A stretch of DNA of 64,000 bases from a virus: IMG/VR virus record IMGVR_UViG_3300042691_007361, positions 42,796-106,795 of that record; one strand, 5' to 3'. Of this stretch, positions 1-64,000 are shown one piece after another. Within the stretch, counting starts at the first letter, position 1. Each line of letters begins with the position of its first letter. The position numbers and the translations under genes are program-made. The notes under the pieces were generated by a model. That model made no database searches, was not told the DNA's origin, and saw only the letters and a list, made by a program, of their open reading frames with translations.

Positions 1-189
1 CTTACCCATGCTGAGAATCACTCTGTAAGTGATGCAATGGTGAATCGTTTAGTTAAACTTACTACAGACTGCGATGCCTTTACTGATGATCTTAGATACT
101 ACATGGTAAAGGAGATTGTAAATGGGAATAAGAGTAAATTTGCAAAACTGATGATGAACAGTTCTGTAGTCAAAATGGCGGTTAAGTAA
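1..189 (+). CDS. C-terminal end of an unknown protein (5' truncated by window)
   Basis: An open frame enters from the left edge and ends at TAA (187-189), leaving 62 residues. The visible tail is mixed alpha-helical in character, with a KSKFAKLMM stretch and an end in VVKMAVK, and has no motif I recognise. It is read in the same direction as the replication genes that follow and is separated from the next start by 93 bases holding a hairpin, so it is probably the last gene of an upstream unit. Nothing visible gives a function. Confidence 0.6.
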   Translation, partial: LTHAENHSVSDAMVNRLVKLTTDCDAFTDDLRYYMVKEIVNGNKSKFAKLMMNSSVVKMAVK

Positions 190-245
190 GTCATTGTAAC
201 ATCATTTCCCCATAAAAGGAAAATAAATTAGATTAAGTCAAATAT

Positions 246-267
246 AAGGCGGTGTAAAAGCCGCCTT
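246..267 (+). terminator. GC-rich hairpin between two replication-block genes
   Basis: AAGGCGG (246-252) pairs perfectly with CCGCCTT (261-267) around an 8-base loop, in an otherwise AT-rich gap. The following bases are ACTTAATTAA rather than a clean T run, so it may be a weak terminator or a transcript-stabilising structure. A weaker 5-bp inverted repeat (TTTCC at 205-209, GGAAA at 218-222) lies just before it. Confidence 0.5.
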
Positions 268-282
268 ACTTAATTAACACAC

Positions 283-1428
283 ATGAAAGATTATTTAGTA
301 ATAAAAGTTTGGGATAGCGGAAGTTATCATATGACAGATCAGTTATCAAATTTACATATAGAAATATCTATTGATGTTCTAACAGGTGCATTTGATATGG
401 ATGCATTAAGCTTTAATATAAAGCACACGTACACTCCTGTACAAGGTGATAAGTTTTATTTCTTACCAGGAGTTACTGTACCTAGAGTAAAGCTAAAAGA
501 CCTAAATGCAACATACAAGATCAGATCTGTAAGAGATATAAACGAAGCAAATGTATTTTTTATAGGTAGTAAAACTAATGATGTTTTTACTGACTATAGT
601 TGGGAGCATAAAGTTGAAACTGAAAAGCTAAAAGAGTTTATTGTAGCAGCTCACACAAAGGGTCATATTGACCATTATTATTATCAGAAGTTTCTTGATG
701 CGGTTGAATTTTATACTAATGAAGAAATCATTATTGATTATGGTACAAAAAGACTGTTATTTGATAAAGATTTAGGTTTTCATATAAGTGACAGCAATTT
801 CTTTGGTAGTGATAAGTTTATTAAACTATCTCCAGAACAAAAGGAGTTATATGAACAAATTAAAGACAAAGAATTATATTCAGAGGAATCCATCTATGAG
901 TATATTAATGGTCCAGATGCTGTAACAATTGATCAGAATATGTTTGAGATACTCGGTGACATGTTTAAAAGTTCAGATACGGATAATCATGTATTAGCCA
1001 TGGAGATTATGGCTAACTCTGATTACAAGTCTAGCATCCTCTATCTATGTTTTCTTTTACATGACTACCACCCTACAATAGAAAACAGAAGAGAGCGTAC
1101 TCATGTTAACTTCAAGTCTCTCCTAATGTATATGGGTAGAACTACAGGTAATGTACATCTTGATAAGGATCAGATGGTAGACTTAATGATTAACAAGAAG
1201 CTTTTAACTAAAGAGTATTTCTTTGAGATGTGCAATAAGTTTAAAGGTGAGATAGATACTTATAGCAGTACCCATTTCAAAATAAAAACCGTATCTTCAA
1301 GCAAAGTAGTTGATGAGTATTTGAATGAAGAACTCATAGTACAAATCAAAGAAGATTACACTTCAGTAAAAGAAATAGCTAACATATCACAAGATGAGTT
1401 TAAAAACACAGAACTTGACATTATCTGA
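283..1428 (+). CDS. unknown replication-block protein, 381 aa
   Basis: A soluble, acidic protein with no signal peptide or membrane segment. The N-terminal ~100 residues look beta-rich and the remainder alpha-helical, but I recognise no catalytic motif. The ATG at 283 follows an AT-rich leader with no Shine-Dalgarno sequence, typical of Bacteroidota phages. Its last 35 bases overlap the start of the nuclease gene in another frame, which points to coupled translation and a role in the same process. Crass-like phages carry several conserved unknown genes near their nuclease and polymerase; this is likely one of them, by position only. Confidence 0.7.
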   Translation: MKDYLVIKVWDSGSYHMTDQLSNLHIEISIDVLTGAFDMDALSFNIKHTYTPVQGDKFYFLPGVTVPRVKLKDLNATYKIRSVRDINEANVFFIGSKTNDVFTDYSWEHKVETEKLKEFIVAAHTKGHIDHYYYQKFLDAVEFYTNEEIIIDYGTKRLLFDKDLGFHISDSNFFGSDKFIKLSPEQKELYEQIKDKELYSEESIYEYINGPDAVTIDQNMFEILGDMFKSSDTDNHVLAMEIMANSDYKSSILYLCFLLHDYHPTIENRRERTHVNFKSLLMYMGRTTGNVHLDKDQMVDLMINKKLLTKEYFFEMCNKFKGEIDTYSSTHFKIKTVSSSKVVDEYLNEELIVQIKEDYTSVKEIANISQDEFKNTELDII

Positions 1429-2416
1429 AGAACTTGAAAGATTTTACTCTGAAAAGTTCTATTTTAGTTACTCAAGTATCAATAAACTTTTGTTCTCTCC
1501 AAGACTGTTCTACAGTCACTATATTCTAAACCAGAAAGAAGATAGTACAGATGCCCACCTCATAGTAGGTCGGGCACTGCACTGTCTTTTATTGGAACCG
1601 GATAAGTTTGATGAGGAGTTTGTAATGGTACCAAAGATTCCTACAGATAGTAACAGGGTTATTATTGATCATATCTTTAAGACCCACTATGAACCAATGA
1701 ATAATGATGCATTGTCACTAGAAGATTTCCCTAATGAGTTGCTGGGGCAAATGGTAGTGAACAATTTGTATCAAAGTCTCAAGACAGATCCGCAGAGACT
1801 TGAAAAATTACTTACTGATAATAACAAAGAGTATTTTAACTTTTTGAAAATCAGAGAAGGTAAAACCGTGATTGATCCTGCTGTGAAGCAGCAAGCTGAA
1901 TCAGGACTTGAAGCACTTAAAGCAAATGACAGGGTTAAAGCTTTACTTCAATTGGAACCAGATAAACCTGTGGGAATCAGTGTGTTTAATGAGCTTATGC
2001 TAAAAACAGAACTTGAGAAATATCCATTTGGTTTTAAAGGTATACTAGACAATGTAGTCATGGACGAGAACACCAAGACACTATTTATCAATGACTTAAA
2101 AACAACCAACAAATCTATTCAAACCTTCCCTGAATCCGTAGCTTATTATAGATATGATATTCAGGCAACAATGTATGTTGGGCTTGCCTATGAGAAGTTT
2201 CTCAAAGATAGGCCTGATGCTAATGAATGGACAGTTGTGTTCACATTCATTGTGATTGATAAGCACAACCAAGTGTATCCATTCCAGGTATCAAAAGAAA
2301 CGCTAGTAAATTGGGAAGAAGAATTTTCTTATGTAGTACAGCAGATAGACTATCACTATCTGAATAGAGATTTTACTCTACCTTATACACTAGCTATTGG
2401 TAATGTAACACTGTAA
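1394..2416 (+). CDS. RecE/YqaJ-like PD-(D/E)XK exonuclease
   Basis: Probable DNA exonuclease acting in recombination or replication. The N-terminus has the SSINKLLFSPRLFY helix followed by GRALHCLLLEPDKF (about residues 59-72), a pattern typical of the RecE-type, DUF3799-like branch of PD-(D/E)XK nucleases, where the histidine (H63) is characteristic. The active-site core follows: D219 in GILDN, then D234 and K236 in INDLKTT, giving the D...DxK signature. The 340-residue length suits this family. The start overlaps the upstream gene by 35 bases and DNA polymerase lies four genes downstream; crAss-like phages commonly encode such a nuclease beside the polymerase. Fold assignment is strong; substrate and polarity are inferred. 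Confidence 0.85.
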   Translation: MSLKTQNLTLSEELERFYSEKFYFSYSSINKLLFSPRLFYSHYILNQKEDSTDAHLIVGRALHCLLLEPDKFDEEFVMVPKIPTDSNRVIIDHIFKTHYEPMNNDALSLEDFPNELLGQMVVNNLYQSLKTDPQRLEKLLTDNNKEYFNFLKIREGKTVIDPAVKQQAESGLEALKANDRVKALLQLEPDKPVGISVFNELMLKTELEKYPFGFKGILDNVVMDENTKTLFINDLKTTNKSIQTFPESVAYYRYDIQATMYVGLAYEKFLKDRPDANEWTVVFTFIVIDKHNQVYPFQVSKETLVNWEEEFSYVVQQIDYHYLNRDFTLPYTLAIGNVTL

Positions 2417-2422
2417 ATTTTT

Positions 2423-2989
2423 ATGGCAATAGACGCGCTTTATAAGGATTATTTTCAAAAGTCTAGGGTCTTTATGTATCCACTCCTAGGCATTCGCAGG
2501 GGTGCAAGTGTAATACCGGAGATAACCTATATAGGTTGGGAAGGTAACCTAACACCCGAGGATACAAAGCTGATTACTATTTATCCTAAGAGGACAGACA
2601 AAGAATATCAGAACTTTGAGAAACATGTTTTAATTAACCATTCTCGTGCTTCTGACTTTGTTGAGCTTAATGATGAACAGCTTCTGATTACATTTGATTT
2701 TTCTGATATGAAAAAAGATTGGGACCATTTTGTTAATGGTAGATACAGTCAAATGGACATAAAAATAAAGCGCAAAATCCGTGATTTCTTTGATAGAAAC
2801 AGTGCAAATTATGTATATATAGATAGTTATTTATTTCCTGAGAAGTATTTTACTCTCTATGCAGATTTGCTAAATGTCAAAGAAGACTTGTTAAAAGAAG
2901 TTGGTGAACTATGTAGTAAACCAGACCTAGAACGTGAGACTTTAGTCGCAAGTATAATCAATTTGGAAAACAAGAAAATTCTAGGTTAA
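2423..2989 (+). CDS. unknown replication-block protein, 188 aa
   Basis: It starts six bases after the nuclease stop, so it is part of the same operon. The sequence is soluble and charged, with aromatic-rich patches (YKDYFQKSRVFMYPL at the N-terminus, NYVYIDSYLFP near residue 130) and a helical C-terminal third. No motif I know is present. Tight linkage between the nuclease and the polymerase suggests a DNA-replication accessory role, but that is inference from context only. Confidence 0.7.
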   Translation: MAIDALYKDYFQKSRVFMYPLLGIRRGASVIPEITYIGWEGNLTPEDTKLITIYPKRTDKEYQNFEKHVLINHSRASDFVELNDEQLLITFDFSDMKKDWDHFVNGRYSQMDIKIKRKIRDFFDRNSANYVYIDSYLFPEKYFTLYADLLNVKEDLLKEVGELCSKPDLERETLVASIINLENKKILG

Positions 2990-3016
2990 TTTGTAAAACA
3001 ATTTAAAACCAACATT

Positions 3017-3388
3017 ATGAGTAATTCAATTGGAGGCAATATGCTTCTTATCAAATCAGTTTGGAATGAGGGAGAAACATTCAAACTTCTTCCACTTTCA
3101 CTTGACTGTCCTTACATTGAGGGAATTTATGATCCAGGAGCTAAAGTTCTTGTGATGATTAGTCGTGTATCCATGAGTAAGCTTCATATGCTTCCTAAGT
3201 TAGATGACAATGGTGACCCAGCTCCACTGAAAGTAAAAAGAGCTAATGGAAGAACAGTAAAAGAAGAGAGAAAAACTGTTGAAACTTTTCAAGAATTCTA
3301 TATTGACAATGATGAAGCTATAGCATCTGTTATAGATATCTTTGCAATGAATAAGGATTTTGATTACAAGAAGTACATTACTAAGTAA
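3017..3388 (+). CDS. unknown small replication-block protein, 123 aa
   Basis: A short basic-to-neutral protein. The ATG at 3017 is used here; an in-frame ATG at 3041 (before LLIKSVWNEG) is an alternative that would drop eight residues and give a beta-strand start. The body has KVLVMISRVSMSKLHML and a very basic KVKRANGRTVKEERK segment (about residues 76-90) that could contact nucleic acid. No family recognised. It is the last gene before a hairpin terminator, so it probably ends the nuclease transcript. Confidence 0.65.
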   Translation: MSNSIGGNMLLIKSVWNEGETFKLLPLSLDCPYIEGIYDPGAKVLVMISRVSMSKLHMLPKLDDNGDPAPLKVKRANGRTVKEERKTVETFQEFYIDNDEAIASVIDIFAMNKDFDYKKYITK

Positions 3389-3411
3389 TAACCTGTCAAC
3401 CTAGACCAGTT

Positions 3412-3440
3412 GGGGCGGATGAGAGTCTGCCCCTTCTTGT
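3412..3440 (+). terminator. intrinsic-terminator-like hairpin
   Basis: GGGGCGGA (3412-3419) pairs with TCTGCCCC (3426-3433), eight pairs including one G-U, around the loop TGAGAG. It is followed by TTCTTGTCT. It separates the nuclease unit from the polymerase unit. Confidence 0.65.
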
Positions 3441-3456
3441 CTAAAATATTTAGCTT

Positions 3457-3807
3457 ATGTATATATCAGAAAGAAAATACAAGAATGCTCTTGCTGTAAT
3501 TAATCAGTATAAAGCTCAACAAAAAGAGCTTGAGAAAAACAAAGTAAAAGAAAGCGGAATAACATTAGCTACTACACTTAAAGAACTTAAAGATAACAAT
3601 CTTATATCCCCTAAGTTGTACCGTACTTTAGAAGAAATCTATAAATGGGATTATGCATACTCAATAAATGATACTCCTCTTGAGCCATATATTGGTTTCT
3701 TTATAGAGACTAAATATGAAGATATATCTAAATGGCGTGGAATAGGTAAGACTATGAGAGATGAATTTGTATCACTAATGGCTGCCGCTGGGCATGAAGT
3801 AGTATGA
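3457..3807 (+). CDS. small helix-hairpin-helix protein upstream of DNA polymerase
   Basis: A 116-residue protein whose C-terminal region reads WRGIGKTMRDEFVSLMAAAG (about residues 92-111). This matches the helix-GxG-helix pattern of helix-hairpin-helix DNA-binding motifs, as in the RNA polymerase alpha C-terminal domain and many repair proteins. The N-terminus is a lysine- and glutamate-rich helix, probably a coiled coil (QYKAQQKELEKNKVKE). The stop overlaps the polymerase start (ATGA), so the two are translationally coupled and this may be a DNA-binding accessory of the polymerase. The motif is clear; the partner is inferred. Confidence 0.7.
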   Translation: MYISERKYKNALAVINQYKAQQKELEKNKVKESGITLATTLKELKDNNLISPKLYRTLEEIYKWDYAYSINDTPLEPYIGFFIETKYEDISKWRGIGKTMRDEFVSLMAAAGHEVV

Positions 3808-5978
3808 GACAACATTATGTAATGGATTATGAAACACTCTCCAACTGCTTTGTTGCTGTGTTTCAAGGAGTTAAGTCAGATGACTATGAAGTATTTGTAG
3901 TACATGATTTACAGAATGATATTGATAGACTAATTAGTTTTCTTGAGGATAACATTCTTCTTGATGAATGGCACATATCATTTAATGGTCTTGGGTTTGA
4001 TAGTCAGATTACTGAGTATATCCTAAGAACACAAGACCAGCTACGGGAAATGGGTGGATGTGAGATTGCTGAGTGGTTATATGGCAAAGCACAGAACATT
4101 ATCCAAAGTCAAGATGAGAATAGGTTCTTAGAATTCAGTCCAAATGATCTGCAGATTAATCAGATTGATGTTTTTAAACTTAATCACTGGGATAATCCTG
4201 CTAAAAGAAGTTCACTAAAGTGGATTCAGTATACAATGGATTGGGCTAACATAGTTGATATGCCTATTCATCATGCTACTGAGATAACAACATTTGAGCA
4301 GATAGAACAGATAATCTATTATTGTAAGAATGATGTTAGCTCCACTAAGAAAATCATGGAGCTTAGTAAGAAACAGATTGAACTCCGCAAGAGTCTAACA
4401 GAAGAGTATAACATTAATTTGTTTAGTGCTTCTGAACCAAGGATATCTAAAGAGCTGTTCTTACATTTCTTGAGTAAGAAGACCGGTATCAAAAAGTTTG
4501 ACCTGAAGAACCTGAGAACCAAAAGAGATCAGATTGTAGTTAATGATATTATACTAGACTATGTAAGTTTCAAGACTGCTACATTCCAAAGACTCCTGGC
4601 TAAGTTTAGAGATATTGTTCTAGACCCAAAGGATACAAAAAATGGTTTTAAATACTCTATTCAATATAGAGGAGTTAAAACTGACTTTGGTCTCGGTGGT
4701 TTGCATGGTGCCTGGTCTAAGAGTAGAATATTTGAATCTAATGAAGAGATGATTATCATGACTTCAGATGTTACATCCTTCTATCCTAACTTGGCTATTA
4801 GAAACAAATGGTCACCGGCACATATTCCTAAAGAGGAATTCTGTGAGCAGTATGAGTGGTTCTTTGAAGAAAGAAAAAAGATTAGTAAGAAAGACATCAG
4901 GAATTATGTATACAAGATTATACTCAATTCAACTTATGGTTTGAGTAATGATGAAAACAGTTTCCTGTATGACCCAGAGTTTACTATGCGTATTACTATT
5001 AATGGTCAGTTATCTCTGGCTATGCTGTATGAGATGCTAACTGAGGGTATCCCGGGAGCTATTCCAATCATGCAGAATACTGATGGTCTTGAGACAATGA
5101 TACCTAGAGAGTATGAGCAGAAATATTATGACATCTGTAAAGAATGGGAACAGATAACTCAATTACAATTAGAGCATGACAAGTATCAGAGAATGATTAT
5201 TGGTGATGTAAATAATTATATTGCTGTTCATATGCCTAAAGAAGTTGACATAGATACAGCAATGGATATGAGTATGGACAACCCACACTATATTTACAGA
5301 CGTACTCCAGACGGAGTCTATAGTTATCAGGCTGTAAAGTGTAAGGGTAGATTTGAGTTTCATGATCTTGCTCTACATAAGAACAAGAGTTTCTTGGTTA
5401 TACCAAAGACTATCTTCTACTATTTTGTACACGGAATTGATCCTAAAGAGTTCCTATCTAAACAGACAAACATATTTGATTTCTGTGGTGGTAAGAAAAT
5501 CAGAGGAGATTGGAAATTTATTGAACATCTAGTAGAAAAAACTATTGATCCTAATTATTTGAATTACAGTCTTAAACAAAAAAGAGATTATCTACTATCC
5601 AATGGGTGGGAACAATCTTGGTCGGATGATAACTGGGTAAGAAGTAATTCTACTAATAAAGAAGCTAATACTGGTATAAGTACTGAAGCTGCGTTTAATC
5701 TCATTGTTCCTAAAATAGGTGGTGAGTATAAGGAATGTCCTTTGCAGCATACTATTAGGTATTATATTTCTAACAACGGATCTAAAATTATTAAGCACAA
5801 TCTAGTTGATGAAAGGTCAACTCAACTAGAAGCAGGTAAGTGGTTACAAACACTGTTTATTGATTATGTAGAAAAGGACATAAACAATTATGATTTAAAC
5901 TATGATTACTATTTAGAGAAGATTATGAAAGAGATACATAATCTTGAACCCGTCAAAAACCAATTAAGTTTATTTTAA
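3804..5978 (+). CDS. family B DNA polymerase with 3'-5' exonuclease
   Basis: Replicative DNA polymerase, 724 residues. The exonuclease domain is intact: D8 and E10 in MDYETL (Exo I), N61 to D66 in FNGLGFD (Exo II), and Y173 with D177 in YYCKND (Exo III). Polymerase motif A is SDVTSFYPN with D322. Motif B is YKIILNSTYG (K371, N375, Y378, G379). Motif C is MQNTDG (N425-T-D427), where the usual DTD has asparagine in the first position; the metal-binding second aspartate is kept. Motifs A and B are only ~50 residues apart, so the fingers are compact, and no TP-primed specific features were identified. CrAss-like phages carry either a family A or a family B polymerase; this lineage has B. The start overlaps the helix-hairpin-helix gene, and the next gene begins three bases after its stop. 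Confidence 0.9.
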   Translation: MRQHYVMDYETLSNCFVAVFQGVKSDDYEVFVVHDLQNDIDRLISFLEDNILLDEWHISFNGLGFDSQITEYILRTQDQLREMGGCEIAEWLYGKAQNIIQSQDENRFLEFSPNDLQINQIDVFKLNHWDNPAKRSSLKWIQYTMDWANIVDMPIHHATEITTFEQIEQIIYYCKNDVSSTKKIMELSKKQIELRKSLTEEYNINLFSASEPRISKELFLHFLSKKTGIKKFDLKNLRTKRDQIVVNDIILDYVSFKTATFQRLLAKFRDIVLDPKDTKNGFKYSIQYRGVKTDFGLGGLHGAWSKSRIFESNEEMIIMTSDVTSFYPNLAIRNKWSPAHIPKEEFCEQYEWFFEERKKISKKDIRNYVYKIILNSTYGLSNDENSFLYDPEFTMRITINGQLSLAMLYEMLTEGIPGAIPIMQNTDGLETMIPREYEQKYYDICKEWEQITQLQLEHDKYQRMIIGDVNNYIAVHMPKEVDIDTAMDMSMDNPHYIYRRTPDGVYSYQAVKCKGRFEFHDLALHKNKSFLVIPKTIFYYFVHGIDPKEFLSKQTNIFDFCGGKKIRGDWKFIEHLVEKTIDPNYLNYSLKQKRDYLLSNGWEQSWSDDNWVRSNSTNKEANTGISTEAAFNLIVPKIGGEYKECPLQHTIRYYISNNGSKIIKHNLVDERSTQLEAGKWLQTLFIDYVEKDINNYDLNYDYYLEKIMKEIHNLEPVKNQLSLF

Positions 5979-5980
5979 TT

Positions 5981-7657
5981 ATGGCAAAGAGAATTAGAGA
6001 AGTAACAAGAGATTTTCTTAAGGCAGTTCCGCTGCCTGTACAGACTAGCAGTTATACTGTTATATCGCATGAGTCTGTTATGGACTATGTATTTACTGAG
6101 CTTGCAGCTCAAGGTTTTGGTATCCTCTCAGAGGAGTATAGATGTACATATGATGGTCTGATTGCACAAGGTATTTACAAGCTAAACTATGGTACTGATG
6201 AGGAGATGTCTCTGATGTTTGCATGGTCTAACAGCTACAATAAACAATTAAAGTTTAAATGTGTAACTGGTGGTTATGTAACAGCAAACCAAACAGTAAT
6301 GTTGTGTGGTGAGATTGGAACATGGACTCGTAAGCACACAGGTACTGCAGATGCAGATGCTATTGAGATGATTAAAACTCAGATTACTAATGCTGCTGTA
6401 TATTACAACAACCTAGTAGCTGATAAAGAAGTAATGAAGCAGATACCACTTACTACAAAGCGCCAGGCAGAGTTGCTTGGTGTATTGTTTGCAGAGTATG
6501 AATTGCTTACTACAGAGCAGGCAAGTATTGTACGCCAACAAATAGATAAGCCTAGCTTCTTCTATAATGGTGGTAAGCATACACTGTGGTCATTCTATAA
6601 TCACGTAACTCTGGCATTCCAGCAATCACATCCAAAGACATGGATGGAGGATCAGCGCATGCTTCATTGGTTTATCAGTAATGAGTTTGACCTAACAGGT
6701 AGTCCTGTTATGTCTGCTATTGTACAAGCAATGGTTGAGGTTACAGAACCTATGGTAGATCCATTGTATACTGTACCTAATCAGACTAACATCTTAGATC
6801 AAATAGCAGACTTAGAAGCAGATCAAATGGATGAAGACATTAGATATGCTAAAGTAGAAGAAGAAAGTGGAACAAATGAGGTAAAAAATGAAGAGATTTT
6901 GTACCAGTCTGAAGAAGTAGTTGAAGATGTTGTTGAAGACACAGAAGTTCCATTTGATATTGATGAGGATGATGATGCTGTGTTAGGTTCATTACTAGTT
7001 CCAATAGAGAATCCTGAGCCACCTGTTACAGTGGAAGAATATTTGGATCACAAGGAATTACTTGATGAAACTGTAGCTTATACTGACCCAGCAGGTAATG
7101 TATTTGAAGCTCCAGTAGTTCAAACTAAAGCACCACAAGAATTTATTGATGCTCTTATGAATGCACCAGAAATGGATGCTTCAGAAATTGATATGTCAAA
7201 AGTTACTTGGGTTGATGCTCCAGAAACTGTTAAGGAAGTTGAAGATAAGCCTAAACTTTCTCTTGATGATATTCTAATCAGAATACCAAATGAGGAGAAG
7301 AAAGCTGAAGCTGAGATTGCTACTGCTATTGAAAGAGTGGAGCGTAAAGAACTCAAAGAAACTCTTAAAGCAGAAGATCAAAAAGGTAAGCTACCAAGTG
7401 ATATTCAATCTAGACTAGATGCATTTAATGCTAAGAGAGAAGCTGAGTCTTCAATACTTACTCCTGAAGAAATTGAGGAAGAGTATGACCTGAAGCACAC
7501 TGATGACTATCAAGATGTGATTGAGATGAAGGCTGAAGAATCACTTGAAGTGGAAGCAGTTAATACTACTGAAAATCAACCAAGTACATTCAATGATTTT
7601 GAGTTTGACCTAGGGTCAGATGATGAAGAATTGAAGTTTGATGATGATTTTCTTTAA
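5981..7657 (+). CDS. 558-aa protein with globular head and long acidic tail (possibly DUF932-like)
   Basis: Residues ~1-260 look globular. Segments such as SHESVMDYVFTELAAQGFG, MFAWSNSYNKQLKFKC and TANQTVMLCGE recall the DUF932 phage/plasmid family, a weak match made by eye. From about residue 275 the composition changes to a long glutamate- and aspartate-rich, probably disordered tail rich in E, V and D, ending in DFEFDLGSDDEELKFDDDFL. Acidic tails of this type occur in phage single-strand DNA-binding and DNA-mimic proteins, so binding to a replication partner is possible. It starts three bases after the polymerase stop and is followed by a strong terminator, making it the last gene of the polymerase unit. 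Function is not known. Confidence 0.6.
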   Translation: MAKRIREVTRDFLKAVPLPVQTSSYTVISHESVMDYVFTELAAQGFGILSEEYRCTYDGLIAQGIYKLNYGTDEEMSLMFAWSNSYNKQLKFKCVTGGYVTANQTVMLCGEIGTWTRKHTGTADADAIEMIKTQITNAAVYYNNLVADKEVMKQIPLTTKRQAELLGVLFAEYELLTTEQASIVRQQIDKPSFFYNGGKHTLWSFYNHVTLAFQQSHPKTWMEDQRMLHWFISNEFDLTGSPVMSAIVQAMVEVTEPMVDPLYTVPNQTNILDQIADLEADQMDEDIRYAKVEEESGTNEVKNEEILYQSEEVVEDVVEDTEVPFDIDEDDDAVLGSLLVPIENPEPPVTVEEYLDHKELLDETVAYTDPAGNVFEAPVVQTKAPQEFIDALMNAPEMDASEIDMSKVTWVDAPETVKEVEDKPKLSLDDILIRIPNEEKKAEAEIATAIERVERKELKETLKAEDQKGKLPSDIQSRLDAFNAKREAESSILTPEEIEEEYDLKHTDDYQDVIEMKAEESLEVEAVNTTENQPSTFNDFEFDLGSDDEELKFDDDFL

Positions 7658-7660
7658 GAC

Positions 7661-7728
7661 CTTACCTCTGCATAAGGTAAGTTAAACAATGAAAGAGGGG
7701 GATGGCTTAGGCTGTCCCTCTTTTTTTT
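7661..7728 (+). terminator. tandem hairpins with T8 run
   Basis: CTTACC (7661-7666) can pair with GGTAAG (7676-7681). A second, stronger hairpin pairs AGAGGG (7694-7699) with CCCTCT (7716-7721), extended by TGGC/GCTG around the loop TTAG, and runs straight into eight T residues (7721-7728). The second element is a standard intrinsic terminator after the 558-aa gene. Confidence 0.8.
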
Positions 7729-7729
7729 C

Positions 7730-7737
7730 TATCTTTG
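7730..7737 (+). promoter_or_regulatory. Bacteroidota-type -7 box TATCTTTG
   Basis: TATCTTTG matches the TAnnTTTG box used by the primary sigma factor of Bacteroidota. It directly follows the terminator and precedes the ATG at 7743, so transcripts may start near the first codon (leaderless), or the second gene at 7828 may be the true target. I see no convincing TTG-type -33 element in the T-rich bases upstream. Confidence 0.45.
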
Positions 7738-7742
7738 TGGTT

Positions 7743-7844
7743 ATGAATTATTTATACATAGGAATTTATTTAATAGTAGTCTGGGGCTGGGTAGGCTTTG
7801 AGATGTTACGTGCAAAAGGCGAAGACAATGAAAAAACAGATTGA
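7743..7844 (+). CDS. 33-aa single-pass membrane peptide
   Basis: A short frame beginning MNYLYIGIYLIVVWGWVGFE, almost entirely hydrophobic, then a charged tail (RAKGEDNEKTD). It would form one transmembrane helix with a short hydrophilic end. It lies immediately after a terminator and a TAnnTTTG box and overlaps the first 17 bases of the pyrophosphatase gene in another frame. It may be a real membrane peptide or a leader that couples translation of the next gene. It is too short for homology by eye; conservation would decide. Confidence 0.4.
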   Translation: MNYLYIGIYLIVVWGWVGFEMLRAKGEDNEKTD

Positions 7845-8235
7845 ATCAGTAGAACGATTTCATGAGGCATTTGGACAAAAGAATGGTAAATGGCCTCAGC
7901 ATATTGAGTTAGATCAATATGAGCTAAGACATAAACTAATGGCGGAAGAAAATGATGAATATCTAGAAGCATGTGATGCTAAAGATATTGTAGGTATAGC
8001 TGATGCATTAGGTGATCAAATGTATATTTTATGTGGGACTATTCTTAAACATGGATTACAGCACATTATAGCAGATGTATTTGATGAAATACAAGCTAGT
8101 AATATGAGTAAGTTAGGTGAAGATGGTAAGCCGGTATTAAGAGAAGATGGAAAGATTCTCAAGGGACCAGGTTACTTCAAGCCAAATCTAGAAAAGTTTT
8201 TTGTGGCAGAAGGCAAAAAGAAAGGGGAGCAATAA
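7828..8235 (+). CDS. MazG-like / PRA-PH-type NTP pyrophosphatase
   Basis: An all-alpha nucleotide pyrophosphohydrolase of 135 residues. The magnesium-binding signature is visible as E40, E41 and E44 in AEENDEYLEA followed by D59 and D63 in GIADALGD. The tail EIQASNMSKLGEDGKPV followed by KGPGYFKPN is typical of the phage and bacterial phosphoribosyl-ATP pyrophosphohydrolase-like branch. Such enzymes hydrolyse NTPs or dNTPs to monophosphates; in phages they are thought to adjust nucleotide pools or alarmone signalling. I chose ATG 7828 over an upstream TTG (7798) because the family's conserved region begins here. Its stop codon lies in the loop of the shared terminator. Confidence 0.8.
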   Translation: MKKQIESVERFHEAFGQKNGKWPQHIELDQYELRHKLMAEENDEYLEACDAKDIVGIADALGDQMYILCGTILKHGLQHIIADVFDEIQASNMSKLGEDGKPVLREDGKILKGPGYFKPNLEKFFVAEGKKKGEQ

Positions 8236-8252
8236 GCTCCCCATTTTTTTTT
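8224..8252. terminator. bidirectional terminator at the convergence of the two blocks
   Basis: GGGGAGC (8224-8230) and GCTCCCC (8236-8242) form a perfect 7-bp stem around AATAA. A nine-base T run (8244-8252) follows on the plus strand and TTTCTTTTT follows on the minus strand. It serves the rightward pyrophosphatase transcript and the leftward late transcript; the pyrophosphatase stop codon is in the loop and the late-gene stop codon overlaps the T run. Confidence 0.9.
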
Positions 8253-11200
8253 AGTTAAGGTTTTGGAATGTCTCTCTAGACTTGATTGCATGTATTGGGT
8301 CATAGTTCTTACCTCTGACACCAAAGATACCCCCTATGTGGTTCCATAGTTTATAGTCTCCTTCTTCCTGCCAGAAGTATGGACCAACATCTTGTTTATA
8401 GATTGCTGAGTCATCTCCTGTAGCCATGTGGAATAGGTCTGCCATTATCTTTAATGTGTTACCTATTATTGGTCCTGAAGCTAGGGAAGCTGGATTAATG
8501 AAGTTCATGAAGTCATCAAATCCTACTATAGGAACTAAGAGCTCATTCTCTGATTTTACTGCCATAAGTTGGTAAAGTAAGTGATTAGAAAAATAACCCA
8601 TTGCTCCCCAATCTTTTTCTCTTTTTCTGAGTTTGTTGAAACGGTCTTCATCATCATCATCATATCCAAAGATAAATCCAACAGCTAGTCCCATCATAGC
8701 AAGGTAAATACCTTCAGCTAACATTCTTCTAAATGCAGCTTTTTCTTTATCAGATGCCATTGGATAATATTTACCCATGGTTTTTACTGTTCTCCACATT
8801 AATTGAAGACCGGATATGTAGTAACCTTTTGTAAGGGTGTTCATGTTAAAGTCATAGACCTCTCCTCCAAAGTTTTCTTTAGAGGTATCAAATTGGAATC
8901 TATGTACAAACATTGGTAATGAGAATAGACGGTAGAAAGTAAAGAGTCTAAATCCAAGATACTTACTTGCCAGTGGTGTATCTAATTGGTCTATTAGACC
9001 ATTAAGTCTTTTACCTACTCCCTGTACCTTAAGTTTGAAGTCATTGAAGAGTGCATTCTCAGAGATGATAAGCTCATCTCCTTCTTTTACATCTGCCGGA
9101 TCTTCAATGTCATTCTTTTTCATCAAGTCCTCTACAGTAAGATTGTATTTCTTTGCTACTGACTCAAGTGAGTCACCTACTTGATATACATGGTTTATTG
9201 ATTGTACTCCATACTCAGGATCAATACCATCTTTAAGTTTAATCATACCTTTATCATCAAGCTCAAATGCATCTGAGTATCTAATCTTCTGTATATTCCC
9301 TGCTGAATCTGTTTGGTCAATGTATTTGTTATACATCATTCCCCAGAATACTTCAAGACCAGCTTCAACTTCAGCAAGCTTTCTAGCATCATACATCCAT
9401 GTCATATCTAACATGTCTTTAAGGAAACTTCTAGAAGCTGATTTACTGAAGTCTTTTTTAGTCTTACCTGTGATAGGGTCAAAGTACTCCATCATTTGTA
9501 TATCAAGAGACTTAGGTCCATGTGTATATATACCTTTTGTCATCAGCTGAATAGTAGCTGTATATGCTCTATACTTACCTAGAGCAAGTGACTTAGCTGT
9601 TATATACTCTGCTCCGGCTGCTTCAATCATAGACTGGAACAACATACCGTAACGGTTCTTAGCAGCAGAGACCATATCTAATGCAATAAAGGATCTACTT
9701 GTATTTCCCATAAGTGCGTTAGCTAGCTTAGTAACTCTTACATTTTTTTCATTAAACTCAGCATTGACTTTACCGTAGAAAGTTCTCTCAAGGAATTCAT
9801 CAAATGCTTTTGCTCTTTTGTTATCTCCTGTAGGTATAAAAGAGAGCATGCCTGTTGACTTCTTAATTTGCTTACTGATTCTGTTCATGTCTTTTATGGC
9901 ATTCTCAGAATTGTTAAGCACATCACTTATTAGTTTTGCTATAGGCTCAATTTCAGAAAGCTTCTTCTGTACAGTAAGTGACTCCATGTAATCATAGAAA
10001 CTTCTCAGGAAGTCCATTGATACATCTTGTTTCTTTAATCTATATAGACCACGTACAGGAATTCTAGTAAGTGGATTACCTAGTAAGTCAGTACCAATAG
10101 CAGTAGCCTCAGCATTGTAGTTAAACATCCATTCAGCAGCATCTGCAGTCTTTTCTTTACCAAAGAATCTTTGACCTAGTGTTTTTGCTGAGCTTAATTT
10201 ATCTTCTACATTCTCCCTGGCTTTACCAGACTGTACCATCTCTAGATTACTTCTATGAAAGAAGTTAGCATAGTCATAGTATAACTTACTACCAAAGCCT
10301 TTGTCATCCTGAACTCGTAGATACTCTTTCTTAAGCTCTTCAAGTAACTTATATGTTGGTGAATTAAGCTTCTTAAGATCATAGTACTCTTGATTCATGT
10401 ACTTATTATCATATGCAGAATCCTTTTTACCGGGAGTATACTCTTTAGGCAAGTAATTGTTTCTGTTATCTACAGTAACTCCAACAATCTTTGGTGTAAC
10501 ATATTCAGGTTTAGGAACTACTTTGTTGTATTTACCACCTGGAACAGCATATCTAATAATTTCTTTCCCTGTTATTGGATGTACAAGTTTTGTAGTCTTG
10601 TAATTCTCAAGACCGATTGGTTTAGCTACAGTCCATGCAGAAGTTCTAAATACTTTAATAGCTTTTTGCTTTATTGCAGGATCCCAAACTTCTTTAGTAT
10701 AATGATTCTGTATAAACCACTGGTCAAATGCTTCACTCTTAGTTCTTGCTTCTAGTATTTTAGGTGAGTTAATAAACTCATCTGCATTATCAATAGTAAC
10801 ATCATCAATACCAGTACCTCTTAAAGCATAATTAATTGCTGCTATATAGTAATCAGTAGGTTCTTTGTAACTAAGCTCTGATAAGTCTCTGAATAATACT
10901 CTTAGTTTCTCAAGCTCAAGTGGACCAAGACCCATATCATTCTTAATGTTGATAAGGTCATCATACTCTTGTCTTTCTGATTCACTAAGTGCAGGACCAT
11001 TATTGATTCTATCTTGGTAAGTTTTAAGCTTTTCTGCATCCTCAAGTGATAGACCAGACTTCTTATCAAACTGTGCTTCAAGATTTACAAGCTCTACCTC
11101 TATTTCTTTTACACGTTTTCTCTGCTCTTCAGTAAGCTGGATACCATTTACCTGACGGTTCTTATCTGTAGTCTTACCAATAATGTCATAGCGCTCTTCA

Positions 11201-14200
11201 ATAAGTTCAGCTCTACGTTTAGCAATCTCAGATTTTAATCCGGGCTTATCAGTAATCTGTCTTATCTGAGCAATTATATCTCTTCTAGTTTCAACATACT
11301 TATCAGAGTATGCTACACGCATATTCTTACGGAAGAATCTTTCTAGCTCCTCATTGAAGACATCAGGCTTCTCTTCCATAGTAATACCTTTGGCTGCTAG
11401 CTTATCAACGTAGTTATCAAGTTCTCTTTGTAAACTATCTACATCCGGTTCTCCTGTCATGAACTTTCTAGATACAGATCTGTAATGTTTCATTACAAGA
11501 GCTTTCTCTAAAGCTTCACCAGTTTTCTGAGTACCATCAGGATAGTATACATCATAAAGACTTTCATACTCCATCTTAGCTTCATCAGCAGCCGTAGCTT
11601 CAAGCATATCATCTCTATCTTCATACTTAATATTCTGAAGAGTATTCATCTTTTCTATAGCAGCTGCTCTTTCTAGGTAAGCTTGGAAAGACGTATCTGC
11701 ATTTACAACAACTTCTGATTTGGTAAATGGATTGATAAGCTTGTTATCTTGTGTCCAGATATTAAACTTCTCATAGTATTCATCTACCATTGGACGGTGC
11801 ATGTACTTCTTCTCAAAGTCAATAAGGTTCTTGTAAGCTTCTTTTACTAGAGTCTTATCCTTTTTATCCTTGGCATTCTCATACTCATTCTTCAGCTTAC
11901 CATAATCATAACGCCAGTTTTTAAACTTGTCATGATATGTAAACCTTTCATACTCTACCCACTCACCGGTTTTACTGTCTGTATAACCATCTTTATCAAG
12001 TAATAATAGTTGTTTACCAAGTGCGGCAACATTATTCTCATTGTATCCTGCTTGTCTTAATAGTGGGTCAAGTTTACTTGCTATCTGATCTCTTTCTCTG
12101 AGTAGTTCTAACTCAGTATTAGACAACTCAATTGAGATATCTCTTGCAAATGTTCCTATAACAGGGTCATCAATGTTCTTAATAGGAATAAGATTAGCTG
12201 CTATATAACCAATGTCTCCGCGTTCACCTTTCAAGAATGCATCATACTGCTCTCTTGTAAGACGTTTATCATTATACTGCTGAACTAATTTAGCAATGTA
12301 AGGCTTACGTTTTATATCAAGAGACAATCCTGCGTTATCAAGATTAAACTCCCGCATCAACGGTGCATTGACTACACTATCAATAAAGTCATTGATTGCA
12401 TCAGTAGATATGTTATCTGCTTTTAGTGCTTTTGTGATATCAGCTTTAAACTTTTCATCAATCTCTTTACCCATAGAGGCACCCTTCTTCTCAAAGTATT
12501 GTCCGGCAAATTCTTGTTCTATATCATTGATCTTTCTAATTGCATCATTTACACTAGTATTGATACCATTAAGAGTCTTTACAAAATCAGTTTCTTTATT
12601 TAGACCTACTGCTACACGTACATCCTCTACAAGTTTCTTCTGTCTGATCAAGAAATCTTTGAAGTACATTACCTTTGTAATCTCTTCTGTTTTAATCTTA
12701 CGCGGGTCACCACTTATTTTTCCTAGTGCCTTGTCAATATTTTCAACAAAGACTTCAATATGTGCTATTGAATTTACAAGAGCTAGAGTTCTTAGTCTGA
12801 ACTCTTCTTGCTGATCCTTCATTGCACTAATTGCATTCTCAGGTTTTACTTTTGTAGGATCATCGGATACAGTCTGGTATGGTCTTAAGTCTTCAGCAAT
12901 GTATCTTAAAAACTTGATACCCTCTCTACTTTCTAATAAATCTTTTAGTCTCTTTGGAGATTTACTAAGCTGATCAAGTTCATACATGTTTTCTGCATAT
13001 ACATTATTGATAGCTTTCTGTAACTTACCGTCCTCAACCTTTTGGAATTGAGAAACTATACTTGAGATATCTTTCTTAAACTCAGCAAAATCTGTTTCAC
13101 TAAATACAACATTATCAATTTGAAAATCCTCATTGACCATCATATTTGCTAAGTCATCTAGAGTAGTATCAACACTAAGTTTATCTAGGTTTACCTTACC
13201 AACCAGTTCCTTGATTAGTTTCTTTATAGCAAACAATATATTCTGAATGAACTGTTTGAAACCTTCTTCAGTTTCTGTTTGCTCATTTACCTTATTCATT
13301 GCTGCTTTTTCAAGAGCATTTACAATAACCTCTTCTTTAAAACGGTCACTCTCAAACTCTAGATTAGGATAGTTAACTACTACATTTTCAATAAGTTTAA
13401 CACCGGTAGCTGAAGTTCTGAGTTGATAATATAGTTTATCAAATAGACCGGGATTCATTTTTGCTATACCCTTAACAAGTGGGTGAGCATATTCATGAAG
13501 TACTAGTTCTGTAGAAAGTTTATCACCTACAAAGTATACTGTATCATTATAATAGAACGCAGCTTCTCCTTCATAAGGAGTTGTTGTATTCTCAAGTACT
13601 CTTGTTGCTTCTGCTGCACTTATCATAGTATAAGGTACACCAAATGCTTTTGCAAACTTATCTCCTAATCTTACTGCAATCTCCTTTGCCTTCTCCTTTT
13701 TCTGAGTTTCAGGGTCAGCAGCAAAGTTTTCATTGAAATCATTAACTTCTTCTTCATCTTGTTCTTCTGTAGTTTTAATTCTATCAGCTAAAGGTTTAAT
13801 TACTACTTCAACTGTATAGGCTTTTCTCTCTGATCTTGAGAGACTTATGACACTAGGAAACTTATCTGCCAGAGCTTCTACAATAGCAACATTAGGTTTG
13901 AAGATCAACTCTTCAGCAGCCTTTTGTTCTACTATAGAACCATAATTAGTAAATCCTCTTGTTACATAGTACTTACCCTTTAAAGGATGTATTACACCAG
14001 ATAGTAGAGATTGAATAGCTCTATCAGTAAGAAAAGGATTCACCTCAAATGCCTTCATAACATTTTGACGTACCTTCTGCTTATCATTTGTAAGCCAGTC
14101 TTTAACTTCTTTAGGAGTAGGATAATAGTACTCATCATTAGGACCAACCTTTCTTACAACAACTGAATAGTCATGTACAAACTTTTCAGCTAGGTCTGTC

Positions 14201-14256
14201 CCATATATATTTTCTAATGCCTTAAACTCTTTAAGACTTCTGACAATACACTTCAT
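8251..14256 (-). CDS. giant cargo/ejection protein with HExxH site, LysM domain and membrane helix
   Basis: A 2,001-residue protein, the last gene of the late block. LVLHEYAHPLVKG gives an HExxH zinc site (H254, E255, H258), with EEVIVNALE about 70 residues later as a possible third ligand, so a gluzincin-type metallopeptidase domain is likely. Long coiled-coil regions fill residues ~400-1300. A LysM domain (VGDSLESVAKKYNLTVEDLM, about 1685-1729) could bind peptidoglycan. A hydrophobic helix near 1845-1866 (YLAMMGLAVGFIFGYDDDDE) could enter the membrane. The domains suit a protein ejected into the envelope to form or open the DNA channel, which is inference. It is coupled to the polymerase gene by a TAATG overlap. 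Confidence 0.75.
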   Translation of the reverse strand: MKCIVRSLKEFKALENIYGTDLAEKFVHDYSVVVRKVGPNDEYYYPTPKEVKDWLTNDKQKVRQNVMKAFEVNPFLTDRAIQSLLSGVIHPLKGKYYVTRGFTNYGSIVEQKAAEELIFKPNVAIVEALADKFPSVISLSRSERKAYTVEVVIKPLADRIKTTEEQDEEEVNDFNENFAADPETQKKEKAKEIAVRLGDKFAKAFGVPYTMISAAEATRVLENTTTPYEGEAAFYYNDTVYFVGDKLSTELVLHEYAHPLVKGIAKMNPGLFDKLYYQLRTSATGVKLIENVVVNYPNLEFESDRFKEEVIVNALEKAAMNKVNEQTETEEGFKQFIQNILFAIKKLIKELVGKVNLDKLSVDTTLDDLANMMVNEDFQIDNVVFSETDFAEFKKDISSIVSQFQKVEDGKLQKAINNVYAENMYELDQLSKSPKRLKDLLESREGIKFLRYIAEDLRPYQTVSDDPTKVKPENAISAMKDQQEEFRLRTLALVNSIAHIEVFVENIDKALGKISGDPRKIKTEEITKVMYFKDFLIRQKKLVEDVRVAVGLNKETDFVKTLNGINTSVNDAIRKINDIEQEFAGQYFEKKGASMGKEIDEKFKADITKALKADNISTDAINDFIDSVVNAPLMREFNLDNAGLSLDIKRKPYIAKLVQQYNDKRLTREQYDAFLKGERGDIGYIAANLIPIKNIDDPVIGTFARDISIELSNTELELLRERDQIASKLDPLLRQAGYNENNVAALGKQLLLLDKDGYTDSKTGEWVEYERFTYHDKFKNWRYDYGKLKNEYENAKDKKDKTLVKEAYKNLIDFEKKYMHRPMVDEYYEKFNIWTQDNKLINPFTKSEVVVNADTSFQAYLERAAAIEKMNTLQNIKYEDRDDMLEATAADEAKMEYESLYDVYYPDGTQKTGEALEKALVMKHYRSVSRKFMTGEPDVDSLQRELDNYVDKLAAKGITMEEKPDVFNEELERFFRKNMRVAYSDKYVETRRDIIAQIRQITDKPGLKSEIAKRRAELIEERYDIIGKTTDKNRQVNGIQLTEEQRKRVKEIEVELVNLEAQFDKKSGLSLEDAEKLKTYQDRINNGPALSESERQEYDDLINIKNDMGLGPLELEKLRVLFRDLSELSYKEPTDYYIAAINYALRGTGIDDVTIDNADEFINSPKILEARTKSEAFDQWFIQNHYTKEVWDPAIKQKAIKVFRTSAWTVAKPIGLENYKTTKLVHPITGKEIIRYAVPGGKYNKVVPKPEYVTPKIVGVTVDNRNNYLPKEYTPGKKDSAYDNKYMNQEYYDLKKLNSPTYKLLEELKKEYLRVQDDKGFGSKLYYDYANFFHRSNLEMVQSGKARENVEDKLSSAKTLGQRFFGKEKTADAAEWMFNYNAEATAIGTDLLGNPLTRIPVRGLYRLKKQDVSMDFLRSFYDYMESLTVQKKLSEIEPIAKLISDVLNNSENAIKDMNRISKQIKKSTGMLSFIPTGDNKRAKAFDEFLERTFYGKVNAEFNEKNVRVTKLANALMGNTSRSFIALDMVSAAKNRYGMLFQSMIEAAGAEYITAKSLALGKYRAYTATIQLMTKGIYTHGPKSLDIQMMEYFDPITGKTKKDFSKSASRSFLKDMLDMTWMYDARKLAEVEAGLEVFWGMMYNKYIDQTDSAGNIQKIRYSDAFELDDKGMIKLKDGIDPEYGVQSINHVYQVGDSLESVAKKYNLTVEDLMKKNDIEDPADVKEGDELIISENALFNDFKLKVQGVGKRLNGLIDQLDTPLASKYLGFRLFTFYRLFSLPMFVHRFQFDTSKENFGGEVYDFNMNTLTKGYYISGLQLMWRTVKTMGKYYPMASDKEKAAFRRMLAEGIYLAMMGLAVGFIFGYDDDDEDRFNKLRKREKDWGAMGYFSNHLLYQLMAVKSENELLVPIVGFDDFMNFINPASLASGPIIGNTLKIMADLFHMATGDDSAIYKQDVGPYFWQEEGDYKLWNHIGGIFGVRGKNYDPIHAIKSRETFQNLN

Positions 14257-17200
14257 TATAGCTTACAATTTTTTAGGTGTTCAATATACTGTTCCTCTGA
14301 CATAGTATCAGCATACATTTCAAAATATGATTCAATCACATCATCTAAGTTACCAAGTTTTTGCTGTTGTTCAGCAGTCAGGGTATTATAAAAATCATCC
14401 AACATACTATAGTTACCTACTGATATTGCTGAGAAATCAAACCCGGATTCTTGAGCTGTGTTAATAGCATTCTTGTATGTATCAGGAATGTATTCAAACT
14501 CTATCTGCCATGCCTTATCAAGTTTTGGTCTTACTACTTTATTAAAGTAATCAGTTGACCATCCTTCAAGTTGTGACCATTGACTAGCTGTCTTACCACT
14601 ACCTACTAATTTGTGTAGAGGCTTAGTCACTTTTACTTTAAGAGAGTCACCGTTATCAGATACCCACTCAATAATATCACCTGTCTTAGCTTTCTTCCAA
14701 TAATCAAATCCTTTTTGATCTGAGTATCTTGTTGTAGCAGTTCTTTCTCCAAGAGCCACTGCTGCAATTGTGCTATCTGCAGTAACACCAGGACGTTTGT
14801 TATCACCATAAGAGAAGGACATCTTACCTTTGAATGATAAAGGTTGAGTAAGTTGGTTACTCATTGGCTTAAGGAACTCATTGAAGTTCTTTCTTGACTT
14901 AGCATATTTATCTGCTAGATCATTCATCTCTTCACCAGAGTGACCTTTAACCCAAGTAATCTTAACTGAACCACCATTAGCTTCAATCTTAGCAATTGCT
15001 GCTACTGCTTTATCAATCAAGTACTGAATATAAGGTTCTTTTGACTTCCATGGTTTGTCTGCACGTTGAAGTGATCCTTCTGAATGTTGCCATAGACCAT
15101 TGTAGTTAACAGCTCCGTTATAATCTTGATGGATAAACAAATGCTCCCCGGTATCTTGGAATGTTTCAAGTACTGTACTTAGTGCTAACATCTCCATTGT
15201 AGGATTACTAAACTTAGCGTTAGGGAATTTAGCTTGTAAATCTTTTACTGCTTCACCTTCTTGAGTACCTGAGAGACCAAACTCTTTATCTTGATACTTA
15301 TATACTGCACCAAATCCAATGTTACCTGTTCCTTTGATATCTGAACCATCAGAATATACTCTTATTGGTTCTTGTACTGTAGACATCTTAGCTGTTTTGT
15401 TTTCTTTAGCCTCTACTTTCTCTTCTTCAAAGAGGCTAAGTTGTTGATTATCACCCATATCCTTCTCTAATATTTCTGGTGATTCCTCAACTTCTGGAGC
15501 TTTTATATTGTTATCAACCCATAGACTAAACTCTGAGATATTCACAGGTTGATCCGTTGAGAAATCATGGAACAAGTTACTCAATTTATCAACATTAACA
15601 CCTGCCGTAGCCAGTCTATCTAGTATAATATTTAAACTTTGGTATGTGACATCTACATAATCATCATAGTCATCAGAGTATAGTTTTTGAAGATCAACAT
15701 TTTCTGGCACATCAATAATGGTTAGATCCGGATTTAAATCTTTAACCATTTGGTTAAACTCATTCTCTCCTAATTCATTAACAAGATTATCTATTGCTGT
15801 TCTTGTAGAAATTGTTTCTTCAAGTGGGAATGCAGTAACTTGATTTGAGTTAAATACTTTTGGTTCTACAACATAGTTTTTGAACTGTGAGTCACTCATC
15901 AAATTATTGTACACTTTAGATAAGCTAGCAGGGTTTAGATTATTTTGCATGAATGTACCAGCAGCACTACGCATTACTTCTAGATACATTGTATCATCAA
16001 GCGCTTTGTTGAATCCATATTTAGTATAACCTACACCATGTTGGTGGATCATCATTAGTGAGAAGATACGGAAGACATCACTTAGTCTTTTGTTATCTGC
16101 TTCTGATGATACCTTACGTACATTAACATCAGCTAACTCTCTAAGGTTCTGGAAATAAACATCACCTAGTTCTCCCTTAAGAATATTTCTATCATTAAGC
16201 TGAACTATCTTCTCTTTACCTTTATATGGTAATACAGATATCTGCCCAAGGATTGGATATCTATCTTTAAGTTGGGAGAACTCTCGGATAGTATTCATTA
16301 CCAAGTTAGTGTAAGAGAATTCATCTGTACCTACAATTGCATCTCTATTGAAAGTGTTTAATAGAGCACGTTGAGCTAAGAACTTTTCAAAGGCTGGAGT
16401 ATAGCTTTCACCTTCTGTATATATACTTCTTAGGTACTCTCTTTCAACTACATATCTATTAAAGGAAGCTTGAGATCTAAATGGGTCATCAGATACTTTG
16501 AAAGAGGTCAACCCTCTCTTAGTAAAGCTATCATTAGAGTCTGATGTTTTTAAATATTTTTTGTCAGTAAAGTCCCTGTTAAGCTGACCACGATCTACAT
16601 AAATAACTCCATCTTTATACTCAACTCCATTCTGAACTCCGGGCTTAATTACTATCTGTGAGCCTCTGTAATAGTCAGGTAATTCTGATATATTACCTTT
16701 AGAGTCAACAAAGTTAGACATGTAGTTTTGGAAGATGTAGTTAATCACAGCGTTATTAAACTCTGATGTAAATCTTTCCTCACCGTCCATACCCTGACCA
16801 AACTTTCTAGATATCTCAGTTTTGTTACCACCTAGTTTACTAGTAATAAAGTCTGATACTTCTTTGTTTAATCTTAATGGCATTACAGGTTCTACAAGAT
16901 CAAGAGCTAAGTCTCCTTGATAGAATGACCTAAGAATAGATTTGTTTCTGATTGCTTCTGGTAATTCAGGATCTACTTTAGATGTTTCTGTTGAATCAAG
17001 GAATGCTTGTTCTCTCTTTCTTACTTGCTGTATTGTCTTTAACAGTTTAGTATCTGGGTTAGACTGGCGTTTTACTGCCTCTAGACCCTTAATCTGTTTT
17101 TCTATTTCTAAGAAGTGTAAGAATGCTGCGTCCTGAATAGCTTTGTACTTAGGATTCTTTGGATCCTTGATGCTAGCTATTAGTGTTTCTTCATCAAAGT

Positions 17201-20200
17201 AACCTTTGTCATTAAGAATTCCAGGCTCGGATGTAGCAAGAACTGCAGCATCATATGCTGTGTCATTAGTTACAAGTGAACCAAATCTCTTATATAATAA
17301 GTTTTTCTTACTTACTTCTGCTCCTCTGTATATACTAACCACTTTTGCTGGTGTAGTTATGCCTTTTTGAATCGCAGTCTTCAAGTTTTTAACTAGAGTT
17401 ACTTGTGGTGCATTATCACCATCTAGAACTACAGAGATTGTATCATTATCACCAACCTTAGCTATTGCTCTGCTGTATGCGTTCTCATTTATCTGTTTAA
17501 GATATAATGCTCTTCTTTGATAAGGTATTCTTTTCTCAATTCTATTAGCGGCTTTGAACTTAGTAAAAGTAGCTTGAGGGATTTCTTTAGTAGCTAGTGT
17601 AGAGAATGTACTCTTAAGTAGCTTTTGATTACTTCCATACTCACGGATTGTAGGCTGAGATACAAATGCAATTGCTGTCTTCTCAGGTACTCCTGCTTCT
17701 AGTAAGTAGTTAAGGATGCTGATTGTTTCTAGGTTAGCTTGAATAAAGAATGCCCATGGATCTTTCTCAACATCAAGAAGACCATTCATGATATGAGAGT
17801 ATACGTCAGCAATTCTAGTACCTGCTACATTAACATTATTAGACAAAGAAATATGTCCGTCTATCTCAGCATGCGGTAGAAGTAATCTTGTTTCATAATC
17901 TCTCTCACCATCTACATACTTACCAGAGTTCTCATCAAAGAATGATTCTTTGTAAGTCTTAGGCATCTTAGCACCAATAGATTTAAAGATTGGGTGTTTC
18001 TTGTTTTGTAGAGCTTCAATACCTAGGGTATCTTTACCTACCATGTTTACATCATGCTTATGCAAGTTGTAACCTACTTCCAGAATACGGGTAGGGCTGA
18101 TAGCTTTTTTTCTTTTGCCACTATCATCAGCCGGACCCATTCTCTGTTCCTCACCATGCATATTCTTGTATCTGTTATACTCAATAACATATGGTTCAAA
18201 TTCATCTGCTGTACCTTTTACAAGGTGAGTTTCATTTGGACGTACAAGTGATGCAAAGTTTCCTGGAGTTGCCAATATATCTTTAGTAGCCTGGATCAAT
18301 TCATTCTCAAGTGCCTTCTTCTGTTTTTGAATTAGAGCTTTAGGACTTGGTTTTTTCATTCCAGGTTTTGGTTTGATCTTTTTAAGATCATCAATCTTTT
18401 GTTTTAACTCCTCATTGCTGATAGCTCCTGTTGCATACTCACCTTGTGTATTAATGTGAGGCATCATCCAGAAGATTTTATCAACGTCAAAGTCAGATCC
18501 TGCCTTAGCTACAATCTCTGTAGGTACAACAACTTTATTTCCTGCTGCTGGATCTAAGAAATGCCATACTTCACCAAACTCCATTGAGTTTAAGTTCTGA
18601 ATTGGAATACGTGCACCAGCAAGAGTAATTGCTTTACGGTTGTTACCAGTATCTAACCACTCATCATCTTTGATAGCTTCGTTTAGTCTACTGATATTAC
18701 CAATCTCTTCTCCTTTATATTGTAACTTAAGTAAGTTAACAAAGTCACCTTGAAGAGCAATAGCAATCTTCATTGCATTAGTCCCATCTTTACCTGGGTG
18801 ATATGAAGGAAGGTTGTTACTACCTAGATATTTCTTTTTATCTTTTTCTGAAGCTTTATCAAACTGTACTGTCTGATCCCAGAGACCATTGTACATTGTA
18901 CTTGGTACTTGTACTAATGCTTCTCCTTTTACCTTTTGTCTGATAAGTCTTTTAGTAAGTACAGACAATAGCATACGCTCAATAGTATCTGCTTCTAGGT
19001 GAAGTGATAAGTCAGTCTTTATGTTACCATTAAAGTCTACACCAATAGATCTTAACAAGTGATCTGGAATATCTCTTTTACCTAGTTCTTTTTGAATAAG
19101 CTCTAGGAAGTTCTTGATATTACCAATGTATTTACCATTCTTTTGCTCGTATCCAATCTCTTCAAGTATCTCTAACTTAAGTAAGTTAGTATACTGAGCA
19201 ACAACATCATCATACTTAGTTGCTAGTTTATCAAACTCAGGCTTAGTAATTGCTCCTTTATCAAATAATCCATCAAGGATTAATCCACGCAACTGAGTAG
19301 GGAAAGTAACTATTGTTTTGTATTTAGCATTGATATTAGTTACACTCTTAAGATACTCTAAGTAAATTGTATTCGGTGTAAGAGTAAGTTCTTTCTTAAG
19401 TTCTTTCTGTGTATCATCTGCAAAGATTACATCTGCTTTTCCATTAGATGTAACATTACCAACTTTAGAACCTGATTCATATGTTAGATACTGAATGTTG
19501 TTTCTCATCATCTCTTTATGAAGATGTTCTAATTGAGAACCAGCAATCTCACTAGGAATCAGCGGCATCAATGCAAACTTATGGAAAGATGTCAATGGCA
19601 AATCTGTATTTGCTAATGGTCCAAAGTTCTGTAACTTATATACCGGGAAGTAGTTAACTACATCAGATGCTTTTATAGGAACTTTATTTATTATTTTCTT
19701 GTAAAGCTCTTCTTGTTTATTACTCCATGCATTTTCTAGCTTCTTAAGTGTACGGTATGCATCAATACCAATTACACCTGCACCATCAGCCTCATTCATT
19801 TCTTTATAAGGCTTAAGTTCTTTTTCTAGTAGGTCATTTATCTGAGCTTCAGATTTACCATTTAGTTTATACTCTGCTCTAAGACCAGCTTCTATATCCT
19901 TAAGATAAACAGACGGGCGCTCAACATCTTTGACTACAGCAGTATTAAAAGTACCATCATAGTGAAACTTGTTGTAGTCATCATTCTTTTCTTCAGCGGC
20001 TACCTTAGATGCATATGTAACTCTCTCAATTATATTACCATCATCATCTACTCTATCTTTATTCCAGATATTATTAATGAAGTCTTGAGCCATTACATCA
20101 GTAAGGAACTTAGGTCCACCTGAAGTAGAACCTGTGTTACGCTTATGCATCTCTTCTTTAAGGTGATTGTACTGAGCCATATCACCATAGAATAGATTAA

Positions 20201-23200
20201 TAGTTTCAAAGTTATGTATCCAGGAGTTGTACGTATATGATTTTACAATAGCAGCTTTTTGCTCAACCTCATTAAGGTCATTAGGTCCAAGCTTATCAAA
20301 TAGAGATTGATCAATATACTCTTGTACACCAAGGAAAGATAAGTTATCTGCAGTTTGTTCACCAAAGTAATTAATCATATCATTAATTACCTTTTGTTTT
20401 AGACCTGTTCTATCAGTTCTTAAGAAGTCTTCAAGTGTACCTCCGCTTTCTTTGATAGCATTCATTACTTCTTCTGAAAGTAATTCTTTTTTAGTATCTT
20501 CAGAAAGTACATTATCAAATGATGTTAGTACCTCACCGGCATATATCTTTTCACCATTCTCTCCTCTAGCAACTACTTTGTTATATCCACCATATTTCAG
20601 AAACTCATCCTTATTATCTTTGAATTTCATTATACGTTCATACTCAGCACCTAGATAAGGAATTAGTATGTTATTGATAGCATAGATATCTCCACCACCG
20701 TTGGGTGTAAACATTGACATGTCTACATAAAGATTTTTGTCTTCTCCTTTACCTGGATAAGATACAACACCACCATCTACTTTTACTCCAAATGATGATT
20801 TCTTAGATGCATGGCGGATGAATTCCTGTATACCACCTTTTAACATAAGGTGCATCTCTTGTAGGAACTTACTATAGATATCTAATGATGTTGTGGTAGT
20901 ACCAATATCTTCATTGGCAATCTGAGTACCAGCATCAATAAATAGTTTTAAAGAGCGCCCCTTGATTTTATCACCGTTTCCTTCAGTAGAGAAGATACTA
21001 TTGAGGATCTGAGATCTATTGTTATTTACAAATGAGTTAATCTTAGGATTAAGATAAGACATGTATTTAAACGGATTCTCTGCTGCTGTAGGATTAGAGT
21101 AAAGCTCTTTGATATTGTTTACTCTGTTTATAGCATCAACCTGACGGCTGATAGAGTGATCATCAATAAATTCATTAACAAGATTCTTCTCCGGGTTGAG
21201 CACAGAAAAATTAGATCCCTCCAAACCATATCTCATCTGAAGTTCTGCTAATCTCTTTACAATATTTTTTTGGTATACCTCTTTTACTTTCAAACCTGGA
21301 AGAATAGTGCCAGGTATTTTAGCTTGGAAAGTAGTAAGTGGATTAACTACAAAGTCACCAAGAACAGATATTGCTGCTTGACTAGCTGTAGTTCCTTTAG
21401 CTTGGATATTAGCTAAGTCTTTTACAATAGTGTATAGATACTGTAAACCATAGTAGTCTACATTATCCTTAAGTCTATCCTTTATAACTTTAAGATCATC
21501 AAAGATAAAACCAATAGCTCTGGCAAATTCAAATGATTTATTTACATCTAATTCATTTGGTCTTCTCTTATCTGCAAAGTCAGATACAAGTTTGCTTAAA
21601 TCATTTAGAGTAGTTACATTTTCTACTTTAGTGATGTATGGATTATCTCTTTCTGATTGAGCTTTGAACTCCGCCTGAAACTTCCTAATAACATTACTTG
21701 CATCAATTGATGCATCAGTCACCTCAACACTTACTTTATCTACTGTAAGTTTACCTGTCATATAATCATATGATTTATCCAGGTATCCAGTTAACTGCAT
21801 ATAAGGCACTCTCGGTCTTGAGAATGTCTGCCATATAGATGCAAGTACATCAAACTCTGCACTCCTCTCAATCCTTTGTGGATTAGGAAGTTTACTGTAA
21901 ACAAGTTGCTGTAACTCTGGTGAGTATGTTTGAGCTGCTTTCTCTAGCTTCTCATACATCAGGTTAATATCTTTAACTCCACCAATCTCTCTAGTGATAA
22001 TCTTCCATATCTTGGAGAAGTCTGCTAACTGATTAAAGCCTAGCTTGTTAGGTACAACTTCTCCTTTTTCTTTTTTGAATAGACTCTTGATTACATAGAT
22101 AGCTTCTTTTTGAGCAAGTTGTTCTAATGACTTCTTACCTACTTCACCTGTTTTTACAATTGAATCAGATGATCCTTCAGCACTAGTTTCATCAACTGGT
22201 TCTCCGTCTGCATCTTTTTCTTCATATGACTCTTCTGTATAATCCTCACGGATAATGTCAAAGCGGCTATTCTCCTTATGGTATTTAACTACACCTTTCT
22301 TATCATCACCCCAGTTATCTAATGTAACTTGTAAAAGTCTGATTTTATCAAGAAGTTCTTCTTGTTCAAACGTCAATGGTTTGTACTGAGGTCCTTCTTT
22401 TATAATAAGATCTGTTATACTAGTTGCACCACCGCGCTTGTAATTATCAAATTGTACTTGTGCATCTCTAAGATCTTTAACAATAATGATATCAGCTTGA
22501 TCATTATCCTCAGACTTAATAGTTTTATGAGAATAGAAATCAGCTACTATATCTATACCATAGTAGGATTGACCTTTAATTCTTTCTCCTCCTTTAGTAT
22601 CTGGATTAAGATTTTCAAAATTGTCAATTTGATTTGCAAGGAACACGTACTTGTTGTCTCCTTTTTTGCTTTTAAATATGGCTGCTGCATTGCTTTCTAA
22701 TTCACCTATGGTTTCTAATGCACTAAAAGGAGTTAAGGTAATACTACCTAATTCATCTTGGAACTCCTTAAGTTTATCTTGGAATATCTCTTTTACTGAC
22801 TCATATGCTACTGCACGGTTTTCAGGGTCAGTAAGCAATTTAATTGTAGAAGACTTTTTACCAAAGCCCTCATTAAGAGAATCCACAAGTCCAGAGATAA
22901 CTGAATCAATTGACTCATTGATTAGTATTGAATCTTGTCTACTTAGAGCATCTTCTCCTCTAGCATCAACTCTTTCAATACCACGGTTTAACATATCCCA
23001 CATAACATTATCAATGCTAGGTGAATATGTATTCATAAATATTTTACTTGCTTTTTTACTTGACCCAGCAAAGTATAGCTTATTGAATAACTCAGAAGCA
23101 GTTGCAGGATAGTCTTGATTAGCTACTGAAGCTTTGTCTACAACAACTTGTGCTGAACCTACTTTACCAAACAGAGCCTTAAGGAAGTCAAGTATCTTTC

Positions 23201-26063
23201 TAAAGATAGATTTCTTAACAGGAGTATCTTTCATTTCCTGTTTTGGATTCTTAGCAAAAGATCTAAAGTCTTCAGCTAGCATCTCTTCTATCTCTAGGTA
23301 TGATTTATTAAGATAAGGCTTATTACCTTTCTTATCAGTATAGTTTCTTACCTCATTGTATAGGCTAGTCTTCTGATCATTGGTTAGATAAAGCTGAGAG
23401 AATGCATGCCATGCTTCATGGTATACATCAACCATTGTTCCTTTGTTGATTTGAATCTTACCAAGTGTATCACCAGATAACAATGTCTGACCTGATACTA
23501 CAAAGCGCGCATATACATCTGAGTTAACTAGGTTAGCTGCGTGATCAATACCAATCAATCCTTTAAGTGGATTGAACTTACTATTCCACCAATTATTAGC
23601 TTCTTCTACCTGAGCTTTTGTAGCATCATTAGGTAAGTAACCTGCACGGTCAAGACCTTTCCAGTTCTTATTTAAAAGATTAGCTGTATTAGTATTCTTG
23701 TTTGTTGGCGTAACTGGATTTTGATTTTGCTCAATATCTTCAATAACAGGAGATACAGGTGTCTTATCTTCATCAGTTGGAACTTCAATCTCTAGTTCTT
23801 CAGCCTCTTCTGGTACTGCTGGTTGACTATATTCACTTACATCTTTCTCAGCAATAACACCAATATAATCTCCTGTAGATCCATCTTTGTTTACTTTAAA
23901 GATTTCAACTACATCCTTATATGTTACACCGTCTGCAACTAATTCATCTCTAACCTTGAGTCTAACAGCTTCACCTTCTGTAGGGAAGTTTGTGTCTTTG
24001 TAACTCTTATCACCTTTAGTAATAATAAGAGTCTTGTTAGGATAGTATGCTTTTGCTTCTGCATCTGCACCTGGTACATCTACTTGGTAGTTAGCATAGA
24101 ACTTACCCATATAGAAACCTGACTTAGGTGACTTTGCTGTAGCATCTAATTCTCCTGCTTCTTTTACTAAATCAACAATCTGATCTTTAAGCTTCTTAGT
24201 TTCAGTTCTGTTATCTTGAGATACTTTGTCTTTAGCCTGTTGGATAATTGTATTAGTTTTATTCGGTGCTGCAAAGAAGATATAACTATTAACAGAGTCC
24301 TTGTTTACATCTCTAAGGTTAATTGTTGCAGGAAGAGTTTTTAAATAATCAATATAATTTCCAAATGTAAGTCTCTTTGTATCAGCATTATACACAAAGT
24401 AACGTTCATTCTTTAAAAGATCACTGTTAAATGTCATCTTTGAAGGAAACATTTTATCCTTTCTGCCTTTACCAGACATTAACACATCATAGATCTTCTT
24501 TTCATATGATGCTAACTGATCATCAGAAAGTGCTTCTACAACTACTTGAGAAAGATCAATTGTATTATCTAGAAACTTACGTGATTGATTTTGTTGGAAA
24601 GTCTCATTAGAATAATTAAAGTAGAACTCCTGATTAGGAATATTTGTAGAAGTGCTATGTCTTCTTGCTCTATAGTCAATCTTGTTATTAAAGAACTGAT
24701 AATAGAAATCTGTTCTTACTTTGAATGGTAAGTTTCTATCTGTTAATACTTTAGATACTTGTTTTGCTACATCATCAGTAGTATCTGGTCTATCTATTAC
24801 AACTTCAGTACCGTTAATAGTAATTGTAGCATATCCTTTCTTGAATCCTGCTCTATCTTTCTGTACTGTCTTGATGCTTTTAAATACTTGCTTATCAATG
24901 TCAGCCTTCTTAGAAAGGTCAGAAAGAAGAATTGTTTTTCCTACTAGACCCTCAAGAACACCTGGGCTTATACCAGATATAGGTAATGTTATCTCTTCTT
25001 TATTGTTTAGGACTCTTTCTTTGATATTATATAGAAGAGCCATTTCATTTTGTTGCTCTTGTGCTATACTATTAATTACTGCTGGATCATTTGTTTTATA
25101 CAATGACATTGCAATTTCTGCAGGAGAAAGAACAGACTGATATCCATAGATATTGGATACACTGTACTTACCATTCTCTAATCTTGTATCTCTTAAAAAC
25201 TGATATACAAGTTTACCTCCATCAGCTTTAGTACTTATATCTCCATTTTCTGAGAAGTAGACAAACTTACCATCTCCATCAGTCATCACTAATAGTACTT
25301 GCTCATCTGCAGGTGTTACACCCTCAGCAGTTTTAGCAGTCTTCTTAATTGACTTTGACCGGATGATGATATTTTTAGTATAGTTATCTAGCTCATCTTG
25401 ATTAATAGATGTAAGCTGAACAGCTTTAAGCTTTAAAGTTGTACCTTGGTATACTAAACTATCTGCTGCAGAATCAACACCATCAGTCTCAGTCTGAATC
25501 TTATTCAGAGTATTATAGATAGTTCTTTTAGACTCATCAAGAGTTTCAATAAACATATCTACTCTAGTAGGGTCAGCTGCAATTAGTTCTTGGGATGTAC
25601 CACTTAGTGACGTATATGGTCTAAAGCGCTCAGAAGGATAGTAAAAAGTACCCTCTGGGTCCATCTCTTCAGTATTACCTGCTTCACCCTTTAATGTATT
25701 TACATAAGCTCTAAGAAACTTTTTTGATGTTTCCTTATATGTATTGATTACATTATTGATACCGTTGTCAACATCTAAGTATGAACGCCCTAGCTCAGCT
25801 AGAGAGTTTAAATCTAACTTTGTAAAGCTTGGGTTCTGAATAAAGTCTGTGTTGTACAGATCAATAATCATACGTGGTACATGCTGAATTAATTTAGCAG
25901 CAGTTTCAGGAGTTGAAGCTTGAGCTTTATTACCATATACATAAGCCATATAGTCTGCAGGAGAAAACGGTTCAGCTCCCTCCTTTAATGAATCAGACAT
26001 ATGTTTGTATATACTCTTATATAATTTTTCTACTGTTGTACTAGATAAGGCACAATTGATCAT
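14256..26063 (-). CDS. crAss-like virion RNA polymerase, giant multidomain form (3,935 aa)
   Basis: Probable virion-packaged, single-subunit, multisubunit-related RNA polymerase that transcribes early genes after ejection. The key evidence is AKAGSDFDVDKIFW (D2524, D2526, D2528), the DxDxD metal loop of crAss-like polymerases (DFDID in phi14:2 gp66). It is preceded by GARIPIQNLNSMEFGEVW, which aligns by eye with the region before the same loop in cellular beta' subunits. Other domains: an HEAWH zinc-protease-like site (H882, E883, H886); RNase HI at ~3555-3720 with all catalytic residues (D3572, E3624, D3647, H3708, D3718); and an ASCH-like domain at ~3740-3885 (GERTATTRY). It is far longer than phi14:2 gp66, so it may be a polyprotein. 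Start is 11 bases after the upstream stop. Confidence 0.85.
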   Translation of the reverse strand: MINCALSSTTVEKLYKSIYKHMSDSLKEGAEPFSPADYMAYVYGNKAQASTPETAAKLIQHVPRMIIDLYNTDFIQNPSFTKLDLNSLAELGRSYLDVDNGINNVINTYKETSKKFLRAYVNTLKGEAGNTEEMDPEGTFYYPSERFRPYTSLSGTSQELIAADPTRVDMFIETLDESKRTIYNTLNKIQTETDGVDSAADSLVYQGTTLKLKAVQLTSINQDELDNYTKNIIIRSKSIKKTAKTAEGVTPADEQVLLVMTDGDGKFVYFSENGDISTKADGGKLVYQFLRDTRLENGKYSVSNIYGYQSVLSPAEIAMSLYKTNDPAVINSIAQEQQNEMALLYNIKERVLNNKEEITLPISGISPGVLEGLVGKTILLSDLSKKADIDKQVFKSIKTVQKDRAGFKKGYATITINGTEVVIDRPDTTDDVAKQVSKVLTDRNLPFKVRTDFYYQFFNNKIDYRARRHSTSTNIPNQEFYFNYSNETFQQNQSRKFLDNTIDLSQVVVEALSDDQLASYEKKIYDVLMSGKGRKDKMFPSKMTFNSDLLKNERYFVYNADTKRLTFGNYIDYLKTLPATINLRDVNKDSVNSYIFFAAPNKTNTIIQQAKDKVSQDNRTETKKLKDQIVDLVKEAGELDATAKSPKSGFYMGKFYANYQVDVPGADAEAKAYYPNKTLIITKGDKSYKDTNFPTEGEAVRLKVRDELVADGVTYKDVVEIFKVNKDGSTGDYIGVIAEKDVSEYSQPAVPEEAEELEIEVPTDEDKTPVSPVIEDIEQNQNPVTPTNKNTNTANLLNKNWKGLDRAGYLPNDATKAQVEEANNWWNSKFNPLKGLIGIDHAANLVNSDVYARFVVSGQTLLSGDTLGKIQINKGTMVDVYHEAWHAFSQLYLTNDQKTSLYNEVRNYTDKKGNKPYLNKSYLEIEEMLAEDFRSFAKNPKQEMKDTPVKKSIFRKILDFLKALFGKVGSAQVVVDKASVANQDYPATASELFNKLYFAGSSKKASKIFMNTYSPSIDNVMWDMLNRGIERVDARGEDALSRQDSILINESIDSVISGLVDSLNEGFGKKSSTIKLLTDPENRAVAYESVKEIFQDKLKEFQDELGSITLTPFSALETIGELESNAAAIFKSKKGDNKYVFLANQIDNFENLNPDTKGGERIKGQSYYGIDIVADFYSHKTIKSEDNDQADIIIVKDLRDAQVQFDNYKRGGATSITDLIIKEGPQYKPLTFEQEELLDKIRLLQVTLDNWGDDKKGVVKYHKENSRFDIIREDYTEESYEEKDADGEPVDETSAEGSSDSIVKTGEVGKKSLEQLAQKEAIYVIKSLFKKEKGEVVPNKLGFNQLADFSKIWKIITREIGGVKDINLMYEKLEKAAQTYSPELQQLVYSKLPNPQRIERSAEFDVLASIWQTFSRPRVPYMQLTGYLDKSYDYMTGKLTVDKVSVEVTDASIDASNVIRKFQAEFKAQSERDNPYITKVENVTTLNDLSKLVSDFADKRRPNELDVNKSFEFARAIGFIFDDLKVIKDRLKDNVDYYGLQYLYTIVKDLANIQAKGTTASQAAISVLGDFVVNPLTTFQAKIPGTILPGLKVKEVYQKNIVKRLAELQMRYGLEGSNFSVLNPEKNLVNEFIDDHSISRQVDAINRVNNIKELYSNPTAAENPFKYMSYLNPKINSFVNNNRSQILNSIFSTEGNGDKIKGRSLKLFIDAGTQIANEDIGTTTTSLDIYSKFLQEMHLMLKGGIQEFIRHASKKSSFGVKVDGGVVSYPGKGEDKNLYVDMSMFTPNGGGDIYAINNILIPYLGAEYERIMKFKDNKDEFLKYGGYNKVVARGENGEKIYAGEVLTSFDNVLSEDTKKELLSEEVMNAIKESGGTLEDFLRTDRTGLKQKVINDMINYFGEQTADNLSFLGVQEYIDQSLFDKLGPNDLNEVEQKAAIVKSYTYNSWIHNFETINLFYGDMAQYNHLKEEMHKRNTGSTSGGPKFLTDVMAQDFINNIWNKDRVDDDGNIIERVTYASKVAAEEKNDDYNKFHYDGTFNTAVVKDVERPSVYLKDIEAGLRAEYKLNGKSEAQINDLLEKELKPYKEMNEADGAGVIGIDAYRTLKKLENAWSNKQEELYKKIINKVPIKASDVVNYFPVYKLQNFGPLANTDLPLTSFHKFALMPLIPSEIAGSQLEHLHKEMMRNNIQYLTYESGSKVGNVTSNGKADVIFADDTQKELKKELTLTPNTIYLEYLKSVTNINAKYKTIVTFPTQLRGLILDGLFDKGAITKPEFDKLATKYDDVVAQYTNLLKLEILEEIGYEQKNGKYIGNIKNFLELIQKELGKRDIPDHLLRSIGVDFNGNIKTDLSLHLEADTIERMLLSVLTKRLIRQKVKGEALVQVPSTMYNGLWDQTVQFDKASEKDKKKYLGSNNLPSYHPGKDGTNAMKIAIALQGDFVNLLKLQYKGEEIGNISRLNEAIKDDEWLDTGNNRKAITLAGARIPIQNLNSMEFGEVWHFLDPAAGNKVVVPTEIVAKAGSDFDVDKIFWMMPHINTQGEYATGAISNEELKQKIDDLKKIKPKPGMKKPSPKALIQKQKKALENELIQATKDILATPGNFASLVRPNETHLVKGTADEFEPYVIEYNRYKNMHGEEQRMGPADDSGKRKKAISPTRILEVGYNLHKHDVNMVGKDTLGIEALQNKKHPIFKSIGAKMPKTYKESFFDENSGKYVDGERDYETRLLLPHAEIDGHISLSNNVNVAGTRIADVYSHIMNGLLDVEKDPWAFFIQANLETISILNYLLEAGVPEKTAIAFVSQPTIREYGSNQKLLKSTFSTLATKEIPQATFTKFKAANRIEKRIPYQRRALYLKQINENAYSRAIAKVGDNDTISVVLDGDNAPQVTLVKNLKTAIQKGITTPAKVVSIYRGAEVSKKNLLYKRFGSLVTNDTAYDAAVLATSEPGILNDKGYFDEETLIASIKDPKNPKYKAIQDAAFLHFLEIEKQIKGLEAVKRQSNPDTKLLKTIQQVRKREQAFLDSTETSKVDPELPEAIRNKSILRSFYQGDLALDLVEPVMPLRLNKEVSDFITSKLGGNKTEISRKFGQGMDGEERFTSEFNNAVINYIFQNYMSNFVDSKGNISELPDYYRGSQIVIKPGVQNGVEYKDGVIYVDRGQLNRDFTDKKYLKTSDSNDSFTKRGLTSFKVSDDPFRSQASFNRYVVEREYLRSIYTEGESYTPAFEKFLAQRALLNTFNRDAIVGTDEFSYTNLVMNTIREFSQLKDRYPILGQISVLPYKGKEKIVQLNDRNILKGELGDVYFQNLRELADVNVRKVSSEADNKRLSDVFRIFSLMMIHQHGVGYTKYGFNKALDDTMYLEVMRSAAGTFMQNNLNPASLSKVYNNLMSDSQFKNYVVEPKVFNSNQVTAFPLEETISTRTAIDNLVNELGENEFNQMVKDLNPDLTIIDVPENVDLQKLYSDDYDDYVDVTYQSLNIILDRLATAGVNVDKLSNLFHDFSTDQPVNISEFSLWVDNNIKAPEVEESPEILEKDMGDNQQLSLFEEEKVEAKENKTAKMSTVQEPIRVYSDGSDIKGTGNIGFGAVYKYQDKEFGLSGTQEGEAVKDLQAKFPNAKFSNPTMEMLALSTVLETFQDTGEHLFIHQDYNGAVNYNGLWQHSEGSLQRADKPWKSKEPYIQYLIDKAVAAIAKIEANGGSVKITWVKGHSGEEMNDLADKYAKSRKNFNEFLKPMSNQLTQPLSFKGKMSFSYGDNKRPGVTADSTIAAVALGERTATTRYSDQKGFDYWKKAKTGDIIEWVSDNGDSLKVKVTKPLHKLVGSGKTASQWSQLEGWSTDYFNKVVRPKLDKAWQIEFEYIPDTYKNAINTAQESGFDFSAISVGNYSMLDDFYNTLTAEQQQKLGNLDDVIESYFEMYADTMSEEQYIEHLKNCKL

Positions 26064-26074
26064 AATAAAATGTT

Positions 26075-29000
26075 TTAACAGTCAGAGGTTACGTCTTCAA
26101 ATAGTTCAGTATCTACAGCATCAGTAAGTTGTTTGTCTGCTTCTTTCTTAAGAGCATCTTTTCTATCTGAACTTTTAAGTAGATTGTTGATGTTTTCAAA
26201 TGATTCTTCCATAAAGTCTTTTTCATCTTTTGTCAATGGAGCTCCCTCATCTTCTGAACCTTCTGTTTTCATAACCTCTTGTTTTAATATAAACATTTTA
26301 TTTAACTCTGCAAAGTTAAATGTGACTGGGACTGATGGTACTGTTGTAGTATTTACATCAGCAAACTGAGCAACCTTATCAATAGATTTAATGGATACAA
26401 TGTCACCCTCTGCTATAGCAAGCTTGTTATTAACAAATATAGGATTAATTGCGACAAGTTGGTCACCTACTTTGACATTCTCAGGTGTAAGTTTTACTGC
26501 TACTCCACTATCTAATTGCCTCTGTCTTTCATTGATAAGTTCCTGTACTGCCGTTACACTTTCTACAGAGATATTATTCTTAGCAATAGCCTGTGCAAAG
26601 TCAGACTTGAATAGGTCTAATACTTCTTGTGTAGCCTCAGCAATAGGTTTTCTTAATGTATCAATGTCCAGATCAATAACTGGTTCTTCTTGTGGTACCT
26701 GTATGTCACTATCTTCTGCCGGAATGTTACCTCCAGTAAAGTCTTCATTTTGAGCAGGTCCTGTCTCTTCAGTTTCTGGCGCAGCTTTAATCTTTCTTGG
26801 AATAACAGAGTCAATTTTTTCCTGGATATCAGGTGTTATCTCAAGTGGTATTCTGTATTTACCATCCTCTAATGCACCTTTAGCAGTTGGTTTACCTGCT
26901 CTAGTTATTCTACCTGTGTTAGCCTCATAGTCTATTTGAATCGGTAATAGACTGACCTTAGCTTGTTTATCAGTAAGATTGTAAAGAAGATTAGCATATG
27001 CTGTTTGTTGTAATGTATAGATTTCTTTTTTGGAAGATTGATTACCTTCTACATTGAATCCTCTCCATTTAACTTCTTTACCAGTCTTAGTATCAATGAT
27101 GTACACATTACCAAGTCTATCTACAGCAAGTAAGTCAACTTCACCAGCTACTCCTGCCTCTTCATCATAAAGAACAAGACCTCTTTCTGTACCATCATTG
27201 AGTACAACTCTTGATAATACATAAAGACCTTCTTCATCTACTAGTCTTTTTATGTTTCTGAGGTAGCCAAGGCTCTCTGGGTCTTCATTAAATAAAGCAT
27301 CATATGCTTCTCTAGTAATTTTAGTATCATCAAACTTAGGCTCTTTGTCAGCAAACAAGTCACGGACTTGATCATCAATATAGTTACCTGAGATTCTAGA
27401 TTCTTCATAAGTCTTCTCAGCAATTGTATTCATGACCTTATTAATTAGGTCTTCATTTGATGCAGACGGAGCTTCACTCAACATAGTATTGAGCTCATTC
27501 TGTAACTCATTGTATGTAAAGTCACTAAATCCAGGAAGCTTCTGCTTTCTCAATTCAGTGATGAAGTTACTTATTGATGACTCATTAAATCCTTGCTCAG
27601 CTATTGTAGTATTGAAAGTAGCTTTAACATCACCTTCAGCTTGATACTTATATTCTTCTGTCTCAAACTTTCTAATGACTTGAGTTACTCTCTGCATTAT
27701 CTGGTTGTTAATCAAATAACCACCTTTACCTTTAGTGATATCATTTTGGAAATCAATAATAGGTTGTATTAAATCAATAGTTTTTCTTTGGGCTTCACTG
27801 AATCCCTCTCTTACTTTACCAGATAGATAATCATTTATCTTTCTAATACTATATGCAAGTCTTGCGGATCTTTGTTTTATATCAGGAGTTTGTTCTTCTT
27901 TAGCAAGAGAATCTAATTCAGTCTGATATGTTTTAAGTATTGATCTTAACTGAGCTTCAGGTATCTCATTGATCTTCATTGTTTTATCACCAACTTTGAT
28001 CATCGGTACCTCTGGTTCTCTAACCATTGCTTTACCAAGCTCCTGTTCTTTATTATAATCATCAACTAATCTAGCTGCAACAAAACTACTTTTTAAGAAT
28101 GAGTCTAATGCCATATCAAAATCATCTCCTGATAAATCAGTAAGACCATTTTCATCAGCATATTCTTCAAAAGCAAGAACTATTCTATTATACAAATCTG
28201 GTGGAAACTCATCCATATCCATATCTGTTGTATAGATAACCCTTTCTTTTACCTCACCTGGATTCTCTACACCTTTTTCAGCAGCTGATTGAAGTATGTC
28301 TGCTTTCTTTTCTGCAAACTCATCCATGATTTCTTTAACAGCATCTGGATCCGGTTCAGTAACCATAACAAACTTAGTTGCTTCTGCAAAAGAATCAGAT
28401 GTGCCAAGTTCTTTTAATGATTCTGGTGTAACTTCTTCACCATCTTTATCATTGAATCTTAATACCTCACCGTCTTTGTAGAAAGTAAGTGGTGTGCCAT
28501 CTTTACCAACTACATCTACATACTCTTTGTCTCCAAGTTGCTCAGAGATATTTTTAGATTTGATTGTCTCCTTGCCTTTAAAGTCAAGTGACCCTTGGTC
28601 TTCCCTCTTCTCATTCTTAGGTAATACATCTATTCTAGCTTGCATTTCAGCATCAAGCTTGTCAAGATCTTCTCTTACTGACTCTTCAACAATCTCCATT
28701 TCATTCTTAACTGTCTGAAGATTATTCAGCATCAAGAATGGTCTGATGATCTCATCATACATTGGGTGAGACTTACGGATAACTACTTTATGAACATCAT
28801 CATAGATCTCATCTGGTAGTATCTTCATTTCTCTCCATCTTTCAAAGTCATCTAGACTAATGTAAAGACCTTGGCTAGCTAAGTGATTAAGTAAGTCATT
28901 ACCTTCTTTCTTCTGGAACTCTTGCTCTTTAAGATTCTCATAGTATTCTCTACGGTTATCATAAAGCTCTTTCATCCAAACTTTGTTGCGCTTAACATGC

Positions 29001-31915
29001 TCTACAAATCCTTTAGGGTCATGAAGCAGGTTAATACCTCTTACCATTCCCTGAGCCTCTTTGCTTAGCAAATAGAAGTCACGAAGTTTTTCAAATGCCT
29101 CATCTATATCACTATCAAATAAGTTATCATCATTAATGGATGCAAGTGACTTTAAGTATTCTCTGAATGTAGACTCAAGTTCCTCATTGAACTTAATGTC
29201 ATTATCATCATTGCGGATACCCAATTCATTATCAATCATCTTAAGAACTTCTTCTTCTGAAGCATCTTTGTTATCATTAATAATTCTTTGTGCTATTTCA
29301 CTTCTGTCAACATAGTATCTCTTAAAGCTGGTGATACCATCATCTAGTTTTTTTAATACCTCAAGTCTTCTTTTCTTTTTAGCTAACTCTTTTGGATCAG
29401 CTTTAGTTGACTCAAGTGTATCAACTTCAGTTTTTAATATCTCAGCTTCATTAGATAAAAGAGCTTGATCAAACAATACTTTCATATCATTGAATGATGC
29501 TTTTTTAAGCAAGCCTGAGCTTGTTACATCATTAATAATACTAGACATACGTTTAGTAGTGTTATCAAAAGACTCATTAAAGAATATAGCATTTCTCTTT
29601 GCTTCTTCCCATGCATGATATGTCAATGAAGCATCTTCATAGTCTGGGTCTCCTTTTTTATAGTTACTTATGTTAACTGGATTTGGAAATCTATCGTTTA
29701 TATCATTAAACTTCTTCTCCATTTTCTGAGCCCTATCAATTACTTCAGGTAGTTTATCAAGATACTCTTGACCTTTACCTGCAGGAATTCCAGGAACCAT
29801 CTCTTCAAACTCTTCAGCAGTAAGCTGTTGTAAACCTTTTAATTGGTCTGTGTAGTAATCCATCATTCCCTTATCAAGTATAACTTGCATTTGAGAAATG
29901 AATGCTGCATCAGATGCATCTCTTGCTACCTTTTCAGAAGCAGTTACTTTAAGGTCTGTTGCAGAAGCTTGAACACCATAGTTCTTTAAGTTATTATCAA
30001 AGAAGTCTTTTAGATCTACACTAGATAAAGTATTAACCATTTGCTGACCATATTTTGTTCTGGCCATTTTATATTTAGTGTAAGCATCATTATCAAAGAT
30101 TCTATTATAACCAATAGAAAATGCTTGTGGTAATGCGTTTAATGGAGAAGCAAACATACCCATAGTAAAACCAGAAGCAAAAGTTTCCAAACCTCTAGCT
30201 GAGAACTGATCTTTAACAGCATTCTTAACTAGACCTCTAGCATACTGATGTGTTGCTACATTGGGATTACTATATGAATCAATGTAATAATTCTTTGTAG
30301 CATCAGAAATAACTTCCTGTAAATTCTCTTGTAATGCTTCACCTATATTTGCTTTAAAGTATGCAGCACCAGCAGGAATAGATTTACTTAATGGTCTTTG
30401 AGCAAAACCTTTTACAGTATTCCAAAGATTCTTTTCTCTCCATTCAAGCTTTGATGTATTAACAGTCTTACCTGTTTTAAGAGTTGTCTTCTTATTTATT
30501 TTAAGAATATCACCTCCATCAAGATTTAGTAAATCCTCAGTTTTGGATTTAAGAAAGTTTGCTATACCTCCTCTACGGTTAACAAGGTTAGGAAGTACAA
30601 GTTTATTTGATGCATATATAAGACCAGTGTTCCATATTAAATCAGTCATACCTGCTTCTTTAGCTTGAAGCATCATTCTTTCTTGAGTCTTATTATCTGG
30701 TGCTTCTTGCTCATCTCTATAATAATCATCATAGAGTTTATTATATGTGTCATTCTCAGCCATACCACCTTCTAGTCTAGCTTCTGACAATGCCATGTTA
30801 ACTGCTCTTACATCACCGTAAAATCCACCAAATGTTTTCTTAGTTGCATCATATGCTCTTGCTAGTCCTGTAAGATTATCCTCATTCTTAGCAATTTTAA
30901 TTCCTGCTTCTGTAAGGTTAGAAAGAGGATTAAAGAACTTAAAGGTATTACTACTCACAGTCTTTTCTACTCTAGCTGCATTCCAAAAGCTTCTTGCACC
31001 ACTAACAGACTTTAATCCATTTAGTGTAGCATTCATAGCTTTCATACCATCAATAGCATTTTCAGCAGTGTTTAAACCTCTTAGAATGCTTGGTATTTTT
31101 CTAGCGTTGTTTGCTGTAGTAGCAAATAAAGCTGGGGCACCACCCCCAGCAGTAGCTACTGTAAATGCAGCAGCCGCAGCTTCTTCAGCCAAAGCTTCAG
31201 TAATAACACCTGCTGTATAAGCAAATGCCATTCCTGTATTATTTAACCATGCACCTACACCACCTCTTGAGGAGTAACCAATAGCTGATTGCTCAGCGCT
31301 CATCATTGCAGCCTCTTTATCAGGACTGAAATCTCCTTGAAGCATTTTACCTAAACTCTGTGGAGCTGACTTAAATGCTTGTGTAAACATTGGCCAGAAT
31401 GAATGAACCATCATTCTTTTAGCATCTGCCCAACCTGATGTACCTGCATTATAAATAGATTCATTATCACGGAAAGGGTGAAAGCCTAATTTATTAAAGG
31501 TCTCATCTCCCATCTTAGAATATCTCTTATAGAATGACCCACCGTCTGGTCCAGCATCATAAGAATATATTCTTGCATATTCATTCTTGTCTTGATTAGC
31601 TGCAGCTTTAGCTGAGTAAAAATCACCTATTGCTTTTGAAAAATCTTTTGCAGATAACTTTGAAGGATTTGCTTTAGCTCCTGGTTTACCAACTATGTCT
31701 TTACGTACAGTAGTTTGCTGATTATCTAATTGACCTGCACTAGGTATAATAGGAATAAAGTTTGTACCTCTATCAGGGAAATTAATTTCAGGTCTTGTAA
31801 TCCTGTCTCCCTCAAAAGCAGATAAACCCTGCTCATCAAGAGAGGGTTGGTTTATCTTTCCGTAAGCTGGCCCAAGTGAGTCAAGTGGGCTAAATGATTC
31901 ATTAGTATCCGCCAT
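26075..31915 (-). CDS. giant cargo protein with embedded PD-(D/E)XK nuclease domain (1,946 aa)
   Basis: Virion cargo protein beside the RNA polymerase. Near residues 1570-1665 AGEVDLLAVDRLGNVYIID is followed by TKTGK, giving the D...DxK pattern (IIDTKTGK at ~1604-1611) of a Cas4/RecB-like PD-(D/E)XK nuclease, then a YTLQQTAYANLL helix usual in that fold. Residues ~215-265 contain an alanine- and glycine-rich hydrophobic stretch (EEAAAAAFTVATAGGG) and a second lies near 590, which may be membrane-active. The middle is coiled coil. It overlaps the 981-aa gene by 14 bases. Its size and place match ejected proteins in crAss-like phages. The nuclease could trim ejected or host DNA; its activity is inferred from motifs only. 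Confidence 0.75.
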   Translation of the reverse strand: MADTNESFSPLDSLGPAYGKINQPSLDEQGLSAFEGDRITRPEINFPDRGTNFIPIIPSAGQLDNQQTTVRKDIVGKPGAKANPSKLSAKDFSKAIGDFYSAKAAANQDKNEYARIYSYDAGPDGGSFYKRYSKMGDETFNKLGFHPFRDNESIYNAGTSGWADAKRMMVHSFWPMFTQAFKSAPQSLGKMLQGDFSPDKEAAMMSAEQSAIGYSSRGGVGAWLNNTGMAFAYTAGVITEALAEEAAAAAFTVATAGGGAPALFATTANNARKIPSILRGLNTAENAIDGMKAMNATLNGLKSVSGARSFWNAARVEKTVSSNTFKFFNPLSNLTEAGIKIAKNEDNLTGLARAYDATKKTFGGFYGDVRAVNMALSEARLEGGMAENDTYNKLYDDYYRDEQEAPDNKTQERMMLQAKEAGMTDLIWNTGLIYASNKLVLPNLVNRRGGIANFLKSKTEDLLNLDGGDILKINKKTTLKTGKTVNTSKLEWREKNLWNTVKGFAQRPLSKSIPAGAAYFKANIGEALQENLQEVISDATKNYYIDSYSNPNVATHQYARGLVKNAVKDQFSARGLETFASGFTMGMFASPLNALPQAFSIGYNRIFDNDAYTKYKMARTKYGQQMVNTLSSVDLKDFFDNNLKNYGVQASATDLKVTASEKVARDASDAAFISQMQVILDKGMMDYYTDQLKGLQQLTAEEFEEMVPGIPAGKGQEYLDKLPEVIDRAQKMEKKFNDINDRFPNPVNISNYKKGDPDYEDASLTYHAWEEAKRNAIFFNESFDNTTKRMSSIINDVTSSGLLKKASFNDMKVLFDQALLSNEAEILKTEVDTLESTKADPKELAKKKRRLEVLKKLDDGITSFKRYYVDRSEIAQRIINDNKDASEEEVLKMIDNELGIRNDDNDIKFNEELESTFREYLKSLASINDDNLFDSDIDEAFEKLRDFYLLSKEAQGMVRGINLLHDPKGFVEHVKRNKVWMKELYDNRREYYENLKEQEFQKKEGNDLLNHLASQGLYISLDDFERWREMKILPDEIYDDVHKVVIRKSHPMYDEIIRPFLMLNNLQTVKNEMEIVEESVREDLDKLDAEMQARIDVLPKNEKREDQGSLDFKGKETIKSKNISEQLGDKEYVDVVGKDGTPLTFYKDGEVLRFNDKDGEEVTPESLKELGTSDSFAEATKFVMVTEPDPDAVKEIMDEFAEKKADILQSAAEKGVENPGEVKERVIYTTDMDMDEFPPDLYNRIVLAFEEYADENGLTDLSGDDFDMALDSFLKSSFVAARLVDDYNKEQELGKAMVREPEVPMIKVGDKTMKINEIPEAQLRSILKTYQTELDSLAKEEQTPDIKQRSARLAYSIRKINDYLSGKVREGFSEAQRKTIDLIQPIIDFQNDITKGKGGYLINNQIMQRVTQVIRKFETEEYKYQAEGDVKATFNTTIAEQGFNESSISNFITELRKQKLPGFSDFTYNELQNELNTMLSEAPSASNEDLINKVMNTIAEKTYEESRISGNYIDDQVRDLFADKEPKFDDTKITREAYDALFNEDPESLGYLRNIKRLVDEEGLYVLSRVVLNDGTERGLVLYDEEAGVAGEVDLLAVDRLGNVYIIDTKTGKEVKWRGFNVEGNQSSKKEIYTLQQTAYANLLYNLTDKQAKVSLLPIQIDYEANTGRITRAGKPTAKGALEDGKYRIPLEITPDIQEKIDSVIPRKIKAAPETEETGPAQNEDFTGGNIPAEDSDIQVPQEEPVIDLDIDTLRKPIAEATQEVLDLFKSDFAQAIAKNNISVESVTAVQELINERQRQLDSGVAVKLTPENVKVGDQLVAINPIFVNNKLAIAEGDIVSIKSIDKVAQFADVNTTTVPSVPVTFNFAELNKMFILKQEVMKTEGSEDEGAPLTKDEKDFMEESFENINNLLKSSDRKDALKKEADKQLTDAVDTELFEDVTSDC

Positions 31916-34847
31916 TGTTGTATAGTCTAACTTGTTCTGACATATTTAACCAGTCATATTTTCTTTGAGAAAGGTTATTACCTGATGTTAGAGTATTCTC
32001 ATATCTAATATCATTCATATATTGACCAGTCTCATGATCTAAAATGTTGTAGCTTGTCTTAATGTTATAATCTCCAGTACCAGTTTGGTTTTTGGTAATT
32101 GTACCTGTAAGGTTTCCATATGGGTCACGGTATTCATATATTCCATCATAATCTACAATAGATTGAAGTGGATCCATATATGAAGATTGGAATAAACCAT
32201 TACTAAAGTTATTATTATTAGATACAATAGATACACCATTTTGCATGATAGCATCATACTGTGCTTGACTAATTATACCTGAACCAGTTTTATTACCATC
32301 TTTATCTGTCTTATAAACTTGCCCACCTAGCCATTCAGCATCTGGTCTCAAAATCATTGCACCTTTATTTGCATTATTACCTACTATAGATTGAGCACTC
32401 ATCTTAAAGTTTTTAAACTTACTCTTAGAGTTATTCATCTCCATAACAATAGCATCAACAAGAGCCTTACCTGTTTTATTACGTAGTGACTCTGCTTTTA
32501 ATGCATTTGCATTTGTTCCTAAGAAAGTAATCTGATGCTTTGTAGGATCACCAAAGTCCATCTTTCTATAGTCACCTACAAACTCATGGAAGTATGCATG
32601 TCCTTTTGTACCCATACCTTTTGGTGATACAAGGATAGATTGTCTACCTGCTGTAAATAAACCTGTTCCAGACATTTCACCAATTGATGCAATTCCTGGA
32701 GGAGCTTTTTTAATTTTACCTGATGAGTATGCGGTACCTGCAGCTTTAACAAGTTCATCATATACATCTGATTTATCAGCACCTGTCATCCAATTATATG
32801 CAGAGCCAACAAGATTAGCAGCTGGTCCTAATACAGTAGAAGCTCCTCTAGCCATAGCTCTAGTTTTTCCACCACCTTCACCACCTTTCATCTTGCCGCT
32901 GTTATTAAACAATGAATTAAATTCAGCTTTACTACGGAGTCTACCGTTCTCATCATATAGATACTTAGCGTATCCTTTCATATTATCATCTAGTGTATAT
33001 GCTAAATGCTGTTCTACAATTTTAGAACTATCTTTTCTCCACTTAGTATCCTGATCTAAGTATTTAGCATAATCATTAAATTGAGATGATGCTTCAGCAT
33101 AACCTGGAATACCTTTAGCAATAGCACTAACTTTATTATTATTTCTAACCCACCAATTAAGTCTCTTATTAATACCAATAAGTTCTTTACTTCCTATATC
33201 TCCTCTTAAGAATTTATATGGATCAGACTGAAGCTTTTTATTAAACTCATTCCAGTTAGTTTGTTTTCCATTATGAGAAAGAATCTTACTGATTTCTTTA
33301 TCTGAAATAACTCCAGTCTCTTTTAGTTTTTGAAGAAGTGCTAATGACTGATTAAGATATGGAACTGCATATTGACCTGTTTGTCTTTTAGCAATTGCAT
33401 CACTAAGTACTTTCATACTTACTTTATCTGTCACGTTACCATCATTCTCTGTATCAACAAATGTATTTTGGTAACCTTCATTAACAACTACTTTTCCTGT
33501 GTTAAGATCTATAGTACCAATACCACTGTCAATAAGTGCTTTGTCAAGCATATTCTTACGCTCACCAGCATTACGGATTCTAGCTGCATTAGCAAGACCT
33601 GCATTTCTAGCTGCAACTTCTTGCATAGAGAAAGCATGCTTCTGCTCATTTACTGCATATACATCAGCTTCAATATCTACTTCAGCATCTTTGTAAGCAA
33701 AAATCTGCGCAGCTTCATCTAGATCTTTCTGCATAAGTTTTGAAGCCATACCGTTGTCAACTTTCCAACGCAGTGACTTAACATCTCCATAAGGGTTTTG
33801 AAAGCCTGTAGATGTTGTAAGCGTACTAGACTTTTCAGATAATGCATCTACATCTTTCTGTACTCTTTCTAGTACAGAATCATTAATCTCTTTTGCTTGT
33901 GTAAGATTATCAAGATATGCTTTTAGCTTAGGGTCTTTACTACCCTTGTCTATTTGTGCCTGAACATCTTTTATTCTACCTTCATATGTAGTTGATGAAT
34001 CTTTTAAGTTTTCATATCTCTGAACTTGCTCTTGCTTAAGTAAGTTAAAGCTGTTCTCAAGATACTTCATCTCTGCTGCATTCTTATCTCCACCAAATTG
34101 AGCAGCATTAGAGTAAGCATAATCCTTACGGTTTACATATGCTTGTGTTTGATATATTGCTTGTACTGTTGGATCAGACCCTAGACTGGCTTCAAACAAT
34201 TTACTAAGTGGTTCAATTAACTCATCACCATTCTTAGTCTTAATAATATATCTACCATCAGGACTGAAGTCAACTTTTTCTACAGACAGTCCTGCATCCT
34301 TTGCTAACTCCTGTGCCTTCTTCATTGTATTGACGTAAGGAGTATAGCTTACATTCCCAAATCCTAATGCCTCATCAGCAGATGCTTCTTTAAATTCATC
34401 ACGCATGTAGTCCATAGCTCTAACACCAGTCTCCCAGTATTCAGATCTTCTTTTCTCATCAAATGCATTCTTTAAACCTTCAGCTCTACTTTTTTGTGCA
34501 TTATAAGTTTTAGTCCAAGCCATATCTTTCATAAGGTTTTTATCCTCATAAAAAGGTTTAAACACCTGTGTAGCTTGATCTATATTTTGACTAAGGGATA
34601 AGTCAAGACCGGAAACTCTTTTTAAGTTAAAGTCAATGTTTTTTAATAACTCATCTTTACGTTGAATATTATCATCTCTTGTAAGATCAGAATAAAAATA
34701 TTGACCATATACTTTATTTATTGATTTCCATGCAGTATCATATTGAGTCTGTTTTGTCTGAAGTACATTAGCATATAAGTTCAGGTCAGGCTGAAATGGT
34801 TGAAACTGCGGAATGTAATCTGTGACACCTTGTAAATACGTTGCCAT
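31902..34847 (-). CDS. cargo protein, coiled-coil rich (981 aa)
   Basis: First gene of the promoter-marked unit that also holds the nuclease, polymerase and LysM proteins. Its N-terminus (MATYLQGVTDYIPQFQPFQP, then LNLYANVLQTKQTQYDTAW) has a style common at the start of crAss-like cargo proteins. Long helical segments predicted from composition follow (residues ~250-350). A glycine- and alanine-rich patch (RGASTVLGPAANLVGSAYNW, ~690) may interact with membranes. The C-terminal 250 residues are beta-rich and asparagine/glycine-rich, ending in RLYNNGGY. No catalytic motif recognised. A virion cargo or ejection role is inferred from position and length. Confidence 0.65.
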   Translation of the reverse strand: MATYLQGVTDYIPQFQPFQPDLNLYANVLQTKQTQYDTAWKSINKVYGQYFYSDLTRDDNIQRKDELLKNIDFNLKRVSGLDLSLSQNIDQATQVFKPFYEDKNLMKDMAWTKTYNAQKSRAEGLKNAFDEKRRSEYWETGVRAMDYMRDEFKEASADEALGFGNVSYTPYVNTMKKAQELAKDAGLSVEKVDFSPDGRYIIKTKNGDELIEPLSKLFEASLGSDPTVQAIYQTQAYVNRKDYAYSNAAQFGGDKNAAEMKYLENSFNLLKQEQVQRYENLKDSSTTYEGRIKDVQAQIDKGSKDPKLKAYLDNLTQAKEINDSVLERVQKDVDALSEKSSTLTTSTGFQNPYGDVKSLRWKVDNGMASKLMQKDLDEAAQIFAYKDAEVDIEADVYAVNEQKHAFSMQEVAARNAGLANAARIRNAGERKNMLDKALIDSGIGTIDLNTGKVVVNEGYQNTFVDTENDGNVTDKVSMKVLSDAIAKRQTGQYAVPYLNQSLALLQKLKETGVISDKEISKILSHNGKQTNWNEFNKKLQSDPYKFLRGDIGSKELIGINKRLNWWVRNNNKVSAIAKGIPGYAEASSQFNDYAKYLDQDTKWRKDSSKIVEQHLAYTLDDNMKGYAKYLYDENGRLRSKAEFNSLFNNSGKMKGGEGGGKTRAMARGASTVLGPAANLVGSAYNWMTGADKSDVYDELVKAAGTAYSSGKIKKAPPGIASIGEMSGTGLFTAGRQSILVSPKGMGTKGHAYFHEFVGDYRKMDFGDPTKHQITFLGTNANALKAESLRNKTGKALVDAIVMEMNNSKSKFKNFKMSAQSIVGNNANKGAMILRPDAEWLGGQVYKTDKDGNKTGSGIISQAQYDAIMQNGVSIVSNNNNFSNGLFQSSYMDPLQSIVDYDGIYEYRDPYGNLTGTITKNQTGTGDYNIKTSYNILDHETGQYMNDIRYENTLTSGNNLSQRKYDWLNMSEQVRLYNNGGY

Positions 34848-34860
34848 ATCTTAATTTATC

Positions 34861-34873
34861 TATATTGTAAAAA
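34861..34873 (-). promoter_or_regulatory. variant of the repeated late-gene motif
   Basis: On the minus strand this gap reads TTTTTACAATATA, 13 bases before the ATG at 34847. It differs by one base within TTTTTACTATATT, the motif seen upstream of three other leftward units. This variant weakens but extends the promoter model. Confidence 0.35.
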
Positions 34874-34909
34874 TACCAAAATCAAATAAGTTTACTAAAC
34901 ATATAAAGT

Positions 34910-37210
34910 TTAGTAGAACATGAATGGGAATACATTTGCTCCCATTACATAAATACCACCCCCATCTTTGCTATACTGCATATTGTCTAGTAAAGCTTGA
35001 TAATCAATACCAGATGAAGAAGTAGATCCTTTCATTGCTTCTTTAGCTGCAACAATTGCATCTTTAGGATCAAAACCTGCTTCAATATAATCATTAAGCA
35101 AATCATTAAATGTTTGAGTTCTTTCCGGTGTATTATCTTTACCTCCTTGGAATATAACAGTACCTGTTGCAGGATCAATATCATACTGCTCAGACATAGC
35201 GTTTACCATTGCTAGGTCAGATGCATTCTTCCAACCTGTAGCCATTGCTTGACGTATATTAGCATTGGCAGCACGCTTAGAATTATCATATTGCTGATTC
35301 ATTAGATTAGTTTGATCATAGAGTTTTGTTGCAATCTCTTGATTCTTTAATCTTTCTTGATTTCTAATACCAGCATTAGCTTGTGCATATTGATTTGCAA
35401 TAGCTACGTTTTGGTTGTTGTATGAAGACATCAGGTCTACTACGTTCTTAGCAAGTTGTCCTTGCATACCCATAGCTCTTGCTGATGTAAGTTGTGGAGA
35501 TCCTGTAAATTGAGTTAGGTTCTGTTGAGCAATATTTGCTTGTTCTGCTAAAGCAGCAGCAGGTCTAGTTACATCTAAGTATCTTGGTTGTGCTTCTTCT
35601 AAATCAACTCTTGGAGCCCAAGGATATTGTTTTCTTAAACTTGCTCTATCACCAAATGCTCCGGCAAGATTCATAACATCTGGAGCCATCCAGCTTGCTT
35701 TTGTTTCTCTTGGATATTGATAATTATCTATATAGTCTTGATCTACATCAGTATCATCTCCTTCATCAGTAGTTGTAGTAGTTGTAGTTTTATCATCAGC
35801 TTTTTTACCAGCATCCTTCATTACATACTCAGTGTACATTTCAGGATTAGCAGGATCTTCATTAAAGTAGAGTTTATCACCTTGCTTAATAGCATTAGGT
35901 TCTTTCATCTTCTTCTCATACTCTTCTTTAGAAAGCTCTTTAACTTGTGTATCAAGTGCACGGTACCACCACTCATTATCTTTGTATGCAGTCTTAATTT
36001 TATCTGGAGTAAGTTTTCCATCAGCTAGTGCAGCTTTTGCACCGGCTGTAGTTTTAGGATATCCTGTAGGAATAACTTTTAATAACTCTCTGTTAGGTTG
36101 ATGTGACTTAGTAGTCATGTAATCAACCAATAGATCTGGATTAGTTTCTGCAATCTTAGCTTGAAGTTCACCAGCAGCTTTTTGAATATCAGCTTTAGTA
36201 ACTGATCCTTTAAGCTGCGGAAGACCATATTTCTTTCTAAATGCATTAAGACGTACAACACCTTTAGGTGTGTAAGCTTCATTCATTTTATATGGCGGCT
36301 CAACTTCAGCACCTCCTTTAGCTTTTATTAGACCGCCTTCTGCATACTCATCTTGGGTATCATAGTCTTGATAGAATGGCATACTGTAACCACCCATGTT
36401 CATACCATAGGCCGCCATTGGTGCTTCACCTGACATCTCAGGTGACATAGCAATTTGCTCACCATTAGGCATTTGAGTAGGCATGCTTTCATCCAATCCT
36501 ACTTCTTCTTGTGGTTCTGCTGTTTCTTCTTCTGTTGTTTCTTGTTCCTGTTTAGCAAATCTTGGTTTATACTTAGGCATTACCTGCTCTTCAGTAATCT
36601 GATTTGATTGCATAAAAGGTTGAGCAATAAGCGGTACACCTTGAGGAAATCCTTTTTTACCTTCTTGTGCAACTGCTAAAGCTCCAAGCTTCATTGTATA
36701 GTTACGGATCATTAACTCTGCTGTCTTTCTATCAACAGCATCAGAGTCCGGATCTTGTAAAATCTTTCTATACTTATTTATATCATATTGCTTAGCAAGA
36801 TCAGCAGGAGTATATGATCCAGATGTCTTACCAAACTTCTTAAGAATATCAGGATTCTTAATCTTCATTGACTTAGTATCACTGAAGATAAAAGTATCAT
36901 CTGGTAGATTAAGTGGTGTACCACCTTGGCTATGACGTTTACCTCCTGCAATATAGGTTTCAATCATTCCATCACCATTCAGGTCACCGGCAACAACTTC
37001 ACCTTTCTCAACTTCTACATTAGATTTTTCTCTTGGATCTGGTTGTAATGTCTTTCTTGTATCAACAGCTTTCTCACCAATGTACTGATCAATATCAGAA
37101 CCACCCATTGCAGTAGGTTGAATAGACAGAGCTCCTGTAGAAGTTTGCTGTCCTGTCTTTACACCTCCTAAAGCTCTATTAGGAAGTTTCTTTATTCTTA
37201 CTTGTTGCAT
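34910..37210 (-). CDS. cargo/structural protein with VRI-GG N-terminus and DxNGDG loop (766 aa)
   Basis: It starts MQQVRIKKLPNRALGG, closely similar to the start of the 1,412-aa neighbour. GDLNGDGMIE (D76, N78, D80, G81) resembles a calcium-binding EF-hand-type loop but lacks the acidic twelfth position; it is followed by IAGGKRHSQGGTPLNLPD (about 87-104). The middle is acidic, with a poly-threonine linker (~472-480), and residues ~560-680 are rich in Q, N and A and helical. Di-glycine motifs recur (ALGGV, AMGGS, NMGGY, AEGGL, KAKGGA, DGGGIY). It starts a single base before the stop of the next upstream gene's frame ends, so it sits in the 1,412-aa gene's operon. No enzyme domain seen; virion location is inferred. 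Confidence 0.65.
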   Translation of the reverse strand: MQQVRIKKLPNRALGGVKTGQQTSTGALSIQPTAMGGSDIDQYIGEKAVDTRKTLQPDPREKSNVEVEKGEVVAGDLNGDGMIETYIAGGKRHSQGGTPLNLPDDTFIFSDTKSMKIKNPDILKKFGKTSGSYTPADLAKQYDINKYRKILQDPDSDAVDRKTAELMIRNYTMKLGALAVAQEGKKGFPQGVPLIAQPFMQSNQITEEQVMPKYKPRFAKQEQETTEEETAEPQEEVGLDESMPTQMPNGEQIAMSPEMSGEAPMAAYGMNMGGYSMPFYQDYDTQDEYAEGGLIKAKGGAEVEPPYKMNEAYTPKGVVRLNAFRKKYGLPQLKGSVTKADIQKAAGELQAKIAETNPDLLVDYMTTKSHQPNRELLKVIPTGYPKTTAGAKAALADGKLTPDKIKTAYKDNEWWYRALDTQVKELSKEEYEKKMKEPNAIKQGDKLYFNEDPANPEMYTEYVMKDAGKKADDKTTTTTTTDEGDDTDVDQDYIDNYQYPRETKASWMAPDVMNLAGAFGDRASLRKQYPWAPRVDLEEAQPRYLDVTRPAAALAEQANIAQQNLTQFTGSPQLTSARAMGMQGQLAKNVVDLMSSYNNQNVAIANQYAQANAGIRNQERLKNQEIATKLYDQTNLMNQQYDNSKRAANANIRQAMATGWKNASDLAMVNAMSEQYDIDPATGTVIFQGGKDNTPERTQTFNDLLNDYIEAGFDPKDAIVAAKEAMKGSTSSSGIDYQALLDNMQYSKDGGGIYVMGANVFPFMFY

Positions 37211-37211
37211 A

Positions 37212-40200
37212 TTATACGTATTCTAATTCACCACCATCCTCAAGAAACTTCTGAATCATCTCAGGAGTCATCCACATATACTCTCCAATCTCATTATCAT
37301 ATACTGGACCACCCTGCTGATAGATGTTACCGCCATACTTAACAGATTGTCTCTGACCCATATCTGGTGTTTCTAATCCACTGTTAGTAATAATCCAACC
37401 TTTATCAATTGATGCTTGAGCATCTTCATTTCTCCAAGATTTATCTTGTCTAGGAGAATCAAACCATCCTGCAATTGTATTTCCTGCAGCATTTGTCCAA
37501 TCCATAAGCAATCTTCTTTTTGCTGCATTAGCATCCCAATCACCTTTAGTATTATAATCTACAGATACATCATCATATTCTTTTCTTTGAGAGAAGTCAG
37601 TTAGATCTTCTTTAGGTACTACACCTTCATTTACATAACTTCCTTCTGTTCCCATTTTTACTCCAGACTTCTCATTAGTCAATTGATTTTGTCCACTATA
37701 AACAAAAGGATTATCTAACTCTGATGAACCTAAATCAAACTGTCTTTGTTGAGCTCTAAACCTTGGATCATAGTTTACTGGTGTGTCTTCATCAAGATCA
37801 TTATCATATCCTGTGTAAGCTTTAGGCATTGTCATAGTACCACCGTATGCCATGTAACCACCATCTTTTGCATACTTATATAATAAAGCATTTCTAAGAT
37901 CTCTGTTCTGAATACTTTTTATATAGTCTAATCTTTGTTTAGATGTTTTTAATAATCTCATTGATCTATCAATAGCCGGATCTATCTTGTAGTTTTTATA
38001 CGTATCTTTAAACACAGCTGGCTCATCACCCATTGCATTTTGTTTGAGATCCATTAATTCTCTCCAAGCAGCACCTTGTCTATTTTGTTCTTTAGCTTTT
38101 TCAGTTGGTGTAAGATTAGAAGAATTATTTTGTTCAACATTTTTCTTTGAAACAATAGGCTTTGCTTGTTCTTGTTCAACAGGTTTATTAGACTTAGTAG
38201 GAACAGTTTTATTTCCATATTCCTGAATCTTCTGTCCTAAATTTCTCTGAGTGGTGTTTGCCTGTGCAGCTGCTCTACGTTGAGCTTCCGCTCTTTGTTG
38301 TGCAATAACTTGTTGTTGACGTGCAGCTGCTTCTTGTGGAGTTAAAACAGGAGTACTTGCGCTACCAAGAAGTTCTTGACCCGGTTCCCAATTATATTGT
38401 TGTTGACCATAGAAATCTGGATTTTGCTCCATCATTCTTTGAAGCTCAGCTTGTTGTAAATCATAAGCACCTTGATCACCCACTTGCTGCATATATTCAT
38501 CTTGTGCTGTAGGTAAACCAAGTAAACCTAATCCACTACCTCTTAAATCTTGTTCTCTTTGTTGTTGAGCAAGTGCTGCTGCATCTTCTTCACTAGCTTG
38601 GTCATAATACATAGGACCAGTTTGTCCTGGAGCTAGTCTTGTTTGAGACGGCAATAATAATGGTTGCGCAGATCTAGTAGGTAAACTACCTATTGGACTT
38701 TCTACTGGTCTCTGTGGTATTAACTCATCTTCATTACCTTGAATTGCTTGCGCGCCTCTTGTAGGAAGACTATATCCAGCCATGTCACTAAATGTTCCAG
38801 CATTTTGTATCTCTGGAAACTCTGTATCTACAGCAGGTGTTGATTGATTAAATGCAAATGTACTATCCGGAGTTGTTGCATAAGGGCTTTCATCAGGATA
38901 GTATCCATAAATCTTTTTGTAATTCTCATCCCATTTATCATGTGGCATACCAGAAACTTTATCAGCTTTTGATTCAAATGGTCTAAGTTTAGAACCTAGC
39001 CATGCTAATGGACCAAACTGAGAATCAATTGCTGTATCAGATCTTCTACCTGACATGCCAGAAGATTGAGATCTATTAAATAAACCTTGACGTGTTGGTG
39101 CAACTTGATCCATTGATCTTCCATCAAGCGTCATACCAGCATCAGTAAAGTTTAATCTTTTACTTAGCGGGTCTCTTTCTACTTGATAGTTAACAGTATA
39201 CTTTTTAGGCATTCCTTTATATGGACCAAAGGCTTTTGTCTTTTTAACATCAATGTTTTTTAGTTTAGCATTATCTAGAGCACCTGTATAAGTTTGGTTA
39301 CTACCGGTCATATAAGGCATTCCTTTTTGCTTAGTTCTAAACGCAGGACCATAACCATATCCCATATAACCTTGTTCTCCAGGTTGTGGGTTAAAGTTAT
39401 CTCTTATAGGTTGTCTATTAATTATTGGTCTATCACTTGCAAAACTTAAATCAGTTAAACTAATATCTGGTGTGCCACTTCTTGCTTCATTCCAAGTTTC
39501 TGCATCTTGTTGATTTACCAATTTTGTATTTCCATTATTATCTGAAATGGTAATCATACCTGGTTGTGCTTTTGGTAAATAACCACCATATGCAAAATAT
39601 GGATCACCAGTTAAGTCACCTTGGTCATCACCTCCATACAGAAACTTATAAAGACCGGAATCTTGATCTGTAAATCCTCCACCTTGGAATTTTTCACCTA
39701 AACCAATTGTTTGGCGTGGAGCTGTTCTAGATACAGGAACATTCATATTGGTAGGTTGCACAAAGCCTCTTAGGTTTTCAGGATTTAGTGCTCCTTTAAT
39801 ATCATTACCTACACTATTCAAAAATTCTTTTGAAGTAATGTATTGATTTAATGGTACACCTTGACTTCCATATACAGGTGCTGAAGAACGTCCTGTTGCC
39901 ATTGGGCCTGGATTAGCATCAGACATTGTATAAGTTGAACCTGGAGCAAGTTGTGCCATTGATGGCTTAGTGGATCTCTCAATATTTTTTACACGGTTAG
40001 GGTCAGAAACCTCATACCATTGTACATTCTTTTTATCCTTAGTAGTAAAGTTAGGAGATACAAACCACTTATTACCTCTTTGTATATAAGCACGGCTTTT
40101 ATCTTGTCCTGCAAATCTTACTGATGATGGATCATATCCTTTCCAAAAACCTTTAAATGATGGACTAGCTTTAGACGGTGCATATTCTTCTGTACCTGCA

Positions 40201-41450
40201 CCTGCTCCAGATGACGCTGCTCCACTTCCAGATTTACCTGACCCAGAACCTTTTCCAGAAACAACTTGGATATCATTGATATCTACATCTACTTCATCAG
40301 CTGCAGCTTGTGCAGCAGCTTCTGCTTCAGTTTGTTTCTTTTCTTCTACACCTTGATCAACAGTTCCTTCTTCTGCAGCGTTTACTTCGTCTTTTATCTC
40401 CTCTTCTTTGTTTATAATTTCCTGCTTGATTGTATTCTCAGCAGTTTGAGGATTGTTTACTACATCATCTGCAAATGTAATTGAGTACTCTTTTGGTCTA
40501 CCAAATAAACCTGTTCTACGTACATCTATATTAGCCATCTTTGGTCCTCTATAGTAGCTACCGTCTGCAGGCATCTGACCTTGTCCAAAAGCTCCAACTA
40601 AATCTGTATAATCATATGCTCCAGGAAGCATTGGACCACCAGGCATACCTGCAAAACCAATAGGAAGTTGACCAACCATACGGTTCATTCTCCTATTCAT
40701 TCTTCTCATCTGACCTCTACGCATACCTCCAAACTGTGCATAGTCCATATCTTGTTCTTGATAATATGACTCATCACCACCAATTGGAGTAGTAAGCATT
40801 TTGTACATTTCTTCAGCATCTTGTTTTGCAAGATTGAGAGAACCATCCGTTTCAACAGCTGTAGTAAATGCAGCTAGCCCATCTTTTCTTTTATTGTCTG
40901 GATCAGTTGAATCTACTCTTGATTGTTGAGAGTCACCTCCCATTTGTTTCTTTACTTGCTTAAGTACATTTTTTACAAATGTTCTTTTAGAAGGTACACC
41001 ACCATTTCTTTCTATAATTTGACTAGCTGCCTCTGTGTCATCACTATAGTCAGGTTCATTATAGTCAGCATACATTTGTTGCATTGCATCACTACGTGCT
41101 TCTTCTTCTGCACGCTCTAAAGCAGATTGCTCTTCAGCAACTGAAGAATCAATAGCAGCTTCATCAGCTGTAATATCTGCATACGCATCTTCATCTGCAG
41201 TAGTAAGTGACTCATTAAGATACTGCTGATCATTTACAAACTCTTGTGTATTATTAGATATTAGTGTTACTGTATCTTCATCAACACCAATTTGTCTAAG
41301 TGCATTTTCAGCATCTTCAATAGAAGAACCTGGCTCAGAAAGAGCCGTCATGTATATTGATGTAAGCTGATCAGGAGTAAACTGTGCAGACTGCTGACCT
41401 CCTGCTGCAAACTTATTTGTTGGTTTATATATTCTTACTCTTTTCTTCAT
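37212..41450 (-). CDS. large low-complexity cargo/structural protein (1,412 aa)
   Basis: It begins MKKRVRIYKPTNKFAAGG, the same N-terminal pattern as the 766-aa protein. An arginine/methionine-rich patch (GGMRRGQMRRMNRRMNRM, ~245) is likely to bind nucleic acid. A GSGSGKSGSGAAS linker lies near 410, and a glutamine/alanine coiled coil near 1050-1080. Part of the protein is duplicated: NIDVRRTGLFGRPKEYSITF near residue 305 resembles NIDVKKTKAFGPYKG...YTVNY near 730. Di-glycine motifs are spread throughout (AYGG, FGGM, KYGGN, QQGGP). A candidate promoter motif lies 16 bases upstream. No catalytic motif seen. Mostly disordered, virion-associated cargo is the best reading. Confidence 0.65.
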   Translation of the reverse strand: MKKRVRIYKPTNKFAAGGQQSAQFTPDQLTSIYMTALSEPGSSIEDAENALRQIGVDEDTVTLISNNTQEFVNDQQYLNESLTTADEDAYADITADEAAIDSSVAEEQSALERAEEEARSDAMQQMYADYNEPDYSDDTEAASQIIERNGGVPSKRTFVKNVLKQVKKQMGGDSQQSRVDSTDPDNKRKDGLAAFTTAVETDGSLNLAKQDAEEMYKMLTTPIGGDESYYQEQDMDYAQFGGMRRGQMRRMNRRMNRMVGQLPIGFAGMPGGPMLPGAYDYTDLVGAFGQGQMPADGSYYRGPKMANIDVRRTGLFGRPKEYSITFADDVVNNPQTAENTIKQEIINKEEEIKDEVNAAEEGTVDQGVEEKKQTEAEAAAQAAADEVDVDINDIQVVSGKGSGSGKSGSGAASSGAGAGTEEYAPSKASPSFKGFWKGYDPSSVRFAGQDKSRAYIQRGNKWFVSPNFTTKDKKNVQWYEVSDPNRVKNIERSTKPSMAQLAPGSTYTMSDANPGPMATGRSSAPVYGSQGVPLNQYITSKEFLNSVGNDIKGALNPENLRGFVQPTNMNVPVSRTAPRQTIGLGEKFQGGGFTDQDSGLYKFLYGGDDQGDLTGDPYFAYGGYLPKAQPGMITISDNNGNTKLVNQQDAETWNEARSGTPDISLTDLSFASDRPIINRQPIRDNFNPQPGEQGYMGYGYGPAFRTKQKGMPYMTGSNQTYTGALDNAKLKNIDVKKTKAFGPYKGMPKKYTVNYQVERDPLSKRLNFTDAGMTLDGRSMDQVAPTRQGLFNRSQSSGMSGRRSDTAIDSQFGPLAWLGSKLRPFESKADKVSGMPHDKWDENYKKIYGYYPDESPYATTPDSTFAFNQSTPAVDTEFPEIQNAGTFSDMAGYSLPTRGAQAIQGNEDELIPQRPVESPIGSLPTRSAQPLLLPSQTRLAPGQTGPMYYDQASEEDAAALAQQQREQDLRGSGLGLLGLPTAQDEYMQQVGDQGAYDLQQAELQRMMEQNPDFYGQQQYNWEPGQELLGSASTPVLTPQEAAARQQQVIAQQRAEAQRRAAAQANTTQRNLGQKIQEYGNKTVPTKSNKPVEQEQAKPIVSKKNVEQNNSSNLTPTEKAKEQNRQGAAWRELMDLKQNAMGDEPAVFKDTYKNYKIDPAIDRSMRLLKTSKQRLDYIKSIQNRDLRNALLYKYAKDGGYMAYGGTMTMPKAYTGYDNDLDEDTPVNYDPRFRAQQRQFDLGSSELDNPFVYSGQNQLTNEKSGVKMGTEGSYVNEGVVPKEDLTDFSQRKEYDDVSVDYNTKGDWDANAAKRRLLMDWTNAAGNTIAGWFDSPRQDKSWRNEDAQASIDKGWIITNSGLETPDMGQRQSVKYGGNIYQQGGPVYDNEIGEYMWMTPEMIQKFLEDGGELEYV

Positions 41451-41466
41451 GATAGGGTATATAATA

Positions 41467-41482
41467 TAAATATAGTAAAATC
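41467..41482 (-). promoter_or_regulatory. candidate late promoter motif GATTTTACTATATTTA
   Basis: On the minus strand this 58-base gap reads GATTTTACTATATTTA, 16 bases before the ATG at 41450. The core TTTTACTATATTTA also occurs at 63678-63691, and TTTTACTATATTA at 57288-57300. TATATTTA resembles the host TAnnTTTG box except for its last base. It could be a host-type or phage-polymerase promoter. Confidence 0.5.
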
Positions 41483-41508
41483 TATGTTAATCAGTAAACT
41501 TTATAAGT

Positions 41509-43968
41509 TTAGTCAAGATCTTCAATGATATAACCTTGTGCCTCTAATTCTCTTCTTCTTTCATCATCAATCTCCTCTTCCCAAACATCACCACCTTCTT
41601 GTCTTCCAGTCAATATTCTTGCTGCTGGGAATATACTTCTAAAACCTTCATAATCACCTTTATTAAGTTTACTTATATTATCAGCAAAAAATGCTGCTGC
41701 TGCAGGATTAGATGCATATAATGCTCTACCTGCTGGTCCAAACACTGGAGCTAAACCTAAACCTGCATTGCCATATTGATATCCAATATTTTTTAAATCC
41801 TCATACTTTTGTTCCCAAGGTTTATCACTTGTAGCGGCAGCTACGGCATTTGATAATGATGGTGCATCTTTTAAAGCTACTCCTGTTCTTAGAACAGTTG
41901 CATTTCTTAATACATCAGCAACAGAAAAATTTCTTGCATTACCAATACTTCTTTGATTATTTAATAAAGGTCCTGCCACAGGTTTGCTTATACTAATTGG
42001 TAATGGTCTAGATAGTGTAGGTTTACTTGCTGTTAAAGCAAATCTAGGTTTATCAAGAAAGTTTACAACACCTTGTGATTTTTCTTGTAATCCTTGTAAA
42101 CCTGCTTTTCCCATTTCAGTTAGTTGAACTTTTGGTATTATCTTTCCTGGTGTTTTTGAAAGACGTGCTATAGGTGAATAGTCTAACATATTTAATCCTA
42201 TGTTACGTAAACCTTCTCCTACTGGTGTCTTTCCAGCAATCATTCTGTCTACTATACGTAATGAACTTGGATCATCTGGTCCTCCAAATCCTAGATCTCT
42301 TGCTGCACCTGAAGCTGGAAAATAAGCTTTGGCTAAATTTCCATATGTAGCTCCAGAATACTTTGATAAGAATGGAAGACTTGCTTTACTAAGAGCATTA
42401 ACTCCTTGAGCTCCTGCACCAAGCCCTGTTCCTGATGCTATAGCTAATGCTAAATTTCCAGCTCCGCTAGCAACGTTACCTTTTGTAAAATCAACACCTG
42501 CTTTAGAAGCATATCTTAATGGATTATAATCATTAAGCCAAGGCAGCGCACCTTCAACACCATAACCTAATGCTCTATCATAGAATCTAGAATCCTCATA
42601 TTCTTCTGGATTAAGTGATCTATAACCTTGACCCATCAAACTTCTTTTACCTTCCAAAGTTCTCATGATTTGACCAGGTGCATCTGTTGTAAATGCTTGA
42701 AGTTCATTTAAAGCTCTATCAAAGTAATTTGCATTTTGATAAGCTTTTTCTTCACCTCTCTTCCAAATTCTGTATTCAGCGTCCTCAATATCTTCAAGTG
42801 CATTAGGATCACTGTATATCTTATTTAACAGCATTTGATTCATATCAGTATCTCCTGTCTGATCAAAATACCTGTTACCAAGTGTTTCTGCTGCAACTCC
42901 TCTATTTACTTTATTAGCAACAAAGTCTTCTATTGCTTTTTTATCTTCTAGTGGTGTAGAGCTTACGGGTACATCAATTTTATTAGGTGTTACATATGTA
43001 GATGATCCTGGTCCAGCTCCTGTAGCTTTGTTTAAAGCTGCTCTTTCTTGATTTGCTATCCTTTGTGCTTTAGCCTTATCTGATGTTTGCTTTATATTTT
43101 GAACTACTTGGTTTGGTGCAGTTTTTTGTTGTTGCTTAGCTCCTTGAAGTCTGTAACCTGCTTCTTGTAATAATCTATCATAGCGTTTAGTTATTTCTGC
43201 TTTTTGTGCTGCAGTTTTTGCATATGACAATTCTTTTGTTTTAGCTTCTTGTAAACCTTTGACTTCATCTTCAGAAACTCTTGTTCCTGTATTTAATCCT
43301 ACCTGTGCTTTTTGTAACATACCAATAGACTCTCCATATGTCCAATCACGGAGAACTTGTCTACGTTTATCTATATCAGTACTAAAGTCACCACCATTTG
43401 CATAATACTTAGAGTCTGGATCAAAGACTTTTCTTTTCTTAGACTTAGTCTTTTTAAGCAGTGGATTTTTTGTAAATAATTTATTTGTTGCTTGTAAACT
43501 TCTTGAGTATCCTTTTGATCCTTTTTTCTTTGGCATACTTGGTAGTTCCTGTACAACATACCCACCTTTTTTTAACTCTGCAATTTCTTCATCACTAAGA
43601 TCATACTCTCCACCATCTTCATAATCAGTCAAGTCTGGTATAGATATATCACCACCATATGCAGCCATAGGAAATTCATCTACATACTCTGATCCTCCAA
43701 ACCTATGGTTTCTTGTATCTCCTGCAGCAACAAATCTTTTTTCTCCATCAGATCCAACAGCAATTATATTCTGATCAGTTGGGTTATATATAGTATTACT
43801 TGGAATTCTATAATGCGTTCCTGCTGGCGGAGGTCCTTGTTTATAACCTTCATTAGATATAAATGGAAGTAACTTATTGTTATTAACAATTCTATCTTTC
43901 TTTTTTGCTGGAGCTTTAGTACTGTTCAAGTTCTTTGTAGCTTCAGAGAGTACTTTCTTATTATACAT
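41509..43968 (-). CDS. cargo/structural protein with di-glycine motifs (819 aa)
   Basis: The N-terminus is lysine- and asparagine-rich (KAPAKKKDRIVNNNK). At ~75-90 AAGDTRNHRFGGSEYVDE resembles the GGKRHSQGGTPL stretch of the 766-aa protein. A basic region at ~145-180 (KKKGSKGYSRSL, KKTKSKKRK) could bind DNA. The C-terminal third has alanine/glycine-rich helices (ALAIASGTGLGAGAQG, ASNPAAAAFFADN) that may be membrane-active. An acidic motif near residue 125 (DLSDEEIAELKKGGYVVQEL) is echoed at the extreme C-terminus (DDERRRELEAQGYIIEDLD). It is coupled to the muzzle gene by TAATG. No enzyme motif. In crAss-like phages, the gene after the muzzle commonly encodes cargo. Confidence 0.65.
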   Translation of the reverse strand: MYNKKVLSEATKNLNSTKAPAKKKDRIVNNNKLLPFISNEGYKQGPPPAGTHYRIPSNTIYNPTDQNIIAVGSDGEKRFVAAGDTRNHRFGGSEYVDEFPMAAYGGDISIPDLTDYEDGGEYDLSDEEIAELKKGGYVVQELPSMPKKKGSKGYSRSLQATNKLFTKNPLLKKTKSKKRKVFDPDSKYYANGGDFSTDIDKRRQVLRDWTYGESIGMLQKAQVGLNTGTRVSEDEVKGLQEAKTKELSYAKTAAQKAEITKRYDRLLQEAGYRLQGAKQQQKTAPNQVVQNIKQTSDKAKAQRIANQERAALNKATGAGPGSSTYVTPNKIDVPVSSTPLEDKKAIEDFVANKVNRGVAAETLGNRYFDQTGDTDMNQMLLNKIYSDPNALEDIEDAEYRIWKRGEEKAYQNANYFDRALNELQAFTTDAPGQIMRTLEGKRSLMGQGYRSLNPEEYEDSRFYDRALGYGVEGALPWLNDYNPLRYASKAGVDFTKGNVASGAGNLALAIASGTGLGAGAQGVNALSKASLPFLSKYSGATYGNLAKAYFPASGAARDLGFGGPDDPSSLRIVDRMIAGKTPVGEGLRNIGLNMLDYSPIARLSKTPGKIIPKVQLTEMGKAGLQGLQEKSQGVVNFLDKPRFALTASKPTLSRPLPISISKPVAGPLLNNQRSIGNARNFSVADVLRNATVLRTGVALKDAPSLSNAVAAATSDKPWEQKYEDLKNIGYQYGNAGLGLAPVFGPAGRALYASNPAAAAFFADNISKLNKGDYEGFRSIFPAARILTGRQEGGDVWEEEIDDERRRELEAQGYIIEDLD

Positions 43969-46900
43969 TACCTTGGAGAATAAACTTGTTTAGCATTGGT
44001 TAATTTCAAAATCATATCAACATCACCTACAATATCCTTTCTAAGTACAAGATAGTTAAGGTAGTGTCTGAACTTCTTGCGTTGTAATTCAGATTTATTG
44101 TAGTCTAAGTTAGCTGGATTCAGGTCTCTAATATAACCATTTGGTTGCGTTATCCAAATTCTTTCATCAGCTCTTGGTCCATCAAGTATTGTTGTTCCTG
44201 GAATTACAGGACCTGTTGGAGGATAATTTGACCCTACAGGAAACTCACCACGGTCTCTTGTTATATCCCAGAATTGATTAAATCTATACTTGTTTTCCTC
44301 TTTAGAATACAAAATACTAATTGAGTTCGGATTAATAATTGGATACTCTTGAGCTAATGTAATATTATTCTTAGGGAATATGTTAAGATGCATATGCCCA
44401 GATACTTGCTCTGAGTTATAAATAAACGCATGATCAAAGTTTTGATCAAGTATATGGAATTGATCAATACAATCGTATCTTCTATAAGCTTCTAATATAT
44501 ATTCTACACTTCTCAATGTTGTTACTGTTTGACCCGTTGTAATAGGAAGTTCTATTTCCATTACTGCAGGTGTATCATAGAAATTACAGAATTGTGTACA
44601 AGCATCATTATGTACCCATATTGAATCATCTTTAACACTCAAGAAAGTATTCTTACTTGGTATTAATAAATCCGGATGCCAGTCATGGAATGATATAAAG
44701 AACTTAGATTTAGGATCAAAGCTTACAGTCCAAGATGCATCATGGAATATTAATGGGTCACCTAATCTAAAGCGTGCTGTTCCATCAACAATAAATACAT
44801 TTCTACATTCATCATATACAGTTCTATCTTTAAACTCATCTTTAAGTTTAAAGTCTTTCTTGCAGAAATAAGCTATAGTATCTCTATTGTTATACATTGA
44901 TTGACAACCAACTCCTGCAACTGGATTATCTAGATGCGGATAATTAGGAAAGTCTTCAATTATCTTGTAAGGTAGATACAATACAAACCACCATTTAAGA
45001 CCAAGCTGTGATATCTCATCTAGATCTTGTCCAAACTTAAATATCTTTCCTTGGTTCTGAGATATGTAGAACATTCCTGCCGGTGTAGCAATTACACTGT
45101 TTCTACTTTGACATGATCCATACTCATACGGGTTATCTGCAATTGACACACTCTGTGGTGTTTGATCAAATAGACCTCCATCACCTAGAGTAACTTTAAC
45201 ACCGGCTTCAGTTTGTAACTGATCAACACCCTGGAACAACTGTGGACTAGAGTTCTTGAATGTAATAAATATACCCGTCCTTGCAAAGTTCTTAACTCCG
45301 GAGATCTGATCTTTAAACTCCTTATAGTTATTAGCTAGATAAATAAACCAAGAGTCTTTTGCAGATTCAAATCCTTGAGGTAAAGAATATATAATTCTAT
45401 CTGGTCTATATGTGAAACATAGACTAGATACTTGTGGATCATAATATCTTGACTGAAGGTTACCTTGTGAAAAATACTGAGTATATAACTTACCAATACT
45501 TAATGAGTAATCATAAGCATAGTAGTTACCTCTTGTTATTTGATCAGGGTTGATATTAAACATTACAGGTAAATCTGTAAAGCTATATGGGTTATAGAAC
45601 TTTTGATATATCTCCGGTCCAGCTTCTCTATAATCAACAAGTACTTCACTCTCAACAAAGAAATCTCTAACTGAAGACGCAGCTAAATAAAAGTATGCTT
45701 CTCTAATACCCATATTAAATAATCCTGCATAGTCACCCTCATTATCATTAGAGTAATTATAGCTACTGTTGTCTAATTGATAAAATGCTCTTGGAAACCA
45801 TCCTGTGCCAGGAGGAGGGTTAAAGTCTGGACTAAATAGATCAGTAGTTTCATATCTCTGACTATTCATCCAAAATCTTGGTTCAGGTAACATCTGACGT
45901 ATAAAATAATTATACTCATAACCATCAGGTTGACCATATAACCAATCATTGAAGAAGAACATATTATTCTTTTCAGTATATCTATTAACGTATGTATCAC
46001 CATTAAATAAAACTGGAGTTTTAACAATCTTATGTTCTACTTTTACTGTTGTGCGTGTACCATCACATTTAATTTGTATACAAGTAGCTCCTGTTTTCTT
46101 TGGCTTAATTGTAGCTAAATTAATTTTTTGTTCACAAGGTGTAATAGGTACTTGCTTGATACTATCTAGTTGACCATATTGATTTCTTAGTCTTACTTTG
46201 ATAGCACCATAGTGACTTGCTATTTTTGCATTAAATACACTAGTTTTATTTGTATCATCAAACTCAACTTTTCCTAAACCATTATTACGTGCTGTACCAA
46301 TAGTTAATAATGATTGATCATAGTAACCAGTACTTCCACTGCCAGTAATAAAATATGGTCCGGTATCTAAACCTGCACCACTTGTTGTTCTAAGCAATAC
46401 AGTTCTTTGTCTCTTAAGATTATTTACTCTATAGAGATTATTGTTCCAAGGCTTAAGATCTTGTACATTATCATTAAGATAAAGCTCATCACCAATTTTA
46501 AATCTGTAAAGCTGCGTTTGCACTAAAGCAGAAAAATCACTATAGTATCCATGAGCAAGCATCTGCAATGCATATTGTCTATAAGGTATGATTGCATATA
46601 TTGTTCTTAATGCAAGTTCTGCACCTTGACTAAAATAAAAGAGAGTTTGAGTAATTGCAGTTATAGTACCTAGCAGTCTACTTGTTGAGTTAGTAACTGT
46701 ATATGAAGGTGCCGTATATGTATTACCCGCTTTCCTATATGTGTTATATATTGCATCAAGCCCTGTATAATTAGTAAATGCATCAGCAATTCCTGTTGAA
46801 GAACTATAATATGCAGCTAATGCAGCATTGTAAGTACTTGTTGCATTTAAAAATGGCAATCCAATAAATGCTTGTGATCCATTAAAATTTGCATTATATG

Positions 46901-49274
46901 CTTGATTACTTATTGCATTAATTGTTGTACCGCCTTGTACCCATGTTTGAGGAATTCCATATACTTTATTATATGAACCGCCATAATCAGTAAATGATAC
47001 ATCACCTCCAATACTTAACAATGCTTCTAATGCCCCAGCCAATATCATAACAGTAATAACATTATTACTGATAAGTTTGTTTTTTGGATGCTGGTCAGGT
47101 TCAATAAAGTATTGTTCACTTAATCCAGATAAAACTCCATAAAGTTTAAGCTCTACAGTATCAAGATATGGATTTCTAAAGTTTGTATCCGGTGAATGAA
47201 ATGTATTCATGAATGTTGGTATATCATTCTTGGTAACATTTACTCTATCATCATCATTATCAGTAACTACTATGTACGGATCATTTGCTTGGTTACCTGT
47301 ATTTAAGTCACCACCACTTGCTGGGTTAAGTGGCACAATAGTATTAAATGGATAGTTAGGATAAAGACCTTTTCTATTTGCATTACCTGGTCCTTTAATA
47401 TTATATGGACGCAGGTTGTTTAACATACCTTTTGCAATAACAGTCTTATTACCTTCTCTTGATCCTCTTAGTATTTCATAACCTACAATACCTTTAATAT
47501 CATTTCCTTCATTATCTTTTGGACAAATAATATTATCAAACTCAACTCCTAATAATCTTATAGTAGTTTGTTTTGTTGCAGGATTTGTATAAAAGTGATT
47601 TGTTAGTTGACTATTACTAGTTATGTTATCTGGAAACTTGTGATGTCTTATTGGTTTACCACATAAGTCATAAATATCTGTAGTAACAGCTGTCCAACAA
47701 GGAGCTCCATTATTTGTAGAACTATTCCATACTTCAGGTTTGTTATCTGGGTAATACTCAGTAGATTCCCAATAACCCATTTGACCACGCGCAATAACCT
47801 TACCTCCATCTTCAAGTATTTCTGGTGGAGATACTACAGTTAGTGTAGCTGTGTTTTGTACTTCAAATACTCTTTCTGGTTCAGTAGGATCTGTAAACAA
47901 TACATTACCGCCTGTAGCAACTGCTAGTTCATTTCCAACTGGTGGTCTTCCTGGAATATGATATGAAGATGATTTATCTCCTGTGTTGTATACCCAACGT
48001 ATAAAGAATGAGTAGACCTCATCTCTTAAGTAACTTGGTTTATATCCACCGTTTACATAATAATCAGGATTGTATTCAACAGATACCCATTTAGCTTGTA
48101 TAAGATTTGCTAGTGGCTGATAGTTAAAATCAAACTTACCTGTAGGACCTACTCTTAGTAGATAGTTATTTACCTCAACAATCTGATCAGACTTTTCATA
48201 TACTGGAGTTTGTATTGGTAGTTGTTCTATAGGAACACTTATCAAAGACTCAGCAATATTATCTAAATAAATTTTTTGAGTATTAGTTGAATATACACCA
48301 ATTCTTTTAGCTACAGTACCTTGATTTATTGTTTGTACAACAACAAGTATAAACTCATCAAAGCTTACATTATCTGCTTCAACAGTTATTTCTAGTGCAC
48401 CTTGTAAATTACTTTCAAACCATATTGGTTGAACATTACTTGGAGAAAACCAGTCTGTTACTTTTTCTCCTTTAATACTATATGCTATTGTAGCAAAGTA
48501 AGATCCGTTTCTAAGACTTCCACCAGACTTACCTGGTGCAACATGTAAACATGGTGTCTTCATTAAACGTGCAAGTCTTATCTGATCACAATCTAAACTA
48601 GTTGTGTTCTCACATGTAATACATCCTTGAGGATGACCTGTAGCCCATACATCTGGTTCTGTTTGTGTATAACCTAGTGAATCAGTACACAATTGAATCC
48701 ACGGAACTCCAGGCCATTGTATATTGCTTACACCATTAGAATAAGTATTATTACCTATCCATATATAATCATCTGATGGCCAAGTCTGAGGATCTCCAAC
48801 ATTAAGATATCTATCAGGATTTAAACCATCATTCCAATAACATGCCCAAGAACAATCTTCTTTTTCTCTTGAGGCACCATAGATTAGATTTAACTCATTA
48901 AAGTTTAAGCAAGGGTCTTGTACAATTGGTCTATACTTACATAAGTCTTCTTCAAATAATCCAATCTCAGAATTAATAGAATTAAGTTGAATATCATTAT
49001 GTACTGCAGTAAAAATTAACCATTTATCTGAAAACAAATGAATAGCCCCTACAATAACCTTTCTACCACCTGTAAGTGTAGAGCCAGCAACAGCACATAA
49101 ATAGTTTGCAGGTTCTCCTGACAATGTTCCTAAGTTACCTTCAATAGTATTATTAACTACATTTCGCGCATGCGTCCACATGCCTTCTGTCATGAAGGAG
49201 CTATCAGAGTCTTTATTAAGACCTTTAACAAAACTATTAGTTTCTGTTTTTCCTAAATCAATATTCTTAGCCAT
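43968..49274 (-). CDS. tail 'muzzle' protein, P22 gp10-like tail stabilization family (1,768 aa)
   Basis: Probable large tail-tip protein closing the short tail. The N-terminus KTETNSFVKGLNKDSDSSFM, followed by EGMWTHARNVVNN and then GNLGTLSGEPANYLC, is the pattern by which the crAss-like tail stabilization (muzzle) family is recognised, related to P22 gp10. The body is beta-rich with many Y, N, W and G residues and paired cysteines (DLCKYRPIVQDPCLNF), as expected for a large beta-propeller-like assembly. No signal peptide. It follows the IHF-like and two ring/hub genes with 1-nt spacing and precedes the cargo genes, the order expected in this phage group. Family assignment is strong; the propeller architecture is inferred. 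Confidence 0.8.
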   Translation of the reverse strand: MAKNIDLGKTETNSFVKGLNKDSDSSFMTEGMWTHARNVVNNTIEGNLGTLSGEPANYLCAVAGSTLTGGRKVIVGAIHLFSDKWLIFTAVHNDIQLNSINSEIGLFEEDLCKYRPIVQDPCLNFNELNLIYGASREKEDCSWACYWNDGLNPDRYLNVGDPQTWPSDDYIWIGNNTYSNGVSNIQWPGVPWIQLCTDSLGYTQTEPDVWATGHPQGCITCENTTSLDCDQIRLARLMKTPCLHVAPGKSGGSLRNGSYFATIAYSIKGEKVTDWFSPSNVQPIWFESNLQGALEITVEADNVSFDEFILVVVQTINQGTVAKRIGVYSTNTQKIYLDNIAESLISVPIEQLPIQTPVYEKSDQIVEVNNYLLRVGPTGKFDFNYQPLANLIQAKWVSVEYNPDYYVNGGYKPSYLRDEVYSFFIRWVYNTGDKSSSYHIPGRPPVGNELAVATGGNVLFTDPTEPERVFEVQNTATLTVVSPPEILEDGGKVIARGQMGYWESTEYYPDNKPEVWNSSTNNGAPCWTAVTTDIYDLCGKPIRHHKFPDNITSNSQLTNHFYTNPATKQTTIRLLGVEFDNIICPKDNEGNDIKGIVGYEILRGSREGNKTVIAKGMLNNLRPYNIKGPGNANRKGLYPNYPFNTIVPLNPASGGDLNTGNQANDPYIVVTDNDDDRVNVTKNDIPTFMNTFHSPDTNFRNPYLDTVELKLYGVLSGLSEQYFIEPDQHPKNKLISNNVITVMILAGALEALLSIGGDVSFTDYGGSYNKVYGIPQTWVQGGTTINAISNQAYNANFNGSQAFIGLPFLNATSTYNAALAAYYSSSTGIADAFTNYTGLDAIYNTYRKAGNTYTAPSYTVTNSTSRLLGTITAITQTLFYFSQGAELALRTIYAIIPYRQYALQMLAHGYYSDFSALVQTQLYRFKIGDELYLNDNVQDLKPWNNNLYRVNNLKRQRTVLLRTTSGAGLDTGPYFITGSGSTGYYDQSLLTIGTARNNGLGKVEFDDTNKTSVFNAKIASHYGAIKVRLRNQYGQLDSIKQVPITPCEQKINLATIKPKKTGATCIQIKCDGTRTTVKVEHKIVKTPVLFNGDTYVNRYTEKNNMFFFNDWLYGQPDGYEYNYFIRQMLPEPRFWMNSQRYETTDLFSPDFNPPPGTGWFPRAFYQLDNSSYNYSNDNEGDYAGLFNMGIREAYFYLAASSVRDFFVESEVLVDYREAGPEIYQKFYNPYSFTDLPVMFNINPDQITRGNYYAYDYSLSIGKLYTQYFSQGNLQSRYYDPQVSSLCFTYRPDRIIYSLPQGFESAKDSWFIYLANNYKEFKDQISGVKNFARTGIFITFKNSSPQLFQGVDQLQTEAGVKVTLGDGGLFDQTPQSVSIADNPYEYGSCQSRNSVIATPAGMFYISQNQGKIFKFGQDLDEISQLGLKWWFVLYLPYKIIEDFPNYPHLDNPVAGVGCQSMYNNRDTIAYFCKKDFKLKDEFKDRTVYDECRNVFIVDGTARFRLGDPLIFHDASWTVSFDPKSKFFISFHDWHPDLLIPSKNTFLSVKDDSIWVHNDACTQFCNFYDTPAVMEIELPITTGQTVTTLRSVEYILEAYRRYDCIDQFHILDQNFDHAFIYNSEQVSGHMHLNIFPKNNITLAQEYPIINPNSISILYSKEENKYRFNQFWDITRDRGEFPVGSNYPPTGPVIPGTTILDGPRADERIWITQPNGYIRDLNPANLDYNKSELQRKKFRHYLNYLVLRKDIVGDVDMILKLTNAKQVYSPR

Positions 49275-49275
49275 C

Positions 49276-50313
49276 TTAGATTACTCTTGTTCCTGTATAG
49301 TAATTAAAGTAAGTTGGATCAATAGGATATGACTTAAACATATCATAATATTTTCCATACTGTGCTCTGCGGTTAGCCCACCACAGTTTCTTCATCTCCT
49401 CAAAGTTTGGAGTATTGACTAAACCTAGAGCCTGGTTTCTTGCTGTGCGGTATCTTCCTTCTATAAGTTGTATTCTATTAGATACATCCTCACCATTCAT
49501 ATAAAGATTCTCAAGTATTCTTTGTTTAAGAGCATACTCATAGTACTCATTAAGAAGTGCGTGATCCGGTACAAGAATATTTCCTTCATCATCTTCTAAC
49601 TCACCTTGATAATTTACATACACCTTACATGTGTTTAGAGTAGTAAATAAAAAACCATTCTTAATCCATCCTTGGTTAGGTGTATTAAAGTATAAGTTAG
49701 GACACTCGCATTCTATATTCTGACTTGGCTTCATTCTTAATGGAAGCAAAGTAGTGAACTGTCTTGTCTGTCCTGTAGGCATAATTTGTATTAACTCATA
49801 CTTCTCTCCCTTACAGTTCATGAATACGCGCGGGCGTATACAAGTATCACCATAAGGGTTATTTGGATCATATGCATCAGGAATATAATTACCTGGTAAT
49901 GTATTTAACTCACATCCAGCAGTATGATTACACGGATTAGCATTACATACTGAACAGTTAACTGTTGGAGGAGCACATTGATCTACAGTACTTGGTACTT
50001 CTCTATAAGGTACTTCTTGTATATTAGTTCCTCCAATATCATATCCTGTATGTACATTAAACTCTCCACAGATAAATGCAAAGTTCCATGTATAGAAGTC
50101 ATCTGGTAATTTTACCTTACCATGTTCTACTTCTAACAATACTTCCTTCTGCTGGTTTATTCTTAAGCCTAAATCATAATTGCATCTTCTAGCTACTTTG
50201 ATAAGTGTCTGAGGATCAATCATATTCTCAAGTGCATAAACTTGAAAGTCAACCATTACATCATCAAGAAGTTGATCTAAGGTTCTATATTTTAGAGTGT
50301 AATTAAAGTCCAT
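49276..50313 (-). CDS. tail hub / tubular protein candidate (345 aa)
   Basis: The N-terminus LKYRTLDQLLDDVMVDFQVY, then a helix (DPQTLIKVARRCNYDLGLRI) and KVKLPDDFYTWNFAFICGEF, resembles the conserved tail tubular / ring proteins found just before the muzzle in crAss-like phages. The middle carries a cysteine cluster (CAPPTVNCSVCNANPCNHTAGC, ~113-134), which suggests a bound metal or disulfides. The C-terminal part is helical and basic with aromatic residues (WWANRRAQYGKYYDMFKSYP). TAATG coupling links it to the upstream 223-aa gene. The role comes from gene order and by-eye resemblance; it could equally be called a ring protein. Confidence 0.65.
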   Translation of the reverse strand: MDFNYTLKYRTLDQLLDDVMVDFQVYALENMIDPQTLIKVARRCNYDLGLRINQQKEVLLEVEHGKVKLPDDFYTWNFAFICGEFNVHTGYDIGGTNIQEVPYREVPSTVDQCAPPTVNCSVCNANPCNHTAGCELNTLPGNYIPDAYDPNNPYGDTCIRPRVFMNCKGEKYELIQIMPTGQTRQFTTLLPLRMKPSQNIECECPNLYFNTPNQGWIKNGFLFTTLNTCKVYVNYQGELEDDEGNILVPDHALLNEYYEYALKQRILENLYMNGEDVSNRIQLIEGRYRTARNQALGLVNTPNFEEMKKLWWANRRAQYGKYYDMFKSYPIDPTYFNYYTGTRVI

Positions 50314-50984
50314 TATCTAAGTGCATTTTGGCTATCATCAGCTCCATCTGTTGGAATCTTAATTGACGTAGCAAGTTCTTGAATTACATATTGCTCAATC
50401 TCAGAAAATAAATACTCTGGTAGAGTAAGGTTCTGATCTTGTTTTACTACACATTGATCTTCAGGATTACATTGGAAGTCACCAGTTGATCCTTCAAAGA
50501 TTGCTTCTATTTTAATAGCATCCCATTCTACATTTGGTAAATAGAGATACCCATTGTGAAACCAGAAGTATGCTCTTTTATTATATTTGAATGTAGTTGT
50601 TTTTGTCATTGAGGCAAAAGTACCGGGCTCAGTACGGAATACTTTTATACTACCATCTATTGAAGATACTGTACGGAATACTGGACCAAAAGCTCCTGTA
50701 AATACATTAGGTAGTTTTTCCTTGGTTCTTTTGAAATAACATTCTGAGTATACTCCTGTACAATCTGCTTCTACCCTATCTACATCAATTAACTCAACAT
50801 ACTGTAGATATGTAAAGAGAGAACTAATCTTCATTAGTTTATTCTGATTGTCTTCTCTTTTAAGTAATGTCTTACCGTATTTTATAATAGCAAAGTAAAT
50901 ACTTCTGTCTGTAAGAAATGGATCTTCCTTTACAGCTTTAAGTGCAGTTCTTACTCTTGATATTGCTTCACCTATTGTTGTCAT
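50313..50984 (-). CDS. tail ring / head-tail connector protein candidate (223 aa)
   Basis: The N-terminal helices (TIGEAISRVRTALKAVKEDP, DRSIYFAIIKYGKTLLKRED) followed by a beta-rich body (KVFRTEPGTFASMTKTT, AYFWFHNGYLYLPN) match the composition of P22 gp4-like or crAss-like ring proteins that join portal and tail. The helix pair at the front is typical of connector folds. Its start overlaps the IHF-like stop by four bases (ATGA) and its stop is coupled to the next gene by TAATG, so the IHF, ring, hub and muzzle genes form one tightly coupled set. The exact ring identity is uncertain. Confidence 0.65.
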   Translation of the reverse strand: MTTIGEAISRVRTALKAVKEDPFLTDRSIYFAIIKYGKTLLKREDNQNKLMKISSLFTYLQYVELIDVDRVEADCTGVYSECYFKRTKEKLPNVFTGAFGPVFRTVSSIDGSIKVFRTEPGTFASMTKTTTFKYNKRAYFWFHNGYLYLPNVEWDAIKIEAIFEGSTGDFQCNPEDQCVVKQDQNLTLPEYLFSEIEQYVIQELATSIKIPTDGADDSQNALR

Positions 50985-51565
50985 AAATCAAACTCATTAT
51001 AGTCTTTTAAATTAGACTGTAGTTTTCTATCTCTTATACCTTGTAGAACTAGAGCAGTATAGGCCTTCTTCATTTTAGTTGTTGCATCTATACTAACATA
51101 TATTGTCCAGTTCTCCGGATACGTTTTAGCTACAGTTCTTTTAAAGTTTCTACATGCTGTAAAACTCCAGCATTCTCTAAAAGTATATTTGTATTTACTT
51201 GCAGAGCATGTGTAAAATATCTTAGCAAGTTTACCATCTGTCTCCCAGTTTTTATTGTTTACAGTTACTCCATATTTTGAGGACTTACCATAATCAATGT
51301 TTCTTCCTTTTACAGATTGACAGCTTCCAATAAACAAGTGTCCTAATCCTTCTGGTAATTGAACACCATCTCTTGTTTCTATTACAGTTTCAGCAAGAAC
51401 TTCATTAAACTTTTTGACAATCTTTTTGATATCACTTTCTGTTACATCTTTATACTTGCCAAACTTTTCTTTAAAAGCTTTAAAGAAATCCCTGTTTAAA
51501 ACACTGTAAGCCTTCTGTCTAAATCTTGGAGCCTTTACATTTGGTAACTTAAACTCTTTACTCAT
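50981..51565 (-). CDS. IHF/HU-like protein in the tail module (194 aa)
   Basis: Residues ~38-85 read TESDIKKIVKKFNEVLAETV followed by RDGVQLPEGLGHLFIGSCQ. This is the helix-helix-strand pattern of HU/IHF subunits, including the loop where glycine precedes the first strand. The rest is basic (K, R, Y) with five cysteines. An IHF-related gene placed among tail genes is a recognised marker of crAss-like phages. It could fold DNA in the virion, or the HU fold may have been reused structurally; the sequence does not decide. It is the first gene after a terminator, with its own TATATTTG box about 40 bases upstream. Confidence 0.75.
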   Translation of the reverse strand: MSKEFKLPNVKAPRFRQKAYSVLNRDFFKAFKEKFGKYKDVTESDIKKIVKKFNEVLAETVIETRDGVQLPEGLGHLFIGSCQSVKGRNIDYGKSSKYGVTVNNKNWETDGKLAKIFYTCSASKYKYTFRECWSFTACRNFKRTVAKTYPENWTIYVSIDATTKMKKAYTALVLQGIRDRKLQSNLKDYNEFDL

Positions 51566-51603
51566 ACCATACTATTTAATATACAAAAAATTATGCACTT
51601 TAG

Positions 51604-51611
51604 CAAATATA
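51604..51611 (-). promoter_or_regulatory. Bacteroidota-type -7 box TATATTTG
   Basis: On the minus strand this reads TATATTTG, an exact TAnnTTTG match, 38 bases before the IHF-like ATG and about 14 bases downstream of the preceding terminator stem. No clear -33 TTG element is seen. It would start the ring-hub-muzzle transcript. Confidence 0.5.
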
Positions 51612-51624
51612 CATAAAATAGAAA

Positions 51625-51648
51625 ACCCCGGGCTCATTTGCCCAGGGT
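51625..51648 (-). terminator. terminator after the cysteine-rich gene set
   Basis: ACCCCGGGC and GCCCAGGGT form a 9-bp stem with one C-A mismatch around TCATTT. Read leftward, the stem is followed by TTTTCTATTTT. It lies just past the 184-aa gene and before the IHF-like gene. Confidence 0.75.
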
Positions 51649-51691
51649 CTCCACTTGTTAGCCACAGAAACCAACAAACTGCGACATATCT

Positions 51692-52246
51692 TTAAACAGG
51701 AGAAATACTAACAGCAGTGTAATATGCTGTAGCAATTTGTCCAACTGAATCAGTTACTTTTACTTTAAATAGGCAAGTAGCAATTTCTCCTGCAGTAAAA
51801 CCATCATATACGTTTCCTGTAAGATTAAGATTAACTGAAGATCCATTAGTTGCTCCAGCAATAGAAAATCCTGCAAAAGCGTTTTGCTCAATTGTCCATT
51901 CATATGTAAATGGTGCAGTACCATTTGTAAGTGTAGTAGTTAGTGCTCTTCCTGCTTGCTCATCAAAACTAATATCAACAGCAAACGTTGGACAACATTG
52001 AGCTGGAGCAGGATTACAAAAATAATCCACTACTTGATTTAATGCATCTGCTACAGTATCATTAGTTGCTACTACAGTATCTTGATCACAAATAATTGGA
52101 TCTCCTGTATAAACTATACACTGAGCATCAAATACTTCTGAGCATGGTTGAGGATCTGGACATCCTTCTGGTGTTGGACATGGTGCTGGAGTTGTAAGGA
52201 AACTATCCTTACATCCACAATTTATATTTGTATGATTACAAGCCAT
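51692..52246 (-). CDS. cysteine-rich virion protein with PKD/Ig-like domain (184 aa)
   Basis: The first 45 residues hold seven cysteines and proline-rich spacers (INCGCKDSF, PCPTPEGCPDPQPC). Residues 43-77 (CIVYTGDPIIC ... NDTVADALNQ ... C) resemble a segment near the N-terminus of the neighbouring 498-aa collar protein, with the same 10-residue cysteine spacing. The C-terminal half (~95-184) looks like a PKD/Ig-like beta sandwich: NGTAPFTYEWTIEQ, then CLFKVKVTDSVGQIATAYY. Such domains decorate phage tails and heads and bind carbohydrate or protein. A surface fibre or decoration role is inferred. Two bases separate it from the upstream gene. Confidence 0.65.
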   Translation of the reverse strand: MACNHTNINCGCKDSFLTTPAPCPTPEGCPDPQPCSEVFDAQCIVYTGDPIICDQDTVVATNDTVADALNQVVDYFCNPAPAQCCPTFAVDISFDEQAGRALTTTLTNGTAPFTYEWTIEQNAFAGFSIAGATNGSSVNLNLTGNVYDGFTAGEIATCLFKVKVTDSVGQIATAYYTAVSISPV

Positions 52247-52248
52247 GA

Positions 52249-53745
52249 TTAATATTTTATAATATATTGCATTACAATGTATGGTTGCATGTTGCCATGT
52301 GGTAAGCCTTGAAGTGTTGGTGAACCATCTCCAGTTGTTCCAGATAAAGTTCCTGATAAACTGTGAGTATGTGCTCCTGCATCTGCAATATAAGCACCAT
52401 TACCACCTGCTCCAGTTTGAGGGGTAGTATCATAATCACTACCTGTATCAGAAGTTAATGTTATTGCTCCTGATCCTGCAGTGTTATTATTATCTGCCCA
52501 AATACCATGACGGTGTGTACCCGCTGATCCTGTTGTACCTGATAATGTACCGCCTGATAAATCATGTGTATGTGGTGGAAGTTGTGCATCACTTAATGTT
52601 TCAACTCTATTCCCACCTGTATTACTTACAACAGATAAGTTATAACCATCAGCATTAGTTCCTAGTCCAACAGGTATTCTATTTGCCATTACTGGTAATC
52701 TAAATGAGCCAGGGCCTAAACTACCGTATGTTGTTCCAATTGCTGCCCATAAGTCCGGATAGGCAGCTTGAGTTACATAATCCCCATCACATAGTAACCA
52801 TCCAATTGGAGGAGTTGGATTAGGACTAGCCCATGGAACAACTACACCTGCTGGCATAAATGCAGCTGAGTTTACATCATATGTTGTTGTATTAGTTACA
52901 GCATCATATGATGATGTTACTGTTATACTTCCTGATCCTGTTACTACGGTTTGAGCATAGTTAAAATCATAGAAAAAACATATGCTTGTCCAAATATTAC
53001 TAATTGCATCTGCTAGTGTTGCAGGCGGATTAATCCATCCTGGTTGAGAAACAATATCAGAATTAAAATATGTACTCCCTGTAAGTGTACAAGATGGATT
53101 TAGAACACTTGTTATGTCTCCAAGATTTCCTGATGACGCACACCAGACATCAAGAAATGCTTCAAACAATGTATCAAGTGCTACATCTTGACCAGCTAGA
53201 TACGGGCTTATATCACATGGTAATGTAATATCAGGAAGCGTATAAGTTGGGATATCATCAATCTGTGTTTGTAAGCTTCCAAGAGTTGTATTAATTGTAG
53301 TTATAGAAGATTGAATAACTGCAATCTCAGATACAATACTACATACTCTATTTGCTATAGTCTGTACATAGTTTATAAGTGTATCTGTTCCTCCTCCTAA
53401 ACAATCTGCTACTGCTACTATACAATCTGTAGGACATCCTGTTGATGGGGGATTAGTTGGGTCTACTGGTGCATTTTCTAATGCACAAACTTTATCAATT
53501 AACAATTGAATAAGTTGCTCAAAATCAGATGGAGCACAAGTGTTTAGATTTAAACATGCAAGATCATAGTTACTCACATTAAGAGTATCTAGAACAGCAC
53601 ATAGTTCAGTTGCTAACTTAGCAACCACATCTGATATTGTATCTCCTGTACATAATTTTATACAGTCAAGATTTGGTCCTGACCATATTACACAATTACT
53701 TGATGTAGGTGTGCAAGGAGAGTTATCTAAATTCAAAGGTCTCAT
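52249..53745 (-). CDS. tail fibre / tail-collar domain protein (498 aa)
   Basis: Probable receptor-binding or fibre-tip protein. The C-terminal ~200 residues have the phage tail collar pattern: PPIGWLLCDGDYVTQAAYPD, then GSFRLPVMANRIPVGLG, then LPPHTHDLSG and THRHGIWAD histidine motifs, and the ending NMQPYIVMQYIIKY seen in microcystin-dependent-protein-like tail proteins. The N-terminal ~100 residues are cysteine-rich with alternating helices (C18, C28, C32, C49) and share a motif with the 184-aa protein next door, possibly a common virion-attachment unit. A long helical and beta region links the two. The collar assignment is firm; the receptor is unknown. Confidence 0.85.
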   Translation of the reverse strand: MRPLNLDNSPCTPTSSNCVIWSGPNLDCIKLCTGDTISDVVAKLATELCAVLDTLNVSNYDLACLNLNTCAPSDFEQLIQLLIDKVCALENAPVDPTNPPSTGCPTDCIVAVADCLGGGTDTLINYVQTIANRVCSIVSEIAVIQSSITTINTTLGSLQTQIDDIPTYTLPDITLPCDISPYLAGQDVALDTLFEAFLDVWCASSGNLGDITSVLNPSCTLTGSTYFNSDIVSQPGWINPPATLADAISNIWTSICFFYDFNYAQTVVTGSGSITVTSSYDAVTNTTTYDVNSAAFMPAGVVVPWASPNPTPPIGWLLCDGDYVTQAAYPDLWAAIGTTYGSLGPGSFRLPVMANRIPVGLGTNADGYNLSVVSNTGGNRVETLSDAQLPPHTHDLSGGTLSGTTGSAGTHRHGIWADNNNTAGSGAITLTSDTGSDYDTTPQTGAGGNGAYIADAGAHTHSLSGTLSGTTGDGSPTLQGLPHGNMQPYIVMQYIIKY

Positions 53746-53761
53746 ATATATAATATACTAA

Positions 53762-55153
53762 TTAATTATTACAATTACAACTTGAACATCCACATGATGT
53801 ACATCCTACTGGAGTTGGTGGATTACAACAAGATGAAGTTGGTTGACACACATAGTCAGGATTAATTAAAGCATCAAGCATTAACATCTCATGTTTAATT
53901 TCCCATTTCATTAACTCTTCTACACAACAACTAGAAATACCATAGCGTCTTTCTAATACATCTTTGTACATCCACTCAGAGAAGTTACATTCTACATTCT
54001 CATAGTATGCTGGCGTACAAGCAGGAGTATTATATCCTGGTGTTACTTTTCTTTTTGGTTGTGGTGCTGGAGTAGGACATACTCCGTTTGTACAGTTACC
54101 ATACTCAGTTGCTACAATACCTACTGGTAAATTCCAACTAATAAGACATGACTTTGGTAAAGTAGAATTTGCACCTACAGTATATTTAGTAACTACACCT
54201 TCATATGTTATTACATCAAAATTTTCTTCTTCACTTGTAGTATTTGTAAATGTTACACAAGTAGAAGGTATTGTATTTGCTAAACAAGTAGGGCAAGTTA
54301 AATACTCTGCTATTACTTGTACACTACCATCAAAGTCAACTATATCAGTTTCTTCTACTGACCAGCAAGTATCAGGGCATGTGCTTATTACTATTACTTC
54401 ACCTACATTAGCTGATAAGTCAGTGTAGGTAACTATGTCTTCTAGTATTCCTGCACAGTCTATAAGTAAATATGGTTGAGCTTGACACTCTGTACAATCT
54501 ACAAATGAATTAATTACTGTAACAGATATATCAGAAGGTATATCAGTATCTAATACTGTAACATAAAAACACTGATCTGCGTATTCATCTAGAGTTACTA
54601 TCTGTCCAACGTAATCAGCCAAGTCAGTAGATGTGTATACTACTAAGTCTGGATTATTACAATCAGTAAGTTGATAGTTTGTTACAGGCAATGTTGCTTG
54701 ACAATCAGGACAACTATTAAATGTCTGAACTATGTTTACAAAATATATTTCAGTGCATTCCTCTGGTTCTTCTGCAATCCAGCATGTATTTGGAAAACCA
54801 ACTATTGTAACAATTGATCCAATAACAATATTATTAGTTACACAAAGTGTATTAGCTGGATTAGAACAATCTACTAGTTTAACTCCAGAAGATAAATCAG
54901 CTCTACATACGCTACAACTACTAGTAATTCCATAACCTTGTACATTCCAATCTACTATAGTATATGAAGGAGGTAATACAGCTACAGTAGATACACCTAC
55001 AGTAAAACAGGTTTGTTGTAATGGGGCAGAGAATGCAATAACACCACCTCCTGCTATTACTTCATCATAGAATGCCTGGTCAAAGTTGGTTGTAAAATAC
55101 GCACCATTTAAACCACAAGGAGTAAAAGTTAATATTGTATACTGTATTGCCAT
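53762..55153 (-). CDS. cysteine-rich tandem-repeat virion protein (463 aa)
   Basis: It contains at least three full repeats of ~70 residues plus the start of a fourth. Each begins with CxxC (C80/C83, C148/C151, C220/C223, C287/C290). A DC pair follows (D95-C96, D164-C165, D232-C233) and then C followed by W or F (C124, C195, C263). Repeats are beta-rich (YVGQIVTLDEYADQCFYV). After a proline-rich hinge (~350-375) a helical segment follows (EELMKWEIKHEMLMLDALIN), and the end is CTSCGCSSCNCNN. The pattern suggests a string of small metal- or disulfide-stabilised beta domains, as in a fibre or head decoration. Family not recognised; surface structural role inferred from neighbours. Confidence 0.65.
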   Translation of the reverse strand: MAIQYTILTFTPCGLNGAYFTTNFDQAFYDEVIAGGGVIAFSAPLQQTCFTVGVSTVAVLPPSYTIVDWNVQGYGITSSCSVCRADLSSGVKLVDCSNPANTLCVTNNIVIGSIVTIVGFPNTCWIAEEPEECTEIYFVNIVQTFNSCPDCQATLPVTNYQLTDCNNPDLVVYTSTDLADYVGQIVTLDEYADQCFYVTVLDTDIPSDISVTVINSFVDCTECQAQPYLLIDCAGILEDIVTYTDLSANVGEVIVISTCPDTCWSVEETDIVDFDGSVQVIAEYLTCPTCLANTIPSTCVTFTNTTSEEENFDVITYEGVVTKYTVGANSTLPKSCLISWNLPVGIVATEYGNCTNGVCPTPAPQPKRKVTPGYNTPACTPAYYENVECNFSEWMYKDVLERRYGISSCCVEELMKWEIKHEMLMLDALINPDYVCQPTSSCCNPPTPVGCTSCGCSSCNCNN

Positions 55154-55161
55154 TATATTTG

Positions 55162-55347
55162 TTATTTACCTCTGTGTACTTTGTAATCTTTGCGTACTGG
55201 CTGGGCTTCTTTATTGGAAGTTTTCATTCCTTTAACTCCTGCTTCATACCTTGATATGCAATTATTACATACTGCAGCTCCATCTGAAGCTTTTCTTTTT
55301 TGACATCCACAAGAAAGTGATGCCTTACAATTTGAACATTGTGCCAT
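55162..55347 (-). CDS. small zinc-ribbon-like protein (61 aa)
   Basis: I chose the ATG at 55347 (MAQCSNCKASLSCGCQKRKA). An upstream ATG at 55386 would overlap the previous gene and add 13 unrelated residues. Six cysteines occur as CSNC, CGC and CNNC (AAVCNNCISRYE), consistent with one or two small zinc-binding knuckles, followed by a basic tail (KDYKVHRGK). It lies inside the cysteine-rich virion set, so it may be a minor virion protein or an assembly factor. No family assigned. Confidence 0.6.
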   Translation of the reverse strand: MAQCSNCKASLSCGCQKRKASDGAAVCNNCISRYEAGVKGMKTSNKEAQPVRKDYKVHRGK

Positions 55348-55366
55348 ATCTGTTGGTTTTAGATAG

Positions 55367-55909
55367 TTAACAAGTTTTACAATCAAATTTATTTAAAAGC
55401 TTAATAGCATAGTTATATAGTGTCATACCTTTCTGTGGTTCTTGACAAAACTCTACTTTAGCTTTTGCTGCATCTAAATACATTCTGATTATTCTTAATC
55501 TTTCTAATCTCTCTTGTACTTTAGCAGTAGGCTCACATGCAGCCAAATCTAAATTACACATAGCTTTATTCCATCTGACTAAAGCTTGAGTAATTCTCAA
55601 ATGATTATACTCTACATAAACTAACTCATTTGGAGATACACTATACTTAATGATATAAATACCATCAGGTAAGTTTACATAAGTTTCTCCACAATTTACT
55701 GTTTGTAACTGTAGATCACATGCTGTAAGTATTTCAGTGAACTCAGCAGTTACATCTATTTGATTAGAATATGAGAAACCAGGTACTGTTACATTAAGTG
55801 TCTCACATGTAACAGGTACTATGTCAGCATAAATACTTGTATCATTAATTGATAGAATACAAGGATTCATTACTGTAGGTACCTCTAGACTTAATACATG
55901 ATTTGCCAT
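55367..55909 (-). CDS. conserved-looking virion protein of unknown role (180 aa)
   Basis: N-terminal ~110 residues are beta-rich (HVLSLEVPTVMNPCILSIND, LPDGIYIIKYSVSPNELVYV). The C-terminal 70 are helical and basic (VQERLERLRIIRMYLDAAKA), ending KFDCKTC. Eight or more cysteines match the style of its neighbours. The two-part build, a beta sandwich followed by a helical hairpin, is what an adaptor or baseplate-type subunit might look like, but I cannot assign a family with confidence. It is the first gene after a strong terminator and leads the cysteine-rich set; I see no clear promoter in the 13 bases before it. Confidence 0.6.
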   Translation of the reverse strand: MANHVLSLEVPTVMNPCILSINDTSIYADIVPVTCETLNVTVPGFSYSNQIDVTAEFTEILTACDLQLQTVNCGETYVNLPDGIYIIKYSVSPNELVYVEYNHLRITQALVRWNKAMCNLDLAACEPTAKVQERLERLRIIRMYLDAAKAKVEFCQEPQKGMTLYNYAIKLLNKFDCKTC

Positions 55910-55922
55910 AAGTATAATAATT

Positions 55923-55960
55923 AAAAAGGGAGAGGAGTATGAAACTCTTCTCCCCTTTTT
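55923..55960 (-). terminator. strong hairpin after the 424-aa gene
   Basis: GGGAGAGGAG (55928-55937) pairs with CTCTTCTCCC (55945-55954) over ten pairs with one G-U, around TATGAAA. Flanking A5 and T5 runs extend the stem past one bulged C and provide a T tail in either direction. It cuts off the 424-aa gene from the cysteine-rich set. Confidence 0.8.
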
Positions 55961-55979
55961 AGTTTGTTGTGATAATTAA

Positions 55980-57254
55980 TTACGGTAGTGGAGCTGGTAC
56001 CGGTGGTACAATCGGCTCACAATCAGTAACACATGACTCAACTTCAAGACCTGTACACTGAGAACAGTTCTCTAACCAAGTTTCTACAAATGTTTCAAAT
56101 GCTACAATCTGACCATCAGTAATAACTTCAAGTAAGTATTGATCATTATCAAATGTTCCAGAAGGGTTGTTGAAACGTGGAACACTGTGTAACAAGTAGT
56201 AACGTGTGTAAAGTGCATTACGGTTAACTGAGTTCAAGATATCATACCCTTGAGTAATCTCACGGATACGGAAATCTGAATGGAAGAAGTTCTGACGGTA
56301 AGACTCAGAAAGAATCAAGTCACGTACAACTGATTCTCCAAGACCCATTGCTTGTCTTCCTAAACACTCATTAACAATACAAATTCCAGAGAATGCACAA
56401 GGATCACCATTCAAATCTACTTCAGATGCATAAAGACGCACTGGCTCTTTTTCATAGAAGTCAGAGATTTGGAATGTACAGTTACCAAACTTAGTATCAA
56501 CATAAGCTCCGTAAAGGATCAAACCTGCACAGTCACCTTCTACAAATCCTGGAGATACATACTCATCCCAAGTATTAGCTGCTGGGTTACCAAATGTATC
56601 TAGAGTACCTGGAGCATAGTAGATTGTACCATCTGCTGCAGAAACTACTGGCAAGATAAATGGAGAGATAAGCGGAGAGTCAACAATCTGCTTAGCCCAC
56701 TCAATCATTACTAATGTAGAATCTACTGGTGTTGGAGCAATAGCTCCAGCAGGACAACATCCTGTGTAAGCAGAAACTGTTAAGTATGCATTGTGGTTCA
56801 AGAAACGTAGAGCTGGAGAACCTTTAACATCTAAACGTAGGTAGTATGTTTCACCACACAAGAAATCTGGGCAGCAATTTGCTGTTCCTTCATCTTGAGT
56901 ATAAGGTGTAGAACCAATGTTCAATACTGCTTGAGTAGGTTCACATGGATCAACACGGTAAAATTTGTTAACATACTTAGGATTGATTACTTTAGATTTA
57001 TTAGATTCTAAGTAACCTCCGTGGAAAGGTCCAATTTTGTCATTAGCCAAAACTGATCCTGAAGCAAGGATAAGCGGGCAACAGTTTGTAAGTGCTGCAT
57101 CAGTAGCTTGTACAATCCAAGTTTTTGGATCTACAAAACCAAACTGACCGGAAGCAAAAATGTTACCAGTTGTTCCAAGCTGTCCTTCATTCAATCCAGT
57201 GAAACCATCAGTTCCAAGGAAAGTCTTTTGAAAAGCGTGATTAAAATAAGCCAT
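55980..57254 (-). CDS. abundant virion protein candidate (424 aa)
   Basis: A beta-rich protein beginning MAYFNHAFQKTFLGTDGFTG with no signal peptide. Cysteine pairs are frequent (TNCCPL, ANCCPDFLC, GCCPAG, and a C-terminal CSQC ... CVTDC cluster). It uses CGT for arginine and many AAC and TTC codons, like the capsid gene tail and unlike the AGA/AAT/TTT-heavy neighbours. It is isolated by its own candidate promoter motif upstream and a strong terminator downstream. These features mark a highly expressed structural product such as an auxiliary head protein or a major tail component. I do not recognise the family. Confidence 0.65.
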   Translation of the reverse strand: MAYFNHAFQKTFLGTDGFTGLNEGQLGTTGNIFASGQFGFVDPKTWIVQATDAALTNCCPLILASGSVLANDKIGPFHGGYLESNKSKVINPKYVNKFYRVDPCEPTQAVLNIGSTPYTQDEGTANCCPDFLCGETYYLRLDVKGSPALRFLNHNAYLTVSAYTGCCPAGAIAPTPVDSTLVMIEWAKQIVDSPLISPFILPVVSAADGTIYYAPGTLDTFGNPAANTWDEYVSPGFVEGDCAGLILYGAYVDTKFGNCTFQISDFYEKEPVRLYASEVDLNGDPCAFSGICIVNECLGRQAMGLGESVVRDLILSESYRQNFFHSDFRIREITQGYDILNSVNRNALYTRYYLLHSVPRFNNPSGTFDNDQYLLEVITDGQIVAFETFVETWLENCSQCTGLEVESCVTDCEPIVPPVPAPLP

Positions 57255-57284
57255 TTTTCTTTTTATTAGTTAATAAACATATAC

Positions 57285-57301
57285 TATAATATAGTAAAAT
57301 C
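57285..57301 (-). promoter_or_regulatory. candidate late promoter motif GATTTTACTATATTATA
   Basis: On the minus strand the gap before the 424-aa gene contains GATTTTACTATATTATA, about 30 bases before the ATG at 57254. It shares GATTTTACTATATT exactly with the motif at 41469-41482. TACTATA followed by TATAGTA also makes a short palindrome here. Confidence 0.5.
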
Positions 57302-57317
57302 TTTTTACTCTTCCAAA

Positions 57318-57833
57318 TTATTTTAAGAAAAGTAATTTATATTTTGTTGAGTTAATTGAATCTTTTACAAGATCAAGGTTATTTACAATTTCAGAATAAG
57401 GTAACATACCTTGTAGTTTGTTAACCATCGCATAGATATCTCTTAGGTAACTTACACCATCTGCAACTGTATCTAATGTTCTAGGATTAACTTCTGTATA
57501 TGCAAGTAGTTTTTCTGCTGCTCCTTGATATCCTTCTACTAGTGTATCAGCATGATCAGGTAATGCATCATACAATTCATTAAGAGCTTTATGCGCAGCA
57601 TAAGATCCTGTACCTGTAACTTTTAAATGAAGTTTATGAAAACTTGTTCTAGCATTCATAAGTTCTGAAGCACATGCTGATACCATAGTATCTAATGAGC
57701 TACCACCAACACCGGCATTAGGAGTTGGTTGTGGTTTAGCAGGTTCTTCTTTTGGTTGATTTACAGTTACTTCTGGCCTACTTAGTTTTTTAACTGGCTC
57801 TGGGTTTCTTTTTAATAATCTATTGTTTTCCAT
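57318..57833 (-). CDS. Dps/ferritin-like DUF5856-type protein (171 aa)
   Basis: After a proline- and lysine-rich tail (~1-45), an all-helical domain reads ARTSFHKLHLKVTGTGSYAA, then HKALNELYDALPDHADTLVE. The order resembles the Dps/ferritin-like fold, where histidines and acidic residues of the first two helices bind metal, and DUF5856, a phage and giant-virus family with the signature H-x-L-H-L ... H-K-A-L-N-x-x-Y-D. The residues kept here (H66, H68, H80, E85, D88, D92 by approximate count) would allow a metal site. It lies between head-tail adaptor and abundant structural genes, so it is probably virion-associated. Function of the family is not established. Confidence 0.65.
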   Translation of the reverse strand: MENNRLLKRNPEPVKKLSRPEVTVNQPKEEPAKPQPTPNAGVGGSSLDTMVSACASELMNARTSFHKLHLKVTGTGSYAAHKALNELYDALPDHADTLVEGYQGAAEKLLAYTEVNPRTLDTVADGVSYLRDIYAMVNKLQGMLPYSEIVNNLDLVKDSINSTKYKLLFLK

Positions 57834-57838
57834 TATTA

Positions 57839-58537
57839 TTAATTGTTGCGTTCAGCTGTTTCTGTACCTCTTGAGAATTGATTTCCTGATTCAATATCTC
57901 CTGCTAGTATACTTACTGCTTCATCTATTATTACTTCTATTATATCATCTTTAAATTCACATTCTACATTTGTAGGTGATTGAACTCCGGTATATGGATC
58001 TACACAACCTTGTATCTGTATCTTTATTGGTTGTCTGTAATATGTTAATGCAGCTGAGTCAATTTGAAAGTCATTATTAGTATAAACATTGACAAAGTTA
58101 TTCTTAAGAGTAGCAAAAGTCTCAGCCCATTCAAAACTAGGTTGTTTTGATTTATCTCTCAGAAGTACATTTACATTAGCTTCCTCTGCTAGATATACTG
58201 TCATACGTCTGTTATCACAGCATTCTTTTTTAGCATAAACATCTACACGCTTCCATTGTAAATAGTTTGCCGGAATAGCTCCAGTGTAAAATACTTGCTG
58301 GTCGCTTACACTTAGAGGTTGTGTATTAAGAAGAACTTGTAAATCATCTTTTCTCCTATTTGATTCTTCATCACCTTCTCTAACTGCGTTAATCCCGTGA
58401 AGCTGTCTTCTTGTCCATTCTACTTGAGCTTTATTAAATGCCTCAACTATCTGCCAACATTCAATGTTGTCATAGTCCTGGCTATCTAACTTATTCAGGC
58501 GTTGTTTAATCTTTATGGACAGTACACTGTTTAACAT
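57839..58537 (-). CDS. head-tail adaptor / ring protein candidate (232 aa)
   Basis: The N-terminus MLNSVLSIKIKQRLNKLDSQ, then DYDNIECWQIVEAFNKAQVE and RRQLHG, is a pattern I associate with the conserved crAss-like adaptor-type structural protein. Two N-terminal helices come first, then a beta-rich middle (QVFYTGAIPANYLQWKRVDV), then a helical end. Such proteins attach below the portal. It lies five bases from the DUF5856-like gene. The assignment rests on remembered family style, not on a search, so the exact ring number is open. Confidence 0.6.
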   Translation of the reverse strand: MLNSVLSIKIKQRLNKLDSQDYDNIECWQIVEAFNKAQVEWTRRQLHGINAVREGDEESNRRKDDLQVLLNTQPLSVSDQQVFYTGAIPANYLQWKRVDVYAKKECCDNRRMTVYLAEEANVNVLLRDKSKQPSFEWAETFATLKNNFVNVYTNNDFQIDSAALTYYRQPIKIQIQGCVDPYTGVQSPTNVECEFKDDIIEVIIDEAVSILAGDIESGNQFSRGTETAERNN

Positions 58538-58540
58538 CTG

Positions 58541-58675
58541 TTATTTATTTTTTGGAGTTCTAGGAATCATTTTTCTAAATTGACTCATAGCTTTACCAGC
58601 ATTCTTATAACCTTCTTCTTTAAGATTATTAAAATACTTTACTGCTCCTGGTTTTGAACTTTTCTTGCCTCCCAT
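58541..58675 (-). CDS. 44-aa basic virion-cluster peptide
   Basis: A short frame beginning MGGKKSSKPGAVKYFNNLKE and ending RKMIPRTPKNK, placed between the heptad-repeat gene (2 bases away) and the adaptor gene (3 bases away). It is lysine-rich and helical in the middle (EEGYKNAGKAMSQF). The exact packing between neighbours and the clear ATG make it a likely gene. No family recognised; composition matches the other small basic proteins here. Confidence 0.6.
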   Translation of the reverse strand: MGGKKSSKPGAVKYFNNLKEEGYKNAGKAMSQFRKMIPRTPKNK

Positions 58676-58677
58676 GA

Positions 58678-59424
58678 TTACTGATATTTTGCTTTGTTAG
58701 CAGCAACCTTCTTTTTGTTTGCTTCCACCTTAGCCTTATTAGCAGCAACTTTTTGAGCATTAGAACTAGCATTACTAGCTTTAGATGCATTTACCTTAGC
58801 AGCATTGCTGTATACTTTAACAGCATTGTCTTGTACTTTAGCTCTGTTTTCAGCTACCTTTTCTTCATTTTTATAATTTTTGAAGGTATTAGCATTTACC
58901 TTAGCTGTATTAACTGCTACTTTATTAGCATTTACTTTTGCTTTATTAGCATCAGCAGCTTTCTTTTTAGCATATGCTGAAGCAGCAACCGCTGCTGCTC
59001 CTCCGCCTCCCGCAGTACCTGCAACTTTAGCTATTGTTTTAAGAGCTGAGCTTTTCTTTTTAGGTGCTTCAGATGCAGAAGTAGAAGTAGAAGTAGACTT
59101 AGATTTATACTTAGACTCTAAAGTTTTAAGTTGTTCTTTAGCTTGTTTAAGTTGTTCATCAACTTTTTTGTATTTATTGTCAGCTTTAATCCTTTCAAGT
59201 TTTCTAGCAGTTTTACGTACTTTACTAGCATGTTTTGCAACACCCTGAGCAGCATCCATTTCTGCACCATAACTATGGTAACTTCTACCTGAAGCACTTT
59301 TTACTTTAGGTGCACCCATTTGAGTACGGTTTGCAATGATTGCTTTACGACCTGCACTTTTAACTTTTCTAATTGCTTTAGCTGACTTAGTAAGACTAAC
59401 TAATGCTTTTCCTATTATTCCCAT
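58678..59424 (-). CDS. lysine/alanine-rich heptad-repeat protein (248 aa)
   Basis: N-terminal ~125 residues are basic and helical, with a predicted coiled coil (VDEQLKQAKEQLKTLESKYK). A serine/threonine linker (KSTSTSTSAS) and a short alanine-rich hydrophobic segment (AGGGGAAAVAASAYA, ~140) follow. The C-terminal ~90 residues are a repeat of about seven residues around K-V-x-A-N-K-A. Two other genes (61061-61546 and 61553-62065) share this repeat. High lysine and alanine content recalls histone H1-type tails, so DNA binding in the capsid is plausible; a helical fibre is an alternative. Confidence 0.65.
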   Translation of the reverse strand: MGIIGKALVSLTKSAKAIRKVKSAGRKAIIANRTQMGAPKVKSASGRSYHSYGAEMDAAQGVAKHASKVRKTARKLERIKADNKYKKVDEQLKQAKEQLKTLESKYKSKSTSTSTSASEAPKKKSSALKTIAKVAGTAGGGGAAAVAASAYAKKKAADANKAKVNANKVAVNTAKVNANTFKNYKNEEKVAENRAKVQDNAVKVYSNAAKVNASKASNASSNAQKVAANKAKVEANKKKVAANKAKYQ

Positions 59425-59426
59425 GA

Positions 59427-59648
59427 CTATTTATTTTTATTTTTATTTTTTACACTACCACCTTTCTTAAGACCAAACTCTTTAGCAATGGCACGTCTTT
59501 CTTGCCTTGCTTCTTTCTGACCCTGTCTATGCTCTTTACTTAAAGACTGCTTTGCTGTAGCTAAAACACTTTTAACTACAGCTTTGCGCATCTTTTTCTT
59601 TTCAGCTTTTGCTTTATCCTTTTCAGGATCTCTACCAATACCAGCCAT
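59427..59648 (-). CDS. 73-aa highly basic peptide
   Basis: A short lysine- and arginine-rich helix (KDKAKAEKKKMRKAVVKSVL) ending LKKGGSVKNKNKNK. It ends at TAG, showing that this codon is a normal stop here. Two bases separate it from the next gene. The K-K-G-G-S motif near the C-terminus recurs in the neighbouring small proteins. A capsid DNA-binding or condensing role is inferred from charge and place. Confidence 0.6.
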   Translation of the reverse strand: MAGIGRDPEKDKAKAEKKKMRKAVVKSVLATAKQSLSKEHRQGQKEARQERRAIAKEFGLKKGGSVKNKNKNK

Positions 59649-59655
59649 TACTTAA

Positions 59656-60444
59656 TTATTTTTTCTTAGTCATTCCTTTAACAATAACTTTATCTACAGC
59701 TTTGTCATATCTTTTTTGAAGACCTTTTCCTACTGTCTTTCCTGCTGTGGTTTTCTTTTCAATCTTAGTCCCAAGTCTAGTAAGTTTTCTACTAGTAACT
59801 GGTCCACCATCTTCTTTTTTAGATAGAGTTCTTTTAATTACTCTTCCAGGTTCTCTTTGACCTATAGCAGCATACCCTTGATCTCCTGCTGATCTAACTT
59901 TACCAGCTTTAGGAGAACGTTGTACTTTAACAGTAGCACCAAACTTAGCTTTAGGTTTTTTGATTACACCTTTTGCCATTAAGATATCTTTTGCAGTTAC
60001 TTTACCATCTCCACTCATATCAGGAAAACTTTTCTTAATACCACCTTTTTTTGCTATACCGTACTGGCCAGCCTGACCCATGTTTTCTTGTGGCATACCA
60101 TACATATATGTAGGTGCTTTTTTAATAGCAGAACCACCTAGGTTCATTTTCTTTGCTCCTCCTTTTGACATACTTTTGCCACATTGAGCACATCCTAATT
60201 TTTTCATGGCACCACCTTTTTTTTGATATGGTATAGGTGATGAAGTTCCATTGATTATGTCTCTTACCTTACTGACTTTTTCACTTACAGGTCCAGCAGT
60301 TCCCTTTATTGAATAAGGACCTTCATAATCAGGCCCAACAGGCCCAGTAGGTTTTGGTATAACTGTAGGTTTTGGTCTAGGGTCAGGCTTTTGACTATAT
60401 GTTCTTTTTGTTTTTACCGTAATGGGAGTTTTATTCTTTCTCAT
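59656..60444 (-). CDS. basic protein with CxxC knuckle and dockerin-like calcium loop (262 aa)
   Basis: The N-terminal 40 residues are proline- and lysine-rich. GCAQCGKS (C85, C88) is a CxxC knuckle. PDMSGDGKVTAKDILMAKGV (~141-160) matches one EF-hand-type dockerin loop: D142, S144, D146, G147, V149 and D153 fill the expected ligand positions. Di-glycine motifs recur (QKKGGA, MSKGGA, NLGGS, AKKGGI, EDGGPV). The C-terminus is strongly basic (RYDKAVDKVIVKGMTKKK). A calcium- and metal-binding virion accessory protein is the best description; no family known to me. Confidence 0.6.
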   Translation of the reverse strand: MRKNKTPITVKTKRTYSQKPDPRPKPTVIPKPTGPVGPDYEGPYSIKGTAGPVSEKVSKVRDIINGTSSPIPYQKKGGAMKKLGCAQCGKSMSKGGAKKMNLGGSAIKKAPTYMYGMPQENMGQAGQYGIAKKGGIKKSFPDMSGDGKVTAKDILMAKGVIKKPKAKFGATVKVQRSPKAGKVRSAGDQGYAAIGQREPGRVIKRTLSKKEDGGPVTSRKLTRLGTKIEKKTTAGKTVGKGLQKRYDKAVDKVIVKGMTKKK

Positions 60445-60460
60445 CTTTTATATAATTAAA

Positions 60461-60811
60461 TTAACAATTCCATTTTCTTAAAGAAAGAGCCTTTCTTGTT
60501 GGTCTTCCTTTTTCATCTTTCATAGGGCCTGGCATTCCAGACATCCTAGCACAGAAACTCTTACGTCTCTTAGCATCTTTACTTCCAGCTTTAAGCTTAG
60601 AAGGTTTAGTAGTAACAGCAGTCTGTAACTTACTACCTGGATTAGCTGCTCTATAGCTAGCTACTCCTTTAGCATTAAGTCCTCCTGTAGGATTCTTACC
60701 TTCCTTGCGCGTCCATGCAGGAGTAGAGCCACCAGATTTCATCTTTGGAGTCTTACCAGCTTTCTTCATTGAGATAGCTATTGCTGCTTGTTGTGCTCTA
60801 CTTTTTGCCAT
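60461..60811 (-). CDS. DUF6321-like protein (116 aa)
   Basis: The central and C-terminal parts (TPAWTRKEGKNPTGGLNAKG, then SYRAANPGSKLQTAVTT, RRKSFCARMSGMPGPMKD, and TRKALSLRKWNC) match the pattern I know for DUF6321: 'PAWxRKEGKNPxGGLNxKG ... SFCARM.GM ... LRxWNC'. That family occurs in many environmental phages and has no established function. The N-terminal helix SRAQQAAIAISMKK is typical. Its conserved cysteines (in SFCARM and at the end) are present. It overlaps the next upstream gene by 14 bases. Presence here suggests it is a small virion protein. Confidence 0.75.
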   Translation of the reverse strand: MAKSRAQQAAIAISMKKAGKTPKMKSGGSTPAWTRKEGKNPTGGLNAKGVASYRAANPGSKLQTAVTTKPSKLKAGSKDAKRRKSFCARMSGMPGPMKDEKGRPTRKALSLRKWNC

Positions 60812-61058
60812 TACCTTTTCCTTTATACTTGTAATCAGGATTATCCTTATGCCATTTCTTTGTTGCCGCTACTCCCTGCTTAACAGTTTTTGCTTTTGCT
60901 TTTGCAGTAAGATCTATTGTATCCCACTGACCTTTATCTTTGGTGGGGTGGTTGACCATTATATGACCAACCTTTCCTTCACCTTTTTTTATAGTCTTCT
61001 TATAGACTACATGTTTTTCACCACCGGCAGTAACTTTAACTTTCTTAGGTGCTGCCAT
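60798..61058 (-). CDS. small basic virion-cluster protein (86 aa)
   Basis: Beta-rich core (KVKVTAGGEKHVVYKKTI; GKVGHIMVNHPTKDKGQWDT) followed by a basic helical tail (VAATKKWHKDNPDYKYKGKG). The segment MVNHPTKDKGQWDTIDLT is distinctive, and I have an impression of seeing similar stretches in other environmental phages, but cannot name a family. It starts two bases after the stop of the upstream gene and overlaps the DUF6321-like gene by 14 bases. Confidence 0.6.
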   Translation of the reverse strand: MAAPKKVKVTAGGEKHVVYKKTIKKGEGKVGHIMVNHPTKDKGQWDTIDLTAKAKAKTVKQGVAATKKWHKDNPDYKYKGKGNGKK

Positions 61059-61060
61059 GA

Positions 61061-61546
61061 TTACTTCTTTTTAGCCATTGCCTTAAGAGTTTTAGCTAAT
61101 GCTTTTCTCTTAGGTGTACAAGTTGGTTTAGTCATTGGAGTACAATATCCTTTATGTTTGGGATTGATTGCTTTTTGTATCCATTTTTTATCTCCTGTAG
61201 ACCCACCTTTTTTTGCCATTACTGGTGTAGAAGAACTACCATCATTCATTCCTGAATCAGGAGCAAGAGTACCTCTATCCATAGACTGACCCATCTGTGC
61301 TTTTTTTACAGGACCACCAGATTTTAAATATGTCTGACTCTTTGGTATTTTTTTATAAAACTTAGCAAGTTCTATATCAGCTTTATTAATCCTAACCTTT
61401 GCTTTGTTCTCTGCTACCTTTTTTCTGTTAGCTTCAACTTTTTTAGCATTCTCAGCCACCTTCTTTTTATTGGCAGCTTCTTTCTTAGCTTTTTCTTTAC
61501 CTTGCTTAATTATAGTAGAGGGTAAATGTCCTATTCCATGTGGCAT
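61061..61546 (-). CDS. basic protein with N-terminal heptad repeat (161 aa)
   Basis: Residues ~14-55 repeat K-x-V-x-x-N-x-x-K-V (KKVAENAKKVEANRKKVAEN), the same unit as at the ends of the 248-aa and 170-aa proteins. Then YLKSGGPVKKAQMG and VMAKKGGSTGDKKW add two di-glycine motifs. The C-terminus (HKGYCTPMTKPTCTPKRKAL) has two cysteines and ends AKTLKAMAKKK. A DNA-binding or scaffold-like role in the head is plausible. No family recognised. Confidence 0.6.
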   Translation of the reverse strand: MPHGIGHLPSTIIKQGKEKAKKEAANKKKVAENAKKVEANRKKVAENKAKVRINKADIELAKFYKKIPKSQTYLKSGGPVKKAQMGQSMDRGTLAPDSGMNDGSSSTPVMAKKGGSTGDKKWIQKAINPKHKGYCTPMTKPTCTPKRKALAKTLKAMAKKK

Positions 61547-61552
61547 GACTTA

Positions 61553-62065
61553 TTACTTTTTATAACGTGCTGTGTTTGCAGCTACTTTCTTATTAGCTGC
61601 TACCTTAGCTGCATTTGCCGCAACCATTTTCTTATTAGCTGCTACCTTAGCTGCATTTGCCGCTACCTTTTCTTTATTAGTTGTAGCTTTAGCTTGTTGA
61701 CCAGCTGCTTTTACTTTAGCCTTATTTGCAGTCACCTGCTCTTTACGTGCAGCAGATACCTTAGAAGCACTTTCCTTTTTTTCAATGCTTACATTGAGTT
61801 TATAAGGTGATGCTTTATAAGCTTCAATACCTTTATTTGCAGCATACGTAGTTGCAACACCTGCAACAAAACGGTTTCTACCAACTCTTCTTTTAAATTT
61901 CTTAGCTTCACTAGCAGCTTTTTCTAATTCATCCCCTTGTTGTTTAGGATTCATTTTTTGTGCAAGAACCCTTGGATTCTTTTTAAGCTTGCTACTTTTA
62001 ATACCAGCTTTTACTGATTTACCAATAGCTGACCCAATCTCTTTTATTAAACTTGTCTTTGACAT
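61553..62065 (-). CDS. lysine/alanine-rich heptad-repeat protein (170 aa)
   Basis: N-terminal helix (SLIKEIGSAIGKSVKAGIKS) and a basic middle (KKFKRRVGRNRF) lead to a hydrophobic ATTYAANKG stretch, then a C-terminal repeat from ~105 to the end: NKEKVAANAAKVAANKKM and onward. The DNA repeats too, with a perfect ~35-bp copy at a 42-bp period. Sequence style is shared with the 248-aa and 161-aa proteins. It may compact DNA or form a long helix in the head. Confidence 0.65.
   Translation of the reverse strand: MSKTSLIKEIGSAIGKSVKAGIKSSKLKKNPRVLAQKMNPKQQGDELEKAASEAKKFKRRVGRNRFVAGVATTYAANKGIEAYKASPYKLNVSIEKKESASKVSAARKEQVTANKAKVKAAGQQAKATTNKEKVAANAAKVAANKKMVAANAAKVAANKKVAANTARYKK
61587..61663. repeat. 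42-bp-period direct repeat coding the ANK heptads
   Basis: TTCTTATTAGCTGCTACC... begins at 61587 and again at 61629; about 35 bases are identical in both copies (61587-61621 and 61629-61663). The 42-base period codes two seven-residue units, so the repeat number can change by recombination without a frameshift. Confidence 0.85.
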
Positions 62066-62076
62066 ACCTATATATT

Positions 62077-62415
62077 TTATGCTTTAGTTACTTTTCTTCC
62101 CATACCTACTCTAGACTTCTCAGCTTTCTTTGCAGCAAGTTTAGAAGGAGTAAGTTGGTATTTTGTTTTTGGTGTCTTAGAAGAAACCTTTTTTGTAGGG
62201 CGGCAGTATTCATTTTTACCACCAGCCCCACAAGCTTTTCCAGACTTTGTATCTTGCCATTTCTCTGCTTGCCATCTTTTAAGATCACTTCCTGCTTTAG
62301 TCTTTCTAACTGTGCCTGAACCTTTACGGCATTTGGCAATAGCTTGAGAAGCTCTAGCTGAAGGAAACACAGCGTACTGCGCTTTTACTTTTGTATAGCA
62401 TGCATCTTTAGGCAT
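62077..62415 (-). CDS. DUF5872-like protein (112 aa)
   Basis: The N-terminal part (DACYTKVKAQYAVFPSARAS, then KCRKGSG) and the central part (SDLKRWQAEKWQDTKSGKAC, then EYCRPTKKVSSKTPKT, ~42-93) match the pattern I know for DUF5872 and its usual partner segment, seen in giant eukaryotic viruses and large phages. Cysteines in CYTK, KCRK, ACG and YCRP could form a zinc site. The tail is lysine-rich. Function unknown; its position among head genes suggests a virion component. Confidence 0.75.
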   Translation of the reverse strand: MPKDACYTKVKAQYAVFPSARASQAIAKCRKGSGTVRKTKAGSDLKRWQAEKWQDTKSGKACGAGGKNEYCRPTKKVSSKTPKTKYQLTPSKLAAKKAEKSRVGMGRKVTKA

Positions 62416-62420
62416 GATAA

Positions 62421-62624
62421 TTAGTTATTAGGTTCAGCAGTCTTAGGAGCTGTATTTCCTCTTCCACCTGCCCAACCACCAGGGTTAGTTTGTACAGATA
62501 CTTTGCCATTAAGTCCTGGCATAACACCTTTTGTACTTGGTACCTTCTGTACCGGTAGGTTGCCATTAAGACCAACCTTCACTCCACCTACTTTTCCTGT
62601 AGATTTTTTTGCTGTAGTTTTCAT
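62421..62624 (-). CDS. small repetitive basic protein (67 aa)
   Basis: I chose ATG 62624 (MKTTAKKSTGKVGGVKVGLN); an upstream ATG at 62660 would overlap the 338-aa gene. Two similar segments follow each other: GLNGNLPVQKVPSTKGVM and GLNGKVSVQTNPGGWAGG. Glycine-rich and likely disordered. No family recognised. Confidence 0.55.
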   Translation of the reverse strand: MKTTAKKSTGKVGGVKVGLNGNLPVQKVPSTKGVMPGLNGKVSVQTNPGGWAGGRGNTAPKTAEPNN

Positions 62625-62634
62625 TATATACAAA

Positions 62635-63651
62635 TTAAGAATTCCATAACCTTTCAACATTGTTATTAAGATCCTTCAGAACATCCTCATTTAGAGGGTT
62701 TTTCAAGAACTCAACAACGTCAGATGGGTTTCTTCCAAGCATAGTGTTTGACTTAGCATGGTAGATATATCCATCTGCCTTACTTATAATATACTTAAAA
62801 AATACGGAATCTTTAACAATTGCTTTAATTTTTAATGTTTCCATGTCTAAAGCTGCTGCATCAAGGAAGCCTTGAGCTGCTCTTTCTTTGTTACCTTCCG
62901 TACCTTCACCATTGATGTGTCTATCCATATTGTCATAGATTACATCATTAGGGGTATGTTTCTTATACTGTACACTTGCTGTATCCACTGCCTTAGCAAT
63001 GTAGAACAACTTAGTGCTGTTTTTATCAAATAATTTCTGCAACTCAGCAAGAGCTTTGTTACGGATTTTCTTGTACTCAGTTCTAGCACCAGCAGTTTCT
63101 TGTTGTTTATCCAAGTAAAACTTAGGTGGTACTGCTTTTGATCTAGCCTCATCATAGCTACGTGCTATAATAGAAAAACCTCCTGCTTCAATAGCATAAA
63201 GTTTAATTCTATCAAATGGATCTTTAGGATCTAAAAATACTGGCTCATTACCACAAGATAATGATATCTTATTCCAGAAGTCTGAGTTATCAGGACGTAG
63301 TAGTTTAACTTCATTCCAGAATGTAGCGCTTTCAATATCAAGAACATTTGCTGCTAGTTCTTTTTCTATTTCAGCTACAGCAGTTCTAATTTCTTTAATC
63401 TTAGCTGCTCTGTCTTCAGGTTGCATAAGTTTGATGTCTGGAGCAAATTCATTTAGTCCTGTTAAGTATTGAACTACTCCATTTTTTTCTAGACAAGCCA
63501 GTTGCTCAGTGTGAGTCACACCGTCAAATAAAGATAGACCATAATCTTCTAGTCCCATGTTTGATACTGAATTGTCAAAATATGGTTTGACTGCAATTGG
63601 GGTTACCTTAGCTACCCGCGTCTCTACCATTGTAAAAGTTACATTTTCCAT
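62635..63651 (-). CDS. unknown protein following the capsid gene (338 aa)
   Basis: A largely helical, soluble protein starting MENVTFTMVETRVAKVTPIA. Long helices occupy ~75-110 (EDRAAKIKEIRTAVAEIEKE) and ~180-290. No catalytic motif or signal peptide seen. It is the first gene after the capsid terminator, has the best-conserved promoter motif 26 bases upstream, and leads the small basic gene cluster. In crAss-like phages the gene after the capsid is a conserved unknown, which this could be. A structural or maturation role is inferred by place only. Confidence 0.65.
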   Translation of the reverse strand: MENVTFTMVETRVAKVTPIAVKPYFDNSVSNMGLEDYGLSLFDGVTHTEQLACLEKNGVVQYLTGLNEFAPDIKLMQPEDRAAKIKEIRTAVAEIEKELAANVLDIESATFWNEVKLLRPDNSDFWNKISLSCGNEPVFLDPKDPFDRIKLYAIEAGGFSIIARSYDEARSKAVPPKFYLDKQQETAGARTEYKKIRNKALAELQKLFDKNSTKLFYIAKAVDTASVQYKKHTPNDVIYDNMDRHINGEGTEGNKERAAQGFLDAAALDMETLKIKAIVKDSVFFKYIISKADGYIYHAKSNTMLGRNPSDVVEFLKNPLNEDVLKDLNNNVERLWNS

Positions 63652-63677
63652 TTTTTTGTTGGTTTTTAATTGTTGGT

Positions 63678-63692
63678 TAAATATAGTAAAAA
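63678..63692 (-). promoter_or_regulatory. candidate late promoter motif TTTTTACTATATTTA
   Basis: On the minus strand this is TTTTTACTATATTTA, 26 bases before the ATG at 63651, sharing TTTTACTATATTTA exactly with the site at 41467-41480. It starts inside the T run of the capsid gene terminator. Confidence 0.5.
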
Positions 63693-63715
63693 AGGGAGGA
63701 GCGTTAACCCCTCCC
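63691..63715 (-). terminator. terminator after the capsid gene
   Basis: GGGAGG (63694-63699) pairs with CCTCCC (63710-63715) around a 10-base loop. Read leftward the stem is followed by TTTTTT, a standard intrinsic terminator, 23 bases beyond the capsid stop. Confidence 0.75.
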
Positions 63716-63737
63716 TGTTTTTTACCGGTTGTTTATA

Positions 63738-64000
63738 TTAGAATGATCCACCAGTGATTGGGTTTCTCATAACAATTTTCAACACTTTAGTTGGGTCTTT
63801 AACCCAGATAGCTGGCATTGTTTGAGACATCATTACACGGTAACCATTGAATTGTCCTGAAGACTGGAAGCCTTGAGTACGGCCCATATAGTCCATAGTA
63901 CCATTCTGATACCACCACTTCAATTGGTTGTCCCAAGACAACTTCAATAAGTAGATGTTATCATTTGTATTATCAGTGATATCAAAGATAATGAATGAGT
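63738..64000 (-). CDS. probable major capsid protein, C-terminal part (truncated by window)
   Basis: An open frame runs in from the right edge and ends at TAA (63738-63740), leaving about 86 residues. The frame is open to base 64000 without a stop; a TTG near 63947 is internal, not the start. The visible end (SWDNQLKWWYQNGTMDYMG, then MPAIWVKDPTKVLKIVMRNP, ending ITGGSF) resembles the C-terminus of crAss-like major capsid proteins as I remember it. Codon choice (CGT, GGT, TAC, AAC) indicates high expression, and a terminator follows. Its place ahead of the head-tail genes fits. Only the tail is visible, so identity is probable rather than certain. Confidence 0.6.
   Translation of the reverse strand, partial: SFIIFDITDNTNDNIYLLKLSWDNQLKWWYQNGTMDYMGRTQGFQSSGQFNGYRVMMSQTMPAIWVKDPTKVLKIVMRNPITGGSF

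What the first reader, a model, noticed from the sequence alone, without database searches (positions are those of the whole stretch)
14256..15410. RNase HI and ASCH-like domains fused to the C-terminus of the polymerase
Seen: residues ~3555-3720 hold all RNase HI catalytic positions (D3572, E3624, D3647, H3708, D3718), with WVKGHSGEEMND matching the E. coli WVKGHAG region. Then GERTATTRY and the following beta-rich segment fit an ASCH-like RNA-binding fold. Inferred: an ejected polymerase that carries an enzyme able to remove RNA from RNA-DNA hybrids could clear R-loops or process primers. I do not know of this fusion described in crAss-like phages.
Basis: partly seen in the sequence, partly recalled or inferred. 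Interest (0 to 1): 0.75.

Follow-up and report, generated by a model that had tools for sequence, protein, structure and literature searches.

The report
RNase H payload on phage polymerase
The giant RNA polymerase that a crAss-like phage very probably injects into its host carries an intact RNA-DNA-hybrid-cutting enzyme (RNase H) and an ASCH nucleic-acid-binding domain at its tail end, just before a lone terminal cysteine that, across related phages, is always matched by a lone cysteine at the start of the next injected protein, as if the injected proteins were chained head to tail.

Summary
Observation confirmed. ORF 14256-26063(-), 3935 aa, is a crAss-like virion-type RNA polymerase (DFDVD at 2524; 24% identity over 516 aa to phi14:2 gp66, E 8e-23). 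Its C-terminus holds an RNase HI domain with all catalytic residues (PF00075; Foldseek best hits E. coli RNase HI), then a true ASCH domain (AlphaFold pLDDT 95; Foldseek YqfB and other ASCH proteins).
The fusion recurs: 7 of about 80 crAss-like polymerases surveyed carry RNase H there, with at least four gains/losses on the polymerase tree; 49 polymerase-bearing records have it nowhere else. The polymerase C-terminus is an interchangeable payload site (also NADAR, AlkB-like, SLOG, helicase, DUF1848). Activity and purpose are inferred.
The same C-terminus gave something more surprising. The three transcription cargo proteins (1946+3935+2001 aa) contain four cysteines, all at the ends that face the next protein. 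In relatives, C-terminal cysteine of one protein and N-terminal cysteine of the next always occur together, and vanish when the two genes are fused. phi14:2 gp67-gp66-gp65, found in virions, obeys exactly. I propose a head-to-tail disulfide chain of ejected proteins, with RNase H-ASCH as payload at a junction.

The parts
14256..26063 (-). crAss-like virion-type RNA polymerase ORF, 3935 aa, with C-terminal RNase H and ASCH
   Evidence: 24% identity over 516 aa to phi14:2 gp66, E 7.7e-23, and to crAss001 gp50, E 1e-14; cr108_1, E 7e-36
18480..18494 (-). DFDVD catalytic DxDxD motif of the polymerase (residues 2524-2528)
   Evidence: invariant G-S-D-x-D-x-D in alignment A3
15390..15506 (-). acidic linker between polymerase body and RNase H (residues 3520-3558)
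   Evidence: read from sequence; homology to sister L021 ends at residue 3426
14874..15389 (-). RNase HI domain, residues 3559-3730; D3572, E3624, D3647, H3708, D3718
14481..14825 (-). ASCH domain, residues 3747-3861, motif GERTATTRY
14268..14480 (-). C-terminal helical tail, residues 3862-3932 (pLDDT about 57-77)
14265..14267 (-). Cys3933, third residue from the C-terminus; one of two cysteines in the 3935-aa protein
26052..26054 (-). Cys4 of the polymerase; pairs with the terminal Cys of the upstream protein
26078..26080 (-). Cys1946, last residue and only Cys of the upstream cargo protein
26075..31915 (-). upstream cargo protein, 1946 aa, crAss001 gp47-like
   Evidence: 25.8% over 240 aa, E 2.3e-9
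8251..14256 (-). downstream cargo protein, 2001 aa, crAss001 gp49 / phi14:2 gp65-like; carries a LysM domain
   Evidence: E 1.7e-6 to gp49; family HMM built without the window, E 4.4e-58; LysM
14248..14250 (-). Cys3, only Cys of the 2001-aa downstream protein

Best explanation
The C-terminus of this crAss-like virion RNA polymerase is a payload site at the junction between the polymerase and the next cargo protein. In this phage it holds an intact RNase HI plus an ASCH domain. The polymerase is packaged and ejected into the host with its two partner proteins. Once refolded, the RNase H removes RNA from RNA-DNA hybrids formed in the first minutes of infection. I think the likeliest hybrids are those the polymerase itself leaves on the incoming genome. 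The ASCH domain positions the enzyme by binding nucleic acid or a modified base. Shown here: the anatomy, the intact catalytic site, the recurrence and exchange of the cassette, and homology to proteins found in virions. Inferred: activity, ejection of this particular protein, substrate and purpose.
For: RNase HI by profile, fold and catalytic residues. ASCH by family profile and fold. The same fusion in L010, L011, L012, L056, L080 and L083. No stand-alone PF00075 match in the 49 polymerase-bearing records searched. RNase H is 58-62% identical between polymerases whose bodies give no BLAST match to each other, so it is under strong constraint, transferred, or both. Sister L021 (46% identical body) lacks the cassette and cousin L022 has ASCH plus a SLOG-like domain. 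No conserved internal Met at the domain start. Homologues gp66 and gp50 are virion proteins (PMC10172136).
Against: No activity is measured. RNase H next to a polymerase could destroy the polymerase's own transcripts if they stay hybridised. The patchy distribution says it is dispensable in most crAss-like phages, which fits counter-defence as well or better. The YqfB catalytic Lys21 is an invariant Arg in this ASCH family (PMC6972931), so its role is unknown. TerL, portal and MCP of cr108_1 gave no match in this record, so placement beyond 'crAss-like transcription block' is open.
Confidence: 0.5

Rival explanations
1. Injected counter-defence. The RNase H destroys RNA-DNA hybrids on which host immunity depends (CRISPR R-loops, retron or defence-RT products, Argonaute guides), and the polymerase C-terminus is a general delivery bay for such enzymes.
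For: Other domains in the same place are NADAR, AlkB-like 2OG-oxygenase, SLOG, DUF1848 and a RecD/PIF1-like helicase. Patchy gain and loss. The DUF1848 copy matches the PADLOC model RTasDUF1848 of DRT systems, E 7.6e-20.
Against: The RNase H-ASCH part itself matches no PADLOC model. No link to a particular defence system was tested. RNase H can also help some defence systems, for example retron maturation (own knowledge).
Confidence: 0.3
2. Replication role: the RNase H removes RNA primers or processes polymerase transcripts into primers for the phage DNA polymerase.
For: The phage encodes a DNA polymerase (phrog_1252) and RNase H is the textbook primer-removal enzyme.
Against: Why it would need to be fused to a virion protein and injected is unexplained. 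Most crAss-like phages surveyed lack it.
Confidence: 0.12
3. The domain is a degenerate or structural hitch-hiker without catalytic activity.
For: Extremely patchy distribution.
Against: The catalytic acidic residues and the active-site His are kept in divergent copies, and 58-62% identity persists where polymerase bodies are unrecognisable by BLAST.
Confidence: 0.06
4. Translation or proteolysis makes the RNase H-ASCH part a separate product, so it is not a polymerase domain in the cell.
For: Met3560 lies just before the RNase H; giant phage proteins can be processed.
Against: The Met is not conserved in the fused relatives. The terminal Cys that pairs with the next protein lies beyond the cassette, which would be pointless if the cassette were cut off.
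Confidence: 0.08

Closest known systems
crAss-like virion RNA polymerase, phi14:2 gp66 / crAss001 gp50 (Crassvirales)
   Same: DxDxD active site, order of three giant transcription proteins, sequence similarity (E 8e-23 and 1e-14), terminal cysteines
   Different: gp66 (2180 aa) and gp50 (2412 aa) give no match to the RNase H or ASCH profiles
Bacterial RNase HI (E. coli RnhA)
   Same: Fold and all catalytic positions including the active-site His
   Different: Fused to a virion polymerase; extra FSNPTMEM and SEGSLQR-PKPWK segments conserved in the phage subfamily; no cysteine in the fused copies that were counted
Phage stand-alone RNase H (phrog_531)
   Same: Best profile family for this domain
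   Different: The GenBank phage records with an RNase H match were not crAss-like; many carry it as an annotated RNase H gene
ASCH domain proteins (YqfB, L. crispatus ASCH)
   Same: Fold and the G-x-x-T-x-T-x-R strand
   Different: Catalytic Lys21 of YqfB is Arg; sits inside giant phage proteins; circularly permuted in cr114_1 and L132
Phage N4 virion RNA polymerase gp50 and T7 ejection proteins gp15, gp16
   Same: Ejected proteins with no cysteine at all
   Different: Unrelated to this polymerase family; no paired terminal cysteines found

Membership tests
RNase HI (PF00075) | RNase H fold | tested here: met
   AlphaFold model and Foldseek, E 4.6e-8
RNase HI (PF00075) | D-E-D-D catalytic residues and the active-site His | tested here: met
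   D3572, E3624, D3647, D3718, H3708; kept in relatives
RNase HI (PF00075) | profile score over curated cut-off | tested here: met
   42-48 bits vs 25.8
RNase HI (PF00075) | cleaves RNA in RNA-DNA hybrids | not testable with these tools
   needs enzyme assay
ASCH domain (PF04266) | ASCH/PUA-like beta-barrel fold | tested here: met
   Foldseek: EF3133 3.3e-4, YqfB 8.5e-4, L. crispatus ASCH 7.6e-3, all probability 1.00
ASCH domain (PF04266) | profile match | tested here: inconclusive
   17 of 28 family members match, best E 1.5e-5; the window copy alone does not
YqfB-type ac4C amidohydrolase | catalytic Lys21-Thr24-Glu74 | tested here: not met
   Lys21 position is invariant Arg; Thr kept; Glu outside the aligned stretch (residues from PMC6972931)
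crAss-like virion RNA polymerase | DxDxD motif and homology to phi14:2 gp66 | tested here: met
crAss-like virion RNA polymerase | flanked by gp47/gp67-like and gp49/gp65-like proteins | tested here: met
   crAss001 gp47 E 2.3e-9, gp49 E 1.7e-6; downstream family HMM E 4.4e-58
crAss-like virion RNA polymerase | present in virions and ejected | not testable with these tools
   shown by others for homologues only (PMC10172136)
order Crassvirales | crAss-like TerL, portal, MCP | tested here: inconclusive
   no match with cr108_1 proteins in the 106.8-kb record, which may be incomplete or very divergent

The most novel reading that the evidence does not exclude
The transcription cargo of crAss-like phages is a head-to-tail covalent chain. 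A single cysteine at the C-terminus of each cargo protein forms a disulfide with a single cysteine at the N-terminus of the next (gp67-gp66-gp65 in phi14:2; 1946-3935-2001 aa here), doing by chemistry what gene fusion does in other members. The chain threads through the tail in a fixed order and equal numbers and falls apart in the reducing host cytoplasm. Payload enzymes such as this RNase H-ASCH cassette are inserted at the chain's junctions.
Probability: 0.6. Interest if true: 0.9.

Novelty: new variant of a known kind. Interest (0 to 1): 0.78.

Why it matters
An RNase H physically tied to an injected polymerase would show that crAss-like phages deliver nucleic-acid-processing enzymes together with the transcription machinery, before any phage gene is expressed, and that the polymerase tail is a swappable delivery site. 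The paired terminal cysteines bear on an open question, how megadalton protein cargo leaves the capsid in order through a narrow tail, and make it testable with a non-reducing gel and cross-link mass spectrometry on two cultured phages.

Tried and rejected
Internal start making a separate RNase H: the Met before the domain is not conserved. YqfB-like ac4C hydrolase: catalytic Lys replaced by Arg. Stand-alone RNase H elsewhere in crAss-like records: none in the 49 polymerase-bearing records searched. Nucleotide-level cause of the cysteines (translation coupling): rejected, because spacing and codon context vary (MAC, MNTC, MSKKDC, MAKSTGC) and in crAss001 gp47 lies on the other strand from gp50. 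Apparent exceptions to the cysteine rule: L078 and L086 end in Cys once TAG is read as Gln, as in their clade; L058, L087 and L093 have a ~160-aa ORF in between, followed by an ORF starting MSIIC, MLC or MTC. Thioredoxin and glutaredoxin in this record: none. Placing the phage by cr108_1 TerL, portal and MCP: no match; tblastn of two large left-end ORFs found only short non-crAss matches or none. Literature search with NADAR+crAss returned noise. The phi14:2 polymerase paper (PMC12127119) is not held, so its text could not be checked for mention of the cysteines. An N-terminal fusion of the upstream protein could be detected by profile in only 4 of the 23 polymerases lacking an N-terminal Cys, so the fusion side of the rule is strong only for the C-terminal junction.

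Full report
OBSERVATION. The ORF at 14256-26063 (minus strand) encodes 3935 aa without interruption. Pfam RNase_H matches 3567-3723 above its curated cut-off, phrog_531 'Rnase H' matches with E 1e-17, and E. coli RNase HI chains are the PDB sequence hits. A two-domain AlphaFold model (pLDDT 84.5) gives E. coli RNase HI as best Foldseek matches (E 4.6e-8, probability 1.00). The ASCH segment, modelled alone with 28 relatives (pLDDT 95.2), matches EF3133 (DUF984), YqfB and L. crispatus ASCH with probability 1.00. 17 of 28 family members match PF04266 on their own, although the window copy does not.

IDENTITY OF THE POLYMERASE. The DxDxD motif DFDVD is at 2524. The protein matches phi14:2 gp66, the catalytic virion RNA polymerase (24% over 516 aa, E 7.7e-23), and crAss001 gp50 (E 1e-14). 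The upstream ORF matches crAss001 gp47 (E 2.3e-9) and the downstream ORF matches gp49 (E 1.7e-6). Those homologues were found in virions (annotation; PMC10172136). I could not find crAss-like TerL, portal or MCP in the 106.8-kb record, so 'crAss-like' rests on the transcription block and the virus may be a divergent or incomplete member.

HOW COMMON IS THE FUSION. A scan of IMG/VR with a polymerase-core profile gave 80 loci. With earlier loci, C-terminal RNase H is found in seven polymerases: window, L010, L011, L012, L056, L080, L083. A search of 50 records found PF00075 only in the six fused relatives and in L013, a stand-alone copy in a record not selected by its polymerase. A Bacteroidota contig (L019) carries the same RNase H subfamily fused to a RecD-like helicase. 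On a polymerase tree of 72 rows RNase H needs at least 4 changes and ASCH at least 7. The window's nearest relative L021 (46% identity over 1650 aa) has neither domain, and L022 has ASCH plus a SLOG-like domain. RNase H identity between the window and L010-L012 is 58-62%, while BLAST finds no other similarity between those proteins. tblastn with the window C-terminus and with the L056 RNase H found RNase H in none of the crAss-like records of the GenBank phage set.

A PAYLOAD SITE. Beyond the polymerase body the C-termini of 45 crAss-like polymerases carry RNase H (7), cpYpsA SLOG (2), NADAR (2), AlkB-type 2OG-oxygenase (2), DUF7831 (2), and single cases of a RecD/PIF1-like helicase and DUF1848. 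ASCH occurs in 37 viral loci, nearly always in giant ORFs and often near the C-terminus of a polymerase. In cr114_1 and L132 it is circularly permuted. Where polymerase and downstream protein are one gene, ASCH sits at or near their boundary (L047: ASCH 2974-3083, downstream part from 3234; L097: ASCH 4061-4167, downstream part from 4858).

PAIRED TERMINAL CYSTEINES. Aligning the C-termini showed a terminal Cys as the only near-invariant column. In the window the three cargo proteins (7882 residues) contain four Cys: last residue of the 1946-aa protein, residues 4 and 3933 of the polymerase, residue 3 of the 2001-aa protein. If four Cys were placed at random, the chance that all fall within four residues of an end is about (24/7882)^4, or 1e-10 (own arithmetic). 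By base composition about 2.4% of codons would be Cys. phi14:2 has the same arrangement: gp67 C1797 of 1797, gp66 C3 and C2179 of 2180, gp65 C3, no others. crAss001 gp47 has C at -3, gp50 C5 and C-9 (plus one inside), gp49 C5, although gp47 is on the other strand. Over related loci, polymerase C-terminal Cys and downstream N-terminal Cys co-occur 38 of 38 times; polymerase N-terminal Cys and upstream C-terminal Cys are both present 28 times, both absent 7 times, never discordant. Of 22 polymerases fused to the downstream protein none has a C-terminal Cys; of 47 unfused 45 do (Fisher 5e-16), and the other two do once TAG is read as Gln. In a gene-junction count, 60 of 86 junctions have both, 23 neither, 3 C-terminal only, 0 N-terminal only; the 3 are resolved by an intervening small ORF. 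Sequences are related, so these counts are not independent; independent contrasts on the tree are few (2 and 3 pairs on well-supported branches) but all agree. Inner Cys are absent in 27 of 79 polymerases and at most 3 in 46, so Cys depletion is a tendency while the junction rule is near exact. N4 gp50 and T7 gp15 and gp16 also have no Cys, so depletion may be general for ejected proteins.

MECHANISM. The simplest reading of one Cys on each side of each junction, lost on fusion, is a disulfide between consecutive proteins. Disulfides are seen in the crAss001 tail and portal vertex (PMC10172136), where the polymerase cargo was unresolved; that paper suggests six copies of each of the three polymerase-associated proteins could be stored, which a 1:1:1 chain would fit. 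Alternatives are a shared metal site or another thiol chemistry. No direct evidence for a bond exists here. For the RNase H, the likeliest function is removal of RNA from hybrids on the incoming genome; counter-defence is close behind because of the company it keeps at this site. All functional steps are inference.

VERDICT. The fusion is a new variant (known polymerase, known RNase HI). The cysteine pairing was found inside the same region and is the more surprising result.

Noticed in passing
8251-31915 (Cys codons 14248-14250, 14265-14267, 26052-26054, 26078-26080); relatives L003-L102, L150, L151: Paired terminal cysteines at the ends of consecutive transcription cargo proteins, absent when the genes are fused; suggests a head-to-tail disulfide chain.
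   Followed up: yes
L010, L004, L022, L052, L056, L083, L084 polymerase C-termini: crAss-like polymerase C-termini carry NADAR, AlkB-like oxygenase, SLOG/DprA-like, DUF1848, DUF7831 or helicase domains.
   Followed up: partly
L003 residues 4075-4202 of the polymerase; L132:3786-4136: The ASCH domain is circularly permuted in cr114_1 and in L132 relative to the window.
   Followed up: partly
L019:3480-6134: RecD-like helicase fused to the same RNase H subfamily in a Bacteroidota MAG contig.
   Followed up: no
window RNAP residue 882 (HEAWH) and 2001-aa protein residue 254 (HEYAH): Two HExxH zincin-like metalloprotease motifs in the giant cargo proteins.
   Followed up: no
8251-14256, residues 1694-1731: LysM domain in the downstream cargo protein (Pfam E 2e-7).
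   Followed up: no
L011, L012 (GSDKDID), L061, L072 (GSDNDVD): Polymerase active-site motif with Lys or Asn in place of the usual Phe, all three Asp kept.
   Followed up: no
L062 and L088 (193-aa ORF), L077 (744-aa ORF): Extra proteins inserted after the polymerase carry a Cys at both ends, and the following protein again begins with a Cys, extending the chain by one link.
   Followed up: partly
L134, L138, L143, L146: Giant ORFs without a recognised polymerase motif in which no cysteine was found and which also contain the ASCH domain.
   Followed up: no
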